Source: Micromonospora carbonacea
GTDB lineage: Bacteria; Actinomycetota; Actinomycetes; Mycobacteriales; Micromonosporaceae
NCBI RefSeq assembly: GCF_014205165.1
Contig: NZ_JACHMZ010000001.1
Coordinates: 4,012,501 to 4,076,500, forward strand
DNA length: 64,000 bases
Reading direction: 5' to 3'
The position numbers and the translations under genes were made by a program. Below, in pieces: positions 1 to 64,000 of this stretch; the stretch's first letter is position 1; every line of letters starts with the position of its first letter. The notes beneath the pieces are model-generated. The model saw nothing but the letters and a program-made list of their open reading frames with translations. It had not been told where the DNA came from and did no database searches.

Positions 1-211
1 TGACGTTCGGGTGCGCGGTCTTGTACTCCTCGGCCGCCGCCGCCCACACCGGCAGCATCGGCTCGGTGTTCTGGATGTGCCACCAGTCGATGGTCTGCGG
101 GGCGTTCGGGTCGCCCGACTCGTCGTCGCCGCTACAGCCGCTGAGCAGGTAGGCGCCGGCGCCGGCGCCGACGAGGCCGAGCAGCGTTCTGCGGGAGAGG
201 TGCGCTGACAT
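1..211 (-). CDS. Sugar ABC transporter substrate-binding lipoprotein, N-terminal part
   Basis: The reading frame starts at the ATG at 211 and runs off the left edge, so only about 70 residues are visible. The N-terminus has a twin-arginine-like SRRTLLGL stretch, a hydrophobic segment and a lipobox ending LLSGC (Cys26), followed by an acidic serine/glycine linker. The mature start (IDWWHIQNTEPMLPVWAAAA) is typical of the family 1 extracellular solute-binding proteins of carbohydrate ABC importers. A GAAGGGATG ribosome site precedes the ATG. The gene diverges from the GH43 xylosidase gene at 458, which suggests uptake of xylo-oligosaccharide or a related sugar. Substrate is inferred from this neighbour only. 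Confidence 0.85.
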   Translation of the reverse strand, partial: MSAHLSRRTLLGLVGAGAGAYLLSGCSGDDESGDPNAPQTIDWWHIQNTEPMLPVWAAAAEEYKTAHPNV

Positions 212-457
212 GGTCCATCCCTTCGGGGACTCACGAGGTGCTCGGATGCTGATCGAGCCGGCAGGACTCGACGTTATCTTCGGAAGTTCCAATGCTTCGC
301 CGGTATTACCGATCGATGGCGGGCACGCTACGACGTAGCGTATGTCCGGGTCAAGGGGTCTGTCCTAAGGCGACGTCAACGGCTACCGTGGTCGGCACCT
401 ACCGATAATCCGGGCCGAGCGTCCGGAAGTTCCGAAAGCCGCACCAGAGGAGCCGAC
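212..457. promoter_or_regulatory. Divergent promoter region with three palindromes
   Basis: This 246-base spacer separates the sugar-binding lipoprotein gene from the GH43 gene. It holds two copies of CGGAAGTTCC (281-290 and 424-433), each part of a dyad GGAA-N-TTCC that extends in the second copy to CGGAAGTTCCG. It also holds a perfect 17-base palindrome, ACGCTACG-A-CGTAGCGT, at 325-341. On the minus strand a TTGACC -35-like box lies at 354-349, so the palindrome would overlap that promoter. Paired dyads of this kind are typical of LacI-type control of sugar genes. The regulator is not in the window. Confidence 0.5.
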
Positions 458-2083
458 GTGTCGACCGAGACCGCTGACGTGGCGACCGCTGCCCGGTCGA
501 TCCGCAACCCCGTCCTTCCCGGGTTCCACCCGGACCCGTCGATCCTGCGGGTCGGCGACGACTACTACCTGGCCACCTCCACCTTCGAGTGGTTCCCGGG
601 CGTCCGCGTGCACCACTCCCGCGACCTCGTGCACTGGCGTCCGCTCGGCGGGATCGTCACCGAGCGCCGCCTGCTCGACCTGCGCGGCTGCGGCGACTCC
701 AACGGGGTGTGGGCGCCCGACCTGACCTGGCACGACGGGCAGTTCCACCTCGTCTACAGCGACGTGGCCAGCTTCGCCAGCGGCTACTGGGACCCGCAGA
801 ACTACCTGATCACCGCCCCCGACATCGCCGGTCCCTGGTCGGATCCGGTGCAGCTACACGGCCGCGGCTTCGACGCGTCGCTGTTCCACGACGAGGACGG
901 CACCACCTGGATGCTGAGCATGCGCGCGGACTGGCGACCCGGGCGCGACCGCTTCGCCGGCATCGAGATCCAGCGCTACGACCGCGCCGAGCGCCGCCTC
1001 GTCGGCCGCCCCCAACTGCTGTTCACCGGCACGTCGGTCGGGCTGACCGAGGGCCCGCACATCTACCGCCACGACGGGTGGTACTGGCTGGTCACCGCCG
1101 AGGGGGGCACCAGCTGGGAGCACCAGGTCACCGTGGCCCGCTCCCGCGAGCTGCTGGGGCCGTACGAGGTGGACCCGGCGGGACCGCTGCTGACCTCGGT
1201 GGGCCGGCCCGACCTGCCGTTGCAGAAGGCCGGGCACGGCAGCCTGGTGCGCACCCCGCACGGCGACTGGTACCTGGCGCACCTCGTCGGCCGCCCCTAC
1301 ACCCCGCTGGGCAACTGCGTGCTGGGGCGGGAGACCGCCATCCAGCGGGTCGAGTGGCCCGCCGGCGGCTGGCCGAGCGTCCCCGGCGGCGTCCCGGCGG
1401 ACGAGGTGGCCGGGCCGGGCCTGCCCCTGCACCCGTGGCCGGAGGAGCCCGCCACCGACCACTTCGACACCGGCGAGCTGGGCGCGTCCTGGTCGACGCT
1501 GCGCCGGCCCGCCACCGACGACTGGGTGGACCTGCGCAGCCGCCCCTCCCACCTGCGCATCCACGGTGGGCAGTCACCGGTGGGCAAGCAGCGGCCGAGC
1601 CTGGTCGCGCGCCGCGTCGGCGCCACGCACTGCTCGCTGGAGACCGTCGTCGAGTTCGACCCGGTCGACCACTACCACCTCGCCGGGGTCACCGCCTACT
1701 ACAACACCCTCAACTGGCACCACCTCTACCTGACCCGGGCCGACGACGGCCGGCGGGTGCTGGAGCTGCTCAGCTCCGACAGCGGGCGGCGCACCGCGTA
1801 CCCCGAACTCACCGTCGACGCGCCCGGCACCGGCCCGGTCGGCCTGCGGGCCGAGTTCGACGGGCCCGTCGTGCGCTTCTGGTACGACCTCGGCGCGGGG
1901 TGGCGGCGGGTCCCGGTGGAGCTGGACGCGACGATCCTGTCCGACGAGCACGCCGCGCTGATCATCGACGGCGAGCCGGCGGCGTGGGGCTTCACCGGCG
2001 CCCTGCTCGGGCTGTGGGTGCAGGACCTCGGCGGCGACGGCGCCCACGCGGACTTCGACCTGGCCACCTACCGGGAACACTGA
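458..2083 (+). CDS. GH43 family beta-xylosidase
   Basis: This 541-residue protein is a family 43 glycoside hydrolase that should release xylose or arabinose units from xylo-oligosaccharides. The five-bladed propeller opens with NPVLPGFHPDPSI, whose Asp26 is the expected general base. Asp139 (FDASLF) is the expected pKa modulator and Glu198 (GLTEGPHIY) the general acid. From about residue 330 a beta-sandwich C-terminal domain of the xylosidase type follows. There is no signal peptide, so it acts inside the cell on imported oligomers, in keeping with the divergent sugar importer. The GTG start is supported by AGAGGAG at 446-452. Confidence 0.93.
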   Translation: MSTETADVATAARSIRNPVLPGFHPDPSILRVGDDYYLATSTFEWFPGVRVHHSRDLVHWRPLGGIVTERRLLDLRGCGDSNGVWAPDLTWHDGQFHLVYSDVASFASGYWDPQNYLITAPDIAGPWSDPVQLHGRGFDASLFHDEDGTTWMLSMRADWRPGRDRFAGIEIQRYDRAERRLVGRPQLLFTGTSVGLTEGPHIYRHDGWYWLVTAEGGTSWEHQVTVARSRELLGPYEVDPAGPLLTSVGRPDLPLQKAGHGSLVRTPHGDWYLAHLVGRPYTPLGNCVLGRETAIQRVEWPAGGWPSVPGGVPADEVAGPGLPLHPWPEEPATDHFDTGELGASWSTLRRPATDDWVDLRSRPSHLRIHGGQSPVGKQRPSLVARRVGATHCSLETVVEFDPVDHYHLAGVTAYYNTLNWHHLYLTRADDGRRVLELLSSDSGRRTAYPELTVDAPGTGPVGLRAEFDGPVVRFWYDLGAGWRRVPVELDATILSDEHAALIIDGEPAAWGFTGALLGLWVQDLGGDGAHADFDLATYREH

Positions 2084-2090
2084 CGGTCCG

Positions 2091-2729
2091 ATGCGACCCG
2101 TCCCCGCGCCCCGCCCCGGGGTGAGCGCCGACATCGTCGACACCACCCGTGGCGGGGGGCGGGTCCTCGGCCTCACCTTCGACGACGGGCCGAACCCCGC
2201 CGCCACGCCGCGCCTGCTCGACGTGCTGCGCAGGCACGGCATCGCGGCCGTGTTCTGCCTGTGGGGCGAGCAGGTCGACGCCCACCCCGAGGTGGCACGC
2301 GAGATCGTGGCCGCCGGGCACACGCTGGGCAACCACAGCATGCGCCACGAGGACATGAGCTCCTGGCCGCCGGAGCGGATCGAGGCGGACCTGCGGGAGG
2401 CCGACGCCGCCATCCGTCGTGCGGTGCCGGGGGCGCGGATCCCGTACTTCCGCGCCCCCTACGGCGCCTGGGGCCGCAGCCCCGCGGTGGCCGCCGCCCT
2501 GGGCATGCGGCCGCTCGGCTGGCGGCTGGCCGTCGGCGACTGGGACCCGCCGGGCGTCGACGAGCTGGTGCGCCGCCTGCGCGACGGGATCACCCCGGGG
2601 GCCGTGGTGCTGCTGCACGACGGCGGGGGCGACCGCGGTCAGACCGTCGACGCGGTCGAGCGCGTCGTGCCCGTGCTGGCGGCGCAGGGCTGGCGGTTCG
2701 CCCTGCCCCGGCGGCCGGACTGGCCCTGA
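2091..2729 (+). CDS. Polysaccharide deacetylase family protein (NodB domain)
   Basis: A 212-residue NodB-homology protein that should remove acetyl groups from a carbohydrate chain. The TFDDGP motif supplies the metal Asp pair (Asp31, Asp32), and NHSMRH supplies His82 and His86. Later motifs FRAPYGAW and VLLHDGGG are also typical of carbohydrate esterase family 4. No signal peptide or membrane segment is visible. It starts 7 bases after the GH43 stop codon and is probably in the same transcript. A role in deacetylating acetyl-xylan fragments would fit, but the family also acts on chitin and peptidoglycan, so the substrate is unproven. Confidence 0.88.
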   Translation: MRPVPAPRPGVSADIVDTTRGGGRVLGLTFDDGPNPAATPRLLDVLRRHGIAAVFCLWGEQVDAHPEVAREIVAAGHTLGNHSMRHEDMSSWPPERIEADLREADAAIRRAVPGARIPYFRAPYGAWGRSPAVAAALGMRPLGWRLAVGDWDPPGVDELVRRLRDGITPGAVVLLHDGGGDRGQTVDAVERVVPVLAAQGWRFALPRRPDWP

Positions 2730-2750
2730 CGCCGCTCCGGCGGGCGGTCC

Positions 2751-3746
2751 TCAGAACCCGGCGAGGACGATCTTGCCGATCGTCGCGCCGCTCTCGACGG
2801 CGGCGTGCGCCCGGCGCAGGTTGGCGGCGTCGATGCCGTCGATCCGCGTGGTCATCGTGGTACGCAGGACCCCCTCGTCCACCAGCTCGGCGACCCGCCG
2901 CAGGATGTGGTGCTGCGCGAGGCTGGTCGGGTCGTGCAGGGGCCGGGTGAACATCAGCTCCCAGTGCCAGGCGATGCTCTTGGCCTTGAGGGGCAGCAGG
3001 TCCAGGCCCGGCGGCTCGTCGATGGCGACCACGGCCCCGAACGGGCGCACGATCCGGGCGAAGATCCCGACCATCCCGGCGGAGAACGGGCTGAAGACGT
3101 GGTCCACGCCGCCGGGCAGCGCCTCGGCCAGGTCCTCGTGATGGTTGACGACCCGGTGCGCCCCCTGGTCGAGGACGAACCGCCGGGACTCCGGGCGCGA
3201 CGCCGTCCCGACGACCTCGAGGTCGGTCAGGTGCCGGGCGAGCTGCACGAGGATGGCGCCCACGCCGCCGGCCGCGCCCAGGACCAGCAGGGTGCCGGTG
3301 CTGGTGGCGGTCAGCCGGAGCCGGTCGAAGAGGGACTCCCACGCGGTGAGCGCCGTCAGCGGCAGCGCCGCGGCCTCGGCGAAGTCGAGCGAGGCCGGCT
3401 TCGGCCCGACGATGCGCTCGTCGACCAGGTGCAGCTCGGAGTTCGTGCCGGGCCGGGCCAGCGAGCCCGCGTACCAGACCTCGTCGCCGGGGGCGAAGAG
3501 GGTGACCGCCGGGCCGACCCGCTCCACCACGCCGGCCGCGTCGTAGCCGAGGATCCTCGGCTCGTCGCCCGGGGCGCTGCCGGCGCGGACCTTGACGTCG
3601 GCCGGGTTGACGGAGACGGCCTCGACCCGGACCAGGAGGTCGTGGTCACCGGGGGTCGGGACGGGAAGCGTCAGGTCGAGCAGCGACGACGGATCGGAGC
3701 TGGGCAGGTTCCTGCGGTAACCGACCGCACGCATCAGTTCAGCCAT
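2751..3746 (-). CDS. Quinone oxidoreductase-like medium-chain dehydrogenase (MDR)
   Basis: A 331-residue NADPH-binding MDR-family oxidoreductase. The N-terminal GroES-like domain holds SVNPADVKVRAG, and the Rossmann motif is LGAAGGVGAILVQLA. The structural zinc cysteines of classical alcohol dehydrogenases are absent, which places it with the quinone oxidoreductase-like branch. The start chosen is the ATG at 3746 (MAELMRAVGYRRN); an upstream in-frame start gives a non-conserved extension. It diverges from an HxlR regulator gene, a common pairing in actinobacteria in which the regulator responds to reactive carbonyls or quinones. The natural substrate is unknown. Confidence 0.85.
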   Translation of the reverse strand: MAELMRAVGYRRNLPSSDPSSLLDLTLPVPTPGDHDLLVRVEAVSVNPADVKVRAGSAPGDEPRILGYDAAGVVERVGPAVTLFAPGDEVWYAGSLARPGTNSELHLVDERIVGPKPASLDFAEAAALPLTALTAWESLFDRLRLTATSTGTLLVLGAAGGVGAILVQLARHLTDLEVVGTASRPESRRFVLDQGAHRVVNHHEDLAEALPGGVDHVFSPFSAGMVGIFARIVRPFGAVVAIDEPPGLDLLPLKAKSIAWHWELMFTRPLHDPTSLAQHHILRRVAELVDEGVLRTTMTTRIDGIDAANLRRAHAAVESGATIGKIVLAGF

Positions 3747-3820
3747 GCCCGGGACGCTATTTCGACGGCCCTGGTTACCGTCAACGGTCATTGGTATCCG
3801 AAGGGAACTACGATGGCCGG

Positions 3821-4195
3821 GTGCTCACGACCGCCTGCGGCCGGGCCCACGACGTCTACGACGCGTCCTGCCCATGCCGGCACATCCTGGACCTGCTGGC
3901 CAACAAGTGGAGCGCGCTGGCGCTCGGGGCGCTGGAGGACGGGCCCCGGCGCTTCGGCGAACTCCGCGCCCGCCTCGACGGGATCAGCCCGAAGGTGCTC
4001 ACCGCCACCCTGCGCCGGCTGGAGGAACACGGCCTCGTCGACCGCACGGTGTATCCGGCGGTGCCGCTGCACGTCGAATACTCCCTGACCGCCCTCGGGT
4101 GGGACGCGTGCGAGCCGCTGGCCCGGCTGCGCCGCTGGGTGGTGGCGAACATCGAGCGGTTCCCGGCGCGGACGGGCGCGCCGGACGGTCGGTAG
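3821..4195 (+). CDS. HxlR family transcriptional regulator
   Basis: A 124-residue winged-helix regulator of the HxlR/DUF24 type. It has the diagnostic early cysteines (SCPCRHILDLLANKWSALAL), and the helix-turn-helix FGELRARLDGISPKVLTATLRRLEEHGLV-type segment spans about residues 48-80. The start used is GTG 3821; a TTG at 3791 in the same frame is possible but has no ribosome site. It likely controls the divergent MDR gene. The spacer contains the imperfect dyad GGTTACC...GGTATCC (3773-3799), a possible operator. The cysteine pair close to the HTH could sense oxidants or electrophiles, as in characterised relatives. Confidence 0.85.
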   Translation: MLTTACGRAHDVYDASCPCRHILDLLANKWSALALGALEDGPRRFGELRARLDGISPKVLTATLRRLEEHGLVDRTVYPAVPLHVEYSLTALGWDACEPLARLRRWVVANIERFPARTGAPDGR

Positions 4196-4265
4196 TCCCG
4201 GCCGGTGCCGGTCGGCCCGCGCGACCGCCGCGGCACCGTCTGCCGGGCGGCCCGGAGCACACCAC

Positions 4266-4303
4266 GGGGCCGGTGCGGAGCTCGCCCCCTCCGCACCGGC
4301 CCC
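4266..4303 (+). terminator. Hairpin terminator after the HxlR gene
   Basis: A perfect 15-bp stem (GGGGCCGGTGCGGAG and its complement) with an 8-base loop lies 70 bases after the HxlR stop codon. It has no long U tract, which is usual for high-GC actinobacterial terminators. Confidence 0.65.
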
Positions 4304-4421
4304 ACCGGCTCGGCCGGCCGACGCCTGCGCGCCCGCCTGTGACCGGTGCCCTGCCGGTGGTGATCCCGACGCCGGCCGTGGTCCGACCGCCGCCGGAGCG
4401 TCGACCCGCCGACGAACGCCG

Positions 4422-4577
4422 TCAGCAGGTGGAGTTGGTCTGGGTGATCAGGCCCAGCCGCCAGGGCAGGTTGTTGTACTCGCCCCCCGCGTTCGGGTCC
4501 AGCCCCTGATAGAGGAAGCGCAGGTTGCAGGGGCTGATCGGCAGGGTCTGGTCGTTGCCGCTGCGGATCAGCCCTTC
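4422..4577 (-). pseudogene. C-terminal remnant of a GH62 alpha-L-arabinofuranosidase
   Basis: About 51 codons on the minus strand encode a segment beginning [18 protein letters not shown] and ending with a stop at 4422. From memory of streptomycete GH62 enzymes, their extreme C-terminus reads DLVRDNPDQTMTVDPCN then FLYQG, PNAGGDYN and LPWRPG. The window shows matching [19 protein letters not shown] and LPWRLG blocks in the same order. The match stops abruptly near 4577; the sequence beyond has no GH62 similarity and no start codon context. About five sixths of the gene is therefore missing. The GH62 assignment rests on recall of the family, not a search. Confidence 0.6.
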
Positions 4578-4842
4578 GCCCCTCAAGCGGAGGCTATCTT
4601 GTGACCGCTCACATTCACAAGGCATCGATTCAGAGCAATCTCACGGGGGCGCGGACGCCACTTTTTCCGACCGTCCCGCAATCCGGTCACGGGGCAACTA
4701 AACCCGTCGCCGGGAATGCGCGGACCACAGCCGGACGGCCTGGGGAAACTCGCTAAACCGGCACCAACCATCGGAGTTGCCGCGCGTCGGACTGTCGGGA
4801 CCCAAGGTGTGAGATACGGCCGAGCCAGGCCAACCGTCACTC

Positions 4843-4871
4843 TTGCCATGATTGTTAAACCTATGAATACT
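4843..4871 (+). promoter_or_regulatory. Possible sigma70-type promoter of the S1 peptidase gene
   Basis: TTGCCA at 4843-4848 and AATACT at 4866-4871 are separated by 17 bases, in an AT-richer stretch about 90 bases ahead of the peptidase start. The -10 box is only a partial match. Confidence 0.35.
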
Positions 4872-4962
4872 TCGACGCCTCCGATCGGGTGGGCCTCACC
4901 AGTCGATCGGCCGCCCGGGGCGGCCCGAAAGGCTGCCCGTGCTCAGCTCCAGGAGGTACCAC

Positions 4963-6015
4963 ATGCGACTCTCCGGGTCCCCGCTGCACCGCGCCACTGC
5001 CGCGTCGGTGGCCGGCGCGCTGGTCGTCGGCGCGCTGGCCGGCGCTCCCGCCCAGGCCGCACCCGCGACGCCCGCCTCCCCGGACACGGTCACCGCGCTC
5101 GCCGCCGCGCTCGGCGACCGCTCCGGCGGGGCGTACGCCCGCGCCGACGGCACCATGGTCGTCACCGTGACCGACGACGCCGCCGCCCGCAAGGTCCGCG
5201 CGGCCGGCGCCACCCCGAAGCTCGTCACCCGCGGCGCGGGCGAACTCGCCCGCGCCACCGCCGCCCTCGACAGCTCCGCGCGGATCCCCGGCACCGCGTG
5301 GTGGACCGACCCGGCGACCAACCAGGTCGTCGTCTCCGTCGACAGCACCGTGACCGGCGCGAAGCTCCAGCGCGTCGAGGCCGTCGCCCACCGCCTGGGC
5401 GGCAGCGTCCGCATCGAGCGGGAAGCCGGGACGCTCAGCATCCGGGCCGCCGGCGGCGACGCCATCTGGGCCGAGGGCGGCGGCCGCTGCTCGCTCGGCT
5501 TCAACGTCCGCAGCGGCGACTCCTACTACTTCCTCACCGCCGGGCACTGCACCGACATCGCCGCCAACTGGTACGCCGACTCCGGGCAGAGCAGCCTGCT
5601 CGGCTCCGGCGGCACGGGCAGCTTCCCCGGCGACGACTACGGCATCGTCACACACAGCAGCGCGGCGGCCGCCGACGGCAGCGTCTCCCGCTACGACGGC
5701 ACCACCCAGGACATCACCGAGGCCGCCGACGCCTTCGTCGGGCAGAGCGTGGAGCGCTCCGGCAGCACCACCGGCCTGCACGGCGGCACGGTCGAGGCGG
5801 TCGACGCCACGGTGAACTACGTCGAGGGCTCCGTCACCGGGCTGATCCGCACCACCGTCTGCGCCGAGCCGGGCGACAGCGGCGGCGCGCTGTTCAGCGG
5901 AAGCACCGCCCTGGGCCTCACCTCGGGCGGCAACGGCAACTGCTCCTCCGGCGGCACCACCTACTTCCAACCGGTGACCGAGGCGCTCGGCGTCTACGGG
6001 GTGGAGATCGTCTGA
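4963..6015 (+). CDS. Secreted S1 family serine protease (streptogrisin/alpha-lytic type)
   Basis: A 350-residue secreted chymotrypsin-fold protease made as a pre-pro-protein. A signal peptide ends around AQAAPA near residue 27, a pro-region runs to about residue 165, and the catalytic domain starts near [14 protein letters not shown]. The catalytic residues are His195 (TAGHC), Asp224 or 225 (GDDYGIV) and Ser306 (GDSGGAL). Cysteines flank His195 and Ser306, as expected for the family disulfides. The ATG at 4963 has an ideal AGGAGG site at 4951-4956. It is probably monocistronic, bounded by a terminator at 6035. Role: extracellular protein breakdown. Confidence 0.93.
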
Positions 6016-6034
6016 CCAACTGACCGACCGACTG

Positions 6035-6076
6035 GGCGGGGCGGGACGCCAGGCTGCTGCGGCGTCCCGCCCCGCC
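6035..6076 (+). terminator. Strong hairpin terminator after the S1 peptidase gene
   Basis: A perfect 16-bp stem (GGCGGGGCGGGACGCC and its complement) with a 10-base loop begins 19 bases after the stop codon. Confidence 0.8.
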
Positions 6077-6145
6077 GTCGCGCGCCCGCCGTCACGCACG
6101 CACCGTCACGCGCCCGCCGTCACGCGCCCGCCGTCACGCGCGCGG
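6076..6145. repeat. Five tandem copies of a 14-bp unit
   Basis: The unit CGTCACGCGCCCGC is repeated five times head to tail: 6076-6089, 6090-6103, 6104-6117, 6118-6131 and 6132-6145. Copies 3 and 4 are identical and the others differ by one to four bases. The array starts on the last base of the terminator stem. It has no coding frame that continues in either direction. Confidence 0.8.
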
Positions 6146-6803
6146 CGGCTCGCCGGGTGGGCGCACGCCTCCACCGCGCCGAATTTCCTGGTGAACGCCT
6201 TTCCACCGCCTGTCGCGGCGCTTTTCGACCCGGCACACGAAGGGCGACGGCGGCCCGCGCGATTCGCCCCGGCACGCGTGCGCGCCGGCCCCGGTGAACC
6301 GCCGGCGGTGACGGTTCGGCGACAACGCCGCGTCGCGAGGACCAGCCCGTCCGGCCACGACTGACGGTGACGTGGGAATGGGGCGCGGGAGTCGAATCGC
6401 CCACGACGGGAGCACGGCCTTTCCCGCGCCGGCCGTGGGACGGCCCACCACCGACAACAGCGCCGGTGGGCGCGGCGACGGACGCGATCCGCAGGCCGTG
6501 GGAAAGCAGTTCCCGCGCCGTCCGGCCGACCCGCCCCGGCCGAGAACCGCCTTACGCCGCAACAGGATCCGGGACCGCGCGGGCGCCGGCGGCCGCTCGG
6601 CGGGCGGTGACTCCACATCGGCCGAGTGCGCCCTTTCCGTTGAATGAGGCGGATTTCGACGCATTGCTAGGAACGAACGCTTAGCCCTCCGGGCGGCCGT
6701 TATCCGCGAAGGCACCGAATCACCCTGGGCCGAACGGCGGAAATTGTCCACCGCTGATCCGGTTGTAACCTTGTTGCAATATCCGTGTGGTCAAGTCGAT
6801 CAC
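6146..6803. other. Intergenic stretch without a supported gene
   Basis: About 650 bases between the tandem repeat and the next gene. Open frames occur on both strands, but their third positions lack the strong G+C bias of true genes here, and none has a ribosome site with a recognisable product. The last 80 bases are AT-richer and probably hold the promoter of the gene at 6804. Confidence 0.5.
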
Positions 6804-8243
6804 ATGACGATACCCGTTCCGGGAAAAGCGATTCGGAGTGCGGGCCGGGCACTCCTATTGACGTCCGGGCTGATTGCACTGGCCCTTCCTCTGACAGCCG
6901 CACCTGTCGACGCCCAGGGCCCGGCCGCCACCACCATCGTGATGCCCGAGTGCGCGTGGGCGTCGAAATACGGGGTTACGGGGCTGAATGCCTACTGGCC
7001 CGACAGCGCCGCCACCTACTGGTCGACCGTCTACCCGGTGACGGAGGATCTGGAGATCACCATCTCCGGGGTCTTCCCGGACGCCCGCTACGCGTCCTTC
7101 ACCGTCTACGACGACAAGCCCACCTGGTTCAGTCGTAACGGCGCCAGCTCCAGCCTGCCCGACCACCTCATCGCCCCGGACCCGGGCAGCGCCAACCCGT
7201 GGCAGGGCGTCAGGAGGCCCGGCGGCCGGTTCACCATCACGCTCAGCCCGGACGTGGCCCAGGGGCAACCCAACCGGCTGCCGCTGTCCCGGGAGGACGC
7301 CCTGCCCGGGGCGAAGGCCTCGGTGATCTACCGGGTCTACCTGCCCAGCGACGGCGACTCGACGGTGGTCCTGCCGACCGTGACCCTGACCCAGGGCGGG
7401 GTGTCCAAGACGCTGCCCACCTGCCCGCCCGCCCCGCCGCCGACCCCGTCCCCGACCGCGCCGCCGCCCTCTCCGACGGCCAGCCCGCCGCCGTCCCCCA
7501 CCACCTCGCCGCTCCCCACCACCACGCCACCCGCCACCCCGTCCGCCGCGCCGCCCGCCGCCCCGGCGGAGGACGGGCCGGCCGGCCGGCCGGTCGAGGA
7601 CGGCCCCGCGGGCCTCGGTGACGCGGACCGCCCCAGCCCTCCCCCGATAACCGGCGACAAGCTGTTCACCCGCACCTCCGAGGTGGAGAACCTCGCGCCG
7701 AACCCGGACAACGCCTACCTCGGCACCTGGCTCGTCCCGCCGGGGCCGGACCACGTCGTCGTGATCCGCGGCCGGGCGCCAGAGGCGGTCTCCGGGAACC
7801 GACCGGTCTCCTGGCCCCGCCGGCGCGCCGAGGTCCGCTACTGGTCGATGTGCACCAACCTGGGCGGCCAGTACAAGCCCGTCGTGATCAACCGGTTCGA
7901 CGACGGGTCGACGAGCTACGGCTGCCGCTACAACGACGAGACCCGGATCGACCGACACGGGAACTACGCCTTCGTCCTCGGCACGGAGGGGCAGCGGGCG
8001 GCCATCGAGGAGGTCAGGAACACCACCTTCGTGCCCTTCTCCGTCTCGTACCCGACGGTCCCGCACATGGTCCTGCTCCGCCACCTGCTGCCGGTGGAGG
8101 ACTTCCCGTACGCCGTGCAGAACGTGCCGATGAACAGCTCGGCGGAGACCGCCGCGTCGATCATGGGGGCGTACTACCCGCTGGTGACGATCTGCTCGTT
8201 GGCCACGCTCACCACCGAGGGGCCCCACGGCTGCTCGGCCTGA
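6804..8243 (+). CDS. Secreted two-lobe protein of unknown function with proline-rich linker
   Basis: A 479-residue exported protein I do not recognise with certainty. A signal peptide covers about residues 1-38 (hydrophobic core LLLTSGLIALALPL). An N-terminal lobe (about 40-205) and a C-terminal lobe (about 295-479) are joined by a low-complexity PPPSPT-rich linker (about 210-285). Each lobe has a beta-rich pattern: ITISGVFPDARYASFTVYDD in the first, VVVIRGRAP and AEVRYWSMCTN in the second, with several cysteines in the second. This looks like a duplicated domain. Blocks of the RYWSMC type occur in uncharacterised secreted actinobacterial proteins. The ATG at 6804 is preferred over an upstream in-frame ATG because it starts a clean signal peptide. 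Confidence 0.75.
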   Translation: MTIPVPGKAIRSAGRALLLTSGLIALALPLTAAPVDAQGPAATTIVMPECAWASKYGVTGLNAYWPDSAATYWSTVYPVTEDLEITISGVFPDARYASFTVYDDKPTWFSRNGASSSLPDHLIAPDPGSANPWQGVRRPGGRFTITLSPDVAQGQPNRLPLSREDALPGAKASVIYRVYLPSDGDSTVVLPTVTLTQGGVSKTLPTCPPAPPPTPSPTAPPPSPTASPPPSPTTSPLPTTTPPATPSAAPPAAPAEDGPAGRPVEDGPAGLGDADRPSPPPITGDKLFTRTSEVENLAPNPDNAYLGTWLVPPGPDHVVVIRGRAPEAVSGNRPVSWPRRRAEVRYWSMCTNLGGQYKPVVINRFDDGSTSYGCRYNDETRIDRHGNYAFVLGTEGQRAAIEEVRNTTFVPFSVSYPTVPHMVLLRHLLPVEDFPYAVQNVPMNSSAETAASIMGAYYPLVTICSLATLTTEGPHGCSA

Positions 8244-8349
8244 GCTCCCCCGGCGCACCGCGCCACGATCGGGGCGACGACCGGGCTGCGGCCCGGCAGC
8301 CCGCCGCCCGGCCCGCAGGTCCCGCGGGCCGGGCGGACGCCCGAAGCGG

Positions 8350-8394
8350 CGGGGACGACGCCGGCTGCCACCACAGCAGCCGGCGTCGTCCCCG
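8350..8394. terminator. Bidirectional hairpin terminator
   Basis: A perfect 19-bp stem (left arm 8350-8368, right arm 8376-8394) with a 7-base loop lies between the convergent secreted-protein gene and the cyclodeaminase gene, so it can serve both. Confidence 0.8.
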
Positions 8395-8489
8395 CGTAGG
8401 CGTCAGTTCACAGTTGTCCCGCGTCCCCGCGTAGGCGTCAGTTCACAGTTGTCGCCGCGTCCCCGCGTAGGCGTCAGTTCACAGTTGTC
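8388..8489. repeat. Three tandem copies of a 31-bp core repeat
   Basis: A 31-base core starting GTCCCCGCGTAGGCGTCAGT and ending TTCACAGTTGTC occurs at 8388-8418, 8423-8453 and 8459-8489 with no mismatches. The gaps are CCGC and GCCGC, and a truncated fourth start follows at 8495. The first copy overlaps the right arm of the preceding terminator stem, so the array looks like amplification of a terminator-proximal segment. Copies abut without unique spacers, so it is not a CRISPR array. Confidence 0.85.
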
Positions 8490-8724
8490 GCCGCGTCCCC
8501 GCCGCGGGCGTCGGCCCAGCGGCGTTCGGCGCAGCCGCCGTCCGGCCGCCCGCAGCCGGAGCGGCCACCGGCGGCGACCCCGCGACCGGGGCGGGCAGTG
8601 GAGTGTGGGACCGGCCCGCCGACGCGCCCGACCGGGGCGACCAGATGCGCGAGCGCAGCCACCCTCGACCGCCTCGGGCGGGCAGGGTGACGGGGTGGCG
8701 GGTGCCGCCGGGACGGCCCGGCCG
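8490..8724. other. Intergenic, no supported gene
   Basis: GC-rich sequence between the tandem repeats and the cyclodeaminase stop codon. No frame with a ribosome site or recognisable product is visible. Confidence 0.4.
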
Positions 8725-9774
8725 TCAGCGCACCGACCGCGCCACGGTGCCGACGGCGTACGGGTTCAGCACGTCGGTCGGCTCGTCGGAGAAGTCGACC
8801 TCGGTGCCCACCCCGAGCTGCGCGGCCAGCTCGACGAAGAGGTCCAGCGCGACGTGGTCCTCGAGCGCGATGCCGGTCGAGTCGAAGACCGTCTGCCCGT
8901 ACCGGGCATCGGCCACGAGGCCCGGGTCGGCGCAGATCTCGCTGAGCGAGGGGCCGAGGCGCCCCGGATCGAGGACCTGGCTCTCACCCTCCCGCGCCGC
9001 CTGCTCGGGATGGTCGGGGCAGACCAGCGCCCGGTCCACCAGCGTCCGGGGCAGCTCGACCTTGCCGATGATGTCGGAGCCGACCGCGTTGACGTGCAGG
9101 TGCTCCCGCAGCGCGGCGTCCGGGAAGACGGGACCGGCGCCGATGCCCACCGACGTCGCCGTCACCAGGATGTCGGCCGACCTCGCCACCTCGTCGGGGC
9201 TCGCCGCCGTCACCGCGAGCCCGGTGAAGCCGGCCCGGCGGCCGAAGGAGGCCAGGTGGGCGGGGTCGACATCCCAGGCCAGCACCCGGTCGACCGGGAA
9301 GACGAGGCTCAGGGCGTGCAGTTGGGCGACCGCCTGGGCGCCGCAGCCGATCAGCCCGACCGTCCGGCTGTCGGGGTGGGCCAGCGCCCGGCTGGCCAGC
9401 GCCGACGCGGCACCGGTGCGCAGGGCGGTGAGCGCGGCGCCGTCGGCCACCACCGTCGTACGCCCGGTCCGGTCGTCGAAGCGGGCCACGCAGGCGGTGA
9501 TCGTCGGCAGGCCGTGGTCGTCGACGTTCGACGGGCTGTACGAGACGACCTTGATGGTGGTGCTCTCGTTCCGTTCGCGGTGCGGCATCCACTCGATCAC
9601 CCCCGGGGCGGGCCCCTCCCGCTCGAACGCCCCCCGGGCGGGCGACAGCTCGGCCACACCCTTGTGCACCTCGACGAATTTGTCGCCGAGACGCGAGACC
9701 AGTTCCGTCAACAATGCGTCGACGCCGACCTCTTCCATTATCCGGCCGATGTGCCGCTGGGTCAGAATGAGCAT
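8725..9774 (-). CDS. Ornithine cyclodeaminase / mu-crystallin family protein
   Basis: A 349-residue member of the ornithine cyclodeaminase/alanine dehydrogenase family, which binds NAD(P) and acts on amino or imino acids. The Rossmann motif is VGLIGCGAQAVAQLHAL, with the preceding RTGAASALASRAL block characteristic of the family. The start at ATG 9774 (MLILTQRHIGRIMEE) matches the usual family N-terminus. The frame stays open to 9990, but that part has low third-position GC and no family similarity. Neighbours give no pathway, so the substrate (ornithine, another amino acid, or a siderophore-type precursor) is undecided. Confidence 0.85.
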   Translation of the reverse strand: MLILTQRHIGRIMEEVGVDALLTELVSRLGDKFVEVHKGVAELSPARGAFEREGPAPGVIEWMPHRERNESTTIKVVSYSPSNVDDHGLPTITACVARFDDRTGRTTVVADGAALTALRTGAASALASRALAHPDSRTVGLIGCGAQAVAQLHALSLVFPVDRVLAWDVDPAHLASFGRRAGFTGLAVTAASPDEVARSADILVTATSVGIGAGPVFPDAALREHLHVNAVGSDIIGKVELPRTLVDRALVCPDHPEQAAREGESQVLDPGRLGPSLSEICADPGLVADARYGQTVFDSTGIALEDHVALDLFVELAAQLGVGTEVDFSDEPTDVLNPYAVGTVARSVR

Positions 9775-10198
9775 CTCGCTGAAACCCTGTCTGTAGAGCC
9801 GTTGCCGCGATCCCGGAAGTTCTTTCTGCACGAAAGACACGATCGGCCGCATTCGGTCGGAAAGAGCCACCGACAGATCAATAGAATTCAATCGACATCC
9901 ATCGGCACGCGACAACATCGAATAGTAGTTGCCGCAACGGCGGACGGCAATGGCCGAAGCAACCGCGAAACCCGGTTGGCGCCACCGCACTCCGATTCAC
10001 ATCGTTTTCACATCCAATATTCACGCCGTTCCCACCCCCGGGCCGCAAGCACAACCGGAGCGAATCACGAAACATCAACGTGAGTCACTCTCTTTCACCA
10101 CTCGCGGCGCGGCGGCGACGCGACCCGCGGGGAGCGCGTCCGGCCGAGGACCCGAGCCGGGGCGGGGCGGGCCGAGGGGCGCGGGGCAGGGGCGGGAC
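9775..10198. other. AT-richer intergenic region, no supported gene
   Basis: About 420 bases between the divergent cyclodeaminase and cellulase genes. It is distinctly poorer in G+C up to about 10090 and probably carries the cyclodeaminase promoter. No gene can be supported. Confidence 0.4.
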
Positions 10199-10212
10199 GT
10201 CGATGCATCGAC
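10199..10212. promoter_or_regulatory. Perfect 14-bp palindrome upstream of the cellulase promoter
   Basis: GTCGATGCATCGAC lies 8 bases ahead of the -35 box at 10221. The position fits an operator for the endoglucanase gene. It does not match the CebR-type TGGGAGCGCTCCCA box. Confidence 0.4.
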
Positions 10213-10220
10213 AGACCTCG

Positions 10221-10249
10221 TTGCCACAACACTTAACTTTCCTTATAGT
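10221..10249 (+). promoter_or_regulatory. Sigma70-type promoter of the endoglucanase gene
   Basis: TTGCCA (10221-10226) and TATAGT (10244-10249) are 17 bases apart, 40 bases ahead of the GTG start. This is a good match to the vegetative consensus. Confidence 0.6.
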
Positions 10250-10288
10250 GCGAGGACTCAGGCCACCTTCCCCTTCCCGGAGGCACCC

Positions 10289-11704
10289 GTGCGACTTCGC
10301 GGCAGAACGCTCCTGGCCGCCGGCCTCCTCGCGGCCCTCACGCTGGCCCCGCTCGCCCTGACCGGCACCGCCGGCGCGGCGGCGACGCCGACCGCGAGCT
10401 TCACCAAGGTGAACGACTGGGGCTCCGGGTGGGAGGGCAGCTACCGGATCACCAACTCCGGCAGCACCACGATCAGCTCCTGGCGGCTGGAGTTCGACCT
10501 GCCCGCCGGCACCACCATCGGCTCGTACTGGGACGCGCTGCTGACCAGCAGCGGCCAGCACCACGCCTTCGCCAACCGGTCCTGGAACGGCACGGTCGCC
10601 CCGGGCGCCTCGGTGACCTTCGGCTTCGTCGCCACCGGCACCGGCGGCCCGACCGGCTGCACCCTCAACGGCCAGCCCTGCTCAGGCGGCGGCACCCCGA
10701 CGACCGCCCCGCCGCCCACCACCACTCCCCCCGCCACCACCGCGCCGCCCACGACGCCTCCGCCCGCCGCCGTCACCCCGGTCGCCGCCAACGGCCAGCT
10801 CCGCGTCTGCGGCCGCCAGCTCTGCAACCGCGACGGCCGCGCGATCCAGTTGCGCGGCATGAGCACGCACGGCATCCAGTGGTACGCGAACTGCGCCACC
10901 CCGGCCTCGCTGGACGTGCTCGCCCGCGAGTGGAACGCCGACGTGCTGCGCATCTCGATGTACGTCCAGGAGGACGGGTACGAGACCGACCCGCGCCGCT
11001 TCACCGACCTGGTGCACCACTACATCGAGCTGGCCACCGCCCGGGGCATGTACGCCATCGTCGACTGGCACATGCTCAGCCCCGGCGACCCGAACGTCAA
11101 CCTGACCCGGGCGCGCACCTTCTTCGCCGAGATCGCCGAGCGGCACAAGGACAAGGTCAACGTGCTCTACGAGATCGCCAACGAGCCCAACGGCGTGCCG
11201 TGGAGCGCCATCAAGAGCTACGCCGACCAGGTCGTCCCGGTCATCCGCAGCCGCGACCCGGAGGCCGTGGTGCTGGTCGGCACCCCCGACTGGTCGTCCC
11301 TCGGCGTCTCCGGCAGCGGCGGCGGGGTGGACACGATCGCGGCGAACCCGGTCGCCGGCGGCAACCTCATGTACGTCTTCCACTTCTACGCCGCCTCGCA
11401 CGGCGACGCGTACTACGACACCTTCGCCCGGGCCGCCGACCGGCTCCCGCTGTTCGTCACCGAGTTCGGCACCCAGGACTACTCCGGCGACGGCCCGAAC
11501 GACTTCGCCATGGCCCAGCGCTACCTCGACCTGATGGCCAGCAAGAAGATCAGCTGGACGAACTGGAACTTCTCCGACGACTTCCGCTCCGGCGCGGTCT
11601 TCACCACCGGCACCTGCGGCAGCGGCCAGTTCGGCGGCACGACCCGCCTCAAGCCGGCCGGCGCCTGGATCCGCGACCGTATCCGCACCCCCGACACCTT
11701 CTGA
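10289..11704 (+). CDS. Secreted CBM2-GH5 endoglucanase
   Basis: A 471-residue secreted cellulase that should cut internal beta-1,4-glucosidic bonds. After a signal peptide (about residues 1-30) comes a family 2 cellulose-binding module (about 33-135: ASFTKVNDWGSGWEGSYRI, then NRSWNG, with cysteines near its end). A Pro/Thr linker (about 136-162) leads to a family 5 catalytic domain (about 165-471). Glu299 in NEPNG is the expected acid/base and Glu392 in TEFGTQ the nucleophile. The GTG start has CGGAGG six bases upstream. It is monocistronic, with its own promoter at 10221 and a palindrome nearby. Confidence 0.95.
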   Translation: MRLRGRTLLAAGLLAALTLAPLALTGTAGAAATPTASFTKVNDWGSGWEGSYRITNSGSTTISSWRLEFDLPAGTTIGSYWDALLTSSGQHHAFANRSWNGTVAPGASVTFGFVATGTGGPTGCTLNGQPCSGGGTPTTAPPPTTTPPATTAPPTTPPPAAVTPVAANGQLRVCGRQLCNRDGRAIQLRGMSTHGIQWYANCATPASLDVLAREWNADVLRISMYVQEDGYETDPRRFTDLVHHYIELATARGMYAIVDWHMLSPGDPNVNLTRARTFFAEIAERHKDKVNVLYEIANEPNGVPWSAIKSYADQVVPVIRSRDPEAVVLVGTPDWSSLGVSGSGGGVDTIAANPVAGGNLMYVFHFYAASHGDAYYDTFARAADRLPLFVTEFGTQDYSGDGPNDFAMAQRYLDLMASKKISWTNWNFSDDFRSGAVFTTGTCGSGQFGGTTRLKPAGAWIRDRIRTPDTF

Positions 11705-12041
11705 CGCCCCCACCCACCGCGCCCAGCTCCCCACCCCGCTCGCCCCGCCCCGCCCGGGTGGGCGTGTGGGAGGTGGTTACTGCTAGTGATTTTTCTTACC
11801 TGGTCGGGGGTGGTGGGGGCGGTGGGGGCGGGGAGAGGTGGGGGGCTGGTGTGGTTGTCGGGGGCGGCGGAATGTGGGTCGGGGAGGGTCTCTGGGGGGT
11901 TCTGAGCGGGGAAGACTGACCGATCGGACAGGTCTCGGTCGCAGATTTCGGCGGGCGGTCGGCTGTTCGTGGGAGCGCCTTCGGGGCCGCGGGCTCGGCA
12001 CTCTTGGATCGTTCCCGTTCACCGTGCGTAAGGGACCCGCC
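11705..12041. other. Intergenic leader with G-quadruplex-prone tract
   Basis: This 337-base stretch between the cellulase and the polysaccharide operon has no supported gene. The plus strand is strongly G-skewed from about 11800 to 11910. Runs of GGGGG at 11806, 11815 and 11824 and GGGG at 11830 are separated by one to four bases, a textbook intramolecular G-quadruplex pattern. A further run of six G lies at 11840. It would be in the 5' leader if the operon promoter is upstream. Confidence 0.6.
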
Positions 12042-13430
12042 ATGTCGCAGCTCCTGCCCGCCGCCGACCGGTCCCGCCCGCCGGCCGTCGCCCCGGCCGT
12101 CGTGCCCCACCCGGCCGCCCCGCCGTCGCCCGCCGCCGATCCGGCCGTCGTCGTCGCTCCGGTCGCCCCCGGGGCCCGCACCGCCGTGGTCGGCCTCGGC
12201 TACGTCGGCCTGCCCACCAGCCTGGCCCTCGTCGGCAGCGGCGCGCGGGTGATCGGCGTCGACATCGACCCGGCCCGGCTCGACGACATCCGCGCCGACC
12301 GGGCCGACCTGCTCGACGTCGACCGCGAGCGGCTCCGGGAGACGATGCGGGCCGCCGACCCCGCCCTGCGGCTCACCACCTCGATCGCCGAGATCGCCGA
12401 CGCCGACACGGTGCTGATCTGCGTCCCCACGCCGGTGGACCGCCACCTCGACCCGGACCTCACCGCGCTGCGGGCGGCCTGCGCCGCGGTGGTGGCCCAC
12501 GCCCGCCCCGGTCAGACCATCGTGCTCACCTCGACCAGCTACGTCGGCACCACCCGCGACCTGCTGGTCGAACCGCTGGCCGCCCGGGGCCTGCGGGTCG
12601 GGCGGGAGGTGTGGGTGGCCTTCGCCCCGGAACGGGTCGACCCCGGCAACGACGGGCACCGCCAGGAGCTGACCCCCCGGGTCGTCGGTGGGGTCACCCC
12701 CGACTGCACGGCGCGGGCCGCCACGGCGCTGGCCCGGATCACCCCCCGGGTGCACCGGCTCGGCTCGCCCGAGGCCGCCGAGATGACCAAGCTGTTGGAG
12801 AACACCTTCCGGGCCGTCAACATCGCCCTGGCCAACGAGTTCGCCGACCTCTGCCGGGACCTGCACCTGGACGTCACCGAGGTGATCGACGGGGCGGCCA
12901 CCAAGCCGTACGGGTTCATGGCCTTCCAGCCCGGCCCGGGGGTGGGCGGGCACTGCATCCCCTGCGACCCGCACTACCTGCTGTGGCAGCTGCGCGGGCA
13001 GCGCCGCGAGGCGCCGCTGATCGAGACCGCGATGCGGGGCATCTCCGCCCGTCCCCGCCGCGTCGTCGAGCGGGTCCGCGACCTGCTCGCCGGCGCCGGT
13101 CGTACGCTGCTCGGGGCCCGCGTCCTGCTGGTCGGGGTGACCTACAAGCCCGGCGTCGCGGACGTCCGCGAGTCGCCGGCGCTGGAGATCATCGGCGAGC
13201 TGGTCCGGGCCGGCGCGGACGTCGGCTTCGTCGACGACCTCGTCGCGTCGGTCCGCACGGCCGACGGCGCGACCCTGCGCCGGCTGACCGACCACACCGA
13301 GCGGGAGTGGGACCTGGTCGTCGTGCACACCGCCCAGGCCGACCTGGACGAGGCGTGGCTGGCCACCCAGCCGATGGTCCTCGACGCCACCTACCGGATG
13401 ACCGGGCTGCCGCGCCGCGAGGTCGTCTGA
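12042..13430 (+). CDS. Nucleotide-sugar (UDP-sugar) 6-dehydrogenase
   Basis: A 462-residue NAD-dependent enzyme of the UDP-glucose/UDP-ManNAc dehydrogenase family that oxidises a UDP-hexose at C6 to the uronic acid. The N-terminal Rossmann domain has VVGLGYVGLPTSLAL (about 47-61) after a Pro/Ala-rich 40-residue tail. The middle domain carries EMTKLLENTFRAVNIALANE. The catalytic cysteine is Cys305 in GGHCIPCDPHYL, and the C-terminal domain has GVTYKPGVADVRESPA. The HCIPCDP form is closer to the WecC/WbpA-type (N-acetylated UDP-sugar) branch than to classical UDP-glucose dehydrogenase, but specificity cannot be fixed by eye. It heads the operon and should supply a uronic acid donor to the synthase downstream. 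Confidence 0.9.
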   Translation: MSQLLPAADRSRPPAVAPAVVPHPAAPPSPAADPAVVVAPVAPGARTAVVGLGYVGLPTSLALVGSGARVIGVDIDPARLDDIRADRADLLDVDRERLRETMRAADPALRLTTSIAEIADADTVLICVPTPVDRHLDPDLTALRAACAAVVAHARPGQTIVLTSTSYVGTTRDLLVEPLAARGLRVGREVWVAFAPERVDPGNDGHRQELTPRVVGGVTPDCTARAATALARITPRVHRLGSPEAAEMTKLLENTFRAVNIALANEFADLCRDLHLDVTEVIDGAATKPYGFMAFQPGPGVGGHCIPCDPHYLLWQLRGQRREAPLIETAMRGISARPRRVVERVRDLLAGAGRTLLGARVLLVGVTYKPGVADVRESPALEIIGELVRAGADVGFVDDLVASVRTADGATLRRLTDHTEREWDLVVVHTAQADLDEAWLATQPMVLDATYRMTGLPRREVV

Positions 13431-13431
13431 G

Positions 13432-14808
13432 ATGCCCGCGCTCCAACCGGTCCGGCGCGGCCTGCGCCGGCTGCTCGTCGCGCTCTGCCTGCTCCCGCTG
13501 ATCGCCCTGCTGGCCCGGCAGCTGCCCCAGCTGCCGTACGCGCCGCTGGCGGCGTACTACGGGTTCGCCGTGCTCACCGCCACCGTCGCCGTGTTCTACC
13601 TGGCCTACGCCCGCTACGAGGACCCCAGCGAGGCCCCGGCGCACCCCCGGCACGCGGCCACGTTCCCGCCGCTGCCGCCGGCCCCCCGGGTGAGCCTGCT
13701 CGTGGCGGTCAAGGACGAGGTCGACGGGATCGAGGCGTGCGTGCGGTCGATGACCGGCAGCGACCACCGGCCGTTGCAGGTGATCGTCGTCGACGACGGC
13801 TCCACCGACGGCACCGCCGAGGTGCTGGACCGGCTCGCCGCCGAGCTGCCGGTCACCGTGCTGCACCTGCCCCGCAACGTCGGCAAGAAGCGGGCCCTGG
13901 TGCACGGGGCCCGGCACGCCGACGGCGACGTGCTCGCCTTCACCGACTCCGACTGCGTCCTGGCCCCGGACGCGCTGCGCCGCTGCGTCGAGGCCCTGCT
14001 GCGGCAGCCGGACCTGGGCGCGGTCAGCGGGCACGCCCGCGCGCTCAACCCCGACGAGTCGCTGCTCACCCGGGTGCAGGACGTCTGGTACGAGGGCCAG
14101 TTCCGGGTGGCCAAGGCCGCCGAGGCGTCGTTCGGGGCGGTCACCTGCGTCTCCGGCCCGCTGGCCGTGTTCCGGCGGGCAGCCGTGATCAACTACCTGC
14201 CGGCCTGGGCGGCGGACCGGTTCCTCGGCGGCGAGTTCCGCTTCGCCACCGACCGGCAGCTCACCGGCTACGTCCTCGGGCAGCGCTGGATCGGCGTACG
14301 CCTCAAGCGGCGCTTCGCCGACTCGCCGTTCGTCCGCGACGAGGACCACCCGCCCCGGGCCTGGCGGGTCGGGTACGTCCGCTCGGCGCGGGTGTGGACG
14401 ACGGTGCCGGCGCGGCCGCGCCCGTTCCTGCGCCAGCAGACCCGTTGGAAGAAGAGCTATGTGCGCAACCTCTTCTTCACCGGCACGTTCATGTGGCGGC
14501 GCGGGCCCGGCCCGGCGGCGCTCTACTACGGGCACGCGCTGTGGGTGGCGGTCGCCCCGGCGATGGCCTTCGCCCACCTGGTGTGGGCCCCGCTGCACGG
14601 CTGGTGGGCGGTGCCGCTGCTCTACCTGTGCGGGGTGCTGCTCAAGGGCACCTTCTGGGGGCTGGCCTACCGGCTGGACAACCCGGGCGACCCGCGCTGG
14701 GCGTACCGGCCGCTGATGAGCGTGCTCTCCGCCACGGTGCTGTCCTGGCTGCTGCCCTACTCGGTGGGCACGATCCGGCGCGGCGTCTGGTCGCGGAGCG
14801 CGGTGTGA
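13432..14808 (+). CDS. Hyaluronan-synthase-like processive glycosyltransferase (GT2)
   Basis: A 458-residue membrane GT2 enzyme. Two N-terminal membrane segments (about 10-28 and 38-60) precede the catalytic domain, and hydrophobic segments follow from about 360. Motifs in order are VVDDGSTD (about 118), DSDC (172-175), SGPLAVFRR, DRQLTGY and QQTRWKKSYVRN (Gln335-Trp339). The DRxLT plus QQxRWxKS pairing is typical of class I hyaluronan synthases and their NodC/chitin-synthase relatives. Such enzymes use UDP-GlcNAc, and UDP-GlcA for hyaluronan, and extrude the chain as it grows. The ATG begins one base after the dehydrogenase stop, so the two are coupled. Confidence 0.88.
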   Translation: MPALQPVRRGLRRLLVALCLLPLIALLARQLPQLPYAPLAAYYGFAVLTATVAVFYLAYARYEDPSEAPAHPRHAATFPPLPPAPRVSLLVAVKDEVDGIEACVRSMTGSDHRPLQVIVVDDGSTDGTAEVLDRLAAELPVTVLHLPRNVGKKRALVHGARHADGDVLAFTDSDCVLAPDALRRCVEALLRQPDLGAVSGHARALNPDESLLTRVQDVWYEGQFRVAKAAEASFGAVTCVSGPLAVFRRAAVINYLPAWAADRFLGGEFRFATDRQLTGYVLGQRWIGVRLKRRFADSPFVRDEDHPPRAWRVGYVRSARVWTTVPARPRPFLRQQTRWKKSYVRNLFFTGTFMWRRGPGPAALYYGHALWVAVAPAMAFAHLVWAPLHGWWAVPLLYLCGVLLKGTFWGLAYRLDNPGDPRWAYRPLMSVLSATVLSWLLPYSVGTIRRGVWSRSAV

Positions 14809-14924
14809 ACGCGGGCCGGCGGCTGCTCGCCGGGCTGGCCCGGGTGGCGCTCACCCTCGCCGGTGCCGTGGTGCTGGTCGCGCTCTACGTCGTGGTGTTC
14901 ACCCGTGGGGAGGTGCTGCGGTGA
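14805..14924 (+). CDS. Small single-pass membrane peptide in the polysaccharide operon
   Basis: A 39-codon frame (GTG start) fits exactly between the synthase and the deacetylase. Its start overlaps the synthase stop by four bases (GTGA), and its stop overlaps the deacetylase start by four bases (GTGA). The product is basic at the N-terminus (NAGRRLLAGLARV) followed by a hydrophobic helix (about residues 14-32) and a short FTRGEVLR tail. The double overlap and high third-position GC argue that it is real. It may assist the synthase or deacetylase in the membrane; no family is recognised. Confidence 0.6.
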   Translation: MNAGRRLLAGLARVALTLAGAVVLVALYVVVFTRGEVLR

Positions 14925-16453
14925 CGCGCTGGTGGCCCCGCCCGCTGGGGGCGCTGCTCTCGCTGGTCACCCTGCTGGTGGTGGCGACGCCGTTCGGGGT
15001 CTCCTGGTACCTGGCCGACCTGCGGCGGCACGTCGGCGCGCAGCGGGACACCGCGGTGACCCGGCTCGACCCGGCCGACCTGCGCCGGTTCACGGAGCTG
15101 GCCGGCCGGCTGCCGCAGCGGGCCGCGCCGGTGGTGGTGGCCTACCACGACGTCCGGCCGCACGGCGACGACCCGGCCGCGACCGAGCCGGGCGGCCGGG
15201 AGCACTACGTGGTCAGCCCGGAGGAGTTCGACGCGCAGCTCACCGCCCTGCGCGCGGCCGGCTACCGGTCGATCTCCACGGCGCAGTACGTCGACTACCT
15301 GCGCGGCGGCGCGGTGCCGGAACGCTCGGTCTACCTGACCTTCGACGACGGCACCCGGGGCCTGTGGGCGTACGCCGACCGGATCCTCGCCCGGCACGAC
15401 ATGGTGGCCGCCTCCTACCTGATCACCGGCCAGGTGGGCGAGCACCGGCCGTACTACCTGAGCTGGGCGGAGATCGCCCGGATGGCGCGCTCCGGCCGGT
15501 GGGACTTCCAGGCGCACACCCACGACCTGCACACCCGGGTGCAGACCGGGCCGGGCACGCAGGGCTCGCCGCTGACCCACCGGCGGTGGGACCCGGCCAC
15601 GGGGGCGCAGGAGAGCCTGGCCGCCTACCGGCAGCGGCTCACCGCCGACCTCGACGCGATGTTCGCCGCGTTCGCCGCCCACGACCTGCCCCGGCCGCAG
15701 TTGTTCGCGTACCCGTTCTCCGAGGTCGGCGACGCCGTGACCGACCCGGCGGCGGCCGGGTTCAGCCGCGAGCTGGTGGCCGGGCGGTTCGCCGCCGCGC
15801 TGACCAACAAGTCGCGGGGGCCCGAGCCGAGCAGCCGCCGGTCCGCAGCCGGTGGCCAGGTCGAGCGGGCCGAGGTGTACGCCACGACGAGCGCCGCCGA
15901 GCTGGTCAGCGCGGTCGTCGAGCGCACGGCGGTGCCCGCCCGGGTCAGCGCCCCGTTCACGAACCCGTGGGACTGGCGCGACCAGCAGGGCGAGCCGATG
16001 ACGGACCTGTCGTCGTTGACCGCCGGCCGGTTCACCGCCGCCAGCCCGCGCCGCGCCTACGGCACGCTGCTCGCCTACGCCAGCGCGGACTGGACCGACT
16101 ACACGGTCGACGCCACGCCGCGTGGGCTGCGGGCCGACGGCGGCACGGTCACCCTGACGGTCCGGGTGGACAGCGACGACCCGGTGTCGGTGCGCGTCGC
16201 GCACGGCCGGGTGGCGCTGCTGCGCGGCGACCGGGTGGTCGCCGAGGCCGCCCTGGCCCCGGCCGCCACCCACCGGGTGACGGTGACGGTGCGCGACGGC
16301 GAGACCGTCGCCCGGGTCGACGGCGGCCCCGCCCTGCGGGTGCCGACGCCGGCCGGGCCGCGGTCCACCGGCGGGCTCGCGGTGGCCGTCGACGACGCGG
16401 CGGACCGCCCCCACCCGTCGGTCGCCGCCCTCGACGTGCGCGCCGCGGGCTGA
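14921..16453 (+). CDS. Membrane-anchored polysaccharide deacetylase
   Basis: A 510-residue protein with an N-terminal membrane anchor (about residues 8-28) and a NodB-type deacetylase domain (about 65-300). The domain opens with VVVAYHDVRP, carries the metal Asp pair in YLTFDDGTRG, and a HTHDLH histidine motif. The arrangement resembles PgaB/IcaB-like deacetylases, which partly deacetylate extracellular poly-N-acetylhexosamine. The C-terminal third (about 345-510) is beta-rich (VTLTVRVDSDDPVSV, HRVTVTVRDGETVARVDGG) and looks like a carbohydrate-binding sandwich. It is the last gene of the operon and should trim the polymer made by the GT2 enzyme outside the membrane. Confidence 0.85.
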   Translation: MTRWWPRPLGALLSLVTLLVVATPFGVSWYLADLRRHVGAQRDTAVTRLDPADLRRFTELAGRLPQRAAPVVVAYHDVRPHGDDPAATEPGGREHYVVSPEEFDAQLTALRAAGYRSISTAQYVDYLRGGAVPERSVYLTFDDGTRGLWAYADRILARHDMVAASYLITGQVGEHRPYYLSWAEIARMARSGRWDFQAHTHDLHTRVQTGPGTQGSPLTHRRWDPATGAQESLAAYRQRLTADLDAMFAAFAAHDLPRPQLFAYPFSEVGDAVTDPAAAGFSRELVAGRFAAALTNKSRGPEPSSRRSAAGGQVERAEVYATTSAAELVSAVVERTAVPARVSAPFTNPWDWRDQQGEPMTDLSSLTAGRFTAASPRRAYGTLLAYASADWTDYTVDATPRGLRADGGTVTLTVRVDSDDPVSVRVAHGRVALLRGDRVVAEAALAPAATHRVTVTVRDGETVARVDGGPALRVPTPAGPRSTGGLAVAVDDAADRPHPSVAALDVRAAG

Positions 16454-16487
16454 CGGCCGCGCCGGCCGGGCCGGGCGCGGGGACGCC

Positions 16488-17744
16488 TCAGCCGTCGCGC
16501 AGCACCCGGCGGGACAGGCCGAAACCGAAGGCGGCCCCCAACGTCGCGGCCGTGGCCAGGAACAGCACCGGGCTGCCGTACGCGTCCACGACCAGCCCCG
16601 CCGCCGCGCCGGAGAGCGGGAACAGGCCCAGCGCGGCGAGGAGGATGGCGCTCATCACCCGGCCGAGCAGGTGGGGGGCGGTGTGCTGCTGGACGACGGT
16701 GATCACCAGGACGTTGGTCACGGTGCTGGCGACCCCGGCCACGGCCAGCGCGACGAGGGCCCCGACGTACCCGGTGAACGGCACGAGGGCCACCGCCACG
16801 GCCAGCACCAGGCCGGCGAGCATGGCGGTGACGCCGCGCCGCCGGATCCCGGTCAGCCCGGCGGTGAAGAACCCGCCGGCCAGCGAGCCGCCGGTGAACG
16901 CGGCCAGCAGGCCGCCGAAGCCCTCGGCCCCGGCGGCCAGGTCGGCGCTGGCCAGCGAGGGCAGGCCCACCCGGACCATCCCGCCGACGGTCAGGTTGGC
17001 CGCGGCGGTCACCACCAGCACGGTACGCAGCAGCGGCGACCCGCGCAGCAGCTGCCAGAACGTCAGCCGTGGCGGCGGCGGCGCGCCGGCGGCGGGCGGG
17101 GCGGCGGCCGGCGCGGCCCGCCGGTGGTGCGCCCCGATCACGGCGAGGCAGGCCGCCGACACCGCGAAGGTCAGCGCGTCCACGCCGAACGCGACGCCCG
17201 GCGAGAGCAGCACGACGACGAGCCCGGCCACCCCGGGCCCGACCAGCCCGGCGGCGAAGCCGGCGGCGCTGTGCAGCGCGTTGCCGGCCTGCAACTGCTC
17301 GGCCGGCAGCAGCCGGGGCGTGATGGCGTAGGCGGCCGGCTGGAACAGGCCGGCCCCCAGGCCGGCGACGGCGACCAGCGCCCCGATCAGGACGAGGCCC
17401 GGGTCGCCGGCGACGGCGGCCACCGCGATCGGGACCGTGGCCGCCAGCCGGAGCAGGTCGGAGGCCAGCATCACCTGCCACGGGCCGACCCGGTCGGCGA
17501 GGATCCCGCCCAGCGGGGTGGTCGCCAGCCGGCACAGGCCGTAGCCGGCGACCAGCAGCCCGAGCTCCCGCGCGCCCCCGCCGACCTGGTAGACGAGGAA
17601 GGGCAGCGCGACGGCGTGGAAGGCGTCGCCGAAGACCGACACCGACTCGGCGACGAAGAGCAGCCGGTAGTCGCGGGAGCGCAGCGGCGCCAGGCTCAGC
17701 CGCAGCCGACGCCGGGGGGTCCGGGTGGCGGTGGGGTCAGCCAC
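16488..17744 (-). CDS. MFS transporter, probable RiPP exporter
   Basis: A 418-residue major facilitator of the macrolide-efflux/MFS_3 type with about 12 hydrophobic segments. It starts RDYRLLFVAESVSVFGDAFHAVALPFLVYQV, with the typical RLPxxxxxGNAL-like block (LLPAEQLQAGNALHSAAGF) in the middle. The GTG start at 17744 overlaps the P450 stop by eight bases. It is the last gene of the RiPP operon, where an exporter or self-resistance pump is expected. The direction of transport and the cargo are inferred from context. Confidence 0.85.
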   Translation of the reverse strand: MADPTATRTPRRRLRLSLAPLRSRDYRLLFVAESVSVFGDAFHAVALPFLVYQVGGGARELGLLVAGYGLCRLATTPLGGILADRVGPWQVMLASDLLRLAATVPIAVAAVAGDPGLVLIGALVAVAGLGAGLFQPAAYAITPRLLPAEQLQAGNALHSAAGFAAGLVGPGVAGLVVVLLSPGVAFGVDALTFAVSAACLAVIGAHHRRAAPAAAPPAAGAPPPPRLTFWQLLRGSPLLRTVLVVTAAANLTVGGMVRVGLPSLASADLAAGAEGFGGLLAAFTGGSLAGGFFTAGLTGIRRRGVTAMLAGLVLAVAVALVPFTGYVGALVALAVAGVASTVTNVLVITVVQQHTAPHLLGRVMSAILLAALGLFPLSGAAAGLVVDAYGSPVLFLATAATLGAAFGFGLSRRVLRDG

Positions 17745-18942
17745 GCGGGGCCACCGGCAGCGACTCCAGCCCGCGCAGCATGATCGTGTTGCGCCAGCGC
17801 AGGTCCGCCTCGACGCCGGCCAGGGCCAGCGCCGGGAAGCGGTCCAGCAGCCCGGCCAGCGCCACCTCGCCCTCCAGCTTGCCGAGGAACGCGCCGAGGC
17901 AGCGGTGCGTCCCGTGGCCGAAGGCGAGGTGCCCGGCGTCGCCCCGGTCGAGCAGCAGCCGGTCGGCGTCGGGGAACCGGTCGGGGTCGCGGTTCGCCCC
18001 GCCGAGGGACACCAGCACCAGCTCACCGGCGGGGATCTCCACCCCGTCGACGTCCACCGGCGCGGTGGTGAACCGCAGGGTGGCCATGCTCACCGGCGAC
18101 TCGTACCGGAGGAACTCGTCGACCGCGGCGGGCAGCGCGGCCCGGTTGCGCCGCAGCCAGGCGTGCTGGTCGGGATTTCGCAGCAGCGCCAGGGTGGCCG
18201 TGCCGAGCAGGTTGACGGTCGTCTCATGGCCCCCGATGAGCAGCAGGAACACCATGCCCACGATCTCGTCGTCGGTGAGCTGCCCCTGGTCGCGGGCCGC
18301 GAGCAGGACGGTCAGCAGGTCGTCGCGCGGGTCGGTGCGCCGCCGCCGCAGCACGACGGCGATGTGCGCGGTCAGCTCCCGCAGGGCCCGGCCGAACGCC
18401 TCCGGGTCGTCGCCGTGGGTCAGGATCGCCGTCGACCAGCTCCGGTAGGCGGCCCGCTCCTCGGGCGGGAAGCCGATCAGCTCGCAGATGACCAGCATGG
18501 GCAGCGGGAACGCGAAGTCCGCCACGAGGTCGACGGTGTCGCGGTCGGCGACCTCGTCGAGCAGGGCGGTGGTGATCCGCTGCACCAGCGGCCGCATCGC
18601 CGCCACCCGGCGGGCGGTGAAGAACCCGTGGATCAGCCGGCGCAGCCGGGTGTGGTCGGGCGGGTCGCTGTTGAGCATGTGGACCATGTCGCCGCCGAGC
18701 GTCACCCCCGCCACCCGGCGGTCGGCCAGCTCCTGCGCGCGGCGGGCGTCCTGACCGAACCTCGGGTCGGCCAGCGCCGCGCGCACGTCGCGGTAGCGGG
18801 CGACGACCCACATGGGCAGCCCCTCGTCGCTGTGCAGGATCGACACCGGGCCGTTGGCCCGGATCCGGGCCAGCGTCGGGTAGGGGTCGACGACGAACGG
18901 GGCCTGTGGCGGCGGCGTCGGCCCGTCCTCGGCGGCGGTCAT
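17737..18942 (-). CDS. Cytochrome P450
   Basis: A 401-residue bacterial class I P450. The I-helix reads LLIGGHETTVN, the K-helix EFLRYESPV, and the heme-binding loop FGHGTHRCLGAFLGK with Cys348 as axial ligand. These are the motifs of actinobacterial CYP105/107-like secondary-metabolism P450s. The start at 18942 has GAGGAGACCC upstream and a family-like N-terminus. It lies 50 bases after the DUF5825 gene and overlaps the exporter gene. It may oxidise or cross-link the modified peptide. No ferredoxin gene is next to it. Confidence 0.93.
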   Translation of the reverse strand: MTAAEDGPTPPPQAPFVVDPYPTLARIRANGPVSILHSDEGLPMWVVARYRDVRAALADPRFGQDARRAQELADRRVAGVTLGGDMVHMLNSDPPDHTRLRRLIHGFFTARRVAAMRPLVQRITTALLDEVADRDTVDLVADFAFPLPMLVICELIGFPPEERAAYRSWSTAILTHGDDPEAFGRALRELTAHIAVVLRRRRTDPRDDLLTVLLAARDQGQLTDDEIVGMVFLLLIGGHETTVNLLGTATLALLRNPDQHAWLRRNRAALPAAVDEFLRYESPVSMATLRFTTAPVDVDGVEIPAGELVLVSLGGANRDPDRFPDADRLLLDRGDAGHLAFGHGTHRCLGAFLGKLEGEVALAGLLDRFPALALAGVEADLRWRNTIMLRGLESLPVAPRG

Positions 18943-18992
18943 GGGTCTCCTCTTCGGTGGCGCTCGGGCGGTGCTGGACGATCGGGGCGGCG

Positions 18993-19652
18993 CTAGACGA
19001 TCAGGGCGGGGAAGGGCCAGCGGTGGGCGCGGGTCGGCAGCCACCACAGGTGGCCGGCCTGCTCGGCGACCAGGTGCGCCCCGACGAGGTCCCGGCGCAC
19101 GTCGGCCGGCACCGCCGTCGCCGCGACGCCCTCGGCCAGGGGCGCGATCGCCGCCAGGTGGCCCGGCTCGTCGATCGTCACCACCTCCAGGGCGCCGGAG
19201 CGCCGGTCGCGGACCTCCACGAAGCCGGGGCCGCGCCGGTAGACGCAGCGGCCGAGGAAGAACGCCGCCCGCCAGCGGGCCGCGACCGTGCCGGTGGCGT
19301 CCCCGTCGAGGCGGGACGGTGGGCACAGGTGGGTGAACAGGTCGCCGCCGTGGCAGCCGTCCCGGCAGCGCGCCGTCCAGTCCACCGCGATCCCCCGGGC
19401 GGTCAGCTCGCGGACCAGCAGGAGGGACCGCGCCGCGCGGGCGTCCGCGTCGGCGCACAGGTCCACCGGGTGGGCCAGTCGCGCGTGCCGCGCGCCGGCG
19501 GCGTACCAGCCGGCCACCGTCTCCCCGCACGGCCCGACCAGCCGGCGCGTGCCGAGCGCCATCCCGGGCAGCCGCGCGGCGGCCGGGTCGTAGTCGCGGG
19601 ACAGCTCGACCTCGACCACGGTCGCGCCGAAGTCACCCCGCGGCGACGGCAT
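18993..19652 (-). CDS. DUF5825 family protein, RiPP-cluster associated
   Basis: A 219-residue soluble protein that I assign to DUF5825, a family found beside RiPP-maturation radical SAM C-methyltransferases; the assignment is from recall of such neighbourhoods. Features are a central cysteine-rich stretch (WTARCRDGCHGG, then HLCPP), FFLGRCVYRRGPGFVEVRDRRSG, and a C-terminal LVAEQAGHLWWLP. The start at 19652 overlaps the end of the methyltransferase gene by 20 bases, so the two are coupled. It could be a partner or recognition subunit for the methyltransferase; the molecular role is unknown. Confidence 0.7.
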   Translation of the reverse strand: MPSPRGDFGATVVEVELSRDYDPAAARLPGMALGTRRLVGPCGETVAGWYAAGARHARLAHPVDLCADADARAARSLLLVRELTARGIAVDWTARCRDGCHGGDLFTHLCPPSRLDGDATGTVAARWRAAFFLGRCVYRRGPGFVEVRDRRSGALEVVTIDEPGHLAAIAPLAEGVAATAVPADVRRDLVGAHLVAEQAGHLWWLPTRAHRWPFPALIV

Positions 19653-21561
19653 GGCGGTCCTGTCCGGCGCGCGCGGCGGCGTCCGCGGCGGCCCGCTGGT
19701 GGTCGACCCGGGCCAGCACCTGGTTGTGCGACTCGACGGCGGTGTGCACCCAGCAGCCTCCCTCGTGGAACACGATGCCCAGCTCCGACCATTGGTCGAG
19801 CAGCGGCCGGACCGTCGCCGCCCCGCCGGGGACGCGGGCCGCCAGGGTGGCGTCCGTGCGGGGCTGCGCCAGCAGCCGGAACAGCGCCACCTCGGCCGGC
19901 GTGGCCAGCTCGCGCACCGACCAGTCGTACGCGGCGCGGCGGCTGACCAGCACGACCCGGTCGTCGATCTCCTGGTAGGTGAGCCGGCTGACCGGGTACT
20001 CGGTCCGCCACCGGTCGATCGCCGCGTCCAGCGCCGCCGCCTCGGCCCGGCCGATGCCCCGGGCCACGGTGGTGAAGATGTACGCCAGGTCGGTCAGCTC
20101 GGCGGCGGGCAGGTCGTAGATCTCCCGGTACTGCGGGGCGGGCTCCAGCACCGGGAAGCCCAGCTCCGGCTGGTTGAAGTAGGGGCTGAACCGCTCGATG
20201 GCGATGCGCGCCGCGCCCATCGGCGGGTCGAGGTGGTGCAGCGCCGGCAGTTGCGCGACGACGTCGGTGTAGTCCTCGGCGGTCTCGCCGGGGAAGCCGT
20301 AGAGGTAGTTCCAGCTCGTCGTCACCCCGGCGCTCTGGGCCTCGCGCAGCGCGCGGACGTTCTGGCAGCCGGTCACGCCCTTGTCCATCAGCCGCAGCAC
20401 GTGGGTGCTGAGGTTCTCCACCCCGGGCTGGACCTGCACCGCCCCGGCCTCGGCGAGCCGTTGGAAGTGCTGCCGGCGCAGGTTGGCCTTGACCTCGAAG
20501 TGCAGGCGGACGTCGTAGTCGGATTCGGCCAGCCGCAGCAGCACCGAGTCGAAGTACGCCATGTCCAGGATGTTGTCGACCACGATGAAGTCGAGCATCT
20601 GGTGCCGGCGGGCCAGGTCCAGCACCTCGTCGAGGAAGCGTCCCGGGCTCTTGCTGCGGAACTGCATCGACGAGCCGTTGAGGCCGCAGAAGGTGCAGTG
20701 GTGCTTCTCGCCCCACCAGCAGCCCCGGGAGCCCTCGACGACGAGCTTCGGGGCCACCCACTCGGCCGCCGCCGAGGCGTCGAGGCGTTCGACGAAGCCC
20801 GTGTAGTCGGGGGCGACGATCCGGGCCGGCGGCAGCGGTCGCGCCGACATGGGGTTGGCCCGCGCGCCGCCCGTCGGGTCCCGCCAGCACAGCCCGGGGA
20901 TGTCCGCGAGGCCGCCGCCGGGGCGCGGGTCGCCGCCGCCGGTGTCCGGCGCGGCATCGAGCGCGGCGAGCAGCGCGGGGAAGGCCGCCTCCCCCTCGCC
21001 GCGCACGACGAAGTCGAGGAACGGGAAGTTGCGGTGCAGCGCCGCGCCCTGCGCCCCGTCGCAGTTGGCCCCGCCGAGGACGGTCCGCACGGCGGGCCTG
21101 CGCTGCTTGAGCAGCCGGGCGGCGGCCAGGCTGGCGGTGTTCTGCTGGAAGGTGCTGGTGAACCCGACGACGTCGGGCGCGGCGGCGTCCAGCTCGGCGA
21201 CCAGGGTCGCCACGAACTCCGGCACCAGCTCGTGCAGCGTGGCGGTCAGCGCCGCCTCGGCCCGGCTGGCCCCCGCGTCGGCCAGCAGCCGGTGCAGCGG
21301 CGCGAAGTCGCGCCGCCGCCCGTAGAGGGCCCCGGCGAACACCCAGTCCCCGGCCCCCTGGAAGTAGGAGGTCTCGGAGAAGTACTGGTAGTCGGCCAGG
21401 CCGAAGGTAAGGCGGTCCACCGCCCAGTCGACGAAGTCGAGGTTCGCGTAGCGGACCTCGACTTCGTGGCCGGCGACGCCGGCGGTGGCGCGCAGGATGC
21501 CCAGGGCGAGCGACGGGACGTCGAGCGATCCCCACGGCATGTGCACCAGGACGACCTTCAT
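19633..21561 (-). CDS. RiPP-maturation B12-binding radical SAM C-methyltransferase
   Basis: A 642-residue protein with an N-terminal cobalamin-binding-like domain (about 1-190, with GFTSTFQQNTASLAAARLLK and LGGANCDG). A radical SAM domain follows (about 265-480). The cluster cysteines are Cys281, Cys289 and Cys292 in GCWWGEKHHCTFCG. The C-x7-C-x2-C spacing differs from canonical CxxxCxxC but is, as I recall, the hallmark of this RiPP family (rSAM_ocin type). A further C-terminal region spans about 490-642. Such enzymes methylate unactivated carbons of residues in ribosomal peptides. The start at 21561 has GGAGAGGAG upstream. It follows the precursor gene across a 94-base gap holding a hairpin. 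Confidence 0.9.
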   Translation of the reverse strand: MKVVLVHMPWGSLDVPSLALGILRATAGVAGHEVEVRYANLDFVDWAVDRLTFGLADYQYFSETSYFQGAGDWVFAGALYGRRRDFAPLHRLLADAGASRAEAALTATLHELVPEFVATLVAELDAAAPDVVGFTSTFQQNTASLAAARLLKQRRPAVRTVLGGANCDGAQGAALHRNFPFLDFVVRGEGEAAFPALLAALDAAPDTGGGDPRPGGGLADIPGLCWRDPTGGARANPMSARPLPPARIVAPDYTGFVERLDASAAAEWVAPKLVVEGSRGCWWGEKHHCTFCGLNGSSMQFRSKSPGRFLDEVLDLARRHQMLDFIVVDNILDMAYFDSVLLRLAESDYDVRLHFEVKANLRRQHFQRLAEAGAVQVQPGVENLSTHVLRLMDKGVTGCQNVRALREAQSAGVTTSWNYLYGFPGETAEDYTDVVAQLPALHHLDPPMGAARIAIERFSPYFNQPELGFPVLEPAPQYREIYDLPAAELTDLAYIFTTVARGIGRAEAAALDAAIDRWRTEYPVSRLTYQEIDDRVVLVSRRAAYDWSVRELATPAEVALFRLLAQPRTDATLAARVPGGAATVRPLLDQWSELGIVFHEGGCWVHTAVESHNQVLARVDHQRAAADAAARAGQDRHAVAAG

Positions 21562-21592
21562 CGCCGGTCTCCTCTCCGGGCGGGCTGGGCAT

Positions 21593-21625
21593 CGTTCCGG
21601 GGCCTCGCGGCGGCGCCCCGGAACG
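21593..21625 (-). terminator. Hairpin between precursor and maturase genes (attenuator-like)
   Basis: A perfect 11-bp stem (CGTTCCGGGGC and its complement) with an 11-base loop lies 30 bases after the precursor stop codon and 32 bases before the methyltransferase start. Such intercistronic hairpins often raise precursor mRNA relative to enzyme mRNA in peptide clusters. Confidence 0.55.
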
Positions 21626-21655
21626 ACGTCGTGGACGTGCGTCACCACGGCCGGG

Positions 21656-21802
21656 TCACTTGGCGGCCGGCGGCGTCTCGGTCACCTGGGGCCGCGCGGC
21701 CGGGACCGCCCGGTCAAGATCGAGGAGCATCTTGACGATGACGGCGCCGCGGTCCCGCTCGCCCGTGCTGATCGGGTCGTGCCGCACAGTGCGTCGCTTC
21801 AT
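21656..21802 (-). CDS. Candidate RiPP precursor peptide (48 residues)
   Basis: A short frame with an excellent ribosome site (GGAGGGAGGTGA) eight bases or fewer ahead of its ATG at 21802. The peptide starts MKRRTVRHDPISTGERDRG, has a hydrophobic helix-like centre (AVIVKMLLDLDRAV) and ends with a Pro/Val/Thr/Ala-rich tail (PAARPQVTETPPAAK). Third positions are about 90% G or C. The S9 peptidase frame, which overlaps its first 89 bases, has poor third-position GC there, so selection acts on this frame. Placement directly before the C-methyltransferase gene fits a substrate peptide. I know no named precursor family that matches. The tail is the likely core (inference). Confidence 0.7.
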   Translation of the reverse strand: MKRRTVRHDPISTGERDRGAVIVKMLLDLDRAVPAARPQVTETPPAAK

Positions 21803-23597
21803 TGCATTCACCTCCCTCCGGTCGGTCGGGGGTCGGACCCCGCCGGTCGCGGTGGTCCTGACTGGGGGCCGCCGGGGCCGGCCCGTGCGGGGGCAGCACC
21901 GCGGTGGCGTAGCGGAGCAGGGCGGCGAAGACGGCCGTCTGGCCGGCCGGGTCCCCGTGGTGGCCGCCGGTGGTCCAGAGCACCTCGTGCGGCACCGACC
22001 GGTCCCGCAGCGCGGCCGCGTACCGGCCGACCGCCTCGGCGGGGCACCGCTCGTCGTCGGTGGCGGCGGCGACGAAGAGCGGCCCGCGCACCCGGTCCAG
22101 GTACGTCATCGGGTCGGCGGCCCGGTACCGGTCGGGGACCTCGGCGGGGGTCCCGCCGAAGAGCTCCTCGTCCGCCTCGCGCACGGCGGGCGACGTCGTG
22201 CGGTGCGCGGTGGAGTAGTCGGCCACCGGGGAGACCGCCAGCCCGACCGCCCAGTCGTCGGGCGCGACGCCCAGCGCGAGCAGCACCAGGTAGCCGCCCC
22301 AGGAGTAGCCGCACAGCCCGACCCGCCCCGGCTGCGCGACGCCGAGCTCGACCAGGTGCCGGCGTACGGCGGCGAGGTCCTCCAGCTGGGCCAGGCCGAC
22401 CCGGTGGCCGAAGTCGTGCCGCCAGCGCGGGCCGTAGCCGGTGGACCCCCGGTAGTTGGTGCGCGCGACGGCGTAGCCGGCCCCGGTGAGCAGCTCCACC
22501 CGGGGGTCGTAGCTGTCCCGGTCGTGCAGGAACGGCCCGCCGTGCAGCAGGAGGATCGTCGGCCACGGCCCCGGGCCGGGCGGGGTGGCCAGGAAGCTGT
22601 GGATCCGGCCGTACGACTGGGGTGTCCACACCTCGCGGCGGCCCGGCACCCTCGCCGGGCCCGGCGTCGGACGGGGGCCGGCGGCGGGGTCGACGACGAG
22701 CCGGCGCGGCGGCGTCGCCTCCCGGCTCCACACGTAGTGGATCGCGCCCTCGGGGGCGCAGGCCAGCTCCAGGATGGTCCCCGGCGGGGTGGGCAGGACG
22801 GCCGGCGCGCCGCCGTCGAGGTCGGCCAGGAGCAGCCGGCTGCGTCCCGCCCGGTCCTGTTGGACCAGCACCCGGCGGCCGTCGACGTGCCAGTGCGCGG
22901 TGATCTCCGTGTCGAACGCCAGCCGCCCGTGCAGCCGGACGTCCCGGCCCGGCCGCCAGGTGCCGACGGTGTAACGCCCGCCCGCCTCCACGACCAGCAG
23001 CAGCTCCGCGTCGCCGGCCGGGTCGGGGCGGAACTCCAGGCCCCACAGCCGGCGGTGCGGGCCGCCGGCGAGGGTCTCGGTGTGGCCGTCGGTGAGGCGG
23101 GCCACCGTGACGGCGGCCGGCCCGTCCGGCCGGCCGGCGAGGGCGAGCAGGGCGCCGTCGGGGCTCAGGTCCACCAGCGGCGCGTAGCCGGCCACGGCTG
23201 CGACCAGCCGGGCCGGGCCGCCGGGCGGGCCCAGGTGGTAGCGGGACTCCGCGGCGCGCCCGACGCAGACGACCGCCAGCGTGCCGGCGTGGTCGAAGGC
23301 GATGCCGTACGGCCGGCCCCGGGGCAGCCCGGTCAGCGCGGGCGCGGCCGGTCCGCCGTCGAACGGCTGGCGTCGCCAGACGCCCACGCCGTCCGGGCCG
23401 GCGTCGAACCACCAGACGTGGCCGCCGTCCGGCTCCAGGTCGCAGGCGTCCACCCCGTGCCGCGCCCCGGTCAGGACCCGGCGCCGCCCGGTGCCGCGGT
23501 CCCAGGCGACGACCTGGGGACGGCCCGCGACGTCGGCGAGTTCGACGGCCCGCAGCGGGGCGGCGGCGGCGAACGCCGGTGCGCACGGTGCAATCAC
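21714..23597 (-). CDS. S9 family (prolyl oligopeptidase-like) peptidase
   Basis: A 627-residue serine peptidase of the prolyl oligopeptidase/dipeptidyl aminopeptidase class. The N-terminal half (about 1-350) is a beta-propeller. The C-terminal alpha/beta hydrolase domain has Ser432 in GYSWGGY, Asp514 or 515 in AATDDERCP and His546 in GGHHG. No signal peptide is seen with the GTG 23597 start; the frame upstream of it is not gene-like. The last 60 or so codons, after LLRYATAVLPPHG, lose codon bias and run out of frame into the precursor gene. As first gene of the operon it is a candidate leader-removing protease or a self-protection enzyme. Confidence 0.85.
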   Translation of the reverse strand: MIAPCAPAFAAAAPLRAVELADVAGRPQVVAWDRGTGRRRVLTGARHGVDACDLEPDGGHVWWFDAGPDGVGVWRRQPFDGGPAAPALTGLPRGRPYGIAFDHAGTLAVVCVGRAAESRYHLGPPGGPARLVAAVAGYAPLVDLSPDGALLALAGRPDGPAAVTVARLTDGHTETLAGGPHRRLWGLEFRPDPAGDAELLLVVEAGGRYTVGTWRPGRDVRLHGRLAFDTEITAHWHVDGRRVLVQQDRAGRSRLLLADLDGGAPAVLPTPPGTILELACAPEGAIHYVWSREATPPRRLVVDPAAGPRPTPGPARVPGRREVWTPQSYGRIHSFLATPPGPGPWPTILLLHGGPFLHDRDSYDPRVELLTGAGYAVARTNYRGSTGYGPRWRHDFGHRVGLAQLEDLAAVRRHLVELGVAQPGRVGLCGYSWGGYLVLLALGVAPDDWAVGLAVSPVADYSTAHRTTSPAVREADEELFGGTPAEVPDRYRAADPMTYLDRVRGPLFVAAATDDERCPAEAVGRYAAALRDRSVPHEVLWTTGGHHGDPAGQTAVFAALLRYATAVLPPHGPAPAAPSQDHRDRRGPTPDRPEGGECNEATHCAARPDQHGRAGPRRRHRQDAPRS

Positions 23598-23879
23598 GAC
23601 GACCCCGTTCCGCCGGCCGGCCGGAGCACCGATCGTAATAGACGGATGACGATGCGTACATGCCGCCGGGCGGGGTTGCCCGCCGCCCCGCAACTGTCAC
23701 TTCACGGGCGCTTCCCGGTCAGTCGTCATGACGCGCCGCAAAAGGGGTCCGCCCGCATCCCGGCGACGGCGGTCACCCATGGAGGTCGGTGCCGGCCGCC
23801 CCGCGCGGCTGGGTTACCGTACCCGGGTGCCGACGCACGGACCTCGTCCTCTGGGCCGCCGCCGCGGGCGGGCCTCCTC
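23598..23879. promoter_or_regulatory. Divergent intergenic region, RiPP operon and ABC ATPase
   Basis: This 282-base spacer must carry the RiPP operon promoter (minus strand) and the ABC gene promoter (plus strand). An AT-richer patch with CTATTACGAT on the minus strand near 23640 is a possible -10 region. A convincing -35 partner is not visible. Confidence 0.35.
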
Positions 23880-24686
23880 GTGACCGCTCCCCCGGTGCTG
23901 CGCGTGACCGACGCGACCGTGGTCCGCGACGGCAGACCGATCCTGAGCGAGGTGTCGCTGACCGTGCGGGCCGGCGAGCACTGGGCGCTGCTCGGCCCCA
24001 ACGGGGCGGGCAAGAGCACGCTGCTCGGTCTCCTCGGCGCCGTCACGCACCCCACCCGGGGCACCGTCGAGGTGCTGGGCCACCGGCTGGGGCGGGTCGA
24101 CATGCGCGAGTTGCGGGCCCACGTCGGCCACGTCGATCCGCGGCACGACCTGCGCTCGCCCCTCACGGTGCACGACGTCGTGCTGACCGGGCTGACCAAC
24201 ACCGTCGAACGCGTGCCCCGCTGGGCGCCGACACCCGAACAGGTCGCGCAGGCCGACCGGCTGATCGGCCTGCTCGGCCTCGGCGAGCGCCACGGCGCGC
24301 GGTGGCCGACCCTGTCGCAGGGGGAACGGGGCCGCGCGCTCATCGCCCGCGCGCTGATGCCCAGCCCGCGGCTCCTGCTGCTCGACGAGCCCGCGACCGG
24401 TCTCGACGTCGCCGGCCGGGAACAGCTCATCGAGCGGCTCGACGAGCTGCAACACGCCTACCCGGAACTCGCGTCCGTCCTGGTCACCCACCACCTGGAG
24501 GAGCTTCCTCCCGGGACGACCCACGTGCTGCTGCTGCGGGACGGGCGCTGCCTGGCGTCGGGGCCCGCCGACGAGGTCCTCACCAACGACCAGGTCAGCA
24601 AGTGCTTCGACCATCCCGTCCGGCTCACCCGCGTCGAGGGACGGTGGAGCGTGCGGGCGAACCGCCCGGCGAGGCCGACCGGCTGA
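23880..24686 (+). CDS. Stand-alone ABC transporter ATP-binding protein
   Basis: A 268-residue ABC ATPase. Walker A is GPNGAGKST (39-47), the signature is LSQGERGRALIARAL, and Walker B is LLLLDEPATGLD followed by an H-loop in VTHHLEE. The pattern resembles the iron/zinc/molybdate importer ATPase branch (ModF/FecE-like), where single ATPases without a cognate permease occur. No permease is adjacent. The GTG start at 23880 is the first plausible one, although a frame stays open far upstream. Function cannot be narrowed further, and it need not belong to the RiPP cluster. Confidence 0.85.
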   Translation: MTAPPVLRVTDATVVRDGRPILSEVSLTVRAGEHWALLGPNGAGKSTLLGLLGAVTHPTRGTVEVLGHRLGRVDMRELRAHVGHVDPRHDLRSPLTVHDVVLTGLTNTVERVPRWAPTPEQVAQADRLIGLLGLGERHGARWPTLSQGERGRALIARALMPSPRLLLLDEPATGLDVAGREQLIERLDELQHAYPELASVLVTHHLEELPPGTTHVLLLRDGRCLASGPADEVLTNDQVSKCFDHPVRLTRVEGRWSVRANRPARPTG

Positions 24687-24701
24687 GCCGGTTCCCGCGG
24701 C

Positions 24702-25364
24702 TCACACGTCGGTGACGCGCAGGCCGGCGTGCGCCTTGTAACGGCGGTTGACCGAGATGAGGTTGGCGGTGAACGCCTCCACCTGGTGCGCGTTGCGCAG
24801 CCGCCCGCCGTAGACGCCGCGCACGCCGGGGATGACGGCCGCGAGGTCCTGGACCAGGTCGGTGGCCGCGCGGTCGTCGCCGAGCACGAGCACGTCGGTG
24901 TCGACCGTGTCGAGGTCGGGGTCCTCCAGGAGCACGGCGGAGACGTGGTGGAACGCGCCGACGACGGTCGACGCGGTGAGGATGGCCGCCGCCTGCTGGG
25001 CCGCCGAGCCCTCCGCGGCGGGGAGGGCGTACGCGCCCTGCCGGTCGAAGCCCAGCGGGTTGACGCAGTCGACCACGACCTTCCCCGCCAGCGCCGGGGC
25101 CAGCTCGGTGAGCAGCTCGGCGTGGCCGTCCCACGGCACGGCGACCACGACGATGTCGCCGGCCGCCGCCGCGTCGGCGTTCGCCGCGCCCCGGACCCGG
25201 CCGGGCAGCGCCGCCGCGGTCTGCGCCGCCCGGTCGGCGTCCCGCGAGCCGAGCACCACGTCGAGCCCGGCCGCGGCGAAGCGGCGGGCGAGGCCGCGCC
25301 CCTGCGGGCCGGTGCCGCCGAGCACGGCGACGGTACGGCCGCGAAGCGCGTCGCTGACGGTCAT
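24702..25364 (-). CDS. npdG: F420-dependent NADP reductase (NADPH:F420 oxidoreductase)
   Basis: A 220-residue Rossmann protein that exchanges hydride between NADP(H) and cofactor F420. The nucleotide loop is VLGGTGPQGRGLARRFA, followed by VVLGSRDADRA, which suits the NADP phosphate. The substrate side has VVDCVNPLGFDRQGAY and VGAFHHVSAVLL, as in archaeal and actinobacterial Fno/NpdG. It is the last gene of an operon holding four LLM-class oxidoreductases, so it plausibly recycles F420 for them. Its ATG overlaps the preceding VOC gene stop (ATGA). Confidence 0.9.
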   Translation of the reverse strand: MTVSDALRGRTVAVLGGTGPQGRGLARRFAAAGLDVVLGSRDADRAAQTAAALPGRVRGAANADAAAAGDIVVVAVPWDGHAELLTELAPALAGKVVVDCVNPLGFDRQGAYALPAAEGSAAQQAAAILTASTVVGAFHHVSAVLLEDPDLDTVDTDVLVLGDDRAATDLVQDLAAVIPGVRGVYGGRLRNAHQVEAFTANLISVNRRYKAHAGLRVTDV

Positions 25365-25699
25365 GCCGGGTTCCTTTCGTAGACGACGAGCGGGTTGCCG
25401 CAGGGGTCGACGACCACCGCCCGCCGCTCGTGCGGGCCGGCCTGCGGGGCACCGGCCGTGGCGCCGGCCGCCACCAGCCCGGCCAGGCAGGCGTCCAGGT
25501 CGTCGACCTGCACGCTGAGCAGGGTCCGCCCGGCGACGGGCTGCTGGGTGGCGTCGGCGAGGCCGACGGTGACGGTGCCGTCGGTGACGGCGGCGTACCG
25601 GTCGCCGTCGCGGAACCGCACCGTCAGGCCGAGGCCGGTGTAGAAGGCGAGCTGGGCGTCCAGGTCCCCGGCGGGGACGATCACGTGACCGATCCTCAT
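25361..25699 (-). CDS. VOC family (glyoxalase/bleomycin-resistance fold) protein
   Basis: A 112-residue single-module VOC protein with both halves of the fold: HVIVPAGDLDAQLAFYTGLGL and LLSVQVDDLDACLAGLVAAGA, then VVVDPCGNPLVVYE. Such proteins serve as glyoxalases, epimerases or dioxygenases through a metal centre. It overlaps the neighbouring genes by four bases on each side within the LLM operon. The reaction is not predictable from sequence alone. Confidence 0.8.
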   Translation of the reverse strand: MRIGHVIVPAGDLDAQLAFYTGLGLTVRFRDGDRYAAVTDGTVTVGLADATQQPVAGRTLLSVQVDDLDACLAGLVAAGATAGAPQAGPHERRAVVVDPCGNPLVVYERNPA

Positions 25700-26679
25700 G
25701 GGCGGAACCTCGGCATGACCTCGCGGGCGAACCGCTCGACGATCTCGATGGAGCGCTCGATGGGCAGGCCGAGCCACTGGGCGCGGAAGACGAAGTGGTT
25801 GTAGCCGGCGTCGGCGAAGTCGCGGATCTTCGCGGCGATGTCGTCGGGCGAGCCGAAGAACAGCGCCTTCTCCTTGATCGCGTCCCACTGCGACTCGAAG
25901 AAGTCCATGCCGTACTGGACGTACTCGCCGTAGGAGCGGCGCACCGCGTCGCCGGCCACCGCGAAGGCGGCCTCCGCCGAGTCCGCGACGCACAGGTCGC
26001 GGTGGATCGGGAACACCGCGCCCTCCTCGCCGAAGCCGGCCGCCCGGCGCTGCTCCCGGTAGTCGGCCAGGTTGCCGACGGCCCAGTTGCGCCGCACGTT
26101 CGACGGGGCCAGCCACGGCAGGCCCTGCCGGGCGATCCGGGCGATGCCCGTCGGGCCGTTGGCCCCGACCCACACCGGCGGGTGCGGGCGCTGCACGGGC
26201 AGGACGCTGCACCGTACGCCGTCGAGGGCGAAGTGCTTGCCCTCGTGGTGGACCGTCTCCCCCGTCCACAGCCGCTGCATCACCGCGAGGGCCTCGTTCA
26301 TCCGCGACACGCGGGTGCGCCGGTCGATGCCGAACGACGCGAACTCGACGTCGCGGTAGCCGGAGCCGATGCCCAGCACGAACCGGCCGCCGGACATCTG
26401 GTCGATGGTCGCGATCTCCTCGGCCCAGTGCACGGGGTGGCCCAGCGGCAGGATGAGGATGCCGGTGCCGAGCTGCATGGTCCCGGAGTGGTCCACGAGC
26501 CGGCTCAGCAGCGGTAGCGGCTGCGGCGTGCGCAGCGACGACAGGTAGTGGTGGATGCCGAACACCGAGTCGTAGCCCAGGTCGCGGACGTGCTGGACGT
26601 ACTCGACGGTCTCGCCGATGCGCCGGCCCAGGTCGTCGCCGGGGGCGTACTGGTGGTCGAGGAGGATGCCGAACCGCAC
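25696..26679 (-). CDS. LLM class (luciferase-like) F420/flavin-dependent oxidoreductase 4
   Basis: A 327-residue TIM-barrel protein of the luciferase-like superfamily. Motifs are FGIHHYLSS, LGTGILILPLGHPVHWAEEIATIDQMSGGRFVLGIGSGY and HPPVWVGANGPTGIARIAR. These match actinobacterial F420-dependent oxidoreductases and related FMN monooxygenases. The GTG start overlaps nothing upstream; it follows the enoyl-CoA hydratase gene by nine bases. The operon-encoded F420-NADP reductase favours F420 as cofactor, though a flavin reductase gene at 51233 leaves FMN possible. Confidence 0.88.
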   Translation of the reverse strand: MRFGILLDHQYAPGDDLGRRIGETVEYVQHVRDLGYDSVFGIHHYLSSLRTPQPLPLLSRLVDHSGTMQLGTGILILPLGHPVHWAEEIATIDQMSGGRFVLGIGSGYRDVEFASFGIDRRTRVSRMNEALAVMQRLWTGETVHHEGKHFALDGVRCSVLPVQRPHPPVWVGANGPTGIARIARQGLPWLAPSNVRRNWAVGNLADYREQRRAAGFGEEGAVFPIHRDLCVADSAEAAFAVAGDAVRRSYGEYVQYGMDFFESQWDAIKEKALFFGSPDDIAAKIRDFADAGYNHFVFRAQWLGLPIERSIEIVERFAREVMPRFRP

Positions 26680-26688
26680 GCCGCGCGC

Positions 26689-27660
26689 CTACTCTTCCCG
26701 GGACCGGGTGTCGCTGAGCCGGAAGTAGGGCGCGACCAGCCGGTCCCGGTCGGCCAGCGCCTGGGCGATGCCCTTCTCGCGGCGCTCCTTGAGGAAGTTC
26801 CAGTCGCCCTCGTCGAAGCTGACGTTGGTGGCCCAGCCGTGCCCGACCCAGCCGGTCATCGCGCCCAGGCCCTTGCCCCGGGCCTCCATGACCACCTGCA
26901 TCATCGACTTGCCCATCATCAGCGAGTCCAGCGGCATGACCGCGATCGCGTCGGCGTAGTCGTCGACCCAGCGCTGCAGCTCGTCGCGCTCGACGACCTT
27001 GGTGACCAGGCCCTTGCGCTCGCCCTCCTCGGCGCCGATGGCCCGCATGGTCAGCATGACGTCCTTCATCGTCGTCAGGCCGACCTTCTCGATCCAGTGG
27101 TACATGTCCTGCGGGGCGGGGCCGAGGTAGCGGAACGCGGGGTGGGTGAACCGGGCGTCCGGGGAGGCGATGACGATGTCGGCCGACAGCGCGATCTGGA
27201 AGTGGCCGCCGTAGCAGTAGCCCTGCACCTGGCAGATGGTCGCCTTCAGCGACTCGATGATCGGGCGGGTGAAGCCGGAACTGAGCACGTTGCGGTCGGG
27301 CAGGATCCGCTGCCGCTGCGCCGGCCGCCGCCGCGACGCCTTGTCGGTGCCGGTCCGGTAGCCGATGTAGTGGCCCAGCTCGGCGGCGTCCGCGCCGGTG
27401 CCGAAGTGCTCGCCCTCGCCCTTGAACACGATGACCTTGACCCGGTCGTCGGTCTCGGCCTCCCGGACCAGGTCGCCGACCCGCTCGAACGCTGCCACGG
27501 GGATGGCGTTGAGCCGCTCGGGGCGGTCGAAGGTGATGGTCGCGACGGACCGTTCCTCGTCGACGTCGTAGCGGACGTACTTCGCGAGGACCTCGGGGTC
27601 GACCTCCATGTTCTCGACGTCCCACTGGTGTTCCAGAAGCTCGGCTTCGGTCTTCTTCAC
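26689..27660 (-). CDS. Enoyl-CoA hydratase/isomerase family protein (long form)
   Basis: A 323-residue crotonase-fold protein. The oxyanion-hole segments are FKGEGEHFGTGADAAEL and VQGYCYGGHFQIALSADIVIASPDARF. It is about 60 residues longer than typical enoyl-CoA hydratases, with an extra N-terminal helix region (EAELLEHQWDVENMEVDPEVLAKYV) and a long C-terminal helix. Long crotonase-type hydrolases of cyclic keto-acyl-CoA (6-oxocyclohexenyl hydrolase or BadI-like) would be a fair alternative. The GTG start has AAGGAA upstream. It sits between two LLM genes with nine-base gaps. Confidence 0.82.
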   Translation of the reverse strand: MKKTEAELLEHQWDVENMEVDPEVLAKYVRYDVDEERSVATITFDRPERLNAIPVAAFERVGDLVREAETDDRVKVIVFKGEGEHFGTGADAAELGHYIGYRTGTDKASRRRPAQRQRILPDRNVLSSGFTRPIIESLKATICQVQGYCYGGHFQIALSADIVIASPDARFTHPAFRYLGPAPQDMYHWIEKVGLTTMKDVMLTMRAIGAEEGERKGLVTKVVERDELQRWVDDYADAIAVMPLDSLMMGKSMMQVVMEARGKGLGAMTGWVGHGWATNVSFDEGDWNFLKERREKGIAQALADRDRLVAPYFRLSDTRSREE

Positions 27661-27669
27661 GGCGGTTCC

Positions 27670-28668
27670 TTAGGTGGCGGGGGTGCGGAAGGCGGGGATC
27701 ACTTCGGTGGCGAACAGCCGCAGCGAGGCGCGCAGCTTCTCGGTGGGCATGCCCAGCCACCCGGGACGGAAGATCAGGTGGTCGAAGCCCAGGTCGCGCA
27801 GGGCGGAGATCCGTTCGACGAGGAACTCCGGGGAGCCCAGCAGCAGCGTGTTGCGCACCAGCTCGTCGAACCGGTCCCGCTGCCAGCGCAGCGCCGGGTA
27901 CTCGGCGTACGTCGAGTACTCGACGCGGGCGTGCGGCAGCGCCTCCGCGACGGCCCGCTCGGTGGTCGGCGCGCAGTACAGCTCGACGCCGACGGGCCGC
28001 TGCACGGTCGCCGGGTCGCGGCCGTACTCGGCCAGGGCCTCGTTGTAGACGGCCAGGTGCTCGGGCAGGAAGCGGCGGCTCGGGGAGTTGCCCGGGGCGT
28101 ACCAGGCGTCGCCGAGGCGGGCCGCCCGGCGGACGGCCTTCTTGCCGCCCGCGCCGATCCAGATCGGCGGCCCGCCCGGGGTCAGCGGGCGCACCCCGAT
28201 CGTGGCGTCGGTCTGCGGGTAGAACTCGCCCTCGTGGGTGACGGGCTGCCCGGTCCACAGGGCCCGGATGAGCCGCAGGCTCTCGTCGAAGCGGCGGAAC
28301 CGGGTCTCCGGGTCGATGCCGAACGCGGCGAACTCGTTGTCGCGGTAGCCGGCGCCGACGCCGAGGACCACCCGCCCGCCGGAGAGGTGGTCGAGGGTGG
28401 CGAACTCCTCGGCGACGTGCACCGGGTGGAACATCGGCAGCAGCAGGATGCCGGTGCCGAGCAGCATGTCGCCGGAGCGCGGGATCAGGCTGGCCAGCAT
28501 GGAGATCGGCTGGGGCGTGGCCAGGTTGGACTGGAAGTGGTTGATCGTCCACACCGAGTCGTAGCCCAGCTCGGCGGCCAGCTCGACGGTGCCGAACAGG
28601 TCGTCGAGGTGGGCGCGCAGGTCGTCGCCGTGCGGGTACTGGTGCGACGCCATGATGCCGAACCTCAT
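27670..28668 (-). CDS. LLM class F420/flavin-dependent oxidoreductase 3
   Basis: A 332-residue luciferase-like TIM-barrel protein. It opens MRFGIMASHQYPHGDDLRAH, has TINHFQSNLATPQP, LGTGILLLPMFHPVHVAEEFATLDHLSGGRVVLGVGAGYRD and GGPPIWIGAGGKKAVRRAARL. It is a clear paralogue of the proteins encoded at 25696 and 30248. The ATG overlaps the acyl-CoA ligase stop by four bases. Three or four paralogues in one operon suggest successive oxygenations or reductions of related intermediates. Confidence 0.88.
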   Translation of the reverse strand: MRFGIMASHQYPHGDDLRAHLDDLFGTVELAAELGYDSVWTINHFQSNLATPQPISMLASLIPRSGDMLLGTGILLLPMFHPVHVAEEFATLDHLSGGRVVLGVGAGYRDNEFAAFGIDPETRFRRFDESLRLIRALWTGQPVTHEGEFYPQTDATIGVRPLTPGGPPIWIGAGGKKAVRRAARLGDAWYAPGNSPSRRFLPEHLAVYNEALAEYGRDPATVQRPVGVELYCAPTTERAVAEALPHARVEYSTYAEYPALRWQRDRFDELVRNTLLLGSPEFLVERISALRDLGFDHLIFRPGWLGMPTEKLRASLRLFATEVIPAFRTPAT

Positions 28669-30251
28669 CGGCTTCCTCCCTCCTGCGACACGGCTGCCGC
28701 TTTGCCCGCCTCCGGCAGGGGTGCCGCCGCGCGGCTGGTCTTGCCGGTGGTGCTGCGTTCCAGGGCGGGCACGAACTCGACCCGCCGGGGGGTCTTGAAG
28801 TGGGCGAGGCGGTCCCGGGCGTACGCGACGACGGCGTCGGCGAGGTCGGCGTCGGTGACCGCGTCGTCGGCCTCCCGCACGACGAGCGCCACGGGGATCT
28901 CGCCCAGCCGGTCGTCGGCGCGGCCGAGCACCCGCACGTCGCGCACGAGCGGGTGCTCGCGCAGCACGTCCTCGATCTCCTCGGGCCACACCTGGAAACC
29001 GCCGCACTTGATCATGTCGCGCTTGCGGCCGACGAGGAACAGGACGCCGTCGGCGTCGACGTAGCCGATGTCGCCGGTGTGCACCCAGCCGTCGCGGACC
29101 AGGTCCCGGGACGCCTCGGCGTCGTCGACGTACCCCCGGGTGAGCGCGGACCGGACGACCACCTCGCCCGAGGAGCCGGTGGGCAGGGCCTCGCCCGCGT
29201 CGTCGCGGATCTCCAGCTCGACGCCCGGGTAGACCCGACCGGCCGACCCGGGCTTCCACCGCCCGGCCTTCATGTCCCGGCCGGTCCAGCCGGCGATGTG
29301 CCCGGCCTCGGTCGAGCCGTAGTTGACCAGGATCGGCACCCGGTAGCGCTCCTCGAAGGCGCGGCGCACCGGCCAGGAGATCGCCTGCCCGGCCACGAGG
29401 ACGGACTTGACCCCGTGAAACGGCAGGTCCCGCTCGGCGTGCACGATGTCGAAGACCATCGTGGGGAGCAGGAAGAGGTTGTCGAACGCGAACCGGTCCA
29501 TCAGGCCGGCGAGCCGGTCGACGCCGAAGCGTTCCCAGACCACGGCGGCCCGCCCGACGAAGTAGGCGAACAGCAGCGAGTGCTGGCCGCCGCTGTGGAA
29601 CAGCGGCAGGGCGATGAGGTTGGGGGCGGCGTCGGGCGCGGCGGTGCCCTCGGCGTCGGTGCCGGTGCTGACCCGGGCCAGCCGCCCGAGCGACTCGCGG
29701 GTCCCGCCGTGGGTGACGCTGACCGCCTTCGGCCGCCCGGTGGTGGTGCCGCCGGTGAACAGGATGCACGCCTCGGCCTCGGGCGCGACGTCGACCGTCG
29801 GCACCCGCGCCTCGTGCCGCCACGGCAGGGCCGCCGCGCCGGCGAGCGGTTCCGCGACGCTACGCACCGGCGGCGCGTCCCCGGCGGCGGCGAGGAACTC
29901 GGCGATCACGTCCGGGCGGCGGTCGTCGACGAGCAGCAGGCGCGGGTCGGTCTTCGCGACCGACTCGGCCAGCTCGGCGGCGTTGTAGAGGCTGCTCACG
30001 GTGACCGGGACCGCGCCGACCTTCCACGCGCCGAAGAGGAAGAAGACGATCTCCGGGCCGTTGGTCAGGTAGCAGGCGACGCGGTCGCCGGGGCCGACGC
30101 CCTCGGCGCGCAGCGCGGCGGCGACCCCGCCGGCGAGCAGGTCGATCTGGTCGAACGTCCACGACCGGCCGTCCTCGCCGTGCAGGCCCGGCACGTCGGG
30201 GCGGTCGGCGCAGCGCCGGTCGAGGATGCGGGCGAGGTTGCCGGCGCTCAT
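28665..30251 (-). CDS. Acyl-CoA synthetase (AMP-binding) 1
   Basis: A 528-residue adenylate-forming ligase that should activate a carboxylic acid as its CoA thioester. The P-loop-like motif is LFTGGTTTGRPKAVSVTHGG, then YGSTEAGHIAG, HTGDIGYVDADG and KRDMIKCGGFQVWPEEIE. The catalytic Lys near the C-terminus sits in ERSTTGKTSR. It overlaps LLM genes by four bases on both sides. The substrate is likely a carboxylate produced or consumed in this pathway. Confidence 0.9.
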   Translation of the reverse strand: MSAGNLARILDRRCADRPDVPGLHGEDGRSWTFDQIDLLAGGVAAALRAEGVGPGDRVACYLTNGPEIVFFLFGAWKVGAVPVTVSSLYNAAELAESVAKTDPRLLLVDDRRPDVIAEFLAAAGDAPPVRSVAEPLAGAAALPWRHEARVPTVDVAPEAEACILFTGGTTTGRPKAVSVTHGGTRESLGRLARVSTGTDAEGTAAPDAAPNLIALPLFHSGGQHSLLFAYFVGRAAVVWERFGVDRLAGLMDRFAFDNLFLLPTMVFDIVHAERDLPFHGVKSVLVAGQAISWPVRRAFEERYRVPILVNYGSTEAGHIAGWTGRDMKAGRWKPGSAGRVYPGVELEIRDDAGEALPTGSSGEVVVRSALTRGYVDDAEASRDLVRDGWVHTGDIGYVDADGVLFLVGRKRDMIKCGGFQVWPEEIEDVLREHPLVRDVRVLGRADDRLGEIPVALVVREADDAVTDADLADAVVAYARDRLAHFKTPRRVEFVPALERSTTGKTSRAAAPLPEAGKAAAVSQEGGSR

Positions 30252-31255
30252 CGGGACACCTCCCGTGCCGTCGGTGCGGGGTCGACGCGCGCGATGACCT
30301 CCGCGCCGAAGCGGGCGAGCTGCTCCATCGCCTCGTCCTGGCCGGCGCCGACGAACTGGTGGCGCAGGGAGACCTCGGTGATGCCGAGGTCGGTCTCCCA
30401 GCGGCGCAGCTTGTCGACGATCTCGTCGGCCGACCCGACGAGGCAGTCCTCGGCGAGGTAGCGGTCGAGGTCGAGGGACTGGGCGTCGTCCCACGACTTG
30501 TAGCCCGCGTACTGGCGTTGCAGGTGGGGGCGGACGGCGGCGACGGCGGCGGCGTAGCTGTCGCCGAGGTACGCCTCGCGGGTCATCGGGTACTCCCGGT
30601 CGAGGGCGAAGCCGCGCTCGACGAGGTCGGCGCGGTAGATGCCGAGCAGCCGGGCCAGCTCGGCGTCGTTGCCCTTGGGGCCGATGAGCCACGGCGCGTC
30701 CAGCCGGGCCGCCCGGCGGATCGCGGGCTCGGCGAACGCGCCGATCCACAGCGGCGGGCCGCCGGGCTGCACGGGGCGCAGCGCCAGGGACGCGCCGGGG
30801 ACCTCGCCCCAGCTGCCGGCGAGGTCGACCGTCTCGCCGTTCCACAGCGACCGCAGCGTCGGCACGTACTCGCGCAGGCGGCGCAGCCGGTCGTCCCAGG
30901 CGACGCCGAACGCGGTGGTCTCCCGCTTGCGGTAGCCGGCGCCGATGCCGACGGTCAGCCGGCCGCCCGAGAGCACGTCGAGGGACGCGAGGTCCTCGGC
31001 GAGCGCGACCGGGTTCAGCAGCGGCGCGAGCAGCACCCCGAAGCCGATGCGGACCCGCGAGGTGGCGCGGGCGAGGTACCCGGCGAGCGGGATCGGCTGG
31101 ACGAACGCCGACCGGGCCAGGTAGTGGTGCCCGAGGTAGACGGCGTGGAAGCCGGCCGCCTCCGCGGCGGCGGCCTGGGCGAGCACGCCGTCGATGCCGT
31201 CGACGGCGGAGGCCGACGGGTCGAACTGGGCGCTGAGGAAGCAGCTGATCCTCAC
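30248..31255 (-). CDS. LLM class F420/flavin-dependent oxidoreductase 2
   Basis: A 335-residue luciferase-like protein with YLGHHYLARSAFVQPIPLAGYLARATSRVRIGFGVLLAPLLNPVALAEDLASLDVLSGGRLTVGIGAGYRK-type blocks in the expected order, and GGPPLWIGAFAEPAIRRAARL. The GTG start overlaps the stop of LLM gene 1 by four bases (GTGA). The C-terminal part differs most from its paralogues, so it probably handles a different intermediate. Confidence 0.87.
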   Translation of the reverse strand: MRISCFLSAQFDPSASAVDGIDGVLAQAAAAEAAGFHAVYLGHHYLARSAFVQPIPLAGYLARATSRVRIGFGVLLAPLLNPVALAEDLASLDVLSGGRLTVGIGAGYRKRETTAFGVAWDDRLRRLREYVPTLRSLWNGETVDLAGSWGEVPGASLALRPVQPGGPPLWIGAFAEPAIRRAARLDAPWLIGPKGNDAELARLLGIYRADLVERGFALDREYPMTREAYLGDSYAAAVAAVRPHLQRQYAGYKSWDDAQSLDLDRYLAEDCLVGSADEIVDKLRRWETDLGITEVSLRHQFVGAGQDEAMEQLARFGAEVIARVDPAPTAREVSR

Positions 31256-32352
31256 CCGACGACCGCCTCGGTGACGGGCGGGGCGACCGGGGCGGCGTCG
31301 GCCTGCTCCTGGGCGCGGAAGTGCGGGATGACCTTCTCGGCGAACTCCTCCATCGACCGCAGCGCGGCCCGGCGGTCCAGCGACGGGATGCGCAGCCAGC
31401 CGATGTAGTGGTTGATGCCGAGCTGTTCGCGCAGCATCTCGATGGTCTCGATGACCCGCTGCGCCGAGCCGAAGTTGCCGCCGTGGGTCAGCGTCTGCTC
31501 CAGGGTCAGCAGCTCGATGTTCTTCGCGACGGCCGCGTAGTAGGAGCGTTCCTGCTCGATGGCCTCCTCCGAGCCGGGGATGACCTTGCCGACCGACTTG
31601 TAGTAGTTCATCGCGGCCAGGGCGGCCTCCCGCAGGCCCTCCTCCCCGTCGCCGCACCAGACCTGCTGCATGAACGGCAGTTCGTAGTCGGCGATGTCGA
31701 ACCCGTTCTCCCGCATGCTCTGCCGGTAGAGGCCGAAGTTCTTCTGCATGATGCCCAACGGCGTGAAGTTCGGCGAGGTGATGATCGACTCGCCGACCGC
31801 GCCGCGCTCGCGGAAGCTGTCGGGGGAGACGGTGCCCTGGAGGATCGGCGGGCCGCCGGGGGTGTGCGGGCGCGGGTAGGTCGTGACGTCGTCGTAGTGG
31901 AAGATCTGGCCGTGGTAGGAGAAGTTCTCCTGCGACAGCGCCAGCCGCAGGATCTCCAGGGTCTCCTGGTAGCGCTGCTTCGACTCCTCCAGGGGGATGC
32001 CGAAGCCGGCGAACTCGGCGGGCTGGTAGCCCCGGCCGACGCCGATGCGGACCCGGCCGCCGCTGAGCACGTCGAGGGCGGCGATGTCCTCGGCCAGGCG
32101 CAGCGGGTGGTGCAGCGGCAGCACGAGGACGGCGGTGCCGATGGTGATCCGCCGGGTGCGCTCGGCGACGGCCATGCCGAAGTTCACCGGGCTGCCGAGG
32201 ATGCCGTACTTGGAGAAGTGGTGCTCGGCCAGCCAGATCGAGTCGAAGCCCAGCTCGTCGGCCAGCTGGATCTCGTCGAGGGTCTCCCGCAGCACCTGAT
32301 GGTCCGATGTGCCATCGCTCACCGGAAACAGGTTCATGATTCCGAACTTCAC
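31252..32352 (-). CDS. LLM class F420/flavin-dependent oxidoreductase 1
   Basis: A 366-residue luciferase-like protein and first gene of the operon. It is closer to the bacterial-luciferase-like monooxygenase branch: WLAEHHFSKYGILGSPVNFGMAVAERT, VLVLPLHHPLRLAEDIAALDVLSGGRVRIGVGRGYQPAEF and GGPPILQGTVSPDSFRERGA. It is about 35 residues longer than the other three. A GAGGAGA ribosome site precedes the GTG start. A 16-bp operator lies 17 bases upstream. Confidence 0.88.
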   Translation of the reverse strand: MKFGIMNLFPVSDGTSDHQVLRETLDEIQLADELGFDSIWLAEHHFSKYGILGSPVNFGMAVAERTRRITIGTAVLVLPLHHPLRLAEDIAALDVLSGGRVRIGVGRGYQPAEFAGFGIPLEESKQRYQETLEILRLALSQENFSYHGQIFHYDDVTTYPRPHTPGGPPILQGTVSPDSFRERGAVGESIITSPNFTPLGIMQKNFGLYRQSMRENGFDIADYELPFMQQVWCGDGEEGLREAALAAMNYYKSVGKVIPGSEEAIEQERSYYAAVAKNIELLTLEQTLTHGGNFGSAQRVIETIEMLREQLGINHYIGWLRIPSLDRRAALRSMEEFAEKVIPHFRAQEQADAAPVAPPVTEAVVG

Positions 32353-32368
32353 GGCCTCTCCTCGTTTA

Positions 32369-32384
32369 TTCCGACCAGCCGGTA
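32369..32384. promoter_or_regulatory. Regulon operator a (LLM operon)
   Basis: TTCCGACCAGCCGGTA, a dyad with 5-bp half sites TTCCG/CGGTA and a 6-base centre. It lies directly upstream of the LLM operon start at 32352 and matches six other sites in the window. Confidence 0.7.
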
Positions 32385-32424
32385 TGTTACTGCCGTACTA
32401 GATGGCCTGCAAGGGTTGCGCAGG

Positions 32425-33477
32425 TCAGGCCGCTGCGGTGCGCCCGGGCACGGGCGACTCGCCGACCCGCGCGCCGACCCGCAGCTCGCCGGCGCGACGC
32501 CGGTGCCACGAGCCGCGCCCGAGCCGGGCGTCGAGCACCAGCGCCCGGCGCAGGAACAGGTGCGGGTCCGCCTCCATCGTGATGCCCATCCCGCCGTGCA
32601 CCTGGATGCACCGCTCGGCGGCGAAGACCGCCGCCCGCCCGGCCGCGGCCTTCGCCGCGTGCACCTGGATCCCGGCGTCGGGGCGGCCGGTGTCGACCGC
32701 CCACGCGGCGTACAGGGTCAGGTCCCATGCGGCCTTGCGCGCCGTGGCGGCCTCCGCGAGCTGGAACGCGACCCCCTGGAACGAGCCGATCACCCGGCCG
32801 AACTGCCGGCGGGTGCGGGCCTGCTCGGCGGCCAGGTCGATCGCGCCCTGCGCGACCCCGCACAGCTCGGCGGCCACCACCAGCGCGGCGCGCCACGCGC
32901 CCGCGCCGGCGGGCGTCACCCGCCCAGGCGCGGCCAGGGTGACGTCCGACAGCGGCACCGACGGGTCGACGGAGTCCCGCGCGGCGACCCCGGCCGCCTC
33001 GGCGGTCCAGACCCCGTCGGGGCCCAGGACGGCGACGCCGTCGGCCTGCGCCGCGTACGGCACCAGGGTCCGCACCAGCGGATCGGGCGAGACCCCGTCC
33101 GCCCAGCCGGAGCCGCCCGGCACGTCGACCGCGCAGGTGAGCACCCGGCCGCCGGAGAGCACCTCGTCGGGCAGCGGGTCGGGCCGATCGCCGCCGCAGA
33201 GCAGCTGGACGGCGGCCGCGTGCGCCGGGAACCGGCTCGGCACGAGCCGCTCGCCGAGCGCCTCGACGGCGACCAGCAGGTCGATCAGGTGCGACCCGAC
33301 GCCGCCGGCGGCCTCGGGCACGCCGAGGAGGCCGAAGTCGCCCAGCAGCAGGCCGTCGCAGGCCGGGGCGCGCCACGGGCCCGTCAGGGCGTCGCGCGCC
33401 CGGACTTTCTCCCCCGCCGCGAGGGCGGCGACGGTGTCGCCGATCTCCCGCTGCTCCGGGGTGAAGGTTGCTCGCAT
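32425..33477 (-). CDS. Acyl-CoA dehydrogenase, small (alpha-type) subunit-like
   Basis: A 350-residue acyl-CoA dehydrogenase fold. The C-terminal helical domain has QARTRRQFGRVIGSFQGVAFQLAEA and CIQVHGGMGITMEADPHLFLRRA. The usual catalytic glutamate region (YxGTxQ) is absent. The N-terminal half is degenerate compared with typical FadE proteins. Such a protein beside a full-length FadE suggests a heterotetrameric dehydrogenase like the FadE26-27 or FadE28-29 steroid types of mycobacteria. The gene for the probable partner is 12 bases upstream. No signal for a separate promoter is seen. Confidence 0.85.
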   Translation of the reverse strand: MRATFTPEQREIGDTVAALAAGEKVRARDALTGPWRAPACDGLLLGDFGLLGVPEAAGGVGSHLIDLLVAVEALGERLVPSRFPAHAAAVQLLCGGDRPDPLPDEVLSGGRVLTCAVDVPGGSGWADGVSPDPLVRTLVPYAAQADGVAVLGPDGVWTAEAAGVAARDSVDPSVPLSDVTLAAPGRVTPAGAGAWRAALVVAAELCGVAQGAIDLAAEQARTRRQFGRVIGSFQGVAFQLAEAATARKAAWDLTLYAAWAVDTGRPDAGIQVHAAKAAAGRAAVFAAERCIQVHGGMGITMEADPHLFLRRALVLDARLGRGSWHRRRAGELRVGARVGESPVPGRTAAA

Positions 33478-33489
33478 GTGGCACTCCGC

Positions 33490-34641
33490 TCAGCGTGAGC
33501 GGGGCAGGTTCAGCACCCGCTCCGCGAGGATCGACTTCTGGACTTCCTCCGTGCCGCCCTCGATGGTGTGGGCGCGGGCACGCAGGTAGCGGCGCATCCG
33601 GGCGGCGGCCCCGTCGCCGTCGAGCAGCACGCCGCCGGCCTCGTCGAGCTGCACGGCGAGGCGGTTGGCGTTCTGCACCACCTGCGCCCACAGGCTCTTG
33701 AGCGCCGACGTCTCCGGGCCCGGCACGCCGCCGGCCCGGCTCTCGCCGAGCATCCGCATCGACCCGATCCGGACCGCCTCGGCGTCGCAGTGCAGCGCGC
33801 CCACCGTGTCGAGGAACGCGCCGTCGTCGGCCACGCCGCGCGCGACCGCGAGGTCGACCACCCGGTCCACCGCCTGCCGGGCCCACACCCACAGGTTGAG
33901 CGCCATGCTGCCGCGCTCGAAGGCCAGGGTGGTGAGCGCGACGGTCCAGCCGTTGCCGACGCCGCCGAGCACGTCGGAGTCGGGCACGAAGACGTCGTCG
34001 AGGAACATCTCGTTGAACTCGGTGTCCCCGTTGATCATTTCCAGCGACCGGACGGTGAAGGCGTCCATCGGGGCGAGGAAGTAGGTGATGCCCCGGTGCT
34101 TCGGCGCGTCGGGGTCGGTGCGCGCCAGCAGCAGGCACTTCGACGCGTTGTGCGCGTTGGACGTCCAGATCTTCGCGCCGTTGACGCGCCACCCGCCGTC
34201 CACCCGGGTCGCGGCCGTGCGCAGGCTCGCCAGGTCGGAACCGGAGCCGGGCTCGCTGAAGCCCTGGCACCAGTACGTCTCGCCGCGCAGGATCCCGGGC
34301 AGGTGCCGGGCCTGCTGCTCGTCGGTGCCGTGGGCGATGATCGTGGGCCCGGCCAGCATCATGCCGACCCCGTTGAGCGGGTACGGCGCGCCGCGCACAG
34401 CGGCCTCCTCGTTGAAGATGGCCTGTGCCAGCGAGTCCAGGCCCCGGCCGCCGTGCGCGGTCGGCCACGACAGGCCGGCCCAGCCGCCGGCGCACAGCCG
34501 GTCCTGCCACACCCGCGACCAGTGTTCGCGCTCGTCCTGCGCCAGCTCCTCCTGGTCGGGCACGTCGGCCAGCGCCTTGTCGAGCCAGTCGCCGACCTCG
34601 CGCCGGAACGCCAGGTCGGCGTCGCTGTCAGCGAAGTCCAT
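33490..34641 (-). CDS. Acyl-CoA dehydrogenase (FadE-type partner)
   Basis: A 383-residue flavoprotein dehydrogenase. It has YWCQGFSEPGSGSDLASLRTAATRV (FAD-binding strand region), WRVNGAKIWTSNAHNASKCLLLARTD, and a C-terminal HTIEGGTEEVQKSILAERVLNLPR with the usual EGGTEEVQ loop. The ATG at 34641 (MDFADSDADLAFR) is favoured over ATG 34647 because GGGGGA then sits six bases upstream. It most likely forms a complex with the neighbouring 350-residue subunit and introduces a double bond into an acyl-CoA. Confidence 0.88.
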   Translation of the reverse strand: MDFADSDADLAFRREVGDWLDKALADVPDQEELAQDEREHWSRVWQDRLCAGGWAGLSWPTAHGGRGLDSLAQAIFNEEAAVRGAPYPLNGVGMMLAGPTIIAHGTDEQQARHLPGILRGETYWCQGFSEPGSGSDLASLRTAATRVDGGWRVNGAKIWTSNAHNASKCLLLARTDPDAPKHRGITYFLAPMDAFTVRSLEMINGDTEFNEMFLDDVFVPDSDVLGGVGNGWTVALTTLAFERGSMALNLWVWARQAVDRVVDLAVARGVADDGAFLDTVGALHCDAEAVRIGSMRMLGESRAGGVPGPETSALKSLWAQVVQNANRLAVQLDEAGGVLLDGDGAAARMRRYLRARAHTIEGGTEEVQKSILAERVLNLPRSR

Positions 34642-34674
34642 GCCCATCCCCCACCGGGTCGTCGTCGATGCCGG

Positions 34675-36222
34675 TCACGCGGAGAGCTCCTCGGAGCGCG
34701 TGAGCCGGGCCTTGTAGAGCTTGCCGTTCGGGTCGCGCGGCAGCGCGTCGCGCACCACGTACGACACCGGGCGCTTCGGCTTGGCCAGCCGCTGCGCGAG
34801 GTGGCCGCGCAGCGCCGCCACGGCCGCGTCGGCGTCGGGCGCGGCGTCGGCCAGCACGACGTGCGCCTGCGGCACCTCGCCGAACTCCTCGTCGGGCGCC
34901 CCGATCACGCCGGCGTCGACGACCCAGTCGTGTTCCAGCAGCGCCGCCTCGATCTCGGCCGGGTAGACGTTGACCCCGCCGACGAGGATCAGCTCGGCCG
35001 CGCGGCCGGTGACGTAGAGGAAGCCGTCGGCGTCGACGTGGCCGACGTCCCAGACGGTCATCAGGCCGTCGCGGCGCGCGCCGTCGGTCTTGCCGGGGTC
35101 GTTGTGGTATTCGACCCGGTCGTCGCCCTGGCGCATGTAGACGATGCCGGTCTGCCCGACCGGCACCTCGTTGCCCAGCTCGTCGAGGATCTTCAGGGTG
35201 GAGATCGAGGCCGGGCGGCCGACCGTGCCGGGGTGGGCGAGCCACTCGTGGGGCCGCGCGACGGTCGTGCCGACCTCGGTCGAGCCGTAGTACTCGTAGA
35301 CGACGGGGCCGAACCAGTCGAGGATGCGCTGCTTGACCTCGCGGGGGCAGGGCGCCGCGCCGTGCAGCACGTAGCGCAGCGAGGAGACGTCGTAGGCGTC
35401 GCGCACCTCGGCGGGCAGTTGCAGCAGCCGGTAGAAGTGGGTCGGCACCATGCTGGTGCCGGTGACCCGCTGCTCGTGGACCCGCCGCAGGAAGCCCTCC
35501 GGCGTCCAGCCGTCCATCAGGACCAGGGTGCCGCCGGCGTGCAGCGCGCCCATGGCCGGGGTGATGTTGGCCGAGTGGTACATCGGCGCGGACACCAGCC
35601 AGGACGCGAACGCGGGGCGTTCCATCCCGAACTCCTTGAACAGCCAGACGTACGTCAGCGCGCCGGTGTCGGCGTCGACGCCGCTGAGCGGCCGCTTGAC
35701 GCCCTTCGGGCGGCCGGTGGTGCCCGAGGTGTACATCATCAGGGAGCCGGCCGGCGTGTCGTGCGGGCTCGTGTCGGGCATGCCCTCGGTGAGCGCCGAC
35801 AGCGGGCGGGCCCGGTCCGTGCGGGGCGTGCCGTCGACGAACACCTCGATGTCGGGTGCGGCCCCGGCGGCGGCGACCACCACGTCCTCGACGCGGGCGG
35901 AGCCGACGACCACCTTCGCGCCGCTGTCGGCGAGGATGTAGCCGACCTCGGGCGCGGTGAGGTGGTAGTTGAGCGTCACGAGGTAGAGCCCCGACTGCAT
36001 CGCCGCGAGATAGAGCGCCACCATGCCGGCGCTGTTCGTCATGACCGCCGCGACCGTGTCGCCGAGACGGAGGCCCGCCCGGGTGCGCAGGCCGTGCGAG
36101 ATCCGGTTCACCTCGGCGAACAGCTCGCCGTAGGAGATCCGCCGATCGTCGGCGGTCACGATCGCGCACAGGTCCGGTTCGGCGACGGCCCACAGCCGAA
36201 ACCCCGTCCGTTCCTCGCTCAT
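34675..36222 (-). CDS. Acyl-CoA synthetase (AMP-binding) 2
   Basis: A 515-residue AMP-forming ligase. It has MYTSGTTGRPKGVKRPL, YEYYGSTEVGTTVARP, VWDVGHVDADGFLYVTGRAAELILVGGVNVYPAEIE, and LPRDPNGKLYKARL carrying the catalytic lysine. It resembles the FadD-like ligases associated with cyclic acids in actinobacteria. It is the first gene of a three-gene operon with the two acyl-CoA dehydrogenases. AAGGAGT precedes the ATG, and operator b lies 19 bases upstream. Confidence 0.9.
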   Translation of the reverse strand: MSEERTGFRLWAVAEPDLCAIVTADDRRISYGELFAEVNRISHGLRTRAGLRLGDTVAAVMTNSAGMVALYLAAMQSGLYLVTLNYHLTAPEVGYILADSGAKVVVGSARVEDVVVAAAGAAPDIEVFVDGTPRTDRARPLSALTEGMPDTSPHDTPAGSLMMYTSGTTGRPKGVKRPLSGVDADTGALTYVWLFKEFGMERPAFASWLVSAPMYHSANITPAMGALHAGGTLVLMDGWTPEGFLRRVHEQRVTGTSMVPTHFYRLLQLPAEVRDAYDVSSLRYVLHGAAPCPREVKQRILDWFGPVVYEYYGSTEVGTTVARPHEWLAHPGTVGRPASISTLKILDELGNEVPVGQTGIVYMRQGDDRVEYHNDPGKTDGARRDGLMTVWDVGHVDADGFLYVTGRAAELILVGGVNVYPAEIEAALLEHDWVVDAGVIGAPDEEFGEVPQAHVVLADAAPDADAAVAALRGHLAQRLAKPKRPVSYVVRDALPRDPNGKLYKARLTRSEELSA

Positions 36223-36230
36223 CGGACTCC

Positions 36231-36260
36231 TTGAATTAAATTCCGACCATCCGGTATGTT
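36231..36260 (+). promoter_or_regulatory. Promoter of the MBL hydrolase gene with embedded operator
   Basis: TTGAAT (36231-36236) and TATGTT (36255-36260) are 18 bases apart. Operator b (36241-36256) fills the spacer, so a bound repressor would block polymerase. Confidence 0.5.
36241..36256. promoter_or_regulatory. Regulon operator b (divergent ligase / MBL promoter)
   Basis: TTCCGACCATCCGGTA, differing from operator a at one central base. It serves the minus-strand ligase operon and the plus-strand MBL gene. On the minus strand it abuts a TTTAAT -10-like box at 36240-36235. Confidence 0.7.
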
Positions 36261-36290
36261 GTTGTCACACAGTAAGGGAGCCGTCCGACG

Positions 36291-37274
36291 ATGTCCATAC
36301 CCGTGAGCGACGCACACGCCGCCAGCTACCGCGCCCGCCAGGTGCCGGACCCCGTCCAGGTCGTCGACGGCGTCTGGGGCGTCCCGATCCCCCTGGACGG
36401 CAGCGCCCTGCGCTACGTCACCGTCTACCTGGTCGACACCGGCGACGGCCCGGTCCTCGTCGACGCCGGCTACGACCACCCGGCCTGCTGGGCGGCGTTC
36501 CGGCGGTCGGTCGAGTCGCTCGGCCACCGGGTCGAGGCCATCACGACCGTCCTCCTCACCCACAACCACCCCGACCACGTCGGCTTCGCCGCCCGCCTGC
36601 GGGAGGTCTCCGGGGCGCGCGTCGTCATGGGCCGCGCCGACGACTTCGCCACCGCGCACCGCACGCGCGGCACCTTCCTCGCCCAGCTCCGCGCCGCCCT
36701 CGACCTCACCGGCGCGCCGGCCGACGTCGTCGACTGCATGTACGCCGACGCCGTCGCGGTCGCCGAGCACCACGAGACGCTGCGGCTCGACGTCGCCCTC
36801 GACGCCGACACCGAGTTCCGCTTCGGCGACGTGACCATCCGCGCCGTGCCCGCCCCCGGGCACACCTACGGGCACACGGTCTTCCACGACACCCGCGGCC
36901 TGGTCTTCACCGGCGACACGATGATGGCCGAGGGGCCGACCCAGCTCGCGATCGTGAGCCGGCCCGACGACGACCCGGCCGGCGACCTGTTACGCACCCT
37001 GGCGCGCATCCGCGACCTCGGCGCGACCATCGCCTGCCCCGCCCACCAGTTCCCCTACCGGGACGTGGCGGCGCGCGCCGACGCGCTCGCGGCCTTCCAT
37101 CGGGGCGAGGTCGACCGGGTCCGGGACCTGGCCGGCGACGGCCTCGACGCGTGGCGGCTGGCCCCCCGGATGCCGTGGAGGAAGCCGTGGGACGAGCTCG
37201 GTCGGGGCACCCGGCGCTTCTCCCTGATGCACACCCTCGCCCTGCTGCGGCACGTGACCCGCGCCGCCCGGTAG
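36291..37274 (+). CDS. MBL fold metallo-hydrolase
   Basis: A 327-residue metallo-beta-lactamase-fold hydrolase. The zinc-binding motif is THNHPDHVG (His91, His93, Asp95, His96), with later ligands in PAPGHTYGHTVF and FTGDTMM, and a conserved His in CPAHQFPY. The long C-terminal part (RMPWRKPWDEL and following) is common in MBL hydrolases of CoA-catabolic clusters. It could act as a thioesterase, lactonase or glyoxalase II-like enzyme here. AAGGGAG precedes the ATG. Confidence 0.88.
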   Translation: MSIPVSDAHAASYRARQVPDPVQVVDGVWGVPIPLDGSALRYVTVYLVDTGDGPVLVDAGYDHPACWAAFRRSVESLGHRVEAITTVLLTHNHPDHVGFAARLREVSGARVVMGRADDFATAHRTRGTFLAQLRAALDLTGAPADVVDCMYADAVAVAEHHETLRLDVALDADTEFRFGDVTIRAVPAPGHTYGHTVFHDTRGLVFTGDTMMAEGPTQLAIVSRPDDDPAGDLLRTLARIRDLGATIACPAHQFPYRDVAARADALAAFHRGEVDRVRDLAGDGLDAWRLAPRMPWRKPWDELGRGTRRFSLMHTLALLRHVTRAAR

Positions 37275-37291
37275 GCGTCGGCGCCCGGGCG

Positions 37292-38899
37292 TCAGCCGCG
37301 CCCGGGCTCGGCGTACGCCCAGTCCGGCCGCAGCTCGGCGCGCAGCTCGCGCAGGGTCCGCTTGAGCACCTTCCCCGACGGGTTCGTCGGCAGCTCCGGC
37401 ACCAGGAAGACCTCCTTCGGCACCTTGAACCGGCCGAGCCGCTGCCGGGCGTACGCGATCAGGTCCCCAGCCCGAAGCCCCGGCCGGCCAACGACGAACG
37501 CCACCGGCACCTCCACCCACACCGGGTGCGGCGCGCCCACCACCGACGCGGCGAGCACGAGCGGGTGCCCGGCGAGCACGTTCTCGATCTCGGCGCTGGC
37601 GATGTTCTCCCCGCCGCTGCGGATCATGTCCTTGAGCCGGTCGCGGATGTAGAGGTAGCCGTCGGCGTCGAGGCAGCCGATGTCGCCGGTGTGGAACCAG
37701 CCGGCGCGGAACGCCGCCCGCGTCGCCTCCGGGTCGTCGAGGTAGCCGGGGCTCACCTTCGGCCCCCGCGCGACCACCTCGCCGCTCTCGCCAACCGGCA
37801 CGTCGCGGCCGTCCGGGTCCACCACCCGCACCTGGACCCACGGCACCGGCAGGCCCACCGAACCCTGCTTGGACTCCTGGTGCGCGGCGTCGAGGTAGGT
37901 CAGCCCGCTGCACGTCTCGGTGAGGCCGTAGCCCTCGATCAGGCGCGCGTGGGGGAACAGTCCCCGCGCCACGGCGAACAGCGCCGACGTCACCTGCGAG
38001 TAGATCACCCAGCGCACCGACGACAGGTCGGCCGCGACGCCCGTCGCGCGGCGCAACATGTCGAGCATCGTCGCCGCCATCACCATGCCGGTGATCCGTT
38101 CCGCCTCGATCGCCCGCAGCACGGCCGCCGGCTCGAAGCGCCGCAGCAGCACCATCGCGCCGCCGACGTGCCAGATGCCGTAGCCGGGCAGGTCGGTGCC
38201 GCCGACGTGGTAGAGCGGCGCGAAGTTGAGGATCCGGTCGCCGGGGCGCAGCCCCAGCTCCACGATCTGGGCGTGCATGTTCATGTTCACGTTGCCGTGG
38301 GTGAGCAGGACGCCCTTGGGCAGGCTGGTCGTGCCGGAGGTGTAGACGATCCGTTGCAGGGCGGCGTCGTCGAGGTCGGCGTCGGCGACCCGGGCCCCCC
38401 GGTGGGCGTCGATCAGCGCCCGCAGGTCGAGCCAGCCGTCGCCGATCGGTTCGAGGGCGAACCGGCGCACGCCCGCCGGGCCGGAACCGCCGGCGGCCGG
38501 CGCGGCGTCGGCCGGCGCGGCCCCGGCCAGGGCGGCATCGGTCAGGGCGGCCTCCGTCAACGCCGCGAACTCCGGGACGGTCGCGACCGCCTGGACCCGC
38601 GCGTGCGCGAGCAGCCGGGCCAGCTCCCCCGCCGTCAGTCGGTAGTTCAGCGGCACGAAGACCGCGCCGAGCTTCGCCAGCGCCAGGGACAGGAGGAGGA
38701 ACTCCGGCACGTTGTTCGCCACGATCGCCACCCGGCTGTCCCGGCGTACCCCCTCGGCCGACAGGCCCGCGGCCAGGGCGTTGACGTCGGCGTCGAGCTG
38801 CCGGTGGGTCCACCGGCGGCCCTCGAGGACGAGCGCGTCGGCGTCGGCGAAGCGCCGGGCGTTGCCGGCCAGCATCGCGGCGATGTTCGCGGTGCTCAC
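37292..38899 (-). CDS. Acyl-CoA synthetase (AMP-binding) 3
   Basis: A 535-residue ligase with VYTSGTTSLPKGVLLTHGN, EGYGLTETCSGLTYLDAAH, HTGDIGCLDADGYLYIRDRLKDMIRSGGENIASAEIE and LPTNPSGKVLKRTLRELRAE. An alanine-rich insertion lies about residues 115-145. It is the last gene of the long ABC-thiolase operon. The GTG start overlaps the preceding ligase stop by four bases (GTGA). Its close similarity to the adjacent ligase suggests tandem duplication with divergence. Confidence 0.9.
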   Translation of the reverse strand: MSTANIAAMLAGNARRFADADALVLEGRRWTHRQLDADVNALAAGLSAEGVRRDSRVAIVANNVPEFLLLSLALAKLGAVFVPLNYRLTAGELARLLAHARVQAVATVPEFAALTEAALTDAALAGAAPADAAPAAGGSGPAGVRRFALEPIGDGWLDLRALIDAHRGARVADADLDDAALQRIVYTSGTTSLPKGVLLTHGNVNMNMHAQIVELGLRPGDRILNFAPLYHVGGTDLPGYGIWHVGGAMVLLRRFEPAAVLRAIEAERITGMVMAATMLDMLRRATGVAADLSSVRWVIYSQVTSALFAVARGLFPHARLIEGYGLTETCSGLTYLDAAHQESKQGSVGLPVPWVQVRVVDPDGRDVPVGESGEVVARGPKVSPGYLDDPEATRAAFRAGWFHTGDIGCLDADGYLYIRDRLKDMIRSGGENIASAEIENVLAGHPLVLAASVVGAPHPVWVEVPVAFVVGRPGLRAGDLIAYARQRLGRFKVPKEVFLVPELPTNPSGKVLKRTLRELRAELRPDWAYAEPGRG

Positions 38900-40461
38900 C
38901 CGGCCACCGCCGGGCGCGGGGAGTTGTGCTCCGATGGCGGCGTCCCGGTGCCGCCCTGGCGCAGCAGCGTCTTGAGGACCTTGCCGGAGTCGTTGCGCGG
39001 CAGCGCGGCGACGACCTCGACGTACTTGGGGACCTTGTACCGGGCCAGTTCGGCCCGGCAGTGCCCGCGCAGCTCCTCGGCGGCGGTGGCCGCGCCGTCG
39101 CGCAGGACGACGAACGCCTTCGGCACCTCGTCCCACTGCGGGTCCGGCACGCCCACGACGGCGACCTCGGCGACGTCGGGGTGCCGGGCGAGGACCCGTT
39201 CGATCTCGGCGCTGGCGATGTTCTCCCCGCCGGACTTGATCAGGTCGGCGCGGCGGTCGACGAACCACAGGTAGCCGTCGGCGTCGATCCGCCCGACGTC
39301 GCCGGTGAGGAACCAGCCGTCGCGGCGGGTCCGCCGGTTGGCCTCGTCGTCGTTCCAGTAGCCGGGCGAGACCTTCTCGCCGCGCACGACGATCTCCCCC
39401 GCCACGCCGGGGGCGACGGGCCGGAAGTGCTCGTCGACGATCCGGATGTGCACGCCGGGGAACGGCGCGCCGAGCGCGCCCAGCTTCGCCTCCTCGTGGG
39501 CGGCGTCCATATAGCAGACGCCGTTGCACAGCTCGGTCATGCCGAAGGTGTCGACGAGGCGCACGTGCGGCAGGCGGCGCTTCACCTCCCGCCGCACGCC
39601 CGGCGCGACGCCGGCGAAGAGCAGGTAGCGCAGCGCGGCGAGGTCCGGCGGGTCGGGCAGGTCCAGCACGCCGAAGAGGATCTGCGCGGCGAGCACCATG
39701 CCGGTGATGCGTTCCTCGGCGGCGATGCGGGCGATGTCCGCCGCCTTGAACGTCGGCGTGAGCACCATCGTCGCGCCCGCCACGAACGTCGCCAGCCCCG
39801 GCGCCTCCAGCCCGCTGACGTGGAACAGCGGCGCGGAGACCAGGATCCGGTCGGCGGCGGTCAGCTCCAGTTCGAGGACCTGCGCGAGGTGGTTCGCGGC
39901 GAGGTTGCCGTAGGTGTGCACGACCCCCTTGGGCCGGGCCGTGGTGCCCGAGGTGTAGAGCAGCCGGTGCACGTCGGCGGGGCCCTTCTCGGCGTCGGCG
40001 ACCCGCACGCCGGCCGGCTGCCCGGCGAGCAGGTCGGCCAGCCGCCGCGCGCCGCCGACGACCCGGTCGCCGTTGGCGACGAGGGTCCGCAGCCCGGCCG
40101 CGGTCGCCAGCCGGTCGGCGTCGTCGGCGAAGTCGTCGTCGTAGAGCAGGCCGGTGACCCCGGCCTGGTCGAGGACGTACGCCTGCTCGGTGACGTGCAG
40201 CCGCCAGTTCAGCGGCACCGAGATCGCGCCGATGCGGCTGAGCGCGAGCAGCTCGATGACGTAGGTGGCGGTGTTGCGGCCGAGCACGCCGACCAGGTCG
40301 TCGGCGGTGATGCCGGCGGCCAGCAGCGCCGCGGCGTGCCGGTCGACGTCGGCGTCGAGCGCGGCGTACGTCCAGCGGCGGTCGGCGTCGACGAGGGCCT
40401 CCCGGTCGGCGCGGCGCAGCGCCTGCCGGCGCAGGTGCTCGGTGACGTTGCCGGCGGCCAT
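38896..40461 (-). CDS. Acyl-CoA synthetase (AMP-binding) 4
   Basis: A 521-residue ligase with LYTSGTTARPKGVVHTYGN, DTFGMTELCNGVCYMDAAHEEAK, LTGDVGRIDADGYLWFVDRRADLIKSGGENIASAEIE and LPRNDSGKVLKTLLR. It shares the MDAAH/LDAAH block with the ligase next to it, supporting a duplication. The ATG overlaps the VOC gene stop by one base (TGATG). Confidence 0.9.
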   Translation of the reverse strand: MAAGNVTEHLRRQALRRADREALVDADRRWTYAALDADVDRHAAALLAAGITADDLVGVLGRNTATYVIELLALSRIGAISVPLNWRLHVTEQAYVLDQAGVTGLLYDDDFADDADRLATAAGLRTLVANGDRVVGGARRLADLLAGQPAGVRVADAEKGPADVHRLLYTSGTTARPKGVVHTYGNLAANHLAQVLELELTAADRILVSAPLFHVSGLEAPGLATFVAGATMVLTPTFKAADIARIAAEERITGMVLAAQILFGVLDLPDPPDLAALRYLLFAGVAPGVRREVKRRLPHVRLVDTFGMTELCNGVCYMDAAHEEAKLGALGAPFPGVHIRIVDEHFRPVAPGVAGEIVVRGEKVSPGYWNDDEANRRTRRDGWFLTGDVGRIDADGYLWFVDRRADLIKSGGENIASAEIERVLARHPDVAEVAVVGVPDPQWDEVPKAFVVLRDGAATAAEELRGHCRAELARYKVPKYVEVVAALPRNDSGKVLKTLLRQGGTGTPPSEHNSPRPAVAG

Positions 40462-40958
40462 CAGTTGCCGCCGCCGTCGCGCCGCCGGGCCAGGATCTCC
40501 TCCCGGGACGGCAGCGACACGAACTCCAGCAGGTTGCCGTCGAGGTCGCGGGCCGCGAACGCGGTGATGTGGCCGTAGTTCTCCAGCAGCACCCGGTTGG
40601 GGGCGGTCAGGCAGTCGGCGCCCAGCTCGACCAGCCGCCGGTGCAGCTCGTGGATCTCGTCGAGCGGCACCTCGAAGCTGAGCAGGAAGGGCCCCCGCTC
40701 CAGGTGGCCGCCGGTCGCCGTCCGGGTGGTGACGCCGTTCCACTCGATGAGTTCGAGCTGGCCGACGCGGCTGGGCCCCTGGAGGTACTGGACCTTCCCG
40801 GTGGTGCCGGCGGGCAGGCCCAGCGACACCTCGATCCCGGGGCCGCCGACGTCGGTGCGCAGCGTCCTGCGGTAGCCGAGGGCCCGCTCGTAGAAGTCCG
40901 CGGCCCGGTCGACGTCGGAGACGGTGATGGCCACGTGGTGCACTTCGCTGACCGGCAT
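40461..40958 (-). CDS. VOC family protein (methylmalonyl-CoA epimerase/extradiol-like)
   Basis: A 165-residue VOC protein with HHVAITVSDVDRAADFYERALGYRRTLRTDV, LELIEWNG and a second module FLLSFEVPLDEIHELHRRL, then ENYGHITAFAARDLDGNLLEFV. The HHV start and internal Glu/His residues fit a divalent-metal site. Epimerase, lyase or dioxygenase roles are all possible. It sits between the SDR and ligase genes of the operon. Confidence 0.82.
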   Translation of the reverse strand: MPVSEVHHVAITVSDVDRAADFYERALGYRRTLRTDVGGPGIEVSLGLPAGTTGKVQYLQGPSRVGQLELIEWNGVTTRTATGGHLERGPFLLSFEVPLDEIHELHRRLVELGADCLTAPNRVLLENYGHITAFAARDLDGNLLEFVSLPSREEILARRRDGGGN

Positions 40959-40989
40959 GGTGACTCGCTTTCTGGGTTGTCCGCGCGGC

Positions 40990-41910
40990 TCAGGCGGCCG
41001 GTCCGGGCGGGCCGGCCAGGACCCGCTGGATCAGCGTGACCTCGTCGGCGCCGCTGTCGGGCACGACGAAGTCGTCGAGCCGGCAGATGTCGTCGATGGA
41101 CCCGTCGATGTCGTCGGGGGTGGCCGGCGCGGGCCCGCCGTACCAGCCGGGGGTGACGCCCAGGAAGATCCGGCCGACCCGGCCGCCGCCGACGGTGAGG
41201 ATGTGCCGGTTGATCCGGCACCGCTCGGAGGCGAGGTACGTGGCCACCGCCGCGACGTGCCGCGGGTCGAACCGGTCGGCCAGGTCGCCGAGGAGGTTCT
41301 CGGTCATCCGGGTCGCCGCCGTGGGCGCGATCGCGTTGACCAGGATGCCGTGCCGGGCGCCCTCCAGCGCGAGGACGTTCATCAGGCCGATCAGCCCGGC
41401 CTTCGCCGCGCCGTAGTTGGCCTGGCCGAAGTTGCCGAACAGCCCGGACGACGAGCTGGTCAGCACGATCCGGCCGTAGCCGCGCTCGACCAGGTGCGGC
41501 CAGGCGGGGCGCAGCACGTGGAACGCCCCGGCGAGGTGCACGTCGAGCACGGCGGTGACGTCGTCGTCGCCCATCTTGGCCAGCGTCCGGTCCCGCAGGA
41601 TGCCGGCGTTGTGGATGACCGCGTCGAGGCGGCCGTACGCGTCGACGGCGCGGCGCACCAGGTCCGCGCCGCCCTCGGCGGTCGCCACCGAGTCGGTCGA
41701 GGCGACGGCGGCGCCGCCGGCCGCGCGGATCTCGGCGACGACCTGCTCGGCCGCGCCGGAGGAGCCCGAGCCGTCGACCGTGCCGCCGAGGTCGTTGACG
41801 ACCACCGACGCGCCCCGCTCGGCGAGGCTGAGGGCGTGGGCCCGGCCGATGCCGTTGCCGGCCCCGGTGACGACGACGACCCGGCCGTCGAGGGTGACCC
41901 GGGCGCTCAT
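40990..41910 (-). CDS. SDR family oxidoreductase (3-hydroxyacyl-CoA dehydrogenase-like)
   Basis: A 306-residue short-chain dehydrogenase. It has VVVVTGAGNGIGRAHALSLAERGASVVVNDLGG, whose NDLGG segment is typical of the 17-beta-HSD4/MFE-2 dehydrogenase branch, then the catalytic Tyr and Lys in NYGAAKAGLIGLMN. The C-terminus beyond about 250 is longer than a minimal SDR. It should oxidise a 3-hydroxyacyl-CoA before the thiolase step. Its ATG overlaps the thiolase stop by four bases. Confidence 0.88.
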   Translation of the reverse strand: MSARVTLDGRVVVVTGAGNGIGRAHALSLAERGASVVVNDLGGTVDGSGSSGAAEQVVAEIRAAGGAAVASTDSVATAEGGADLVRRAVDAYGRLDAVIHNAGILRDRTLAKMGDDDVTAVLDVHLAGAFHVLRPAWPHLVERGYGRIVLTSSSSGLFGNFGQANYGAAKAGLIGLMNVLALEGARHGILVNAIAPTAATRMTENLLGDLADRFDPRHVAAVATYLASERCRINRHILTVGGGRVGRIFLGVTPGWYGGPAPATPDDIDGSIDDICRLDDFVVPDSGADEVTLIQRVLAGPPGPAA

Positions 41911-43091
41911 CGCTCGTTCCCCAGGACCGCCACGAACGCGACGCAGGAGCCGGGCTGCCCGCCGAGGTTCTGCGCGACCGCCAGCCGGGCGTCGGGCACC
42001 TGCCGGCTGCCGGCCTCGCCGCGGAGCTGGGTGAAGCACTCGAACATCATCCGCAGCCCGGTCGCGCCGATCGGGTGGCCGAACGACTTGAGGCCGCCGT
42101 CGGTGTTGACCGGCAGCGCCCCGTCGAGGTCGTAGCGGCCGTCGAGGATGTCGCGCCAGGCCTTGCCGCGTTCCGAGAACCCGAGGTCCTCCATGAGCAC
42201 CACCTCCGTCGGTGTGAAACAGTCGTGCACCTCGGCCAGGGAGATCTGCGTGGCCGGGTCCGTGACGCCGGCCTGCTCGTAGGCCTGCCGGGCCGCCGCG
42301 ACCACCTCCGGGAAGGTGGTGAAGTCGTAGCCGTCGGTGGCCAGCCCGGCCCCCGACCCGGCGACGAAGCCCATCCCCCGCAGGTAGACGGGCCGGTCGG
42401 TGTAGCGGTGGGCGTCCTCGGCGCGCACGAGGACCGCGGCGGCGGCCCCGTCGGAGACGCCCGAGCAGTCCATGACGCCCAGCGGGCCGGCCACCCGCGG
42501 CGAGTTCTCCACCGTCTCGGCGGTCACCGCCTTGCGGAACTGGGCGCGCTCGTTGCGCGCGCCGTTGGCGTGGTTCTTCACGGCGACCCGGGTCAGGGCG
42601 TCGCGCATGCCGCGCGCGTCCACCCCGTACGCCCGCTGGTAGGCGGGGACGAGCAGGGAGAAGCCGGCGGGGGCGGTCCAGTCGACGTCGGTGCCGTCGG
42701 CGGGTGGGTAGACGGCGGACAGCCCCGAGTAGGAGGAGTCCTTCAGCTTCTCCACCCCGGTCGCCATGACCATGTCGTACGCGCCGGACGCGACGGCGTA
42801 CGCGGCGTTGCGGAACGCCTCGGAGCCGGTGGCGCAGTAGTTCTCGACGCGGGTGACGGGCTTGCCGGTCAGCCGCAGCGGCCGGGCGAGGGTCTGCCCG
42901 GACATGCCCGAGCCCTGCGTGCCGACCCAGAACGCGTCGACGTCGTCGAGGGTGAGCGCGGGCGTCGACCCGACGCACTCCCGCACGGCGTCGACGAGCA
43001 GGTCGTCGGCCGACGCGTGCCAGTGGTCGCGGAACGGGGTGCAGCCCATCGCGACGATCGCGACGTCGTTGACCGTGCGCCTACTGGCCAT
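41907..43091 (-). CDS. SCP2-like thiolase / acetyl-CoA acetyltransferase family
   Basis: A 394-residue thiolase-fold protein. The nucleophile position is Cys86 in ENYCATGSEAFRNAA, with later motifs AEVHDCFTPTEVVLMEDLG and NTDGGLKSFGHPIGATGLRM. This is the lipid-transfer/SCP2 thiolase branch, which also includes the Ltp2-type retro-aldolases of sterol side-chain breakdown. It lies next to a protein with a DUF35 domain, and DUF35 partners are required by those aldolases. It could be a thiolase or an aldolase; the neighbour favours a two-protein complex. Confidence 0.87.
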   Translation of the reverse strand: MASRRTVNDVAIVAMGCTPFRDHWHASADDLLVDAVRECVGSTPALTLDDVDAFWVGTQGSGMSGQTLARPLRLTGKPVTRVENYCATGSEAFRNAAYAVASGAYDMVMATGVEKLKDSSYSGLSAVYPPADGTDVDWTAPAGFSLLVPAYQRAYGVDARGMRDALTRVAVKNHANGARNERAQFRKAVTAETVENSPRVAGPLGVMDCSGVSDGAAAAVLVRAEDAHRYTDRPVYLRGMGFVAGSGAGLATDGYDFTTFPEVVAAARQAYEQAGVTDPATQISLAEVHDCFTPTEVVLMEDLGFSERGKAWRDILDGRYDLDGALPVNTDGGLKSFGHPIGATGLRMMFECFTQLRGEAGSRQVPDARLAVAQNLGGQPGSCVAFVAVLGNER

Positions 43092-44502
43092 CGGTGGTGT
43101 CCTTTCCGGGCGGGGCGTCCTGGGGCGTCGGGCGGAGCTTCCAGAAGTAGTTGTGGATCGCGTCGGTGGTCCACAGCCGCCGGAAGGTCGGCGTCATCGC
43201 CATGCCCACGGTGACGTCGGCGGGCGCGACGTCGGTCGCGTACGCGCTGAGCCGGCCGCCGCCGTCGACGTCGGCGACGACGACCGCGACCTCCGGCTCC
43301 GGCATGGTGGTCAGGTGGTCGCGGGTCACCGACACGACCCGGGCGGTGCGCTCGCGCAGCGAGACCTTCCCGGTGGCGTCGGGCGTCGCGGCGATGCCGC
43401 AGGCGGCGCAGGCCCGACCGGGGGGCGTGGTGACCGCGCCGCAGGCGTCGCAGCGGCTGCCCTCCAGCCGGTACTTCCAGCCGGCGCGGCGGCGCATCGG
43501 CGGCGATGCCGGGGCGGGTGCCGCCGGCCGGGCCGGGCCCTGCACGTCGAGCAGCCCGCGCCAGCGCAGGTAGCGGCCGTAGCCGAGGGGCTGGCGCGCG
43601 GCGAGCTGGTCGCGCACGGACGGGCCGCCGCGCGCCGCGCGTACCCCGTCGCCGACGCGGAAGACGAACGCGTCGGCGCCCTCGGTGGCCGACAGCAGCA
43701 GGATCGTCTGGCCGGGGCGGGCCTCGTCGAGCGCGGCGGCGAGCAGCAGCCCCGGGTGGGCGGCCCCGGTGAAGCCGGTGGCCCGTTCGGTCGTCGCGTC
43801 CCGGCCGTCGCCGCGCAGCGCCCGGCGCAGCGCCGCCGCCGCGCGCGGGTTCGACGACGACACGACGACGGTGTCGACGGCGTCGAGGGCCGCCTCGGCC
43901 AGGGCGTGGCGGGCCGCGTCGAGGCCGGCGGCGGCGAGGACCTCGGCGGTGAACCGCTCGTCCCAGACCCGGTCGTGGCGCTCCCCGGGCAGCCGCCAGC
44001 GTTCCAGGACCTCGGCGGTGCGCCCGGCGCGGGCCAGGAGCGCGGCGGCGGCCGGGCCGCCGCCGACGAGGCCGACGGCGGCGTCGCCCTGGGCCAGCTC
44101 GTCGGGCGCGCCGGGGCGGGTGGTGCGCAGGTCGGCCAGGGCGGCGGTCGCGCCGGCCCGGACGACGAGGTCGAGGGCGGTGGCGCCGCTGCGGTGCCCG
44201 CGCAGGTCGACCGCGGCGGTGGCCGGGTCGAGGCCGAGGGCCTCGTGCGCCACCCCGGCGGAGGTCTTCGCCTCGTACGGGGCGTTGGTGGTGGCGAACA
44301 GCAGTTGCCGGCCGGGCGGGGTGGCGGCGGCGACATGGCGCAGCGCCTCGACGGCCATCGTGACGGTGTCCTCGTCGAACGCGGCGACGCCCCGGGCCGG
44401 GCCGCCGGGCCGGGGCGGCGTCGTCGCGTCGAGTCGGTTGTCGGCGAGCACGTACGCCGGGAGGTAGGCCGCGTAGGCGTCGATGCCGGGCTGTTCGGGC
44501 AT
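43081..44502 (-). CDS. HMG-CoA-synthase-like protein fused to a DUF35 OB-fold/zinc ribbon
   Basis: A 473-residue two-part protein. Residues 1 to about 320 have a KAS III/HMG-CoA synthase-like fold (YAAYLPAYVLADNRLD, then TMAVEALRHVA). The expected nucleophilic cysteine region reads DLRGHRSGATALDLVV, so the active-site Cys seems lost. Residues about 345-470 form a DUF35 module: zinc ribbon CDACG...CAACG then an OB fold ending FWKLRPTP. It overlaps the SCP2-thiolase start by 11 bases. It is probably a scaffold or acyl-binding partner of that enzyme rather than an active synthase. Confidence 0.82.
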   Translation of the reverse strand: MPEQPGIDAYAAYLPAYVLADNRLDATTPPRPGGPARGVAAFDEDTVTMAVEALRHVAAATPPGRQLLFATTNAPYEAKTSAGVAHEALGLDPATAAVDLRGHRSGATALDLVVRAGATAALADLRTTRPGAPDELAQGDAAVGLVGGGPAAAALLARAGRTAEVLERWRLPGERHDRVWDERFTAEVLAAAGLDAARHALAEAALDAVDTVVVSSSNPRAAAALRRALRGDGRDATTERATGFTGAAHPGLLLAAALDEARPGQTILLLSATEGADAFVFRVGDGVRAARGGPSVRDQLAARQPLGYGRYLRWRGLLDVQGPARPAAPAPASPPMRRRAGWKYRLEGSRCDACGAVTTPPGRACAACGIAATPDATGKVSLRERTARVVSVTRDHLTTMPEPEVAVVVADVDGGGRLSAYATDVAPADVTVGMAMTPTFRRLWTTDAIHNYFWKLRPTPQDAPPGKDTTDGQ

Positions 44503-44518
44503 GGGTGGCGGTTCTCCT

Positions 44519-45310
44519 TCAGGTCCAGGAGGGGATGGCGGCCAGGAGCCGTCGGGTGTACTCCTGCTGCGGCCGGTCCAGCACGCTCTCGGCGTCGCCG
44601 GCCTCGACCACCCGCCCGCCGCTCATCACGGTGATCCGGTCGCAGAGGTCGCTGGCGAGCATGAGGTCGTGGGTGACGAAGAGCAGGCCGATGCCGAGCT
44701 CGTCGACGAGGGTGCGGAACAGGCCGACGACCTTGGTCTGCGTCGTGACGTCGAGGGCGGTGGTGCACTCGTCGGCGATCACCAGGGCGGGGCGGGTGAC
44801 GACGGCGAGTGCGATGGCGACCCGCTGGCGCAGGCCGCCGGAGAGCTGGTGGGGATAGCTGTCGAGGACGCGGGCCGGGTCGGCGATGCGCATCTGCTCC
44901 AGCACCTCCAGCGAGCGGCGGCGCACCTCGGCCCGGGTGATGTCGCGGACGTGCCGGCGCAGCACCTCGGCGAGCTGGGCGCGGACCCGCATCAGCGGGT
45001 TCAGCGACCGCGACGCGTCCTGGAAGACCATGCCGACGGCGCTGCCGCGCACCCGGTCGGTGCGGTCGACGCCGGGGGCCACCACCACGTCGCCGGCCAG
45101 CGCGACGGAGCCGCGTTCGACGCGGACGTTGCGGTCGAGCAGCCCGACGACGCAGCGGGCGAGGGTGGTCTTGCCGCTGCCGGACTCCCCGACGACGCCG
45201 ACGATCTGGCCCCGGCGGATCTCCAGGTCGACGTCGTCGAGCAGGCGCAGGTCGCCGCTGGCGAGCCGGGCGGTGACGGCGAGGCCGTCGGCCTTCAGCA
45301 GGACGCTCAT
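44519..45310 (-). CDS. Oligopeptide-type ABC transporter ATPase 2 (DppF/OppF-like)
   Basis: A 263-residue ATPase with Walker A VGESGSGKTTLAR, signature LSGGLRQRVAIALA, Walker B LVIADECTTALD and H-loop FVTHDLM. The Walker B glutamate is present; the usual EPT is ECT. The C-terminus QQEYTRRLLAAIPS is the oligopeptide-ABC consensus. It overlaps the permease gene by four bases and is the last transporter gene before the catabolic genes. Confidence 0.92.
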   Translation of the reverse strand: MSVLLKADGLAVTARLASGDLRLLDDVDLEIRRGQIVGVVGESGSGKTTLARCVVGLLDRNVRVERGSVALAGDVVVAPGVDRTDRVRGSAVGMVFQDASRSLNPLMRVRAQLAEVLRRHVRDITRAEVRRRSLEVLEQMRIADPARVLDSYPHQLSGGLRQRVAIALAVVTRPALVIADECTTALDVTTQTKVVGLFRTLVDELGIGLLFVTHDLMLASDLCDRITVMSGGRVVEAGDAESVLDRPQQEYTRRLLAAIPSWT

Positions 45311-46203
45311 CGGCGCGCCTTCCGGGGGTCGTGGTGGGTGAGCAGCGCGTCGCCGAGCAGGTTCACCAGCAGCACCAGCAGCGTGATGGCGAGCCCGGGG
45401 AAGAACGCGATCCACCACGCCTGGCTCAGCTCGTCCTGGCCGGACGCCAGCATCGAGCCCCAGCTGTTCATCGGCGGCACCACGCCCAGGCCGAGGAAGC
45501 TCAGCGCGCTCTCGACCAGGATGGCCGTGCCGACCTGGAGGGTGCCGAGCGCGACGGTCGTGCCGGCGAGGTTGGGCAGGATGTGCCGGAAGACGATCCG
45601 GGGTTCCGACGCGCCGGCCGCGCGCAGGCCGAACACGAACTGCCGCTCCCGGATCGCCATGGTCGCCGAGCGGGTGACGCGGGCGCAGACGGCCCAGCCG
45701 GTGAGCGCCAGCACGAGGAACAGCACGGGCAGCGAGCTGCCCCGGTTCGCGATGATCGCGAGGGCGACGAGGATGAACGGCAGGGCGAGCTGGGCGTCGA
45801 TGAGCACCGAGATGACCCGGTCGACCCAGCCCCGGAAGTAGCCGGCGAGCACGCCGAGCAGCGTGCCGGGACCGATGGCGACGAGCGCGCCGACCAGGCC
45901 GATGACGATCGTCAGGCGGCCGGCCGTGACGAACTGGGTGAGCACGTCCTGACCGAGCTTGTCGGTGCCCAGGGGATGCGCCCAGGTGCCGCCGGACAGG
46001 AAGGCCGGCGGCTGCCGGGTCGCGGCCAGGTCCTGACCGGCCGCCGGGAGCAGTCCGGTCAGCGGCAGCACGAACACCCCGGCGGAGACGACGGCCAGCG
46101 GCAGGGACAGCCAGAACACGGAGGTACGCGCGCGCCGGCCGGGCCGCCGCGGCGGTGCCCCCGCGGCGGTCGGGTCGAGTTCGAGTTGGCTCACGCCGGT
46201 CAC
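45307..46203 (-). CDS. Oligopeptide-type ABC permease 2 (DppC/OppC-like)
   Basis: A 298-residue inner-membrane permease with about six helices. It has HPLGTDKLGQDVLTQFVTAGR (DppC signature), the EAA loop GLRAAGASEPRIVFRHILPNLAG and ALSFLGLGVVPPMNSWGSML. The GTG at 46203 overlaps the preceding permease stop by four bases; a second GTG at 46194 is possible. Confidence 0.92.
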   Translation of the reverse strand: MTGVSQLELDPTAAGAPPRRPGRRARTSVFWLSLPLAVVSAGVFVLPLTGLLPAAGQDLAATRQPPAFLSGGTWAHPLGTDKLGQDVLTQFVTAGRLTIVIGLVGALVAIGPGTLLGVLAGYFRGWVDRVISVLIDAQLALPFILVALAIIANRGSSLPVLFLVLALTGWAVCARVTRSATMAIRERQFVFGLRAAGASEPRIVFRHILPNLAGTTVALGTLQVGTAILVESALSFLGLGVVPPMNSWGSMLASGQDELSQAWWIAFFPGLAITLLVLLVNLLGDALLTHHDPRKARR

Positions 46204-47123
46204 CTCACCCTCGGGTCGACGATCGAGTGCAGGACGTCGACGACCAGGTTGAGCAGGACGAAGACCAGCGCGCCGAAGACGACGATCGCCTGCACGAGCG
46301 GGAAGTCGCGGAACTGGATGGCCTGGAGCGCGAGCTGCCCGAGGCCCGGCCAGGAGTAGACGTACTCGACGGCGACCGCGCCCGAGAGCAGGATGCCGGT
46401 CTGGAGCACGACGATCGTCAGGATCGGCATCATGGCGTTGGCGAACGCGTGCCGCCACACGACCCGGCGGTTGCCGAGCCCCCGGGCGCGGGCGGAGTCG
46501 ATGTAGGGCTCGGCGAGGGCCTCGCTCATCGAGGCGCGGGTGAGCCGGGCGATGTGCGCCATCGGGTAGACCGACATGGTGAGGGCGGGCAGGATCAGGT
46601 GCTTCGGGGTGCCCGACTGCCCGGCGGGCAGCCAGCCGAGCTTCACGGCGAACAGCACCACGAGCATCATGCCGAACCAGAAGACGGGCACGGACTGCCC
46701 GAGCAGGGCGACGGTGGAGGCGGCCCGGTCCCACCAGGTGCCCTCGCGGGTCGCGGCGAGGACGCCGAGGGGCACGCCGACGAGCAGGGCGAGGCCCATG
46801 CCGGCGGCGACCAGTTGCAGCGTGTACGGCAGCCGGTCGGCGATCATCGACGTGTTGGACTGGTAGAACTGGAGCGACTGGCCGAGGTCGCCGGTGAGGA
46901 TGCCCCGCAGGTAGTCGAGATACTGCACGACCAGGGGCAGGTCGAGGCCGAGCTCGTGGCGCAGCGCCTCGCGCTGCTCCGGCGGCGCCATCGGCCCGAG
47001 GATGGTCGCGGTGGGGTCGCCGGAAAGGCGGCCCAGCAGGAACGCGAGGCTGAGGGCGATCAGCAGCGACGCGAACAGGGACGCGAGCCGGCTGCCGACC
47101 CGGCGGACGGTGCTGGCCTTCAT
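46200..47123 (-). CDS. Oligopeptide-type ABC permease 1 (DppB/OppB-like)
   Basis: A 307-residue permease with six helices. It has the DppB-type N-terminus, the GDLGQSLQF block, the EAA loop ARGLGNRRVVWRHAFANAMMP and a C-terminal SWPGLGQLALQAIQFRDFPLVQ. It overlaps both adjacent transporter genes by about four bases. Confidence 0.92.
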   Translation of the reverse strand: MKASTVRRVGSRLASLFASLLIALSLAFLLGRLSGDPTATILGPMAPPEQREALRHELGLDLPLVVQYLDYLRGILTGDLGQSLQFYQSNTSMIADRLPYTLQLVAAGMGLALLVGVPLGVLAATREGTWWDRAASTVALLGQSVPVFWFGMMLVVLFAVKLGWLPAGQSGTPKHLILPALTMSVYPMAHIARLTRASMSEALAEPYIDSARARGLGNRRVVWRHAFANAMMPILTIVVLQTGILLSGAVAVEYVYSWPGLGQLALQAIQFRDFPLVQAIVVFGALVFVLLNLVVDVLHSIVDPRVR

Positions 47124-47965
47124 CGGCGGGACCTCCAGCGCGCTCCGGGCATGGCGGCGAGCAGCTCGCGGGTGTAGTCGTTCTCGGGGGTGACGAAGAC
47201 CTGCTCGCAGGGCCCCGACTCGACGACCCGGCCGCGGTACATGACGTGCACGACGTCGCAGAGCGACCGGACGACGGCGAGGTCGTGGCTGATCATCAGC
47301 AGCGCCGCGCCGGTGGTGGCGCGGATCTGCCGGAGCAGGGCCAGCACGTCGGCCTGGACGGAGACGTCGAGGCCGGAGGTCGGCTCGTCGGCGACGATGA
47401 GGCGCGGGCGCATGAGCAGCGCCCGGGCGATGCAGACCCGCTGGGCCTGGCCGCCGGAGAGCTGGTGCGGGTAGCGGTCGAGCAGCTCGGGGGCGAGCCG
47501 GACGCTGCCGAGCAGCTCGGCGTCGCCGATCCAGGAGGTGCGTTCGGGTTGCAGGGCGCGCAGCTCCCGCAGCCCGGACCGCACGGACTGGCGGGGGTCG
47601 AGGGAGCCGTGCGGGTCCTGGAAGACGACCTGCACCTCGGGCCGGAGCCGGCGCAGCCGCGTACGGCTGATCTCCGACAGGGAGTGGCCGAGCAGCCGGA
47701 TGTCGCCCCCGCCGCGCGGCCCCAGCGCGGTGGCGGCCATCGCGAGCGTCGTCTTGCCGGAGCCGGACTCGCCGACGACGGCGACGCTCTGGCCGGCGTC
47801 GATGCGCAGCGACACGTGGTCGACGGCGCGGAAGACCTGGCCGGTGCCGCGGTCGCGGTGCTCGACGACGAGGTCGTCGACCACCAGCACCGGGGTCTCC
47901 GGCTCCGGGGTGCGGGGGTGCCGGGCGGCCTCGCCCGACACCCCCTTGCGCACTGCCTCGGTCAT
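47120..47965 (-). CDS. Oligopeptide-type ABC transporter ATPase 1 (DppD/OppD-like)
   Basis: A 281-residue ATPase with VGESGSGKTTLAM, LSGGQAQRVCIARAL, LIVADEPTSGLD and ISHDLAVVRSLCD. The C-terminus ENDYTRELLAAMPG is typical of the peptide/nickel branch. It is two bases from the binding-protein gene and overlaps the permease gene. Confidence 0.92.
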   Translation of the reverse strand: MTEAVRKGVSGEAARHPRTPEPETPVLVVDDLVVEHRDRGTGQVFRAVDHVSLRIDAGQSVAVVGESGSGKTTLAMAATALGPRGGGDIRLLGHSLSEISRTRLRRLRPEVQVVFQDPHGSLDPRQSVRSGLRELRALQPERTSWIGDAELLGSVRLAPELLDRYPHQLSGGQAQRVCIARALLMRPRLIVADEPTSGLDVSVQADVLALLRQIRATTGAALLMISHDLAVVRSLCDVVHVMYRGRVVESGPCEQVFVTPENDYTRELLAAMPGARWRSRR

Positions 47966-47967
47966 CG

Positions 47968-49494
47968 TCAGCGGGTCGTCTTCGTGAAGTCCACGGTGTT
48001 CAGGGGGCCGAACACCACGCCGGAGACGCCGGGGGCGGTCGCGTAGTTGAACACCTGCCGGTACAGCGGCACGTAGCAGTGCTTGTCCACCACGCCGATC
48101 GTGTTGAGCTGGTCGTAGATCGGGGCGGCCTGTTCGGCGCCGTCCTGCTCCAGCGCCTGCTGGGCGAGCTCGTCGATCTTCGGGTCGGGACAGTTGCCGG
48201 TGATCGACTTCGTCTTCATGAAGCCGCTGACGAAGTAGTCCGGCACGGCGACGTTCGGCACCCCGGCGAAGATGGAGATGCCGGGCACCTGACGGCCGAT
48301 GATCCGCTTGACGAGCGTGCCGTAGTCGAGCGGGACGTAGGTCACCTTGAAGCCGGACTGTTCGAGGCTGCCGCCGACGGCCTGGGCGACCTCCTCGATG
48401 TTGGTGTACTGGGCCGCCGGGTAGCTGATCTGCACGGTCGGGGCGGCGGAGCCGACGAGTTCCTTGGCCCGGGCGGCGTCGGCGGTCACGCTCCGCGCCG
48501 GCTGCTGGCCCGGCTTGACGTTGAGCAGCCCGGCGTCGGCGACGGCCTGGCCGTCGAAGATGCCCTTGACGATCGCGTCGCGGTCGATGGCCAGGGCGGC
48601 GGCCTCGCGCAGCTTCGGGTCGTCGAAGGGGGCCTTCGTCGAGTCGAGGAACGCGATGATCTTCATGGCCGTCTCGGTGCTGACCACGTCGACGCCGGCG
48701 TTCTTGGCCGCGCTCGCCTGCGCGGGCGGCAGGTCGAAGGAGATGTCGACGCTCTTGCTCTGGATCAGCGCGAGGCGCTGCGCGGCCTCGTTGGCCCAGG
48801 TGAAGGTGATGCCGTCGTTGGCGGCCTTCGTGCCCCAGTAGTCGGGGTTCTTCTTGACCGAGATGTCGCGGCCGGCGTTCGCGCCTCCCCACACGTACGG
48901 GCCGGTGCCGACGGGGGCGGCGGCGAAGCCCTCCGACCCCTTCTCCTGGTAGTACTTCGGCGGCACCAGGTAGACCGTGGTGAGCAGGTCGGGGATGTTG
49001 TACTGCGGGGTCTTCGTCTTGACCACGACCGTGGTGGCGTCGGGCGCCTCGATCGCGGTGACGTTGGTGAAGTAGGACTTGAGCTGGGAGGCGGCGGCGT
49101 CGCGGGTGAGCGTGATGGTGTTCGCCACGGCGGCCGCGTCGGCCTTCTCGCCGTTGCTGAAGGCGACGTCGGGCCGGACCTTGAAGGTCCAGGTCGTCGC
49201 GTCGGTGCGCGTCCAGCTCGTGACCAGGCCGGTGTCGGTCGGGGCGAGGTCCTTGTCGGTGTTGATCAGGGGCTCCAGCATCGTCGCCCAGACGATCTGG
49301 GCGGAGCGCGCGCCGACGATCGGGTCGAGGGTGGCCGGCTGGGCGGCGAGCAGCGCCCGGACGGTGGCCGAGCCGGACGACCGGGCGTCATCGGAGTCGG
49401 ACCCGCCGCACGCGGTGAGGCTGGCGCTCGCGATGGCAAGGGCGGCGGCCGCGGCGAGGGGCCGCCGGGAGCGCAGGAATTTCGTGATCATCAT
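47968..49494 (-). CDS. ABC transporter substrate-binding lipoprotein, family 5 (DppA-like)
   Basis: A 508-residue solute-binding protein. It has a signal peptide with lipobox SLTAC (Cys29), TLDPIVGARSAQIVWATMLEPLI, YEPL-type region and the family block KVRPDVAFSNGEKADAAAVANT. GAAGGA precedes the ATG. It is the first gene of an 11-gene operon that continues through four more transporter genes into thiolase, SDR and ligase genes. Its placement suggests that it captures the substrate of the pathway, perhaps a conjugated or peptide-like compound; family 5 proteins also bind sugars and other amphipathic ligands. Confidence 0.92.
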   Translation of the reverse strand: MMITKFLRSRRPLAAAAALAIASASLTACGGSDSDDARSSGSATVRALLAAQPATLDPIVGARSAQIVWATMLEPLINTDKDLAPTDTGLVTSWTRTDATTWTFKVRPDVAFSNGEKADAAAVANTITLTRDAAASQLKSYFTNVTAIEAPDATTVVVKTKTPQYNIPDLLTTVYLVPPKYYQEKGSEGFAAAPVGTGPYVWGGANAGRDISVKKNPDYWGTKAANDGITFTWANEAAQRLALIQSKSVDISFDLPPAQASAAKNAGVDVVSTETAMKIIAFLDSTKAPFDDPKLREAAALAIDRDAIVKGIFDGQAVADAGLLNVKPGQQPARSVTADAARAKELVGSAAPTVQISYPAAQYTNIEEVAQAVGGSLEQSGFKVTYVPLDYGTLVKRIIGRQVPGISIFAGVPNVAVPDYFVSGFMKTKSITGNCPDPKIDELAQQALEQDGAEQAAPIYDQLNTIGVVDKHCYVPLYRQVFNYATAPGVSGVVFGPLNTVDFTKTTR

Positions 49495-49558
49495 GGGCGT
49501 CCTTCAGAGGCGATGGACCCGCCAGGTCGCGGCCTGAGCCGGCGGTGACGTTCGCCAC

Positions 49559-49587
49559 AAAGTACCGACCAGCCGGTATCAAGTCAA
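49559..49587 (-). promoter_or_regulatory. Promoter of the ABC-thiolase operon
   Basis: On the minus strand TTGACT (49587-49582) and TACTTT (49564-49559) are 17 bases apart, and operator c occupies the spacer. Confidence 0.6.
49563..49578. promoter_or_regulatory. Regulon operator c (ABC-thiolase operon)
   Basis: TACCGACCAGCCGGTA, the most symmetric copy: half sites TACCG and CGGTA with centre ACCAGC. It lies 69 bases upstream of the binding-protein start. Confidence 0.72.
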
Positions 49588-49648
49588 CGGGTCGAGCGGG
49601 TATCTCGTCCGTGACGTTCGTGTGTCAAAGGGCCGCCCGCCAGGGGCG

Positions 49649-49677
49649 TTGTATTCATACCGACCGGTATGTATGAT
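49649..49677 (+). promoter_or_regulatory. Promoter of the hydratase-VOC-flavin reductase operon
   Basis: TTGTAT (49649-49654) and TATGAT (49672-49677) are 17 bases apart with operator d between them. The predicted start of transcription falls at about 49684, on the GTG start codon. Confidence 0.6.
49658..49673. promoter_or_regulatory. Regulon operator d (hydratase operon)
   Basis: TACCGACCGGTATGTA shares the left half TACCGACC with the other sites. It also forms a perfect outer dyad CATACCG-AC-CGGTATG (49656-49671). Confidence 0.62.
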
Positions 49678-49683
49678 GCGGCG

Positions 49684-50421
49684 GTGACCATCACCCTCAC
49701 CCATGGGCACGACGGCCGCGTGGCGTGCGTCCGCTACGACAACGCCGCCCGCGGCAACTGCGTCGACGACGCCGCGCTGCGCGAACTCGTCGACACCATG
49801 ACGGCCGCCGCCGCCGACGAGACCTGCGTGGTGATCCGCCTCGACATGGCCGGGCGGCACTTCTGCGGCGGCTGGGACACCTCGTCCTTCGCCGGGCTGG
49901 CCGGCGCGCCCCCCGAGACGGTCGCCGCCCGCCTGCGCGGCAGCGACGCCGCGCTGGCGCAGATCCGGCGGCTCCCGGTGCCCGTCGTCGCCGCCGTCCG
50001 GGGCCGGGTCGTCGGGTTCGGCGCGGGCCTGCTCGACGCCGTGCACCTGCCCGTCGCCGCCGCCGACGCCCGGCTGTCGCTGCCGGAGGCCCGCTTCGGC
50101 TTCGCGCCCGCCGGGGTCGGCCACACGATCACCCGGGCCCTGCCCCGGCCGCACGCCTACCACCTGCTGACCGGCGCGGCGACCGCCACCGCCGCCCAGC
50201 TGCACGCCTGGGGCCTGGTCGCCCGGGTCGTCCCCGACGCCCACCTCGACCGCGAGGTGGACGACCTCGTCGACTCGCTGCTCGCCCTGCCGCAGGGCAC
50301 CGTGCGGGCGGTGGTCGAGGTCGTCGAGTCGAGCCTGGCCAGCGGGGCCCCCGACCACGCGTACGACGTCTCGGCGCGCACGATCGTCGCCGGCCTCGCC
50401 GCGCGGGCGGTGTCCGGGTGA
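49684..50421 (+). CDS. Enoyl-CoA hydratase/isomerase family protein
   Basis: A 245-residue crotonase-fold protein. The oxyanion segments are DMAGRHFCGGWDTSSFAG and AVRGRVVGFGAGLLDAVHLPVAAADARLSLPEARFG. The second catalytic glutamate region reads LPEARFGFAP. The GTG at 49684 is preferred to the ATG at 49669, because that ATG lies inside the predicted promoter and no ribosome site exists for either. The mRNA is therefore probably leaderless. It shares an operon with a double VOC protein and a flavin reductase (both GTGA/ATGA overlaps). Confidence 0.85.
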   Translation: MTITLTHGHDGRVACVRYDNAARGNCVDDAALRELVDTMTAAAADETCVVIRLDMAGRHFCGGWDTSSFAGLAGAPPETVAARLRGSDAALAQIRRLPVPVVAAVRGRVVGFGAGLLDAVHLPVAAADARLSLPEARFGFAPAGVGHTITRALPRPHAYHLLTGAATATAAQLHAWGLVARVVPDAHLDREVDDLVDSLLALPQGTVRAVVEVVESSLASGAPDHAYDVSARTIVAGLAARAVSG

Positions 50422-51236
50422 GCCGGCCGTTCCGGCCCGGCGAGGCCGTCTGGGTGGAGCTGTGCACCCCGGACCCCGAGCGGGCCGAGGCCTTCTACGG
50501 CGACCTGCTCGGCTGGACGGTGCGCGCGGAGCGGCTGGGCGTCGGCACCTACCGCATGTGCGGCGTCGACGGGCGCGACGTCGCCGGCATCTCCGACGCC
50601 GCCGCGCTGCACGGGGGCCGCCCCCGGGGCTGGCTCACCTACTTCGCGGTCGACGACGTCGCGGCGTCGGCGCGGCAGGCCGTCGCGCTCGGCGGGGAGC
50701 TGGTCACACCCCCGCGCTACCTGCCCGCGGCCGGCACCGGGGCGGCGGTCGTCGATCCCTTCGGCGCGACCTTCGGCCTCTACCAGGGCGAGTCGCGCGC
50801 CGGCGTCCAGGCCCTCAACTCGGTCGGCGCGCTGTGCTGGAACGAGCTGGACACCGGCGAGCCCGCGCGGGCCGTGGCCTACTACCGGGCCCTGTTCGGC
50901 TACACCACCCGCCAGCGCGGCGACGCGCCGACGGCCCGGCCGTACACGCTGCTGATGCTCGGCGACGTCCCGGTGGCCGGCGTCCTCGAACTGGACAACG
51001 AGTGGCCCAACCTCATCCCGTCGAAGTGGATCACCTACTTCGCCGTCGCCGACCTCGACGACGCGCTGGCCCGGGTCGCCGCCCTGGGCGGCACGCCGAC
51101 CGTCGGGCCGGTCGACAGCCCGCACGGACGCCTGCACCTGATCAAGGACCCGGGCGGGCACACGCTGTGCCTCATCCAGCTCGAAGGCGGGCTCCGCCCC
51201 GTACCCGACTCCTGCGACCCGGCGGTGACCCGATGA
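50418..51236 (+). CDS. Two-domain VOC family protein
   Basis: A 272-residue protein with two complete VOC modules. The first runs about 8-125 (VWVELCTPDPERAEAFYGDLLGWTV, ending VVDPFGATFGLYQ). The second runs about 135-262 (LCWNELDTGEPARAVAYYRALFGYTT, ending IKDPGGHTLCLIQ). This CFP32/27-kDa-antigen-like architecture is common in actinobacteria and usually annotated as glyoxalase-like. The GTG overlaps the hydratase stop by four bases. The reaction is unknown. Confidence 0.88.
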   Translation: MSRPFRPGEAVWVELCTPDPERAEAFYGDLLGWTVRAERLGVGTYRMCGVDGRDVAGISDAAALHGGRPRGWLTYFAVDDVAASARQAVALGGELVTPPRYLPAAGTGAAVVDPFGATFGLYQGESRAGVQALNSVGALCWNELDTGEPARAVAYYRALFGYTTRQRGDAPTARPYTLLMLGDVPVAGVLELDNEWPNLIPSKWITYFAVADLDDALARVAALGGTPTVGPVDSPHGRLHLIKDPGGHTLCLIQLEGGLRPVPDSCDPAVTR

Positions 51237-51748
51237 TGGCCGAGCCCCTGTTCGACTCCGCCGAGTTCCGCCAGGTGTGCGGGCACTTCCCCACCGGCGT
51301 GACCGCCGTGACCGCCGTGACCGGCGCGGGCGAGGTCGCCGCGCTGACCGTGAACTCGTTCACCTCGGTCTCGTTGCGGCCGCCGAAGGTGCTGTTCTGC
51401 GTCACCAGCCACTCGTCGAGCTTCCCGGTCCTGATGGCGGCCGACCGCATCGCGATCCACATCCTCAGCCAGAACCAGGAGGACGTCGCCCGGCGGTTCG
51501 CCACCTCCGGCCTGTCCGGCGCGCAGCGGCTCGACGGCGTGTCCTGGGTGCCCGGCCCCGACGCCGTCCCGCTGCTGCCCGGCACGCCGGCGATCCTCGC
51601 CGGCCGCCGCGACGAGGTCATCACCAGCGGCGACCACGTGATTGTCCTGCTGGACGTCGACCACGTGCACCTGAAGCCGACGGGCGTGCCGGCGCTGTCG
51701 TTCTACCGGGGCCGGTTCGTCGCCCCGTCGGACGCCGCGCCGCAGTGA
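51233..51748 (+). CDS. Flavin reductase family protein
   Basis: A 171-residue FMN-binding split-barrel protein. It has FRQVCGHFPTGVTAVTAV, AALTVNSFTSVSLRPPKVLFCVTSHSSSFPVL and FHIHILS-type AIHILSQNQEDVARRFA, as in HpaC/HsaB-like reductases. It should supply reduced flavin to a two-component monooxygenase. No classical oxygenase component is adjacent, so one or more LLM proteins of the region are the candidate partners. The start ATG 51233 overlaps the VOC stop (ATGA). Confidence 0.9.
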   Translation: MMAEPLFDSAEFRQVCGHFPTGVTAVTAVTGAGEVAALTVNSFTSVSLRPPKVLFCVTSHSSSFPVLMAADRIAIHILSQNQEDVARRFATSGLSGAQRLDGVSWVPGPDAVPLLPGTPAILAGRRDEVITSGDHVIVLLDVDHVHLKPTGVPALSFYRGRFVAPSDAAPQ

Positions 51749-51779
51749 GCGCGCCGGCGCGACCGACCGGCGGGCCCGC

Positions 51780-51808
51780 GCCGGCGCGACCCGCCGGGTC
51801 GCGCCGGC
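51780..51808. terminator. Bidirectional hairpin terminator
   Basis: A perfect 13-bp stem (51780-51792 with 51796-51808) and a 3-base loop lie between the convergent flavin reductase and MaoC genes. Confidence 0.7.
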
Positions 51809-51833
51809 CCGACGCCCGGCCCTGGGCGCGGGC

Positions 51834-52322
51834 TCAGCCGTAGTAGCGGAACAGGATCTCCGCCACGCAGCAGGGCTGCGACCGGTCGGCGAACTCCACG
51901 ACCACCGCCGCCTTGGCCTGCACGCCGCCGGGCGAGCCGTCCTGCGCCGCCGGGATCGGCCGGGCCGAGACGAGGGTCGCCGTGCCCTGGATCTCGACGC
52001 CCGGCGGCAGCGGCCGGACGAAGCGGACCCGGTCCAGGCCGTAGTTGACCCCCATCGAGTGCGTGCGCACCTCGAGGATGTCCGCGAGCAGGAGCGGGAC
52101 GAGCGCCAGGGTCAGGAACCCGTGCACGACCGTCGTGCCGAACGGCCCGGAGCGCGCCCGTTCGACGTCGACGTGGATCCACTGGTGGTCGCCGGTGACG
52201 TCGGCGAACCGGTCGACCTGCTCCTGGGTCACCACCCGGGGCTCGCTGACCCCGAGGTCCTGGCCGACGAGGTCGAGCAGGTCGCCCGGGGTGTGCACGA
52301 TCGTCTTCTTCGCGGTGCGCAT
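51834..52322 (-). CDS. MaoC family (R)-hydratase/dehydratase
   Basis: A 162-residue hot-dog-fold hydratase. The catalytic hydratase-2 motif is FADVTGDHQWIHVDVERARSGPFGTTVVHGFLTLAL, with the Asp-x4-His dyad in DVTGDHQWIH. It should hydrate a trans-enoyl-CoA. It is the last gene of an operon with an MDR reductase and a crotonase. A separate ribosome site is present (GGAACGGA-like before ATG 52322). Confidence 0.9.
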   Translation of the reverse strand: MRTAKKTIVHTPGDLLDLVGQDLGVSEPRVVTQEQVDRFADVTGDHQWIHVDVERARSGPFGTTVVHGFLTLALVPLLLADILEVRTHSMGVNYGLDRVRFVRPLPPGVEIQGTATLVSARPIPAAQDGSPGGVQAKAAVVVEFADRSQPCCVAEILFRYYG

Positions 52323-52377
52323 GGTTCGCTCCGTTCCAGCGGGTCGGTCGAGGGCTGCGGCGGGACAGGGTCGTGGA

Positions 52378-53121
52378 CTACGCCGAGGGCCCGGGAGGGC
52401 CGGGCCGGGCCGCCGCCTGGTCCGCGACGTGCGCGGCGAGGGCCGCCCACTCGCGTTCCCAGGCCGCGTCGGCGACGGGGGGCCGGGCCAGGCCCAGCAT
52501 CCGGCGGACCGCCGTCTCGTCGCGGGCCGCGACGGTGGCCACCAGCGCGTCGACGTGCGGCACGAGGTCGGCGTCGGCGACGGCCTCGCTGACCAGGCCC
52601 CGGCGGGCGGCCTCGTCGGCCGACCACGTCTCGCCCGTGACGAGCAGCCGCCGGGCCAGCGCCGGGCCGACGGCGAGCGGCAGCAGGACGCTGGCCCCCC
52701 AGCCGGGGACCTGGCCGGCGGCGAGGTGCCGGTCGCCGAGGCGGGCGCTGCCGGCCGCGACGGCGACGTCGCAGGCCAGCAGCAGTTCGAGCCCGCCGCC
52801 GAAGGCCGCCCCGTTGACCGCGGCGACGGTGGGCACCCGGGCCGCCCGGATCGCGCGCACGAGTGAGCGGCCCCGGTCGAGGAAGGCCAGCAGCGCGGGC
52901 AGGTCGCCGAGCAGGCCGGTTGCCTCGGTGAGGTCGGCGCCGGCGCAGAAGCTGCGGCCGGTGCCGGTGAGCACGAGCGCCCGTACGCCGGGATCGTCCG
53001 CGCCGGCGAGCCACCGTTCGAGGCCGGCGAGCACCGCGCTGTCGCACGCGTTGCCCGCGCCCGGGCGGTCGATGCGGGCCCAGAGGGCGGGCCCGCGCCG
53101 GGTGACGACGACGGCGGTCAT
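52378..53121 (-). CDS. Enoyl-CoA hydratase/isomerase family protein
   Basis: A 247-residue crotonase. It has TGTGRSFCAGADLTEATGL and AAVNGAAFGGGLELLLACDVAVAAGSARLGDRHLAAGQVPG. The usual catalytic glutamate of the second segment is not in the canonical position (RHLAAGQVPG), so an isomerase or thioester-hydrolase role is possible. Its ATG overlaps the MDR gene stop by four bases. Confidence 0.87.
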   Translation of the reverse strand: MTAVVVTRRGPALWARIDRPGAGNACDSAVLAGLERWLAGADDPGVRALVLTGTGRSFCAGADLTEATGLLGDLPALLAFLDRGRSLVRAIRAARVPTVAAVNGAAFGGGLELLLACDVAVAAGSARLGDRHLAAGQVPGWGASVLLPLAVGPALARRLLVTGETWSADEAARRGLVSEAVADADLVPHVDALVATVAARDETAVRRMLGLARPPVADAAWEREWAALAAHVADQAAARPGPPGPSA

Positions 53122-54074
53122 GCCAGGCTCACGCAGAGCTTGCCGAACGCGACGCCGGCGAGCATCCGGGCGGCCTGGGCACGGACGTCGGCGAGGTCGA
53201 CGACGCTGTCGACGGCGGGCCGGATGCGGTGGGTGTCGACGTAGTCGACCAGGGCCCGGAACTCGTCGAGGGTGCCCATGGTCGACCCGTGCACGGTGAT
53301 CTCCCGGGCGAACAGACGCGGCAGGTCCAGCTGGGCGGTGAAGCCGCTCGTGCCGCCGCACACGACGATGACGCCGCCGGCCCGGGTCGAGCGCACCGAG
53401 TGCGCGAAGGTGGCGGGGCCGACGGTCTCGACGACGACGTCGGCGAGCTCCGGCACGCGTTCGCCGACGTCCAGGGCGACGGCGGCGCCGAGGGCGAGCG
53501 CCCGCTCGCGCTTGGCCGGGGAGCGGGAGGTGACGACGACGGTGGCGCCGGCCGCCACGGCGAGGCCGACGGCGGCGGTCGCGACGCCGCCGCCCGCGCC
53601 CTGCACGAGCACGACCCGTCCGGGCCCGACCGTGGCCTTGGTGAACAGCATCCGGTACGCGGTCAGCCAGGCCGTCGGCAGGCAGGCGGCCTCGGCCCAG
53701 CTCAGGGCGGCGGGCTTGGGCACGAGGTGGCCCGCCGGCACGACGGCGCGTTCGGCGAGGAGGCCGTGGCCGGCGTCGGGCAGCAGGGTCGCGTGGGCGA
53801 CGGCGCGGCCGTCGGGCGCGGTGGGCAGCACCGGGTAGACGACGACGTCCCGGCCGTCGGCCACCCCGGCGGCGTCGCTGCCGATGACGTGCGGCCCGCC
53901 GTGGGGGCGGCCGGCGACGCCGCGCAGCGTCCAGATGTCGTGCATGTTGAGCGCGCCGGCCCGGACGTTGACGCCCACCCAGCCGGGGGGCGGCTGCGGC
54001 GCGGCGAGGTCGCCGACGCGCAGGGCGTCGACGGGGTGGTCGGCGCTGGGCTGGACGACGTGGGCGGCCCTCAT
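53118..54074 (-). CDS. Quinone oxidoreductase-like MDR enzyme
   Basis: A 318-residue zinc-free medium-chain reductase. It has a GroES-like start (NVRAGALNMHDIWTLRG), VIGSDAAGVADGRDVVVYP and the nucleotide loop VQGAGGGVATAAVGLAVAAGATVVVTSRSPAKRE. It probably reduces an enone or enoyl-CoA with NADPH. First gene of the MDR-crotonase-MaoC operon; operator e lies 42 bases upstream. Confidence 0.87.
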   Translation of the reverse strand: MRAAHVVQPSADHPVDALRVGDLAAPQPPPGWVGVNVRAGALNMHDIWTLRGVAGRPHGGPHVIGSDAAGVADGRDVVVYPVLPTAPDGRAVAHATLLPDAGHGLLAERAVVPAGHLVPKPAALSWAEAACLPTAWLTAYRMLFTKATVGPGRVVLVQGAGGGVATAAVGLAVAAGATVVVTSRSPAKRERALALGAAVALDVGERVPELADVVVETVGPATFAHSVRSTRAGGVIVVCGGTSGFTAQLDLPRLFAREITVHGSTMGTLDEFRALVDYVDTHRIRPAVDSVVDLADVRAQAARMLAGVAFGKLCVSLA

Positions 54075-54115
54075 GCCGGTGCCCGGACGGCGCGTGTCAC
54101 TCGAAACCCCCTACA

Positions 54116-54131
54116 TACCGACTGGAAGGTA
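54116..54131. promoter_or_regulatory. Regulon operator e (MDR-MaoC operon)
   Basis: TACCGACTGGAAGGTA, two or three changes from the best copy. It faces the minus-strand operon start at 54074. Confidence 0.6.
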
Positions 54132-54171
54132 TCTACCACGCCCGGCGGGCCAACTCAAGGGGCGCACTTCA

Positions 54172-54187
54172 TACCGACCGGATGGTA
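54172..54187. promoter_or_regulatory. Regulon operator f (acyl-CoA dehydrogenase gene)
   Basis: TACCGACCGGATGGTA, 37 bases ahead of the dehydrogenase start. It overlaps a TATTCT -10-like box at 54186-54191. Confidence 0.65.
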
Positions 54188-54224
54188 TTCTGCGCCGACA
54201 AGGTGTCCGACGAGGGGGTTCGTG

Positions 54225-55373
54225 GTGTTCGAGGCGTACCAGCTGCCCGAGGAGCACGCGGCGGTGCGGGCGGCCGTCCGCGCGGTGTGCGACGCGAAGG
54301 TCGCGCCCCACGCGGCCGAGGCCGACGAGACGGGGCAGTTCCCGCAGTCCTCCTACGAGGCGCTGCGCGCCGCCGACTTCCACGCCCCGCACGTCCCCGC
54401 CGAGTACGGCGGCGCCGGGGCCGACGCCCTCGCCACCGCGATCGTCATCGAGGAGGTCGCCCGCGCCTGCGCCTGCTCCTCCCTCGTCCCGGCCGGCAAC
54501 AAGCTGGGCACCATGCCGCTGCTGCTGGCCGCCGACGAGCACCTCAGGCAGCGCTACCTCCCGCCGGTGGCCCGGGGCGAGGCCATGTTCTCCTACTGCC
54601 TGTCCGAGCCCGAGGCCGGCAGCGACGCCGCGAGCATGCGCACCCGCGCCGAGCGCGACGGCGACACCTGGGTGCTCAACGGGGTCAAGCGGTGGATCAC
54701 CAACGCCGGGCTGAGCGAGTTCTACACGGTGTTCGCCGTCACCGACCCGGCCGCCCGCTCCCGGGGCATCTCCGCGTTCGTGGTGGAGCGCTCCGACCCC
54801 GGGATCAGCTTCGGCGCGCCCGAGCGGAAGCTCGGCATCAAGGGGTCGCCGACCCGCGAGGTCTACTTCGACGACTGCCGCATCCCCGCCGACCGGATCA
54901 TCGGCGCGCCGGGCACCGGCTTCGCCACCGCGATGCGGACGCTGGACCACACCCGGGTCACCATCGCCGCCCAGGCCCTCGGCATCGCGCAGGGCGCGCT
55001 CGACCACGCGCTGGCCTACGTGCGCCAGCGCCGGCAGTTCGGCCGGCCGGTCGCCGACTTCCAGGGCGTCCAGTTCATGCTGGCCGACATGGGCATGACG
55101 CTGGAGGCGGCCCGGCAGCTCACGTACGCCGCCGCCGGCCGGTCCGAGCGCGGCGAGGAAGACCTGACGTACTTCGGCGCGGCGGCGAAGTGCTTCGCCT
55201 CCGACGTGGCCATGCGGGTCACCACCGACGCGGTGCAGCTGCTCGGCGGCTACGGCTACACCCGGGACTTCCCGCTGGAGCGGATGATGCGCGACGCCAA
55301 GATCACCCAGATCTACGAGGGCACCAACCAGGTGCAGCGCATCGTGATGGCCCGCCAGCTCCTCGGCGGCTGA
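54225..55373 (+). CDS. Acyl-CoA dehydrogenase
   Basis: A 382-residue canonical acyl-CoA dehydrogenase. It has FSYCLSEPEAGSDAASMRTRAE, WITNAGLSEFYTVFAVTD, the QRRQFGRPVADFQGVQFMLADM signature, VQLLGGYGYTRDFPLERMMRDAKITQIYEGTNQVQR and Glu365 as catalytic base. It resembles short/branched-chain (FadE/BCAD) enzymes. GAGGGGG precedes two adjacent GTG codons at 54222 and 54225; spacing favours 54225. Confidence 0.93.
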   Translation: MFEAYQLPEEHAAVRAAVRAVCDAKVAPHAAEADETGQFPQSSYEALRAADFHAPHVPAEYGGAGADALATAIVIEEVARACACSSLVPAGNKLGTMPLLLAADEHLRQRYLPPVARGEAMFSYCLSEPEAGSDAASMRTRAERDGDTWVLNGVKRWITNAGLSEFYTVFAVTDPAARSRGISAFVVERSDPGISFGAPERKLGIKGSPTREVYFDDCRIPADRIIGAPGTGFATAMRTLDHTRVTIAAQALGIAQGALDHALAYVRQRRQFGRPVADFQGVQFMLADMGMTLEAARQLTYAAAGRSERGEEDLTYFGAAAKCFASDVAMRVTTDAVQLLGGYGYTRDFPLERMMRDAKITQIYEGTNQVQRIVMARQLLGG

Positions 55374-55374
55374 C

Positions 55375-55454
55375 CCGGTCGGCGACCGGTCGGGGCCGGC
55401 CCGGTCGACAGCCTCCCCGGCCGCCGGCCCGGCCGACGCCCGGCCGGTCGGCGG
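55375..55454. other. Convergent intergenic region, possible terminator
   Basis: An 80-base GC-rich spacer between the acyl-CoA dehydrogenase and TetR stops. An 8-bp stem (55393-55400 with 55423-55430) and many GGCC/CCGG blocks could fold, but no single strong hairpin stands out. Confidence 0.3.
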
Positions 55455-56093
55455 TCAGGCGTGGAGGCCCTCCAGCACCATCGCGCTGAACTGGCGCGCC
55501 ACCTCCTCGACGCTGAGCGGGCCGCCGACGTTGAGCCACTGGTACGCCCAGGCGCACATCCCGACCAGCCCGAACGTGGCGATGCGCGGGTCGACGTCGG
55601 AGCGGAACGCCCCCCGGGCGACGCCGTCGGCGATCATCCCGGCGAAGGCCGACTCCACCAGGCTCCGCTTGCGGGTCACCTCGGCGAACAGGTCGGCGGT
55701 GAGGTTGCGCCGCTCCTGGTAGAAGATCGTCACGTGCGCCCGGTATTCGGCCACGCTGGTGAGGCTGAACCGGATCAGCTCGGCCACCCGCACCTTCGGG
55801 TCGTCGCTGCCGGCCTCGATCTTCGCGATCGCGGCGAGCTGCGCCTCCAGGTATTCCTCCTGGATGTGGCGCAGCAGGTCGTCCTTGCTCTCGAAGTGGT
55901 GGTAGAAGGCGCCCTTGGTGAGCTTGGCCCGGTCGGCGATCTCCTGCACCGACGTGCGGTCGAAGCCGCGCTTCTCGAACAGCTCCAGCGCGCTGGCGAT
56001 CAACGACTTGCGGGTGTTCTCCGGGTCGTAGCCGTCGGGCCACCGCTGCCGGCGACGGGTCGACTCCGGCCGGTTGGACGTGGCACGCGCCAT
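55455..56093 (-). CDS. TetR family transcriptional regulator of the catabolic regulon
   Basis: A 212-residue TetR regulator. The DNA-binding helix-turn-helix is at about residues 33-70 (IASALELFEKRGFDRTSVQEIADRAKLTKGAFYHHFESKDDLL). The C-terminal ligand domain (about 90-205) resembles the fatty-acyl/CoA-sensing TetR_C groups. A 20-residue basic N-terminal arm precedes the HTH. One operator copy sits 37 bases upstream of its ATG, so it probably represses itself. It is the only TetR gene in the region, which makes it the natural candidate for binding all seven operators; the ligand may be a pathway acyl-CoA. Confidence 0.88.
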   Translation of the reverse strand: MARATSNRPESTRRRQRWPDGYDPENTRKSLIASALELFEKRGFDRTSVQEIADRAKLTKGAFYHHFESKDDLLRHIQEEYLEAQLAAIAKIEAGSDDPKVRVAELIRFSLTSVAEYRAHVTIFYQERRNLTADLFAEVTRKRSLVESAFAGMIADGVARGAFRSDVDPRIATFGLVGMCAWAYQWLNVGGPLSVEEVARQFSAMVLEGLHA

Positions 56094-56129
56094 TGGTGGC
56101 CTCCTATCCCCTGCACAGCCCCACAATGC

Positions 56130-56145
56130 TACCGTCCGGTCGGAA
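56130..56145. promoter_or_regulatory. Regulon operator g (TetR autoregulation)
   Basis: TACCGTCCGGTCGGAA. Read on the minus strand it is TTCCGACCGGACGGTA, matching the other copies in the same orientation as operators a and b. Confidence 0.68.
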
Positions 56146-56191
56146 GGAATGGGGTACGCGACCCGGGGTGGTTCGCGCCGCGCCCCGCCGG

Positions 56192-56926
56192 TCAGGCCGC
56201 GCCCCCGTTGACGTACACCACCTGGCCGTTGATCCAACGGGCCGGGCCGGCCAGGAACGCCACCACCTCGGCGGTGTCGGCCGGCTCGCCGAGCCGCCCC
56301 ATCGGCGACATGGCCGCCATCGCGGCGATCGCCTGTTCGTCCTTGCCCGCCAGGAACAGGGCCGTGGCCGTGGCGCCCGGCGCGACCGCGTTCACCGTGA
56401 CGTCACGCCCGCGGAGCTCCCGGGCCAGGATCAACGTGATCGCGTCCACCGCAGCCTTGCTGGCGGCGTACGCGGCGTAGCCGGGCAGCGACAACCGGGG
56501 CGTCGTGCTGGAGATGTTGACCAGCGCGCCGCCGGGCCGGATCCGGCGGGCCGCCTGCTGGTCGACCACGAAGGTGCCGCGCACGTTGACGCGGTGCACC
56601 CGGTCCAGCTCCGCGAGATCCAACTCGACCACCGAGGCGTGCGACGCCACCCCGGCCGAGTGCACGACGACGTCGATCCCGCCGTACGTCCGCTCGGCGA
56701 CGTCGAACAGCTCCGCCACCGCCAGCTCGTCGGCGACGTCGGCCCGCACCGCCACCGCGTCGCCGCCGGCGGCGACGATCGCCGCCACCACCTGCTCCGC
56801 CTCGACCTTGCCGGTGACGAAGTTGACCACCACCGCGAAGCCGTCCGCTGCCAGCCGGCGCGCCACCTGCCGGCCGATGCCCTGGGAACCGCCGGTCACG
56901 ACGGCGACACGCTGCGGGACGGTCAT
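56192..56926 (-). CDS. SDR family oxidoreductase (FabG-like)
   Basis: A 244-residue short-chain dehydrogenase. It has VVTGGSQGIGRQVARRLAADGFAVVVNF, HSAGVAS, NISSTTPRL, and the catalytic YAAYAASKAAVDAITL. It ends INGQVVYVNGGAA as in FabG-type 3-ketoacyl reductases. It lies upstream of the TetR gene, on the same strand, with a 98-base gap that carries operator g. No operator precedes it, so it may be expressed separately. Substrate is unknown. Confidence 0.88.
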   Translation of the reverse strand: MTVPQRVAVVTGGSQGIGRQVARRLAADGFAVVVNFVTGKVEAEQVVAAIVAAGGDAVAVRADVADELAVAELFDVAERTYGGIDVVVHSAGVASHASVVELDLAELDRVHRVNVRGTFVVDQQAARRIRPGGALVNISSTTPRLSLPGYAAYAASKAAVDAITLILARELRGRDVTVNAVAPGATATALFLAGKDEQAIAAMAAMSPMGRLGEPADTAEVVAFLAGPARWINGQVVYVNGGAA

Positions 56927-57029
56927 GACGATTCTCCTGGTCCTCGCGGGGCCGGGACGGCGACGCCGCCCCCGGAGATCGAATTAGATCAAACGGAGTG
57001 CGTCGCGCGCCGTCCCCGCGGCGGCTGGA

Positions 57030-57072
57030 GCCGCCCCCACGGCCGCCCCGCACCAGGCGTCGTGGGGGCGGC
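57030..57072 (-). terminator. Hairpin terminator of the MoxR-VWA-SWIM operon
   Basis: A perfect 12-bp stem (57030-57041 with 57061-57072) lies 25 bases beyond the SWIM gene stop. An alternative 9-bp pairing uses 57041-57049 with 57065-57073. Confidence 0.6.
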
Positions 57073-57097
57073 CGTCAGGCCGGGCCCGCCCCGGGGA

Positions 57098-59002
57098 TCA
57101 GCAGATCGCCGGGGCCACCCAGGAGGACCGGATCAGCTCCCGCTCGGTGGCCGCGAGGTGGGCGGTCGCGGCCAGCCAGGCCCAGGCGTACCGGTCCGGG
57201 TCGGGGTCGGTGAGCCGGCCGAACGCGTCCCGGCCGCGCCGGTCCGACTCCGCCACCAGCGCCGAGGCCACCGCGGCGGCGGTGGTGAAGCCGGCCCGGC
57301 GCAGCGGCGCCGTCAGCGAGGCCGCCTCGTCGCGGGCCGCCTCGGCCACCGCCCGGCGGCCACCGGAGACGGCCAGCTCCACCAGCCGACGCACCCGCCA
57401 CAGCGGGGACTCCGCGACCGTGTCGACGGCCGACGCCGGTTGCGCCGGGCCGGCCTCCGCGCGGGGCGGCAGGTGCGCGCCCTGGAGCTGGTCGTAGCCC
57501 AGGTCCGCCCGGCCGCGCCACTCGGGCGGCAGCCGCAGGGTCTCGGTGGCACCCGGCACCGCGCCGACCGCGAGCGGGCGCAGCGTGCCGGCCCGGTCGG
57601 GGTCCAGCCGGCCGACCACCCGGATCCGCAGGCCCGGCCAGGACGCCAGCCGCCGCAGGTTGGCCACGTGCGCCAGCACGGGGTGCGGGTCGGCCGGCAC
57701 CAGCCGGATCACCGGACCGTCCGGCACCGGGGGCCGGTCCGGCCCCGCGCCGGGGGCCAGCTCGCGGGCCAGCACCTGGTCGCCTACCGCGCCGACCACC
57801 ACCAGGTCGGCGCCGAGCAGCGCCGTGCCGGCCCGGCCCGGATCGGCCGGGTCGTCGGCGGCGAGCTGCCCGGACACCACGTCCGCCAGCGGCCGGGCGA
57901 ACAGCTCCGCCAGCGGCCCGGTGGACCAGTCGGCCCCGGCGACCGGGGTGGACCGGACCCCCGCGCCGGCGCCGAGCCGGCCGTCCGGGGAGACCGTGGT
58001 GCCGGTGATCCGCAGGCCGCCCCGGGCCAGCGCCGCGTGGTCGACCGAGGCCGCGCCCATCTCCGTGACCGCGTGGGCGCAGTCCCTGGCGCGGTTCGGG
58101 CCGCCCGGCTTCACGTCGGCGAACGAGAGCCGGCGACCGTCGGCGGCGACCAGGTGGGTGACCACGCCGGCGTACCCGGTCGCGCTGATCACCGGTTCCC
58201 GGCAGATGCCGTACACCTCCAGCGTGCCGTCCGGCTGGTAGGCCCGCCGGAGCACGCCGACCAGCGCCGGATCGGGATCGCCGGCGGCGAGCCGACCGGA
58301 CACGTACAACAGGTCGTGCAGCACCTCGACCAGGTCGGCGAGCCGGTGGCCGGTCTGCCGGGACCGCTGCGCGCGCAGGCCGCGCACCAGGCGCAGCGCG
58401 GCCGCCTCGGCGCGCGGCAGGGCCGCCAGGCGGGTGCCGTGCGCGGCGCGCAACAGGTCGGCCTGGCCGACCGCGCCGGCGGCCGGGACCCCGGAGGCGA
58501 GCACCGCGGCGGCGGCCCGCCACAGGGCCTCGGCGGCGGCCCGCTGCGCCTTCGTCGGCGGGCCGGCGGTGGCGGCCGGGCCGGTCGCGCCCACCCGCCC
58601 GGCCCCGGCGGCCCGCCCGGCGGGGCGGCCGGTGCCGTCCGGGGTGGACGGCACGGCGGGCGCCGGATCGGGGTGGCTGGCCGGGTCGGCCACCGGGCAG
58701 GCGGCCAGGACCGCCGCGAGGTGCAGGCAGCGCGGGGCCAGCAGGCAGGCGCACCGGGCCTGGTCCGGGCCGGTGACCGCGCCGTCCGGCCCAGGCCGCA
58801 GGACGACCAGGGCCTCCGGCCCGCAGTCGACCGACACGCCGCCGTCGACCCGGCCCACGGGCACCGCGGCCAGCCGTTCGACGGTGGCGTCCAGCCGGCG
58901 GCGCAGCCGCGACGGCAGCGCCGCCACCGCCGCGGCGGCGACCGCCGGCGACACCGGCGGCAACCGGTCCGCGGCCACGGCGGTGGGGGTACGGTTCGTC
59001 AA
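57098..59002 (-). CDS. SWIM zinc finger domain-containing protein (YehQ-like)
   Basis: A 634-residue protein with a SWIM zinc finger near the N-terminus: CxC-x5-CxH in CACLLAPRCLH (Cys84, Cys86, Cys92, His94). The rest is alanine-rich helical with no recognised catalytic motif. It is the last gene of the MoxR operon. The start is a TTG at 59002 that overlaps the stop of the DUF5682-VWA gene by four bases (TTGA), with GGGGAGGA upstream; no ATG or GTG fits better. In the comparable E. coli yeh set the SWIM protein is YehQ. SWIM fingers bind DNA or proteins; the target is unknown. Confidence 0.85.
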   Translation of the reverse strand: MTNRTPTAVAADRLPPVSPAVAAAAVAALPSRLRRRLDATVERLAAVPVGRVDGGVSVDCGPEALVVLRPGPDGAVTGPDQARCACLLAPRCLHLAAVLAACPVADPASHPDPAPAVPSTPDGTGRPAGRAAGAGRVGATGPAATAGPPTKAQRAAAEALWRAAAAVLASGVPAAGAVGQADLLRAAHGTRLAALPRAEAAALRLVRGLRAQRSRQTGHRLADLVEVLHDLLYVSGRLAAGDPDPALVGVLRRAYQPDGTLEVYGICREPVISATGYAGVVTHLVAADGRRLSFADVKPGGPNRARDCAHAVTEMGAASVDHAALARGGLRITGTTVSPDGRLGAGAGVRSTPVAGADWSTGPLAELFARPLADVVSGQLAADDPADPGRAGTALLGADLVVVGAVGDQVLARELAPGAGPDRPPVPDGPVIRLVPADPHPVLAHVANLRRLASWPGLRIRVVGRLDPDRAGTLRPLAVGAVPGATETLRLPPEWRGRADLGYDQLQGAHLPPRAEAGPAQPASAVDTVAESPLWRVRRLVELAVSGGRRAVAEAARDEAASLTAPLRRAGFTTAAAVASALVAESDRRGRDAFGRLTDPDPDRYAWAWLAATAHLAATERELIRSSWVAPAIC

Positions 59003-62000
59003 CGTGATCCTCCCCGGACACGGTCGCCCACCCAGCGGGCGAGTTCGAGCGGGCTGAGCGCGGCGACCGGCATCCCGGCCGCGACGAGCTGCTCGGCGAC
59101 CGGCACCGAGTAGCAGGGCGCCCCCCGGTCGTTGAGCGCGGCGCAGCCCAGCAGGTGCACGCCGGCCGACGCCAGGGCGCGGACCTCGCCGAGCAGCCCC
59201 GCCAGCGGGTAGCCCTCCTCGAAGTCGCTGACCACGGCGACGATGGTGCGGCTCGGCACGGTCACCAGCGAGCGGGCGTGGGCCAGCCCGGCGGCGATGT
59301 GCGTGCCGCCGCCGACGCGCACCTCCAGCAGCAGCGACAGCGGGTCGTCGACCCGGTCGGTCAGGTCGACCACCTCGGTGGAGAAGGCGAGGAAGTGGGT
59401 GGACAGGGTGGGCACCCCGGCCAGCACGGCGGCGGTCAGCGCCGACCACACCACCGACGCCTCCATCGAGCCGGACACGTCGACCACCAGCACCAGCCGC
59501 CAGTCGGCCTCCCGGCGGGTACGGGTGTGGAACACCGGGCGCTGCGGCACGACGACCGTCCGGCCGTCGCCGAGCCGCCGGGTGTGCGCCAGATTCGCCC
59601 GCAGCGTACGGGCGAGGTTGATCCGCCCGCCGGGGCGGCGGGTCGGGCGCGGGCTGGACAGCCCGGTCAACGCCGGCCGCGCCTGGTTGGCCAGCCGCGC
59701 GGTCAGCTCCTCGACCAGCCGCCGCACCAGGGGCCGCAGCGCGGCCAGCTTCGCCTCGGGCAGGCCGCCGGCCAGCGACAGCACCGAGGCCAGCAGCTCC
59801 ACCGACGGGCGCACCGAGGCCGGGTCGAGCTCGCTGAGCACGTCGGTGCGGCCGCTCTCGGCGGCCCGGGCGATGACCTCCTCCCGCACCGTCGTGCCGA
59901 ACAGCGCCTCCAGTTCGTCGGCCCACTCGCGGGCCGTCGGGAAGGCGGCCTCCTGCCCACCGCCGGCCGAGGGGCCGAGGTCGATGCCGCCCTCGCCGCG
60001 CCCCGCCCCGTACAACTCGTCGAGGGCGCGGGCGTAGCGGCGGGCGTCGGCCGGCAGCCGGTCGGGTTGGCGGCCGAGCAGCAGCCGCCACCGGTCGGTC
60101 GGGGCGAGCCCGCCGCCCGGCGCGTCCGCCGCCCGGTCGCCGCCGTCGACGGGGGCGTCGACGGCCCCGGTGTCGGGGCCGGGGATCGGCAGGGCGCGGG
60201 CGAGCAGCACGGCCCGACCGGCCGCGTCGGCGGCGGCCCACCGGGCCAGCAGCTCGGGCGGGGCGGACAGGGACAGGTCGAGCCGGTCGCCCAGCCGTTC
60301 GGCGACGGTGTCCAACAGCCGCTCCCGGGCCGCCGGGGTGAGCGCGTCGAACCCGCCCCGCAGCGCGGGCAGCCGGTCCAGGAACTCGGAATCGGTGAGC
60401 CGTTCGACCCGGTCCAGCAGCGGGTCCAGCGCGGCGGGCGCGGACTGCAGCAGCGGGTGCGCGGCGGTGAGCAGGCCGCCGAGCAGCCGGTGCAGGTGCC
60501 GGCGGGTGTCCGGCCCGGTGGCCGCGTCGATCCAGCCGGCCACCCGGGTGCCGAGGGTCGCCAGGTCGGTCAGGTCGAGCAGCACCCGGGCGGCCAGGGC
60601 GGCGCCCTGCATCAGCGCCGAGCCCGACCGGGTCAGGTCGTCGAGGGCGGCGTCCAGGCGCAGGCCGATCCGGTCCTGTCCGGCCCGGATCGCGAGGTCG
60701 ACCAGGGCGGCGGCGTCGTCAGCCGCGTCGCTGCCGGCCAGGCCGGGCAGCCCGCGCACCGCCGCGTCCAGCAGCACGACGGCCAGCTCGGCCGCCTGCT
60801 CCCGGCTCTCGGCGGTGGTGCCCGGCAGGTGCTGCCGGCGCAGCGCCTCCAGCAGGTCCAGCGCGGCCAGCAGCTCGGGCAGCGTGCCGGTGGCGGGCAG
60901 CACGGCGGCGGCCAGGTCGAGCCGGTCGGCGACCAGCTCGGGCAGGTCGCAGCGGGCGGCGTCGCGGAGCCCGGCGAGGAGCTGCGCGGCGGTGGGCCCG
61001 CCGTCGGCGACCTCGCGGCGGAACCGCTCCCGCAGCGTGCCGGTCGCGGCCAGCGCCGCGGTGACCCCGCGCACGCCGACCAGGTCCAGGCGGGCCGCGA
61101 CGGACGGGGTCCAGGCGAGCTGCCAGCGGGTGGTCAGGGCGGCCCCGTCGCCGGTGCCGGTCACCGCGACGGGCTCGCCGTAGCCGACGCCGCAGACGTG
61201 CAGGCGGTGCAGCAGGACCTCCCGCCGCCGGTCCAGGTCGGTGCGCAGCGGGTCCAGCCGGACCTCGCGGGCCTTCGGGCTGTCGGGGTGGGGCAGGCGC
61301 AGCGCGGCCAGCGCCGCCTCGACCGCCGGGCCGAGCCCGGAGCGGGGCGTGCCGGGGGCCGTCCGGCCCCGGTCCGCGCCGACCAGCACGGTCTCCAGCG
61401 CGCGGGCCAGGGCGCGGCCCCGGCCGAGCAGCTCGCCCTGGCCGAGCACGGTGGTGACCGCCTCCAGCACCTCGCCCCGGCCGGGGGCGGGCAGGCCGCG
61501 CAGCCGGGCCAGGTCGTCGGCCAGCCGGACCGCCTCGGCGGCCTCGCCGGTGCCGGCGGTGTGCCCGGCGGCGCGCAGCTCGCGGCACACGTCGGTGACG
61601 GCCCGGGCGGCGGCGGCCCGGATCCGGTCCGGGTCACCGGCGGCGGCGAGGACCGCCTGCTGCCAGCGTGGGTCGCGGATCCCGGCCGGGTAGCCCGACC
61701 GGGAGTCGAGCAGGTCGAACGCGTAGGGCACCAGCGAGGTGGCGACCGCGTCGCCGCCGGGCGCGGCGCCCGGCCGGTCGGCCGCCCCGCCCAGCGGGCC
61801 GGCGTGACCGGCGGGGTCGGCGTGACCGGCGGGGTCGGGCGCGGCGGCGAGCAGCAGGGCCGGAGCGTGGAAGGCGCCGACGACGGCGGCGACCCGCCGA
61901 CCGTCCGCGCCCGCGTCGGCCAGCACCCGGCGCATGTGCGCCTCGCGGGCCAGGTCCCGCGCCGGCACGCCCTCGTCGCCGGCGCTGTCGGCACGCATCG

Positions 62001-62667
62001 CCCAGCCCACCCCGAGGGCGGCCCGGCGCACGGCCTCCGGCGGGCAGCCCGGGGCGCGTACCTCGACCACCCGGTCCCACATGTCGTCGCCGTCGCGGCC
62101 GGTGCCGCTCGCGCCGAGCCCGGCGGCGTAGCGCGCCGGGCGGGGGCCGGGCACGCCCGGGTCCGCGTCGGCACCGTCGTCGGCCGTCGGGGCCGCGCCG
62201 GTGCCCGCCCCCGTCGCCGTCCAGCCGGGATCGGCCAGCGGCAGGTCGCAGCAGATCACCTCGACGCCGCGCTGCCGGGCCCAGCGGATCGCCGCCAGCT
62301 CCGGCGAGAAGTCGGCGAACGGGTAGAAGCCCAGCGGCCCGTCCGCGCCGTGGGTGCCGACCACGGCCAGCGGGGCCCGGGCGGCCGGGTCGGACAGGTA
62401 CGGCAGCCAGTGCTGGAAGTCCGCCGGCAGCTCGACGGCGACCACCTCGGCCCCGGCGGCGTCCAGCAGGGCGGGGACCACCGACGCCAGGGCGGGGCTG
62501 TGGTGCCGCACCCCGATCAGGTAGGGCCGCGCCGAACCGGCGAGCGCGTCGACGACCGCGCGCGGGTCGTCGGCCGGCGGGTCGACCGGCACCGGGCCGA
62601 CGCCCGGCGGGTCGATCACGGCCGGTGCGCCGGTCGGGCCGGCGGCTTCGCGGGACGCCGCCGTCAC
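58999..62667 (-). CDS. DUF5682-VWA fusion protein (YehM + YehP-like)
   Basis: A 1222-residue protein. The N-terminal part (about 1-780) matches what I recall of DUF5682: GVRHHSPALASVVPALLDAA, AVELPADFQHWLPYL, and the VVGAFHAPALLLA block. The C-terminal part is a VWA domain with the MIDAS motif DVSGSME (Asp1063, Ser1065, Ser1067), GGGTHIAAGLAHA and a later VVSDFEEGYP Asp. In E. coli the equivalents (yehM and yehP) are separate genes, so this is a fusion. The GTG at 62667 overlaps the MoxR stop by four bases; the longer frame to 62703 overlaps more and is less likely. VWA proteins commonly work with MoxR ATPases as substrate adaptors. Confidence 0.83.
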   Translation of the reverse strand: MTAASREAAGPTGAPAVIDPPGVGPVPVDPPADDPRAVVDALAGSARPYLIGVRHHSPALASVVPALLDAAGAEVVAVELPADFQHWLPYLSDPAARAPLAVVGTHGADGPLGFYPFADFSPELAAIRWARQRGVEVICCDLPLADPGWTATGAGTGAAPTADDGADADPGVPGPRPARYAAGLGASGTGRDGDDMWDRVVEVRAPGCPPEAVRRAALGVGWAMRADSAGDEGVPARDLAREAHMRRVLADAGADGRRVAAVVGAFHAPALLLAAAPDPAGHADPAGHAGPLGGAADRPGAAPGGDAVATSLVPYAFDLLDSRSGYPAGIRDPRWQQAVLAAAGDPDRIRAAAARAVTDVCRELRAAGHTAGTGEAAEAVRLADDLARLRGLPAPGRGEVLEAVTTVLGQGELLGRGRALARALETVLVGADRGRTAPGTPRSGLGPAVEAALAALRLPHPDSPKAREVRLDPLRTDLDRRREVLLHRLHVCGVGYGEPVAVTGTGDGAALTTRWQLAWTPSVAARLDLVGVRGVTAALAATGTLRERFRREVADGGPTAAQLLAGLRDAARCDLPELVADRLDLAAAVLPATGTLPELLAALDLLEALRRQHLPGTTAESREQAAELAVVLLDAAVRGLPGLAGSDAADDAAALVDLAIRAGQDRIGLRLDAALDDLTRSGSALMQGAALAARVLLDLTDLATLGTRVAGWIDAATGPDTRRHLHRLLGGLLTAAHPLLQSAPAALDPLLDRVERLTDSEFLDRLPALRGGFDALTPAARERLLDTVAERLGDRLDLSLSAPPELLARWAAADAAGRAVLLARALPIPGPDTGAVDAPVDGGDRAADAPGGGLAPTDRWRLLLGRQPDRLPADARRYARALDELYGAGRGEGGIDLGPSAGGGQEAAFPTAREWADELEALFGTTVREEVIARAAESGRTDVLSELDPASVRPSVELLASVLSLAGGLPEAKLAALRPLVRRLVEELTARLANQARPALTGLSSPRPTRRPGGRINLARTLRANLAHTRRLGDGRTVVVPQRPVFHTRTRREADWRLVLVVDVSGSMEASVVWSALTAAVLAGVPTLSTHFLAFSTEVVDLTDRVDDPLSLLLEVRVGGGTHIAAGLAHARSLVTVPSRTIVAVVSDFEEGYPLAGLLGEVRALASAGVHLLGCAALNDRGAPCYSVPVAEQLVAAGMPVAALSPLELARWVGDRVRGGSR

Positions 62668-63857
62668 CGCAGGCTCGCCCGCAGGTCCCAGAGCCGACGC
62701 CACATCGCCGAGCCGTCCTCGGCGCGGCGGCGGACCGGGCCGTCCCAGTAGCCGAGCAGCCGGGCGTGGTCGTTCTCGTCGTCCTTGCGGACCACCCCGA
62801 GCAGGTGCCCCGGGACCAGGTCGAGCGGGTCACCGCCGGGCAGGTACGCGGCGGCCAGCCCGAGCGACGCCGCCACCTGCACCGCCTCGGCGGTGGACAT
62901 CACGGTGCCGGGCCGCTCCACGTCCCAGCCCTCGCCCGACCGGCCGGTACGCAGGTCCCGGAACACCGTGATCAGGGCGTCGAGCACCGCGTCGTCCACC
63001 GTGTACGGGGCACCGGCGCGCTGCACGGCGGCGGTGGCCTGCCGGCGGACCAGGTCGGTCTCGGTGCCCGCGTCGGCGATCGGGTGGACCGTCTCGAAGT
63101 TGAACCGGCGCTTGAGGGCCGAGGACATCTCCGACACGCCCCGGTCGCGCAGGTTGGCGGTGGCGATCACGGTGAACCCGGGCGTCGCGCGGATCAGGCC
63201 GTCCCCGGTGCCGGACAGCTCCGGCACGTTCATCCGCCGGTCGGACAGGATGGACACCAGGGCGTCCTGCACCTCGGGCAGGCAGCGGGTGACCTCCTCG
63301 ATCCGGGCCACCCGGCCGGTGCGCATCGCGGTCAGCACCGGCGAGTCGACCAGGGCCTGCGGGGTGGGGCCCTGGGCGAGCAGGAGGGCGTAGTTCCAGC
63401 CGTACCGGAAGGCGTCCTCGGTGGTGCCGGCGGTGCCCTGCACGGTCAGCGCGCTGGTGCCGCAGATGGCGGCGGCCAGCAGCTCCGAGAGCATCGACTT
63501 GGCGGTGCCGGGCTCGCCGACGAGCAGCAGGCCCCGCTCGCCGGCCAGGGTGACCACGCACCGCTCGACCAGGCTGCGTTCGCCGACGAACTTCGGCGCG
63601 ATGGTCATGCTGGCCGGCAGGTCGACGCCGCCGGGGCGGCCGCGCCGGTCGGCCGGCAGCGACAGCGCCTCGCCGTCGCTGCCCCGGATGAAGGTGACCA
63701 CGGCGCGCGGGGTCAGCGCCCAGCCCGGTGGCCGGGCCCCGTCGTCGTGGGCGGCCAGGAAGGCCAGCTCGTCGGCGTACCGCTGCTCGGCGGAGAGCAC
63801 CTGGGCGGCGGCGTCGTCCGGCGCCGCGGTGGGGCGGACGTGTTCCGTCACGGTCAC
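62664..63857 (-). CDS. MoxR-family AAA ATPase (YehL-like)
   Basis: A 397-residue AAA ATPase of the MoxR class. Walker A is GEPGTAKS (about 114-121), Walker B and following are RVARIEEVTRCLPEVQDALVSILSDRRMN, sensor 1 lies in FTVIATANLRDRGVSEMS, and the arginine finger region is SSALKRRFNFE. MoxR ATPases act as chaperones for cofactor insertion or complex remodelling with VWA partners. The start is GTG 63857 with GAGGAA upstream. It heads the three-gene operon. Confidence 0.9.
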   Translation of the reverse strand: MTVTEHVRPTAAPDDAAAQVLSAEQRYADELAFLAAHDDGARPPGWALTPRAVVTFIRGSDGEALSLPADRRGRPGGVDLPASMTIAPKFVGERSLVERCVVTLAGERGLLLVGEPGTAKSMLSELLAAAICGTSALTVQGTAGTTEDAFRYGWNYALLLAQGPTPQALVDSPVLTAMRTGRVARIEEVTRCLPEVQDALVSILSDRRMNVPELSGTGDGLIRATPGFTVIATANLRDRGVSEMSSALKRRFNFETVHPIADAGTETDLVRRQATAAVQRAGAPYTVDDAVLDALITVFRDLRTGRSGEGWDVERPGTVMSTAEAVQVAASLGLAAAYLPGGDPLDLVPGHLLGVVRKDDENDHARLLGYWDGPVRRRAEDGSAMWRRLWDLRASLR

Positions 63858-63899
63858 GGGGGTTCCTCGATCTCTCACTGGTGTCGGACGGGTGGGCGG

Positions 63900-63932
63900 G
63901 TCGGTGGCGGGGCCGGCGGCCCCGCCACCGAC
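63900..63932 (-). terminator. Hairpin terminator upstream of the MoxR operon
   Basis: A perfect 15-bp stem (63900-63914 with 63918-63932) and a 3-base loop. It lies just beyond the stop codon at 63940 of the next minus-strand gene, and before the MoxR gene, so it separates the two units. Confidence 0.7.
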
Positions 63933-63939
63933 GCGGGGA

Positions 63940-64000
63940 TCAGCGCGGGGCGCGGGAGGCCGGGGCGTCGAGGCGGGGCGGGTCGCCGTCGCGCACCCGC
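63940..64000 (-). CDS. C-terminal end of an unidentified minus-strand gene
   Basis: The last 19 codons (RVRDGDPPRLDAPASRAPR) of a minus-strand frame end at a TGA at 63942-63940. High third-position GC and the terminator placed just after the stop support a real gene that begins beyond the right edge. Too little is visible to name it. Confidence 0.4.
   Translation of the reverse strand, partial: RVRDGDPPRLDAPASRAPR

Follow-up and report, generated by a model that had tools for sequence, protein, structure and literature searches.

The clavusporins, whose founding paper is said to be that of Zhang et al. (Nat. Chem. Biol. 2025), provide the main reference for the locus described here. They belong to the mpc-type RiPPs (PMC12257519, PMC12026744, PMC12951456). 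According to the portions of text cited here, a B12-dependent radical SAM enzyme (B12-rSAM) and a DUF5825 protein, homologous to those of the present locus, C-methylate the peptide during clavusporin biosynthesis (PMC12257519), and MpcP, a prolyl oligopeptidase, cuts off the leader (PMC12951456). The same text states that not every B12-rSAM enzyme is a methylase: PbsB, from a biphenomycin-like pathway, makes a C-C cross-link on hydroxylated aromatic residues, and the biphenomycin-like YHxYxY clusters associate a second B12-rSAM and DUF5825 with an MNIO and aromatic core motifs (PMC12257519). Two other systems involve P450s. In aminopyruvatide (apy) biosynthesis, as partly documented in PMC10635010, B12-rSAM C-methylation and a P450 act on one RiPP precursor, with a Tyr-Tyr biaryl cross-link and an MNIO. 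In biarylitide clusters encoding a prolyl oligopeptidase, the P450 mediates a cross-link, no B12-rSAM being mentioned in the passage concerned (PMC12951456).

The locus lies in the window, i.e. the whole stretch of 64,000 nucleotides of Micromonospora carbonacea DNA that was analysed. Like the clavusporin type, it associates, in the same order, a prolyl oligopeptidase-family (S9) protease, a short precursor whose leader has a [DN]P[IL]-type motif, a TIGR03975 B12-rSAM and an adjoining DUF5825 protein. The same S9-precursor-rSAM-DUF5825 core, with a matching precursor, was read directly in Streptomyces clavuligerus, which, from its name and gene content, we take to be the clavusporin producer and its locus the mpc cluster. 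However, a P450 gene and, downstream, an MFS gene are additional in the window, whereas the MFS gene of S. clavuligerus is upstream of S9; the leader starts with KRR instead of QKD, the core is devoid of the T/V/I alternation, and a [KR]A[VA]P follower stands in place of an acidic RNAE..E tail. Because its core, GAVIVKMLLDLDR, is unlike that of S. clavuligerus (SVGITITVPFR), the locus is filed as a sister branch and not as a clavusporin cluster. A further mark of the clavusporin type is a C-methylated product with surfactant activity. By sequence, the locus looks like a P450-bearing branch of the clavusporin family, whose product is probably a small, hydrophobic, methylated and oxygenated peptide.

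The other systems are more distant. The operon shares a B12-rSAM/DUF5825 pair with the biphenomycin-like clusters, but no MNIO is found among its six genes and its core contains no aromatic residue. It shares a B12-rSAM and a P450 with the apy cluster, but these belong to other subfamilies (75.5 of 750 bits for the NCBIfam ApyD model, 61.8 bits for ApyO, whose cut-off is 525), and apy has Tyr residues in its core and an MNIO in its cluster. The biarylitide clusters resemble it by their P450 and prolyl oligopeptidase. The first-pass annotation had described the pairing with a P450 as unusual and knew of no characterised product. Two qualifications apply: homologues of members of the four-gene core are already known from clavusporin biosynthesis, and for B12-rSAM plus P450 aminopyruvatide is a precedent, with different enzymes, in the text cited above. 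The absence of a characterised product stands for the layout with a window-type P450 and MFS, as far as one open-access library shows: a search of it by title and abstract, a scope outside which most subscription journals fall, retrieved no P450-bearing clavusporin-like cluster.

Organization of the operon

The first-pass annotation had proposed six same-strand genes; all are present, in the order that it gave, and their families are matched by profiles (Table 1). The S9 gene is among them, but its frame extends to 21714 and does not end at 21808.

Table 1. Coordinates and supporting features of the six genes (positions in the window)
Feature	Position	Strand	Details
S9 (prolyl oligopeptidase-type) peptidase	21714..23597	-	627 aa, GTG start, GYSWGG nucleophile motif; PF00326 119.1 bits (full frame)
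Precursor peptide	21656..21802	-	48 aa; 18/18 clade loci, 15 distinct peptides aligned
B12-dependent radical SAM C-methyltransferase (predicted)	19633..21561	-	642 aa; TIGR03975 639.7 bits (cut-off 281.85)
DUF5825 partner protein	18993..19652	-	219 aa; PF19142 228.6 bits
Cytochrome P450	17737..18942	-	401 aa; PF00067 100.9 bits; GGHETT and FGxGxHRCxG-type motifs
MFS exporter (predicted)	16488..17744	-	418 aa, GTG start at 17744; PF07690 105 bits on 16488-17738

The genes are tightly packed: the S9 gene runs 89 nt into the precursor gene, in a different reading frame, the DUF5825 and rSAM genes overlap by 20 nt, and the MFS start overlaps the P450 end by 8 nt. A promoter scan found no sigma-70-like site, and two weak, overlapping terminator-like matches lie within the DUF5825 gene.

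Conservation of the operon

After removal of ten loci fetched twice, 99 non-duplicate loci were examined. The P450-bearing clade forms one side of a single branch of the rSAM tree (SH-aLRT 100), and the six-gene order is found in all of its 18 non-duplicate loci, from Micromonospora, Salinispora, Catenuloplanes, Actinophytocola and Streptomyces/Kitasatospora. The two conditions that the first-pass annotation named as refuting, a short frame that is not conserved and genes dispersed in close relatives, were both checked, and its proposal withstood the check. When three Micromonospora loci (L041-L043) are compared with positions 8001-34000 of the window, the only DNA similarity found is at 16460-23675, i.e. 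the operon alone, which is kept while the flanks differ. Pairwise distances of five of the proteins are correlated (Spearman 0.73-0.94), a descriptive result that shared ancestry alone could yield.

Outside this clade, sister loci devoid of a window-type P450 share the leader motif, S9, rSAM and DUF5825 (60 loci with S9 only, of which 58 carry the precursor motif). A third architecture, found in five loci, lacks the methyltransferase but has S9, precursor and P450. In the corresponding genomes no TIGR03975 enzyme scored above the cut-off, such absences being weaker where the search scored only part of the first-look candidates (8, 26 and 4 per genome). Because these P450-only clusters retain S9 and a related leader, the P450 appears to be tied to this type of precursor. 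In the S9 tree, the P450-only group branches, weakly (83/84), inside the P450-bearing group, and it likely arose by loss of methylation from a two-module state.

These distributions bear on the idea that the P450 and MFS genes are chance downstream neighbours belonging to an unrelated pathway. The sister clusters without a window-type P450 would fit this idea, as would L081 (S. toxytricini), which encodes a close rSAM and DUF5825 with no match to S9, P450 or MFS in the fetched stretch. However, in the L081 precursor candidate the DP leader motif and the core Asp are lost as well, P450 and MFS adjoin in 18 of 18 clade loci from several genera with changed flanks, and five further loci keep S9, precursor and P450 without rSAM; a fortuitous neighbourhood is very improbable. 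In the clade, the MFS gene always adjoins the P450 gene; in an additional locus, L169, no MFS match was obtained at E 1e-3.

A different P450 accompanies a TIGR03975-like gene within the fetched stretch in seven of the 99 loci, and because of them the rSAM and P450 pairing is read, from sequence, as having arisen more than once. L137 (S. albireticuli) carries a clavusporin-like rSAM/DUF5825 and, on the opposite strand, a P450 of 47 percent identity; in L038 the other P450 lies at a distance of about 7 kb; and in five Micromonospora loci (L032, L035, L039, L055, L056) the rSAM and DUF5825 are more divergent, and the P450s found with them show 37-40 percent identity.

The precursor peptide

The short frame proposed as precursor by the first-pass annotation is found between S9 and rSAM at the same position in all 18 non-duplicate clade loci, the window included. 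Its presumed borders are guesses: a leader (about 1-18/20) including HDPI, a hydrophobic core (about 19/21-32) and a follower (33-48). As in S. clavuligerus, the gene is upstream of rSAM. A protein search retrieved eight small homologues; no Pfam or NCBIfam model matched the window precursor at E 0.1, nor did any NCBIfam model match six other precursors of related and neighbouring clusters at E 1. Compared with the window, codons 1-32 show 0, 1 and 0 changes out of 96 nt in L040, L041 and L042, and in more distant relatives third positions account for slightly more than half of the changes (for example 11/19 in L044 and 12/22 in L064).

The cluster could instead act on another peptide or a small molecule, the short frame not being its substrate. 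Indeed, translation of the frame is predicted from sequence only, and the 89-nt overlap with S9 could by itself preserve part of the DNA. However, the 18 clade peptides retain the same residues, and 60 loci outside the clade carry a related leader motif in the corresponding position, where the distance from precursor start to S9 stop ranges from -120 to +145 nt over the loci compared; because this distance varies, the overlap cannot explain the conservation of the precursor. A different substrate thus has a very small probability, and the conservation pattern indicates that the 48-residue frame is a real precursor gene.

A peptide with the leader motif searched for was found in 78 of the 99 loci, and S. 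clavuligerus also has one. The 21 others comprise 14 loci with a distant rSAM (L032-L039, L053, L055-L059), L081, L123 and L135, two loci whose contig starts just before rSAM (L121, L134) and two that possess S9 (L126, L130). In L053 and some other motif-less loci, other short frames occupy the precursor place. A [K/R]A[V/A]P-like motif follows the core in 18/18 clade precursors vs 0/60 outside, which is a description and not a test, the motif ([KRDQ]A[VASTE][PAV]) having been written after the alignment was seen. For candidate unmodified cores, whose ends are guessed, neutral monoisotopic masses are 1313.774 (VIVKMLLDLDR), 1384.811 (VIVKMLLDLDRA), 1441.833 (GAVIVKMLLDLDR) and 1580.932 (VIVKMLLDLDRAVP).

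The radical SAM enzyme and its DUF5825 partner

The rSAM protein also matches PF02310 (B12-binding) and PF04055. The C-x7-C-x2-C cluster motif noticed at first (C281, C289, C292) is invariant in all 38 aligned homologues, and the model searches suggested then gave TIGR03975 and PF19142 (Table 1), the DUF5825 protein being the sole PF19142 match in the genome. Its C-terminal part (about 134-206) shows a weak RRE-like (PqqD-like) fold match. Homology between this part and the C-terminal part of the rSAM protein was considered and rejected, hhalign giving no significant match.

The enzyme might catalyse a reaction other than C-methylation, such as a PbsB-like C-C cross-link, non-methylase B12-rSAM enzymes being described in the text cited above (PMC12257519) and the top fold match being OxsB. 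This is quite improbable given the TIGR03975 score and the adjoining DUF5825, a pair stated in that text to C-methylate; furthermore, PbsB is described as acting on hydroxylated aromatics, and the core encoded in the window has no aromatic residue. C-methylation is thus the preferred assignment, by homology.

The cytochrome P450

A heme-ligand Cys and an acid/alcohol pair in the I-helix are marks of functional cytochromes P450. Both are intact in the window protein, E240, T241 and C348 being invariant in the 15 aligned sequences, and its best solved relatives include TamI, PikC and EryF.

Since cross-linking RiPP P450s are known (the aminopyruvatide and biarylitide enzymes, as partly described in PMC10635010 and PMC12951456), this P450 could form a macrocycle instead of hydroxylating the peptide. 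However, besides the low ApyO score, none of the 18 clade precursors contains any Cys or, beyond residue 18, any Trp, Tyr or His; six, including that of the window, have no aromatic residue in this region and the 12 others a single Phe. Cross-linking is unlikely on this composition, less so for the P450-only precursors, which display after residue 18 one His (4/5) and one Cys (5/5). Because clade precursors lack Trp, Tyr and His beyond the core start, oxidation of aliphatic carbons seems more likely than cross-linking of aromatic rings.

Proposed biosynthesis

The product of the operon is, in our view, likely to be a clavusporin-like RiPP that undergoes an additional oxidation. In the proposed order of steps, the conserved leader (M-K-R-R...DPI...ER-R) would be bound by the rSAM/DUF5825 pair, probably via the putative RRE-like part of DUF5825, and the B12-rSAM would add methyl groups to unactivated carbons within the hydrophobic core (V-I-V-K-M-L-L-D-L-D-R). 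Hydroxylation (or desaturation) by the P450 would take place at an aliphatic core position, perhaps steered by the clade-specific D28...[K/R]A[V/A]P. By homology with MpcP, the S9 peptidase would cut off the leader, and possibly the follower too, and the MFS protein would export the product. The C-methylated, oxidised, cleaved and exported peptide predicted by the first-pass annotation is the best reading of the genomic evidence.

A possible modular family

More broadly, these loci may form a modular RiPP family with one chassis (leader and S9), in which methylation and oxidation modules come and go and the P450 is a leader-/follower-guided aliphatic oxidase, a proposal to which we give an even chance. 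Its arms would be methylation alone (clavusporin type), methylation and oxidation (window) and oxidation alone (five loci). The P450 might act on the invariant Asp28, on the Leu/Met residues next to it or on the new C-methyls. If this is true, the third arm, in which a P450 acts without methyltransferase, would represent a P450-only class of RiPPs not yet described.

Few peptides carry methyl groups at unactivated carbons, and such peptides are useful; a P450 oxidising an aliphatic ribosomal peptide would bring a second hard-to-make C-H functionalisation to the same precursor. The natural occurrence of methylation-only, two-module and oxidation-only clusters with related leaders makes enzyme roles and recognition rules testable by precursor swaps. 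For genome mining, it suggests seeking S9 genes with DP-leader frames even without a radical SAM gene.

A six-gene operon conserved as a unit

The 7.53 Mb genome that holds the window is a single contig. The six-gene operon described in the first-pass annotation was confirmed in order and families: genes encoding a prolyl oligopeptidase-type (S9) peptidase, a short precursor, a B12-dependent radical SAM C-methyltransferase (rSAM), a DUF5825 protein, a cytochrome P450 and an MFS protein follow one another 5' to 3', all on the minus strand, and their family assignments are clear from the protein sequences. The end of the S9 gene was corrected, its stop codon lying 89 nt within the precursor gene, in a different frame. 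As the distance from precursor start to S9 stop differs among the relatives tabulated (-120 to +145 nt), this overlap is not a fixed feature.

Coordinates of the operon genes in the window and of the candidate P450-only cluster of locus L159
Feature	Position	Strand	Family
S9 peptidase	21714-23597	minus	PF00326
Precursor, 48-residue frame	21656-21802	minus	
Radical SAM protein, 642 aa	19633-21561	minus	TIGR03975 639.7 bits (cut-off 281.85), PF02310, PF04055
DUF5825 protein, 219 aa	18993-19652	minus	PF19142
Cytochrome P450, 401 aa	17737-18942	minus	PF00067
MFS protein, 418 aa	16488-17744	minus	PF07690
L159, P450-only cluster	4861-8606		

A scan with the rSAM protein, using one genome per species, gave 565 relatives, the best 80 of which were kept. 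With 28 further regions from the window's genus (matches sought in 151 genomes) and the window, minus ten duplicates, this makes 99 loci. The six-gene type occurs in 9 of the 151 sampled genomes of the genus, window included, and the nearest relatives with the same cluster are Micromonospora. The gene order is identical in all 18 loci of this type among the 99 (the clade). The operon travels as a unit: DNA matches to the window are limited to it in 12 of 17 relatives, and in L041, L042 and L043 similarity to window positions 8001-34000 was found only at 16460-23675. Four others (L044, L045, L046 and L068) also have one segment elsewhere in common with the window, and in the closest relative, L040, synteny extends past the operon.

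On the plus strand, genes for a UDP-glucose/GDP-mannose dehydrogenase, a family 2 glycosyltransferase and a polysaccharide deacetylase lie in a row (11838-16453), convergent with the operon. Diverging from the S9 gene, a stop-to-stop frame (23703-24686, plus strand) carries Walker A (GPNGAGKS) and LLLLDEP motifs and, judged by these, is probably an ABC ATPase-like gene.

The precursor peptide

The 48-residue precursor candidate (MKRRTVRHDPISTGERDRGAVIVKMLLDLDRAVPAARPQVTETPPAAK), already proposed in the first-pass annotation, is borne out by its presence in 18/18 clade loci and by the conservation of codons 1-32, and the frame is real. Indeed, in three close relatives these codons depart from those of the window by 0, 1 and 0 nucleotides of 96, while follower codons 33-46 vary more. 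Fifteen different clade peptides share invariant M1, K2, R3, R4, D9, P10, I11, E15, R16, R18, G19, A20, V21, D28 and A32. More largely, a short frame with a [DN][PS][LIA]-type leader lies upstream of the rSAM gene in 78 of the 99 loci (18 clade, 60 outside). A search of 5.8 billion proteins at E 0.01 returned eight homologues of 45-52 aa, of which three are named by a source, all as hypothetical protein.

One cluster without this P450 (L086) carries two different precursor frames in tandem, at -402 and -216 from the rSAM gene. Four Micromonospora loci (L032, L055, L056 and L059) represent another cluster type, with short frames within ~340 nt upstream of a TIGR03975-like rSAM gene (e.g. MKITVVKVKAPTHGVCKYLVPLNRPQTQK) followed by a DUF5825 gene, and with another P450 in three of the four.

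Kinship to clavusporin-type clusters

Outside the clade, 60 rows of the rSAM tree have S9 and rSAM genes without this P450, and 58 of them have a precursor with the leader motif (e.g. MQKDIIHNDPLAGDEENRKPGIGITVTVPFRNAEDGDED). In Streptomyces clavuligerus, pSCL4 carries MFS, S9, precursor (MQKDVIHNDPLAGDEENRKPSVGITITVPFRNAEDADED), TIGR03975-type rSAM and DUF5825 genes. This precursor frame (L140, 7813-7932) overlaps the 3' end of the annotated S9 gene and is absent from the distributed gene table. According to published work, a homologous B12-rSAM/DUF5825 pair C-methylates residues in the biosynthesis of clavusporins, which are C-methylated RiPPs (PMC12257519; preprint PMC12026744), and the leader is removed by MpcP, a prolyl oligopeptidase (PMC12951456). 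Given the S. clavuligerus gene content and these enzyme roles, four of the six window genes match the characterised system, whereas the core differs and two more genes are present. The window thus belongs to a P450-bearing sister branch of clavusporin-type clusters, with predicted chemistry.

In the rSAM tree (99 rows), a single branch (SH-aLRT 100) sets the P450-bearing loci apart. An ungrouped row, L081 from S. toxytricini, joins them at an open fork. Its candidate precursor is divergent (MKKRTVQSTDSAAGSGRWMVWAAPAARK), without the core Asp; no S9, P450 or MFS match was found within the 17.9 kb fetched, and its genome has no close P450 (best match 45-47 percent). The L081 candidate is short, contains Trp and lies about -175 from the rSAM gene; its rSAM and DUF5825 proteins are close to those of the P450 clade, and the genome encodes a second TIGR03975 enzyme above the cut-off.

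In DUF5825 proteins, a C-x3-C pair (CRDGC and similar, residues 96-100) was counted by eye in 14/15 clade rows and L081 and in 0/22 remaining alignment rows, near-copies being counted as rows throughout; L064 has cysteines with different spacing. The pair may be a metal or redox site specific to the clade.

Role of the P450

None of the 18 clade precursors has W, Y or H after residue 18 or Cys anywhere, and six, window included, lack any aromatic residue after residue 18. This composition makes an aromatic cross-link the less favoured P450 reaction and points instead to the window P450 oxidising the precursor at an aliphatic carbon. The P450 motif residues are invariant in 15/15 aligned proteins, and the nearest solved relatives include TamI, PikC and EryF, hydroxylases of macrolides and similar compounds. 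The initial reading as a C-methylated, oxidised RiPP cluster is supported, its chemical side as a prediction from sequence.

A motif chosen post-alignment, [KRDQ]A[VASTE][PAV], occurs after residue 18 in 18/18 clade precursors versus 0/60 others and, by eye, in five P450-only precursors. Since the S9 peptidases of P450-bearing clusters form their own branch too, the motif may be tied to cleavage by S9 instead of to the P450.

Clusters with the P450 and without the methyltransferase

The window P450 has close homologues outside the clade too (894 matches at E 1e-100, best 120 listed). Within the genus to which L066 belongs, 10/70 genomes had a match (E 1e-110); for the genus that includes S. 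aureoverticillatus, the figure was 5/392 sampled genomes (E 1e-125). Regions were fetched for 13 of these 15 genomes (14 kb each, one 10 kb), the other two being L065 and L066. Eight are of the six-gene type: L067-L071, already known clade loci, and the new L153, L158 and L169, the last grouped here although no MFS match was found in it. The other five (L159, L160, L170, L171 and L172) carry S9, a related precursor (e.g. MKRHGLRVDPISATERERGIIIPPDHQLTLDKAVPVRPNGQARTCTTTRTEKNAEK) and the P450, with no rSAM or DUF5825 match in the region. Furthermore, TIGR03975 matches above the cut-off are absent from all five genomes, and four of them have no DUF5825 match; the fifth has a partial one (27.5 bits, formally above the cut-off of 25). 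These loci make up a candidate RiPP type that has the P450 only.

In a 49-row S9 tree (25 P450-less sequences out of 60, 19 six-gene and 5 P450-only), one branch (100/100) separates the six-gene and P450-only loci from those without the P450; within the former, the P450-only group nests inside the six-gene side with weak support (83/84). The added value lies in three architectures on one leader/S9 chassis.
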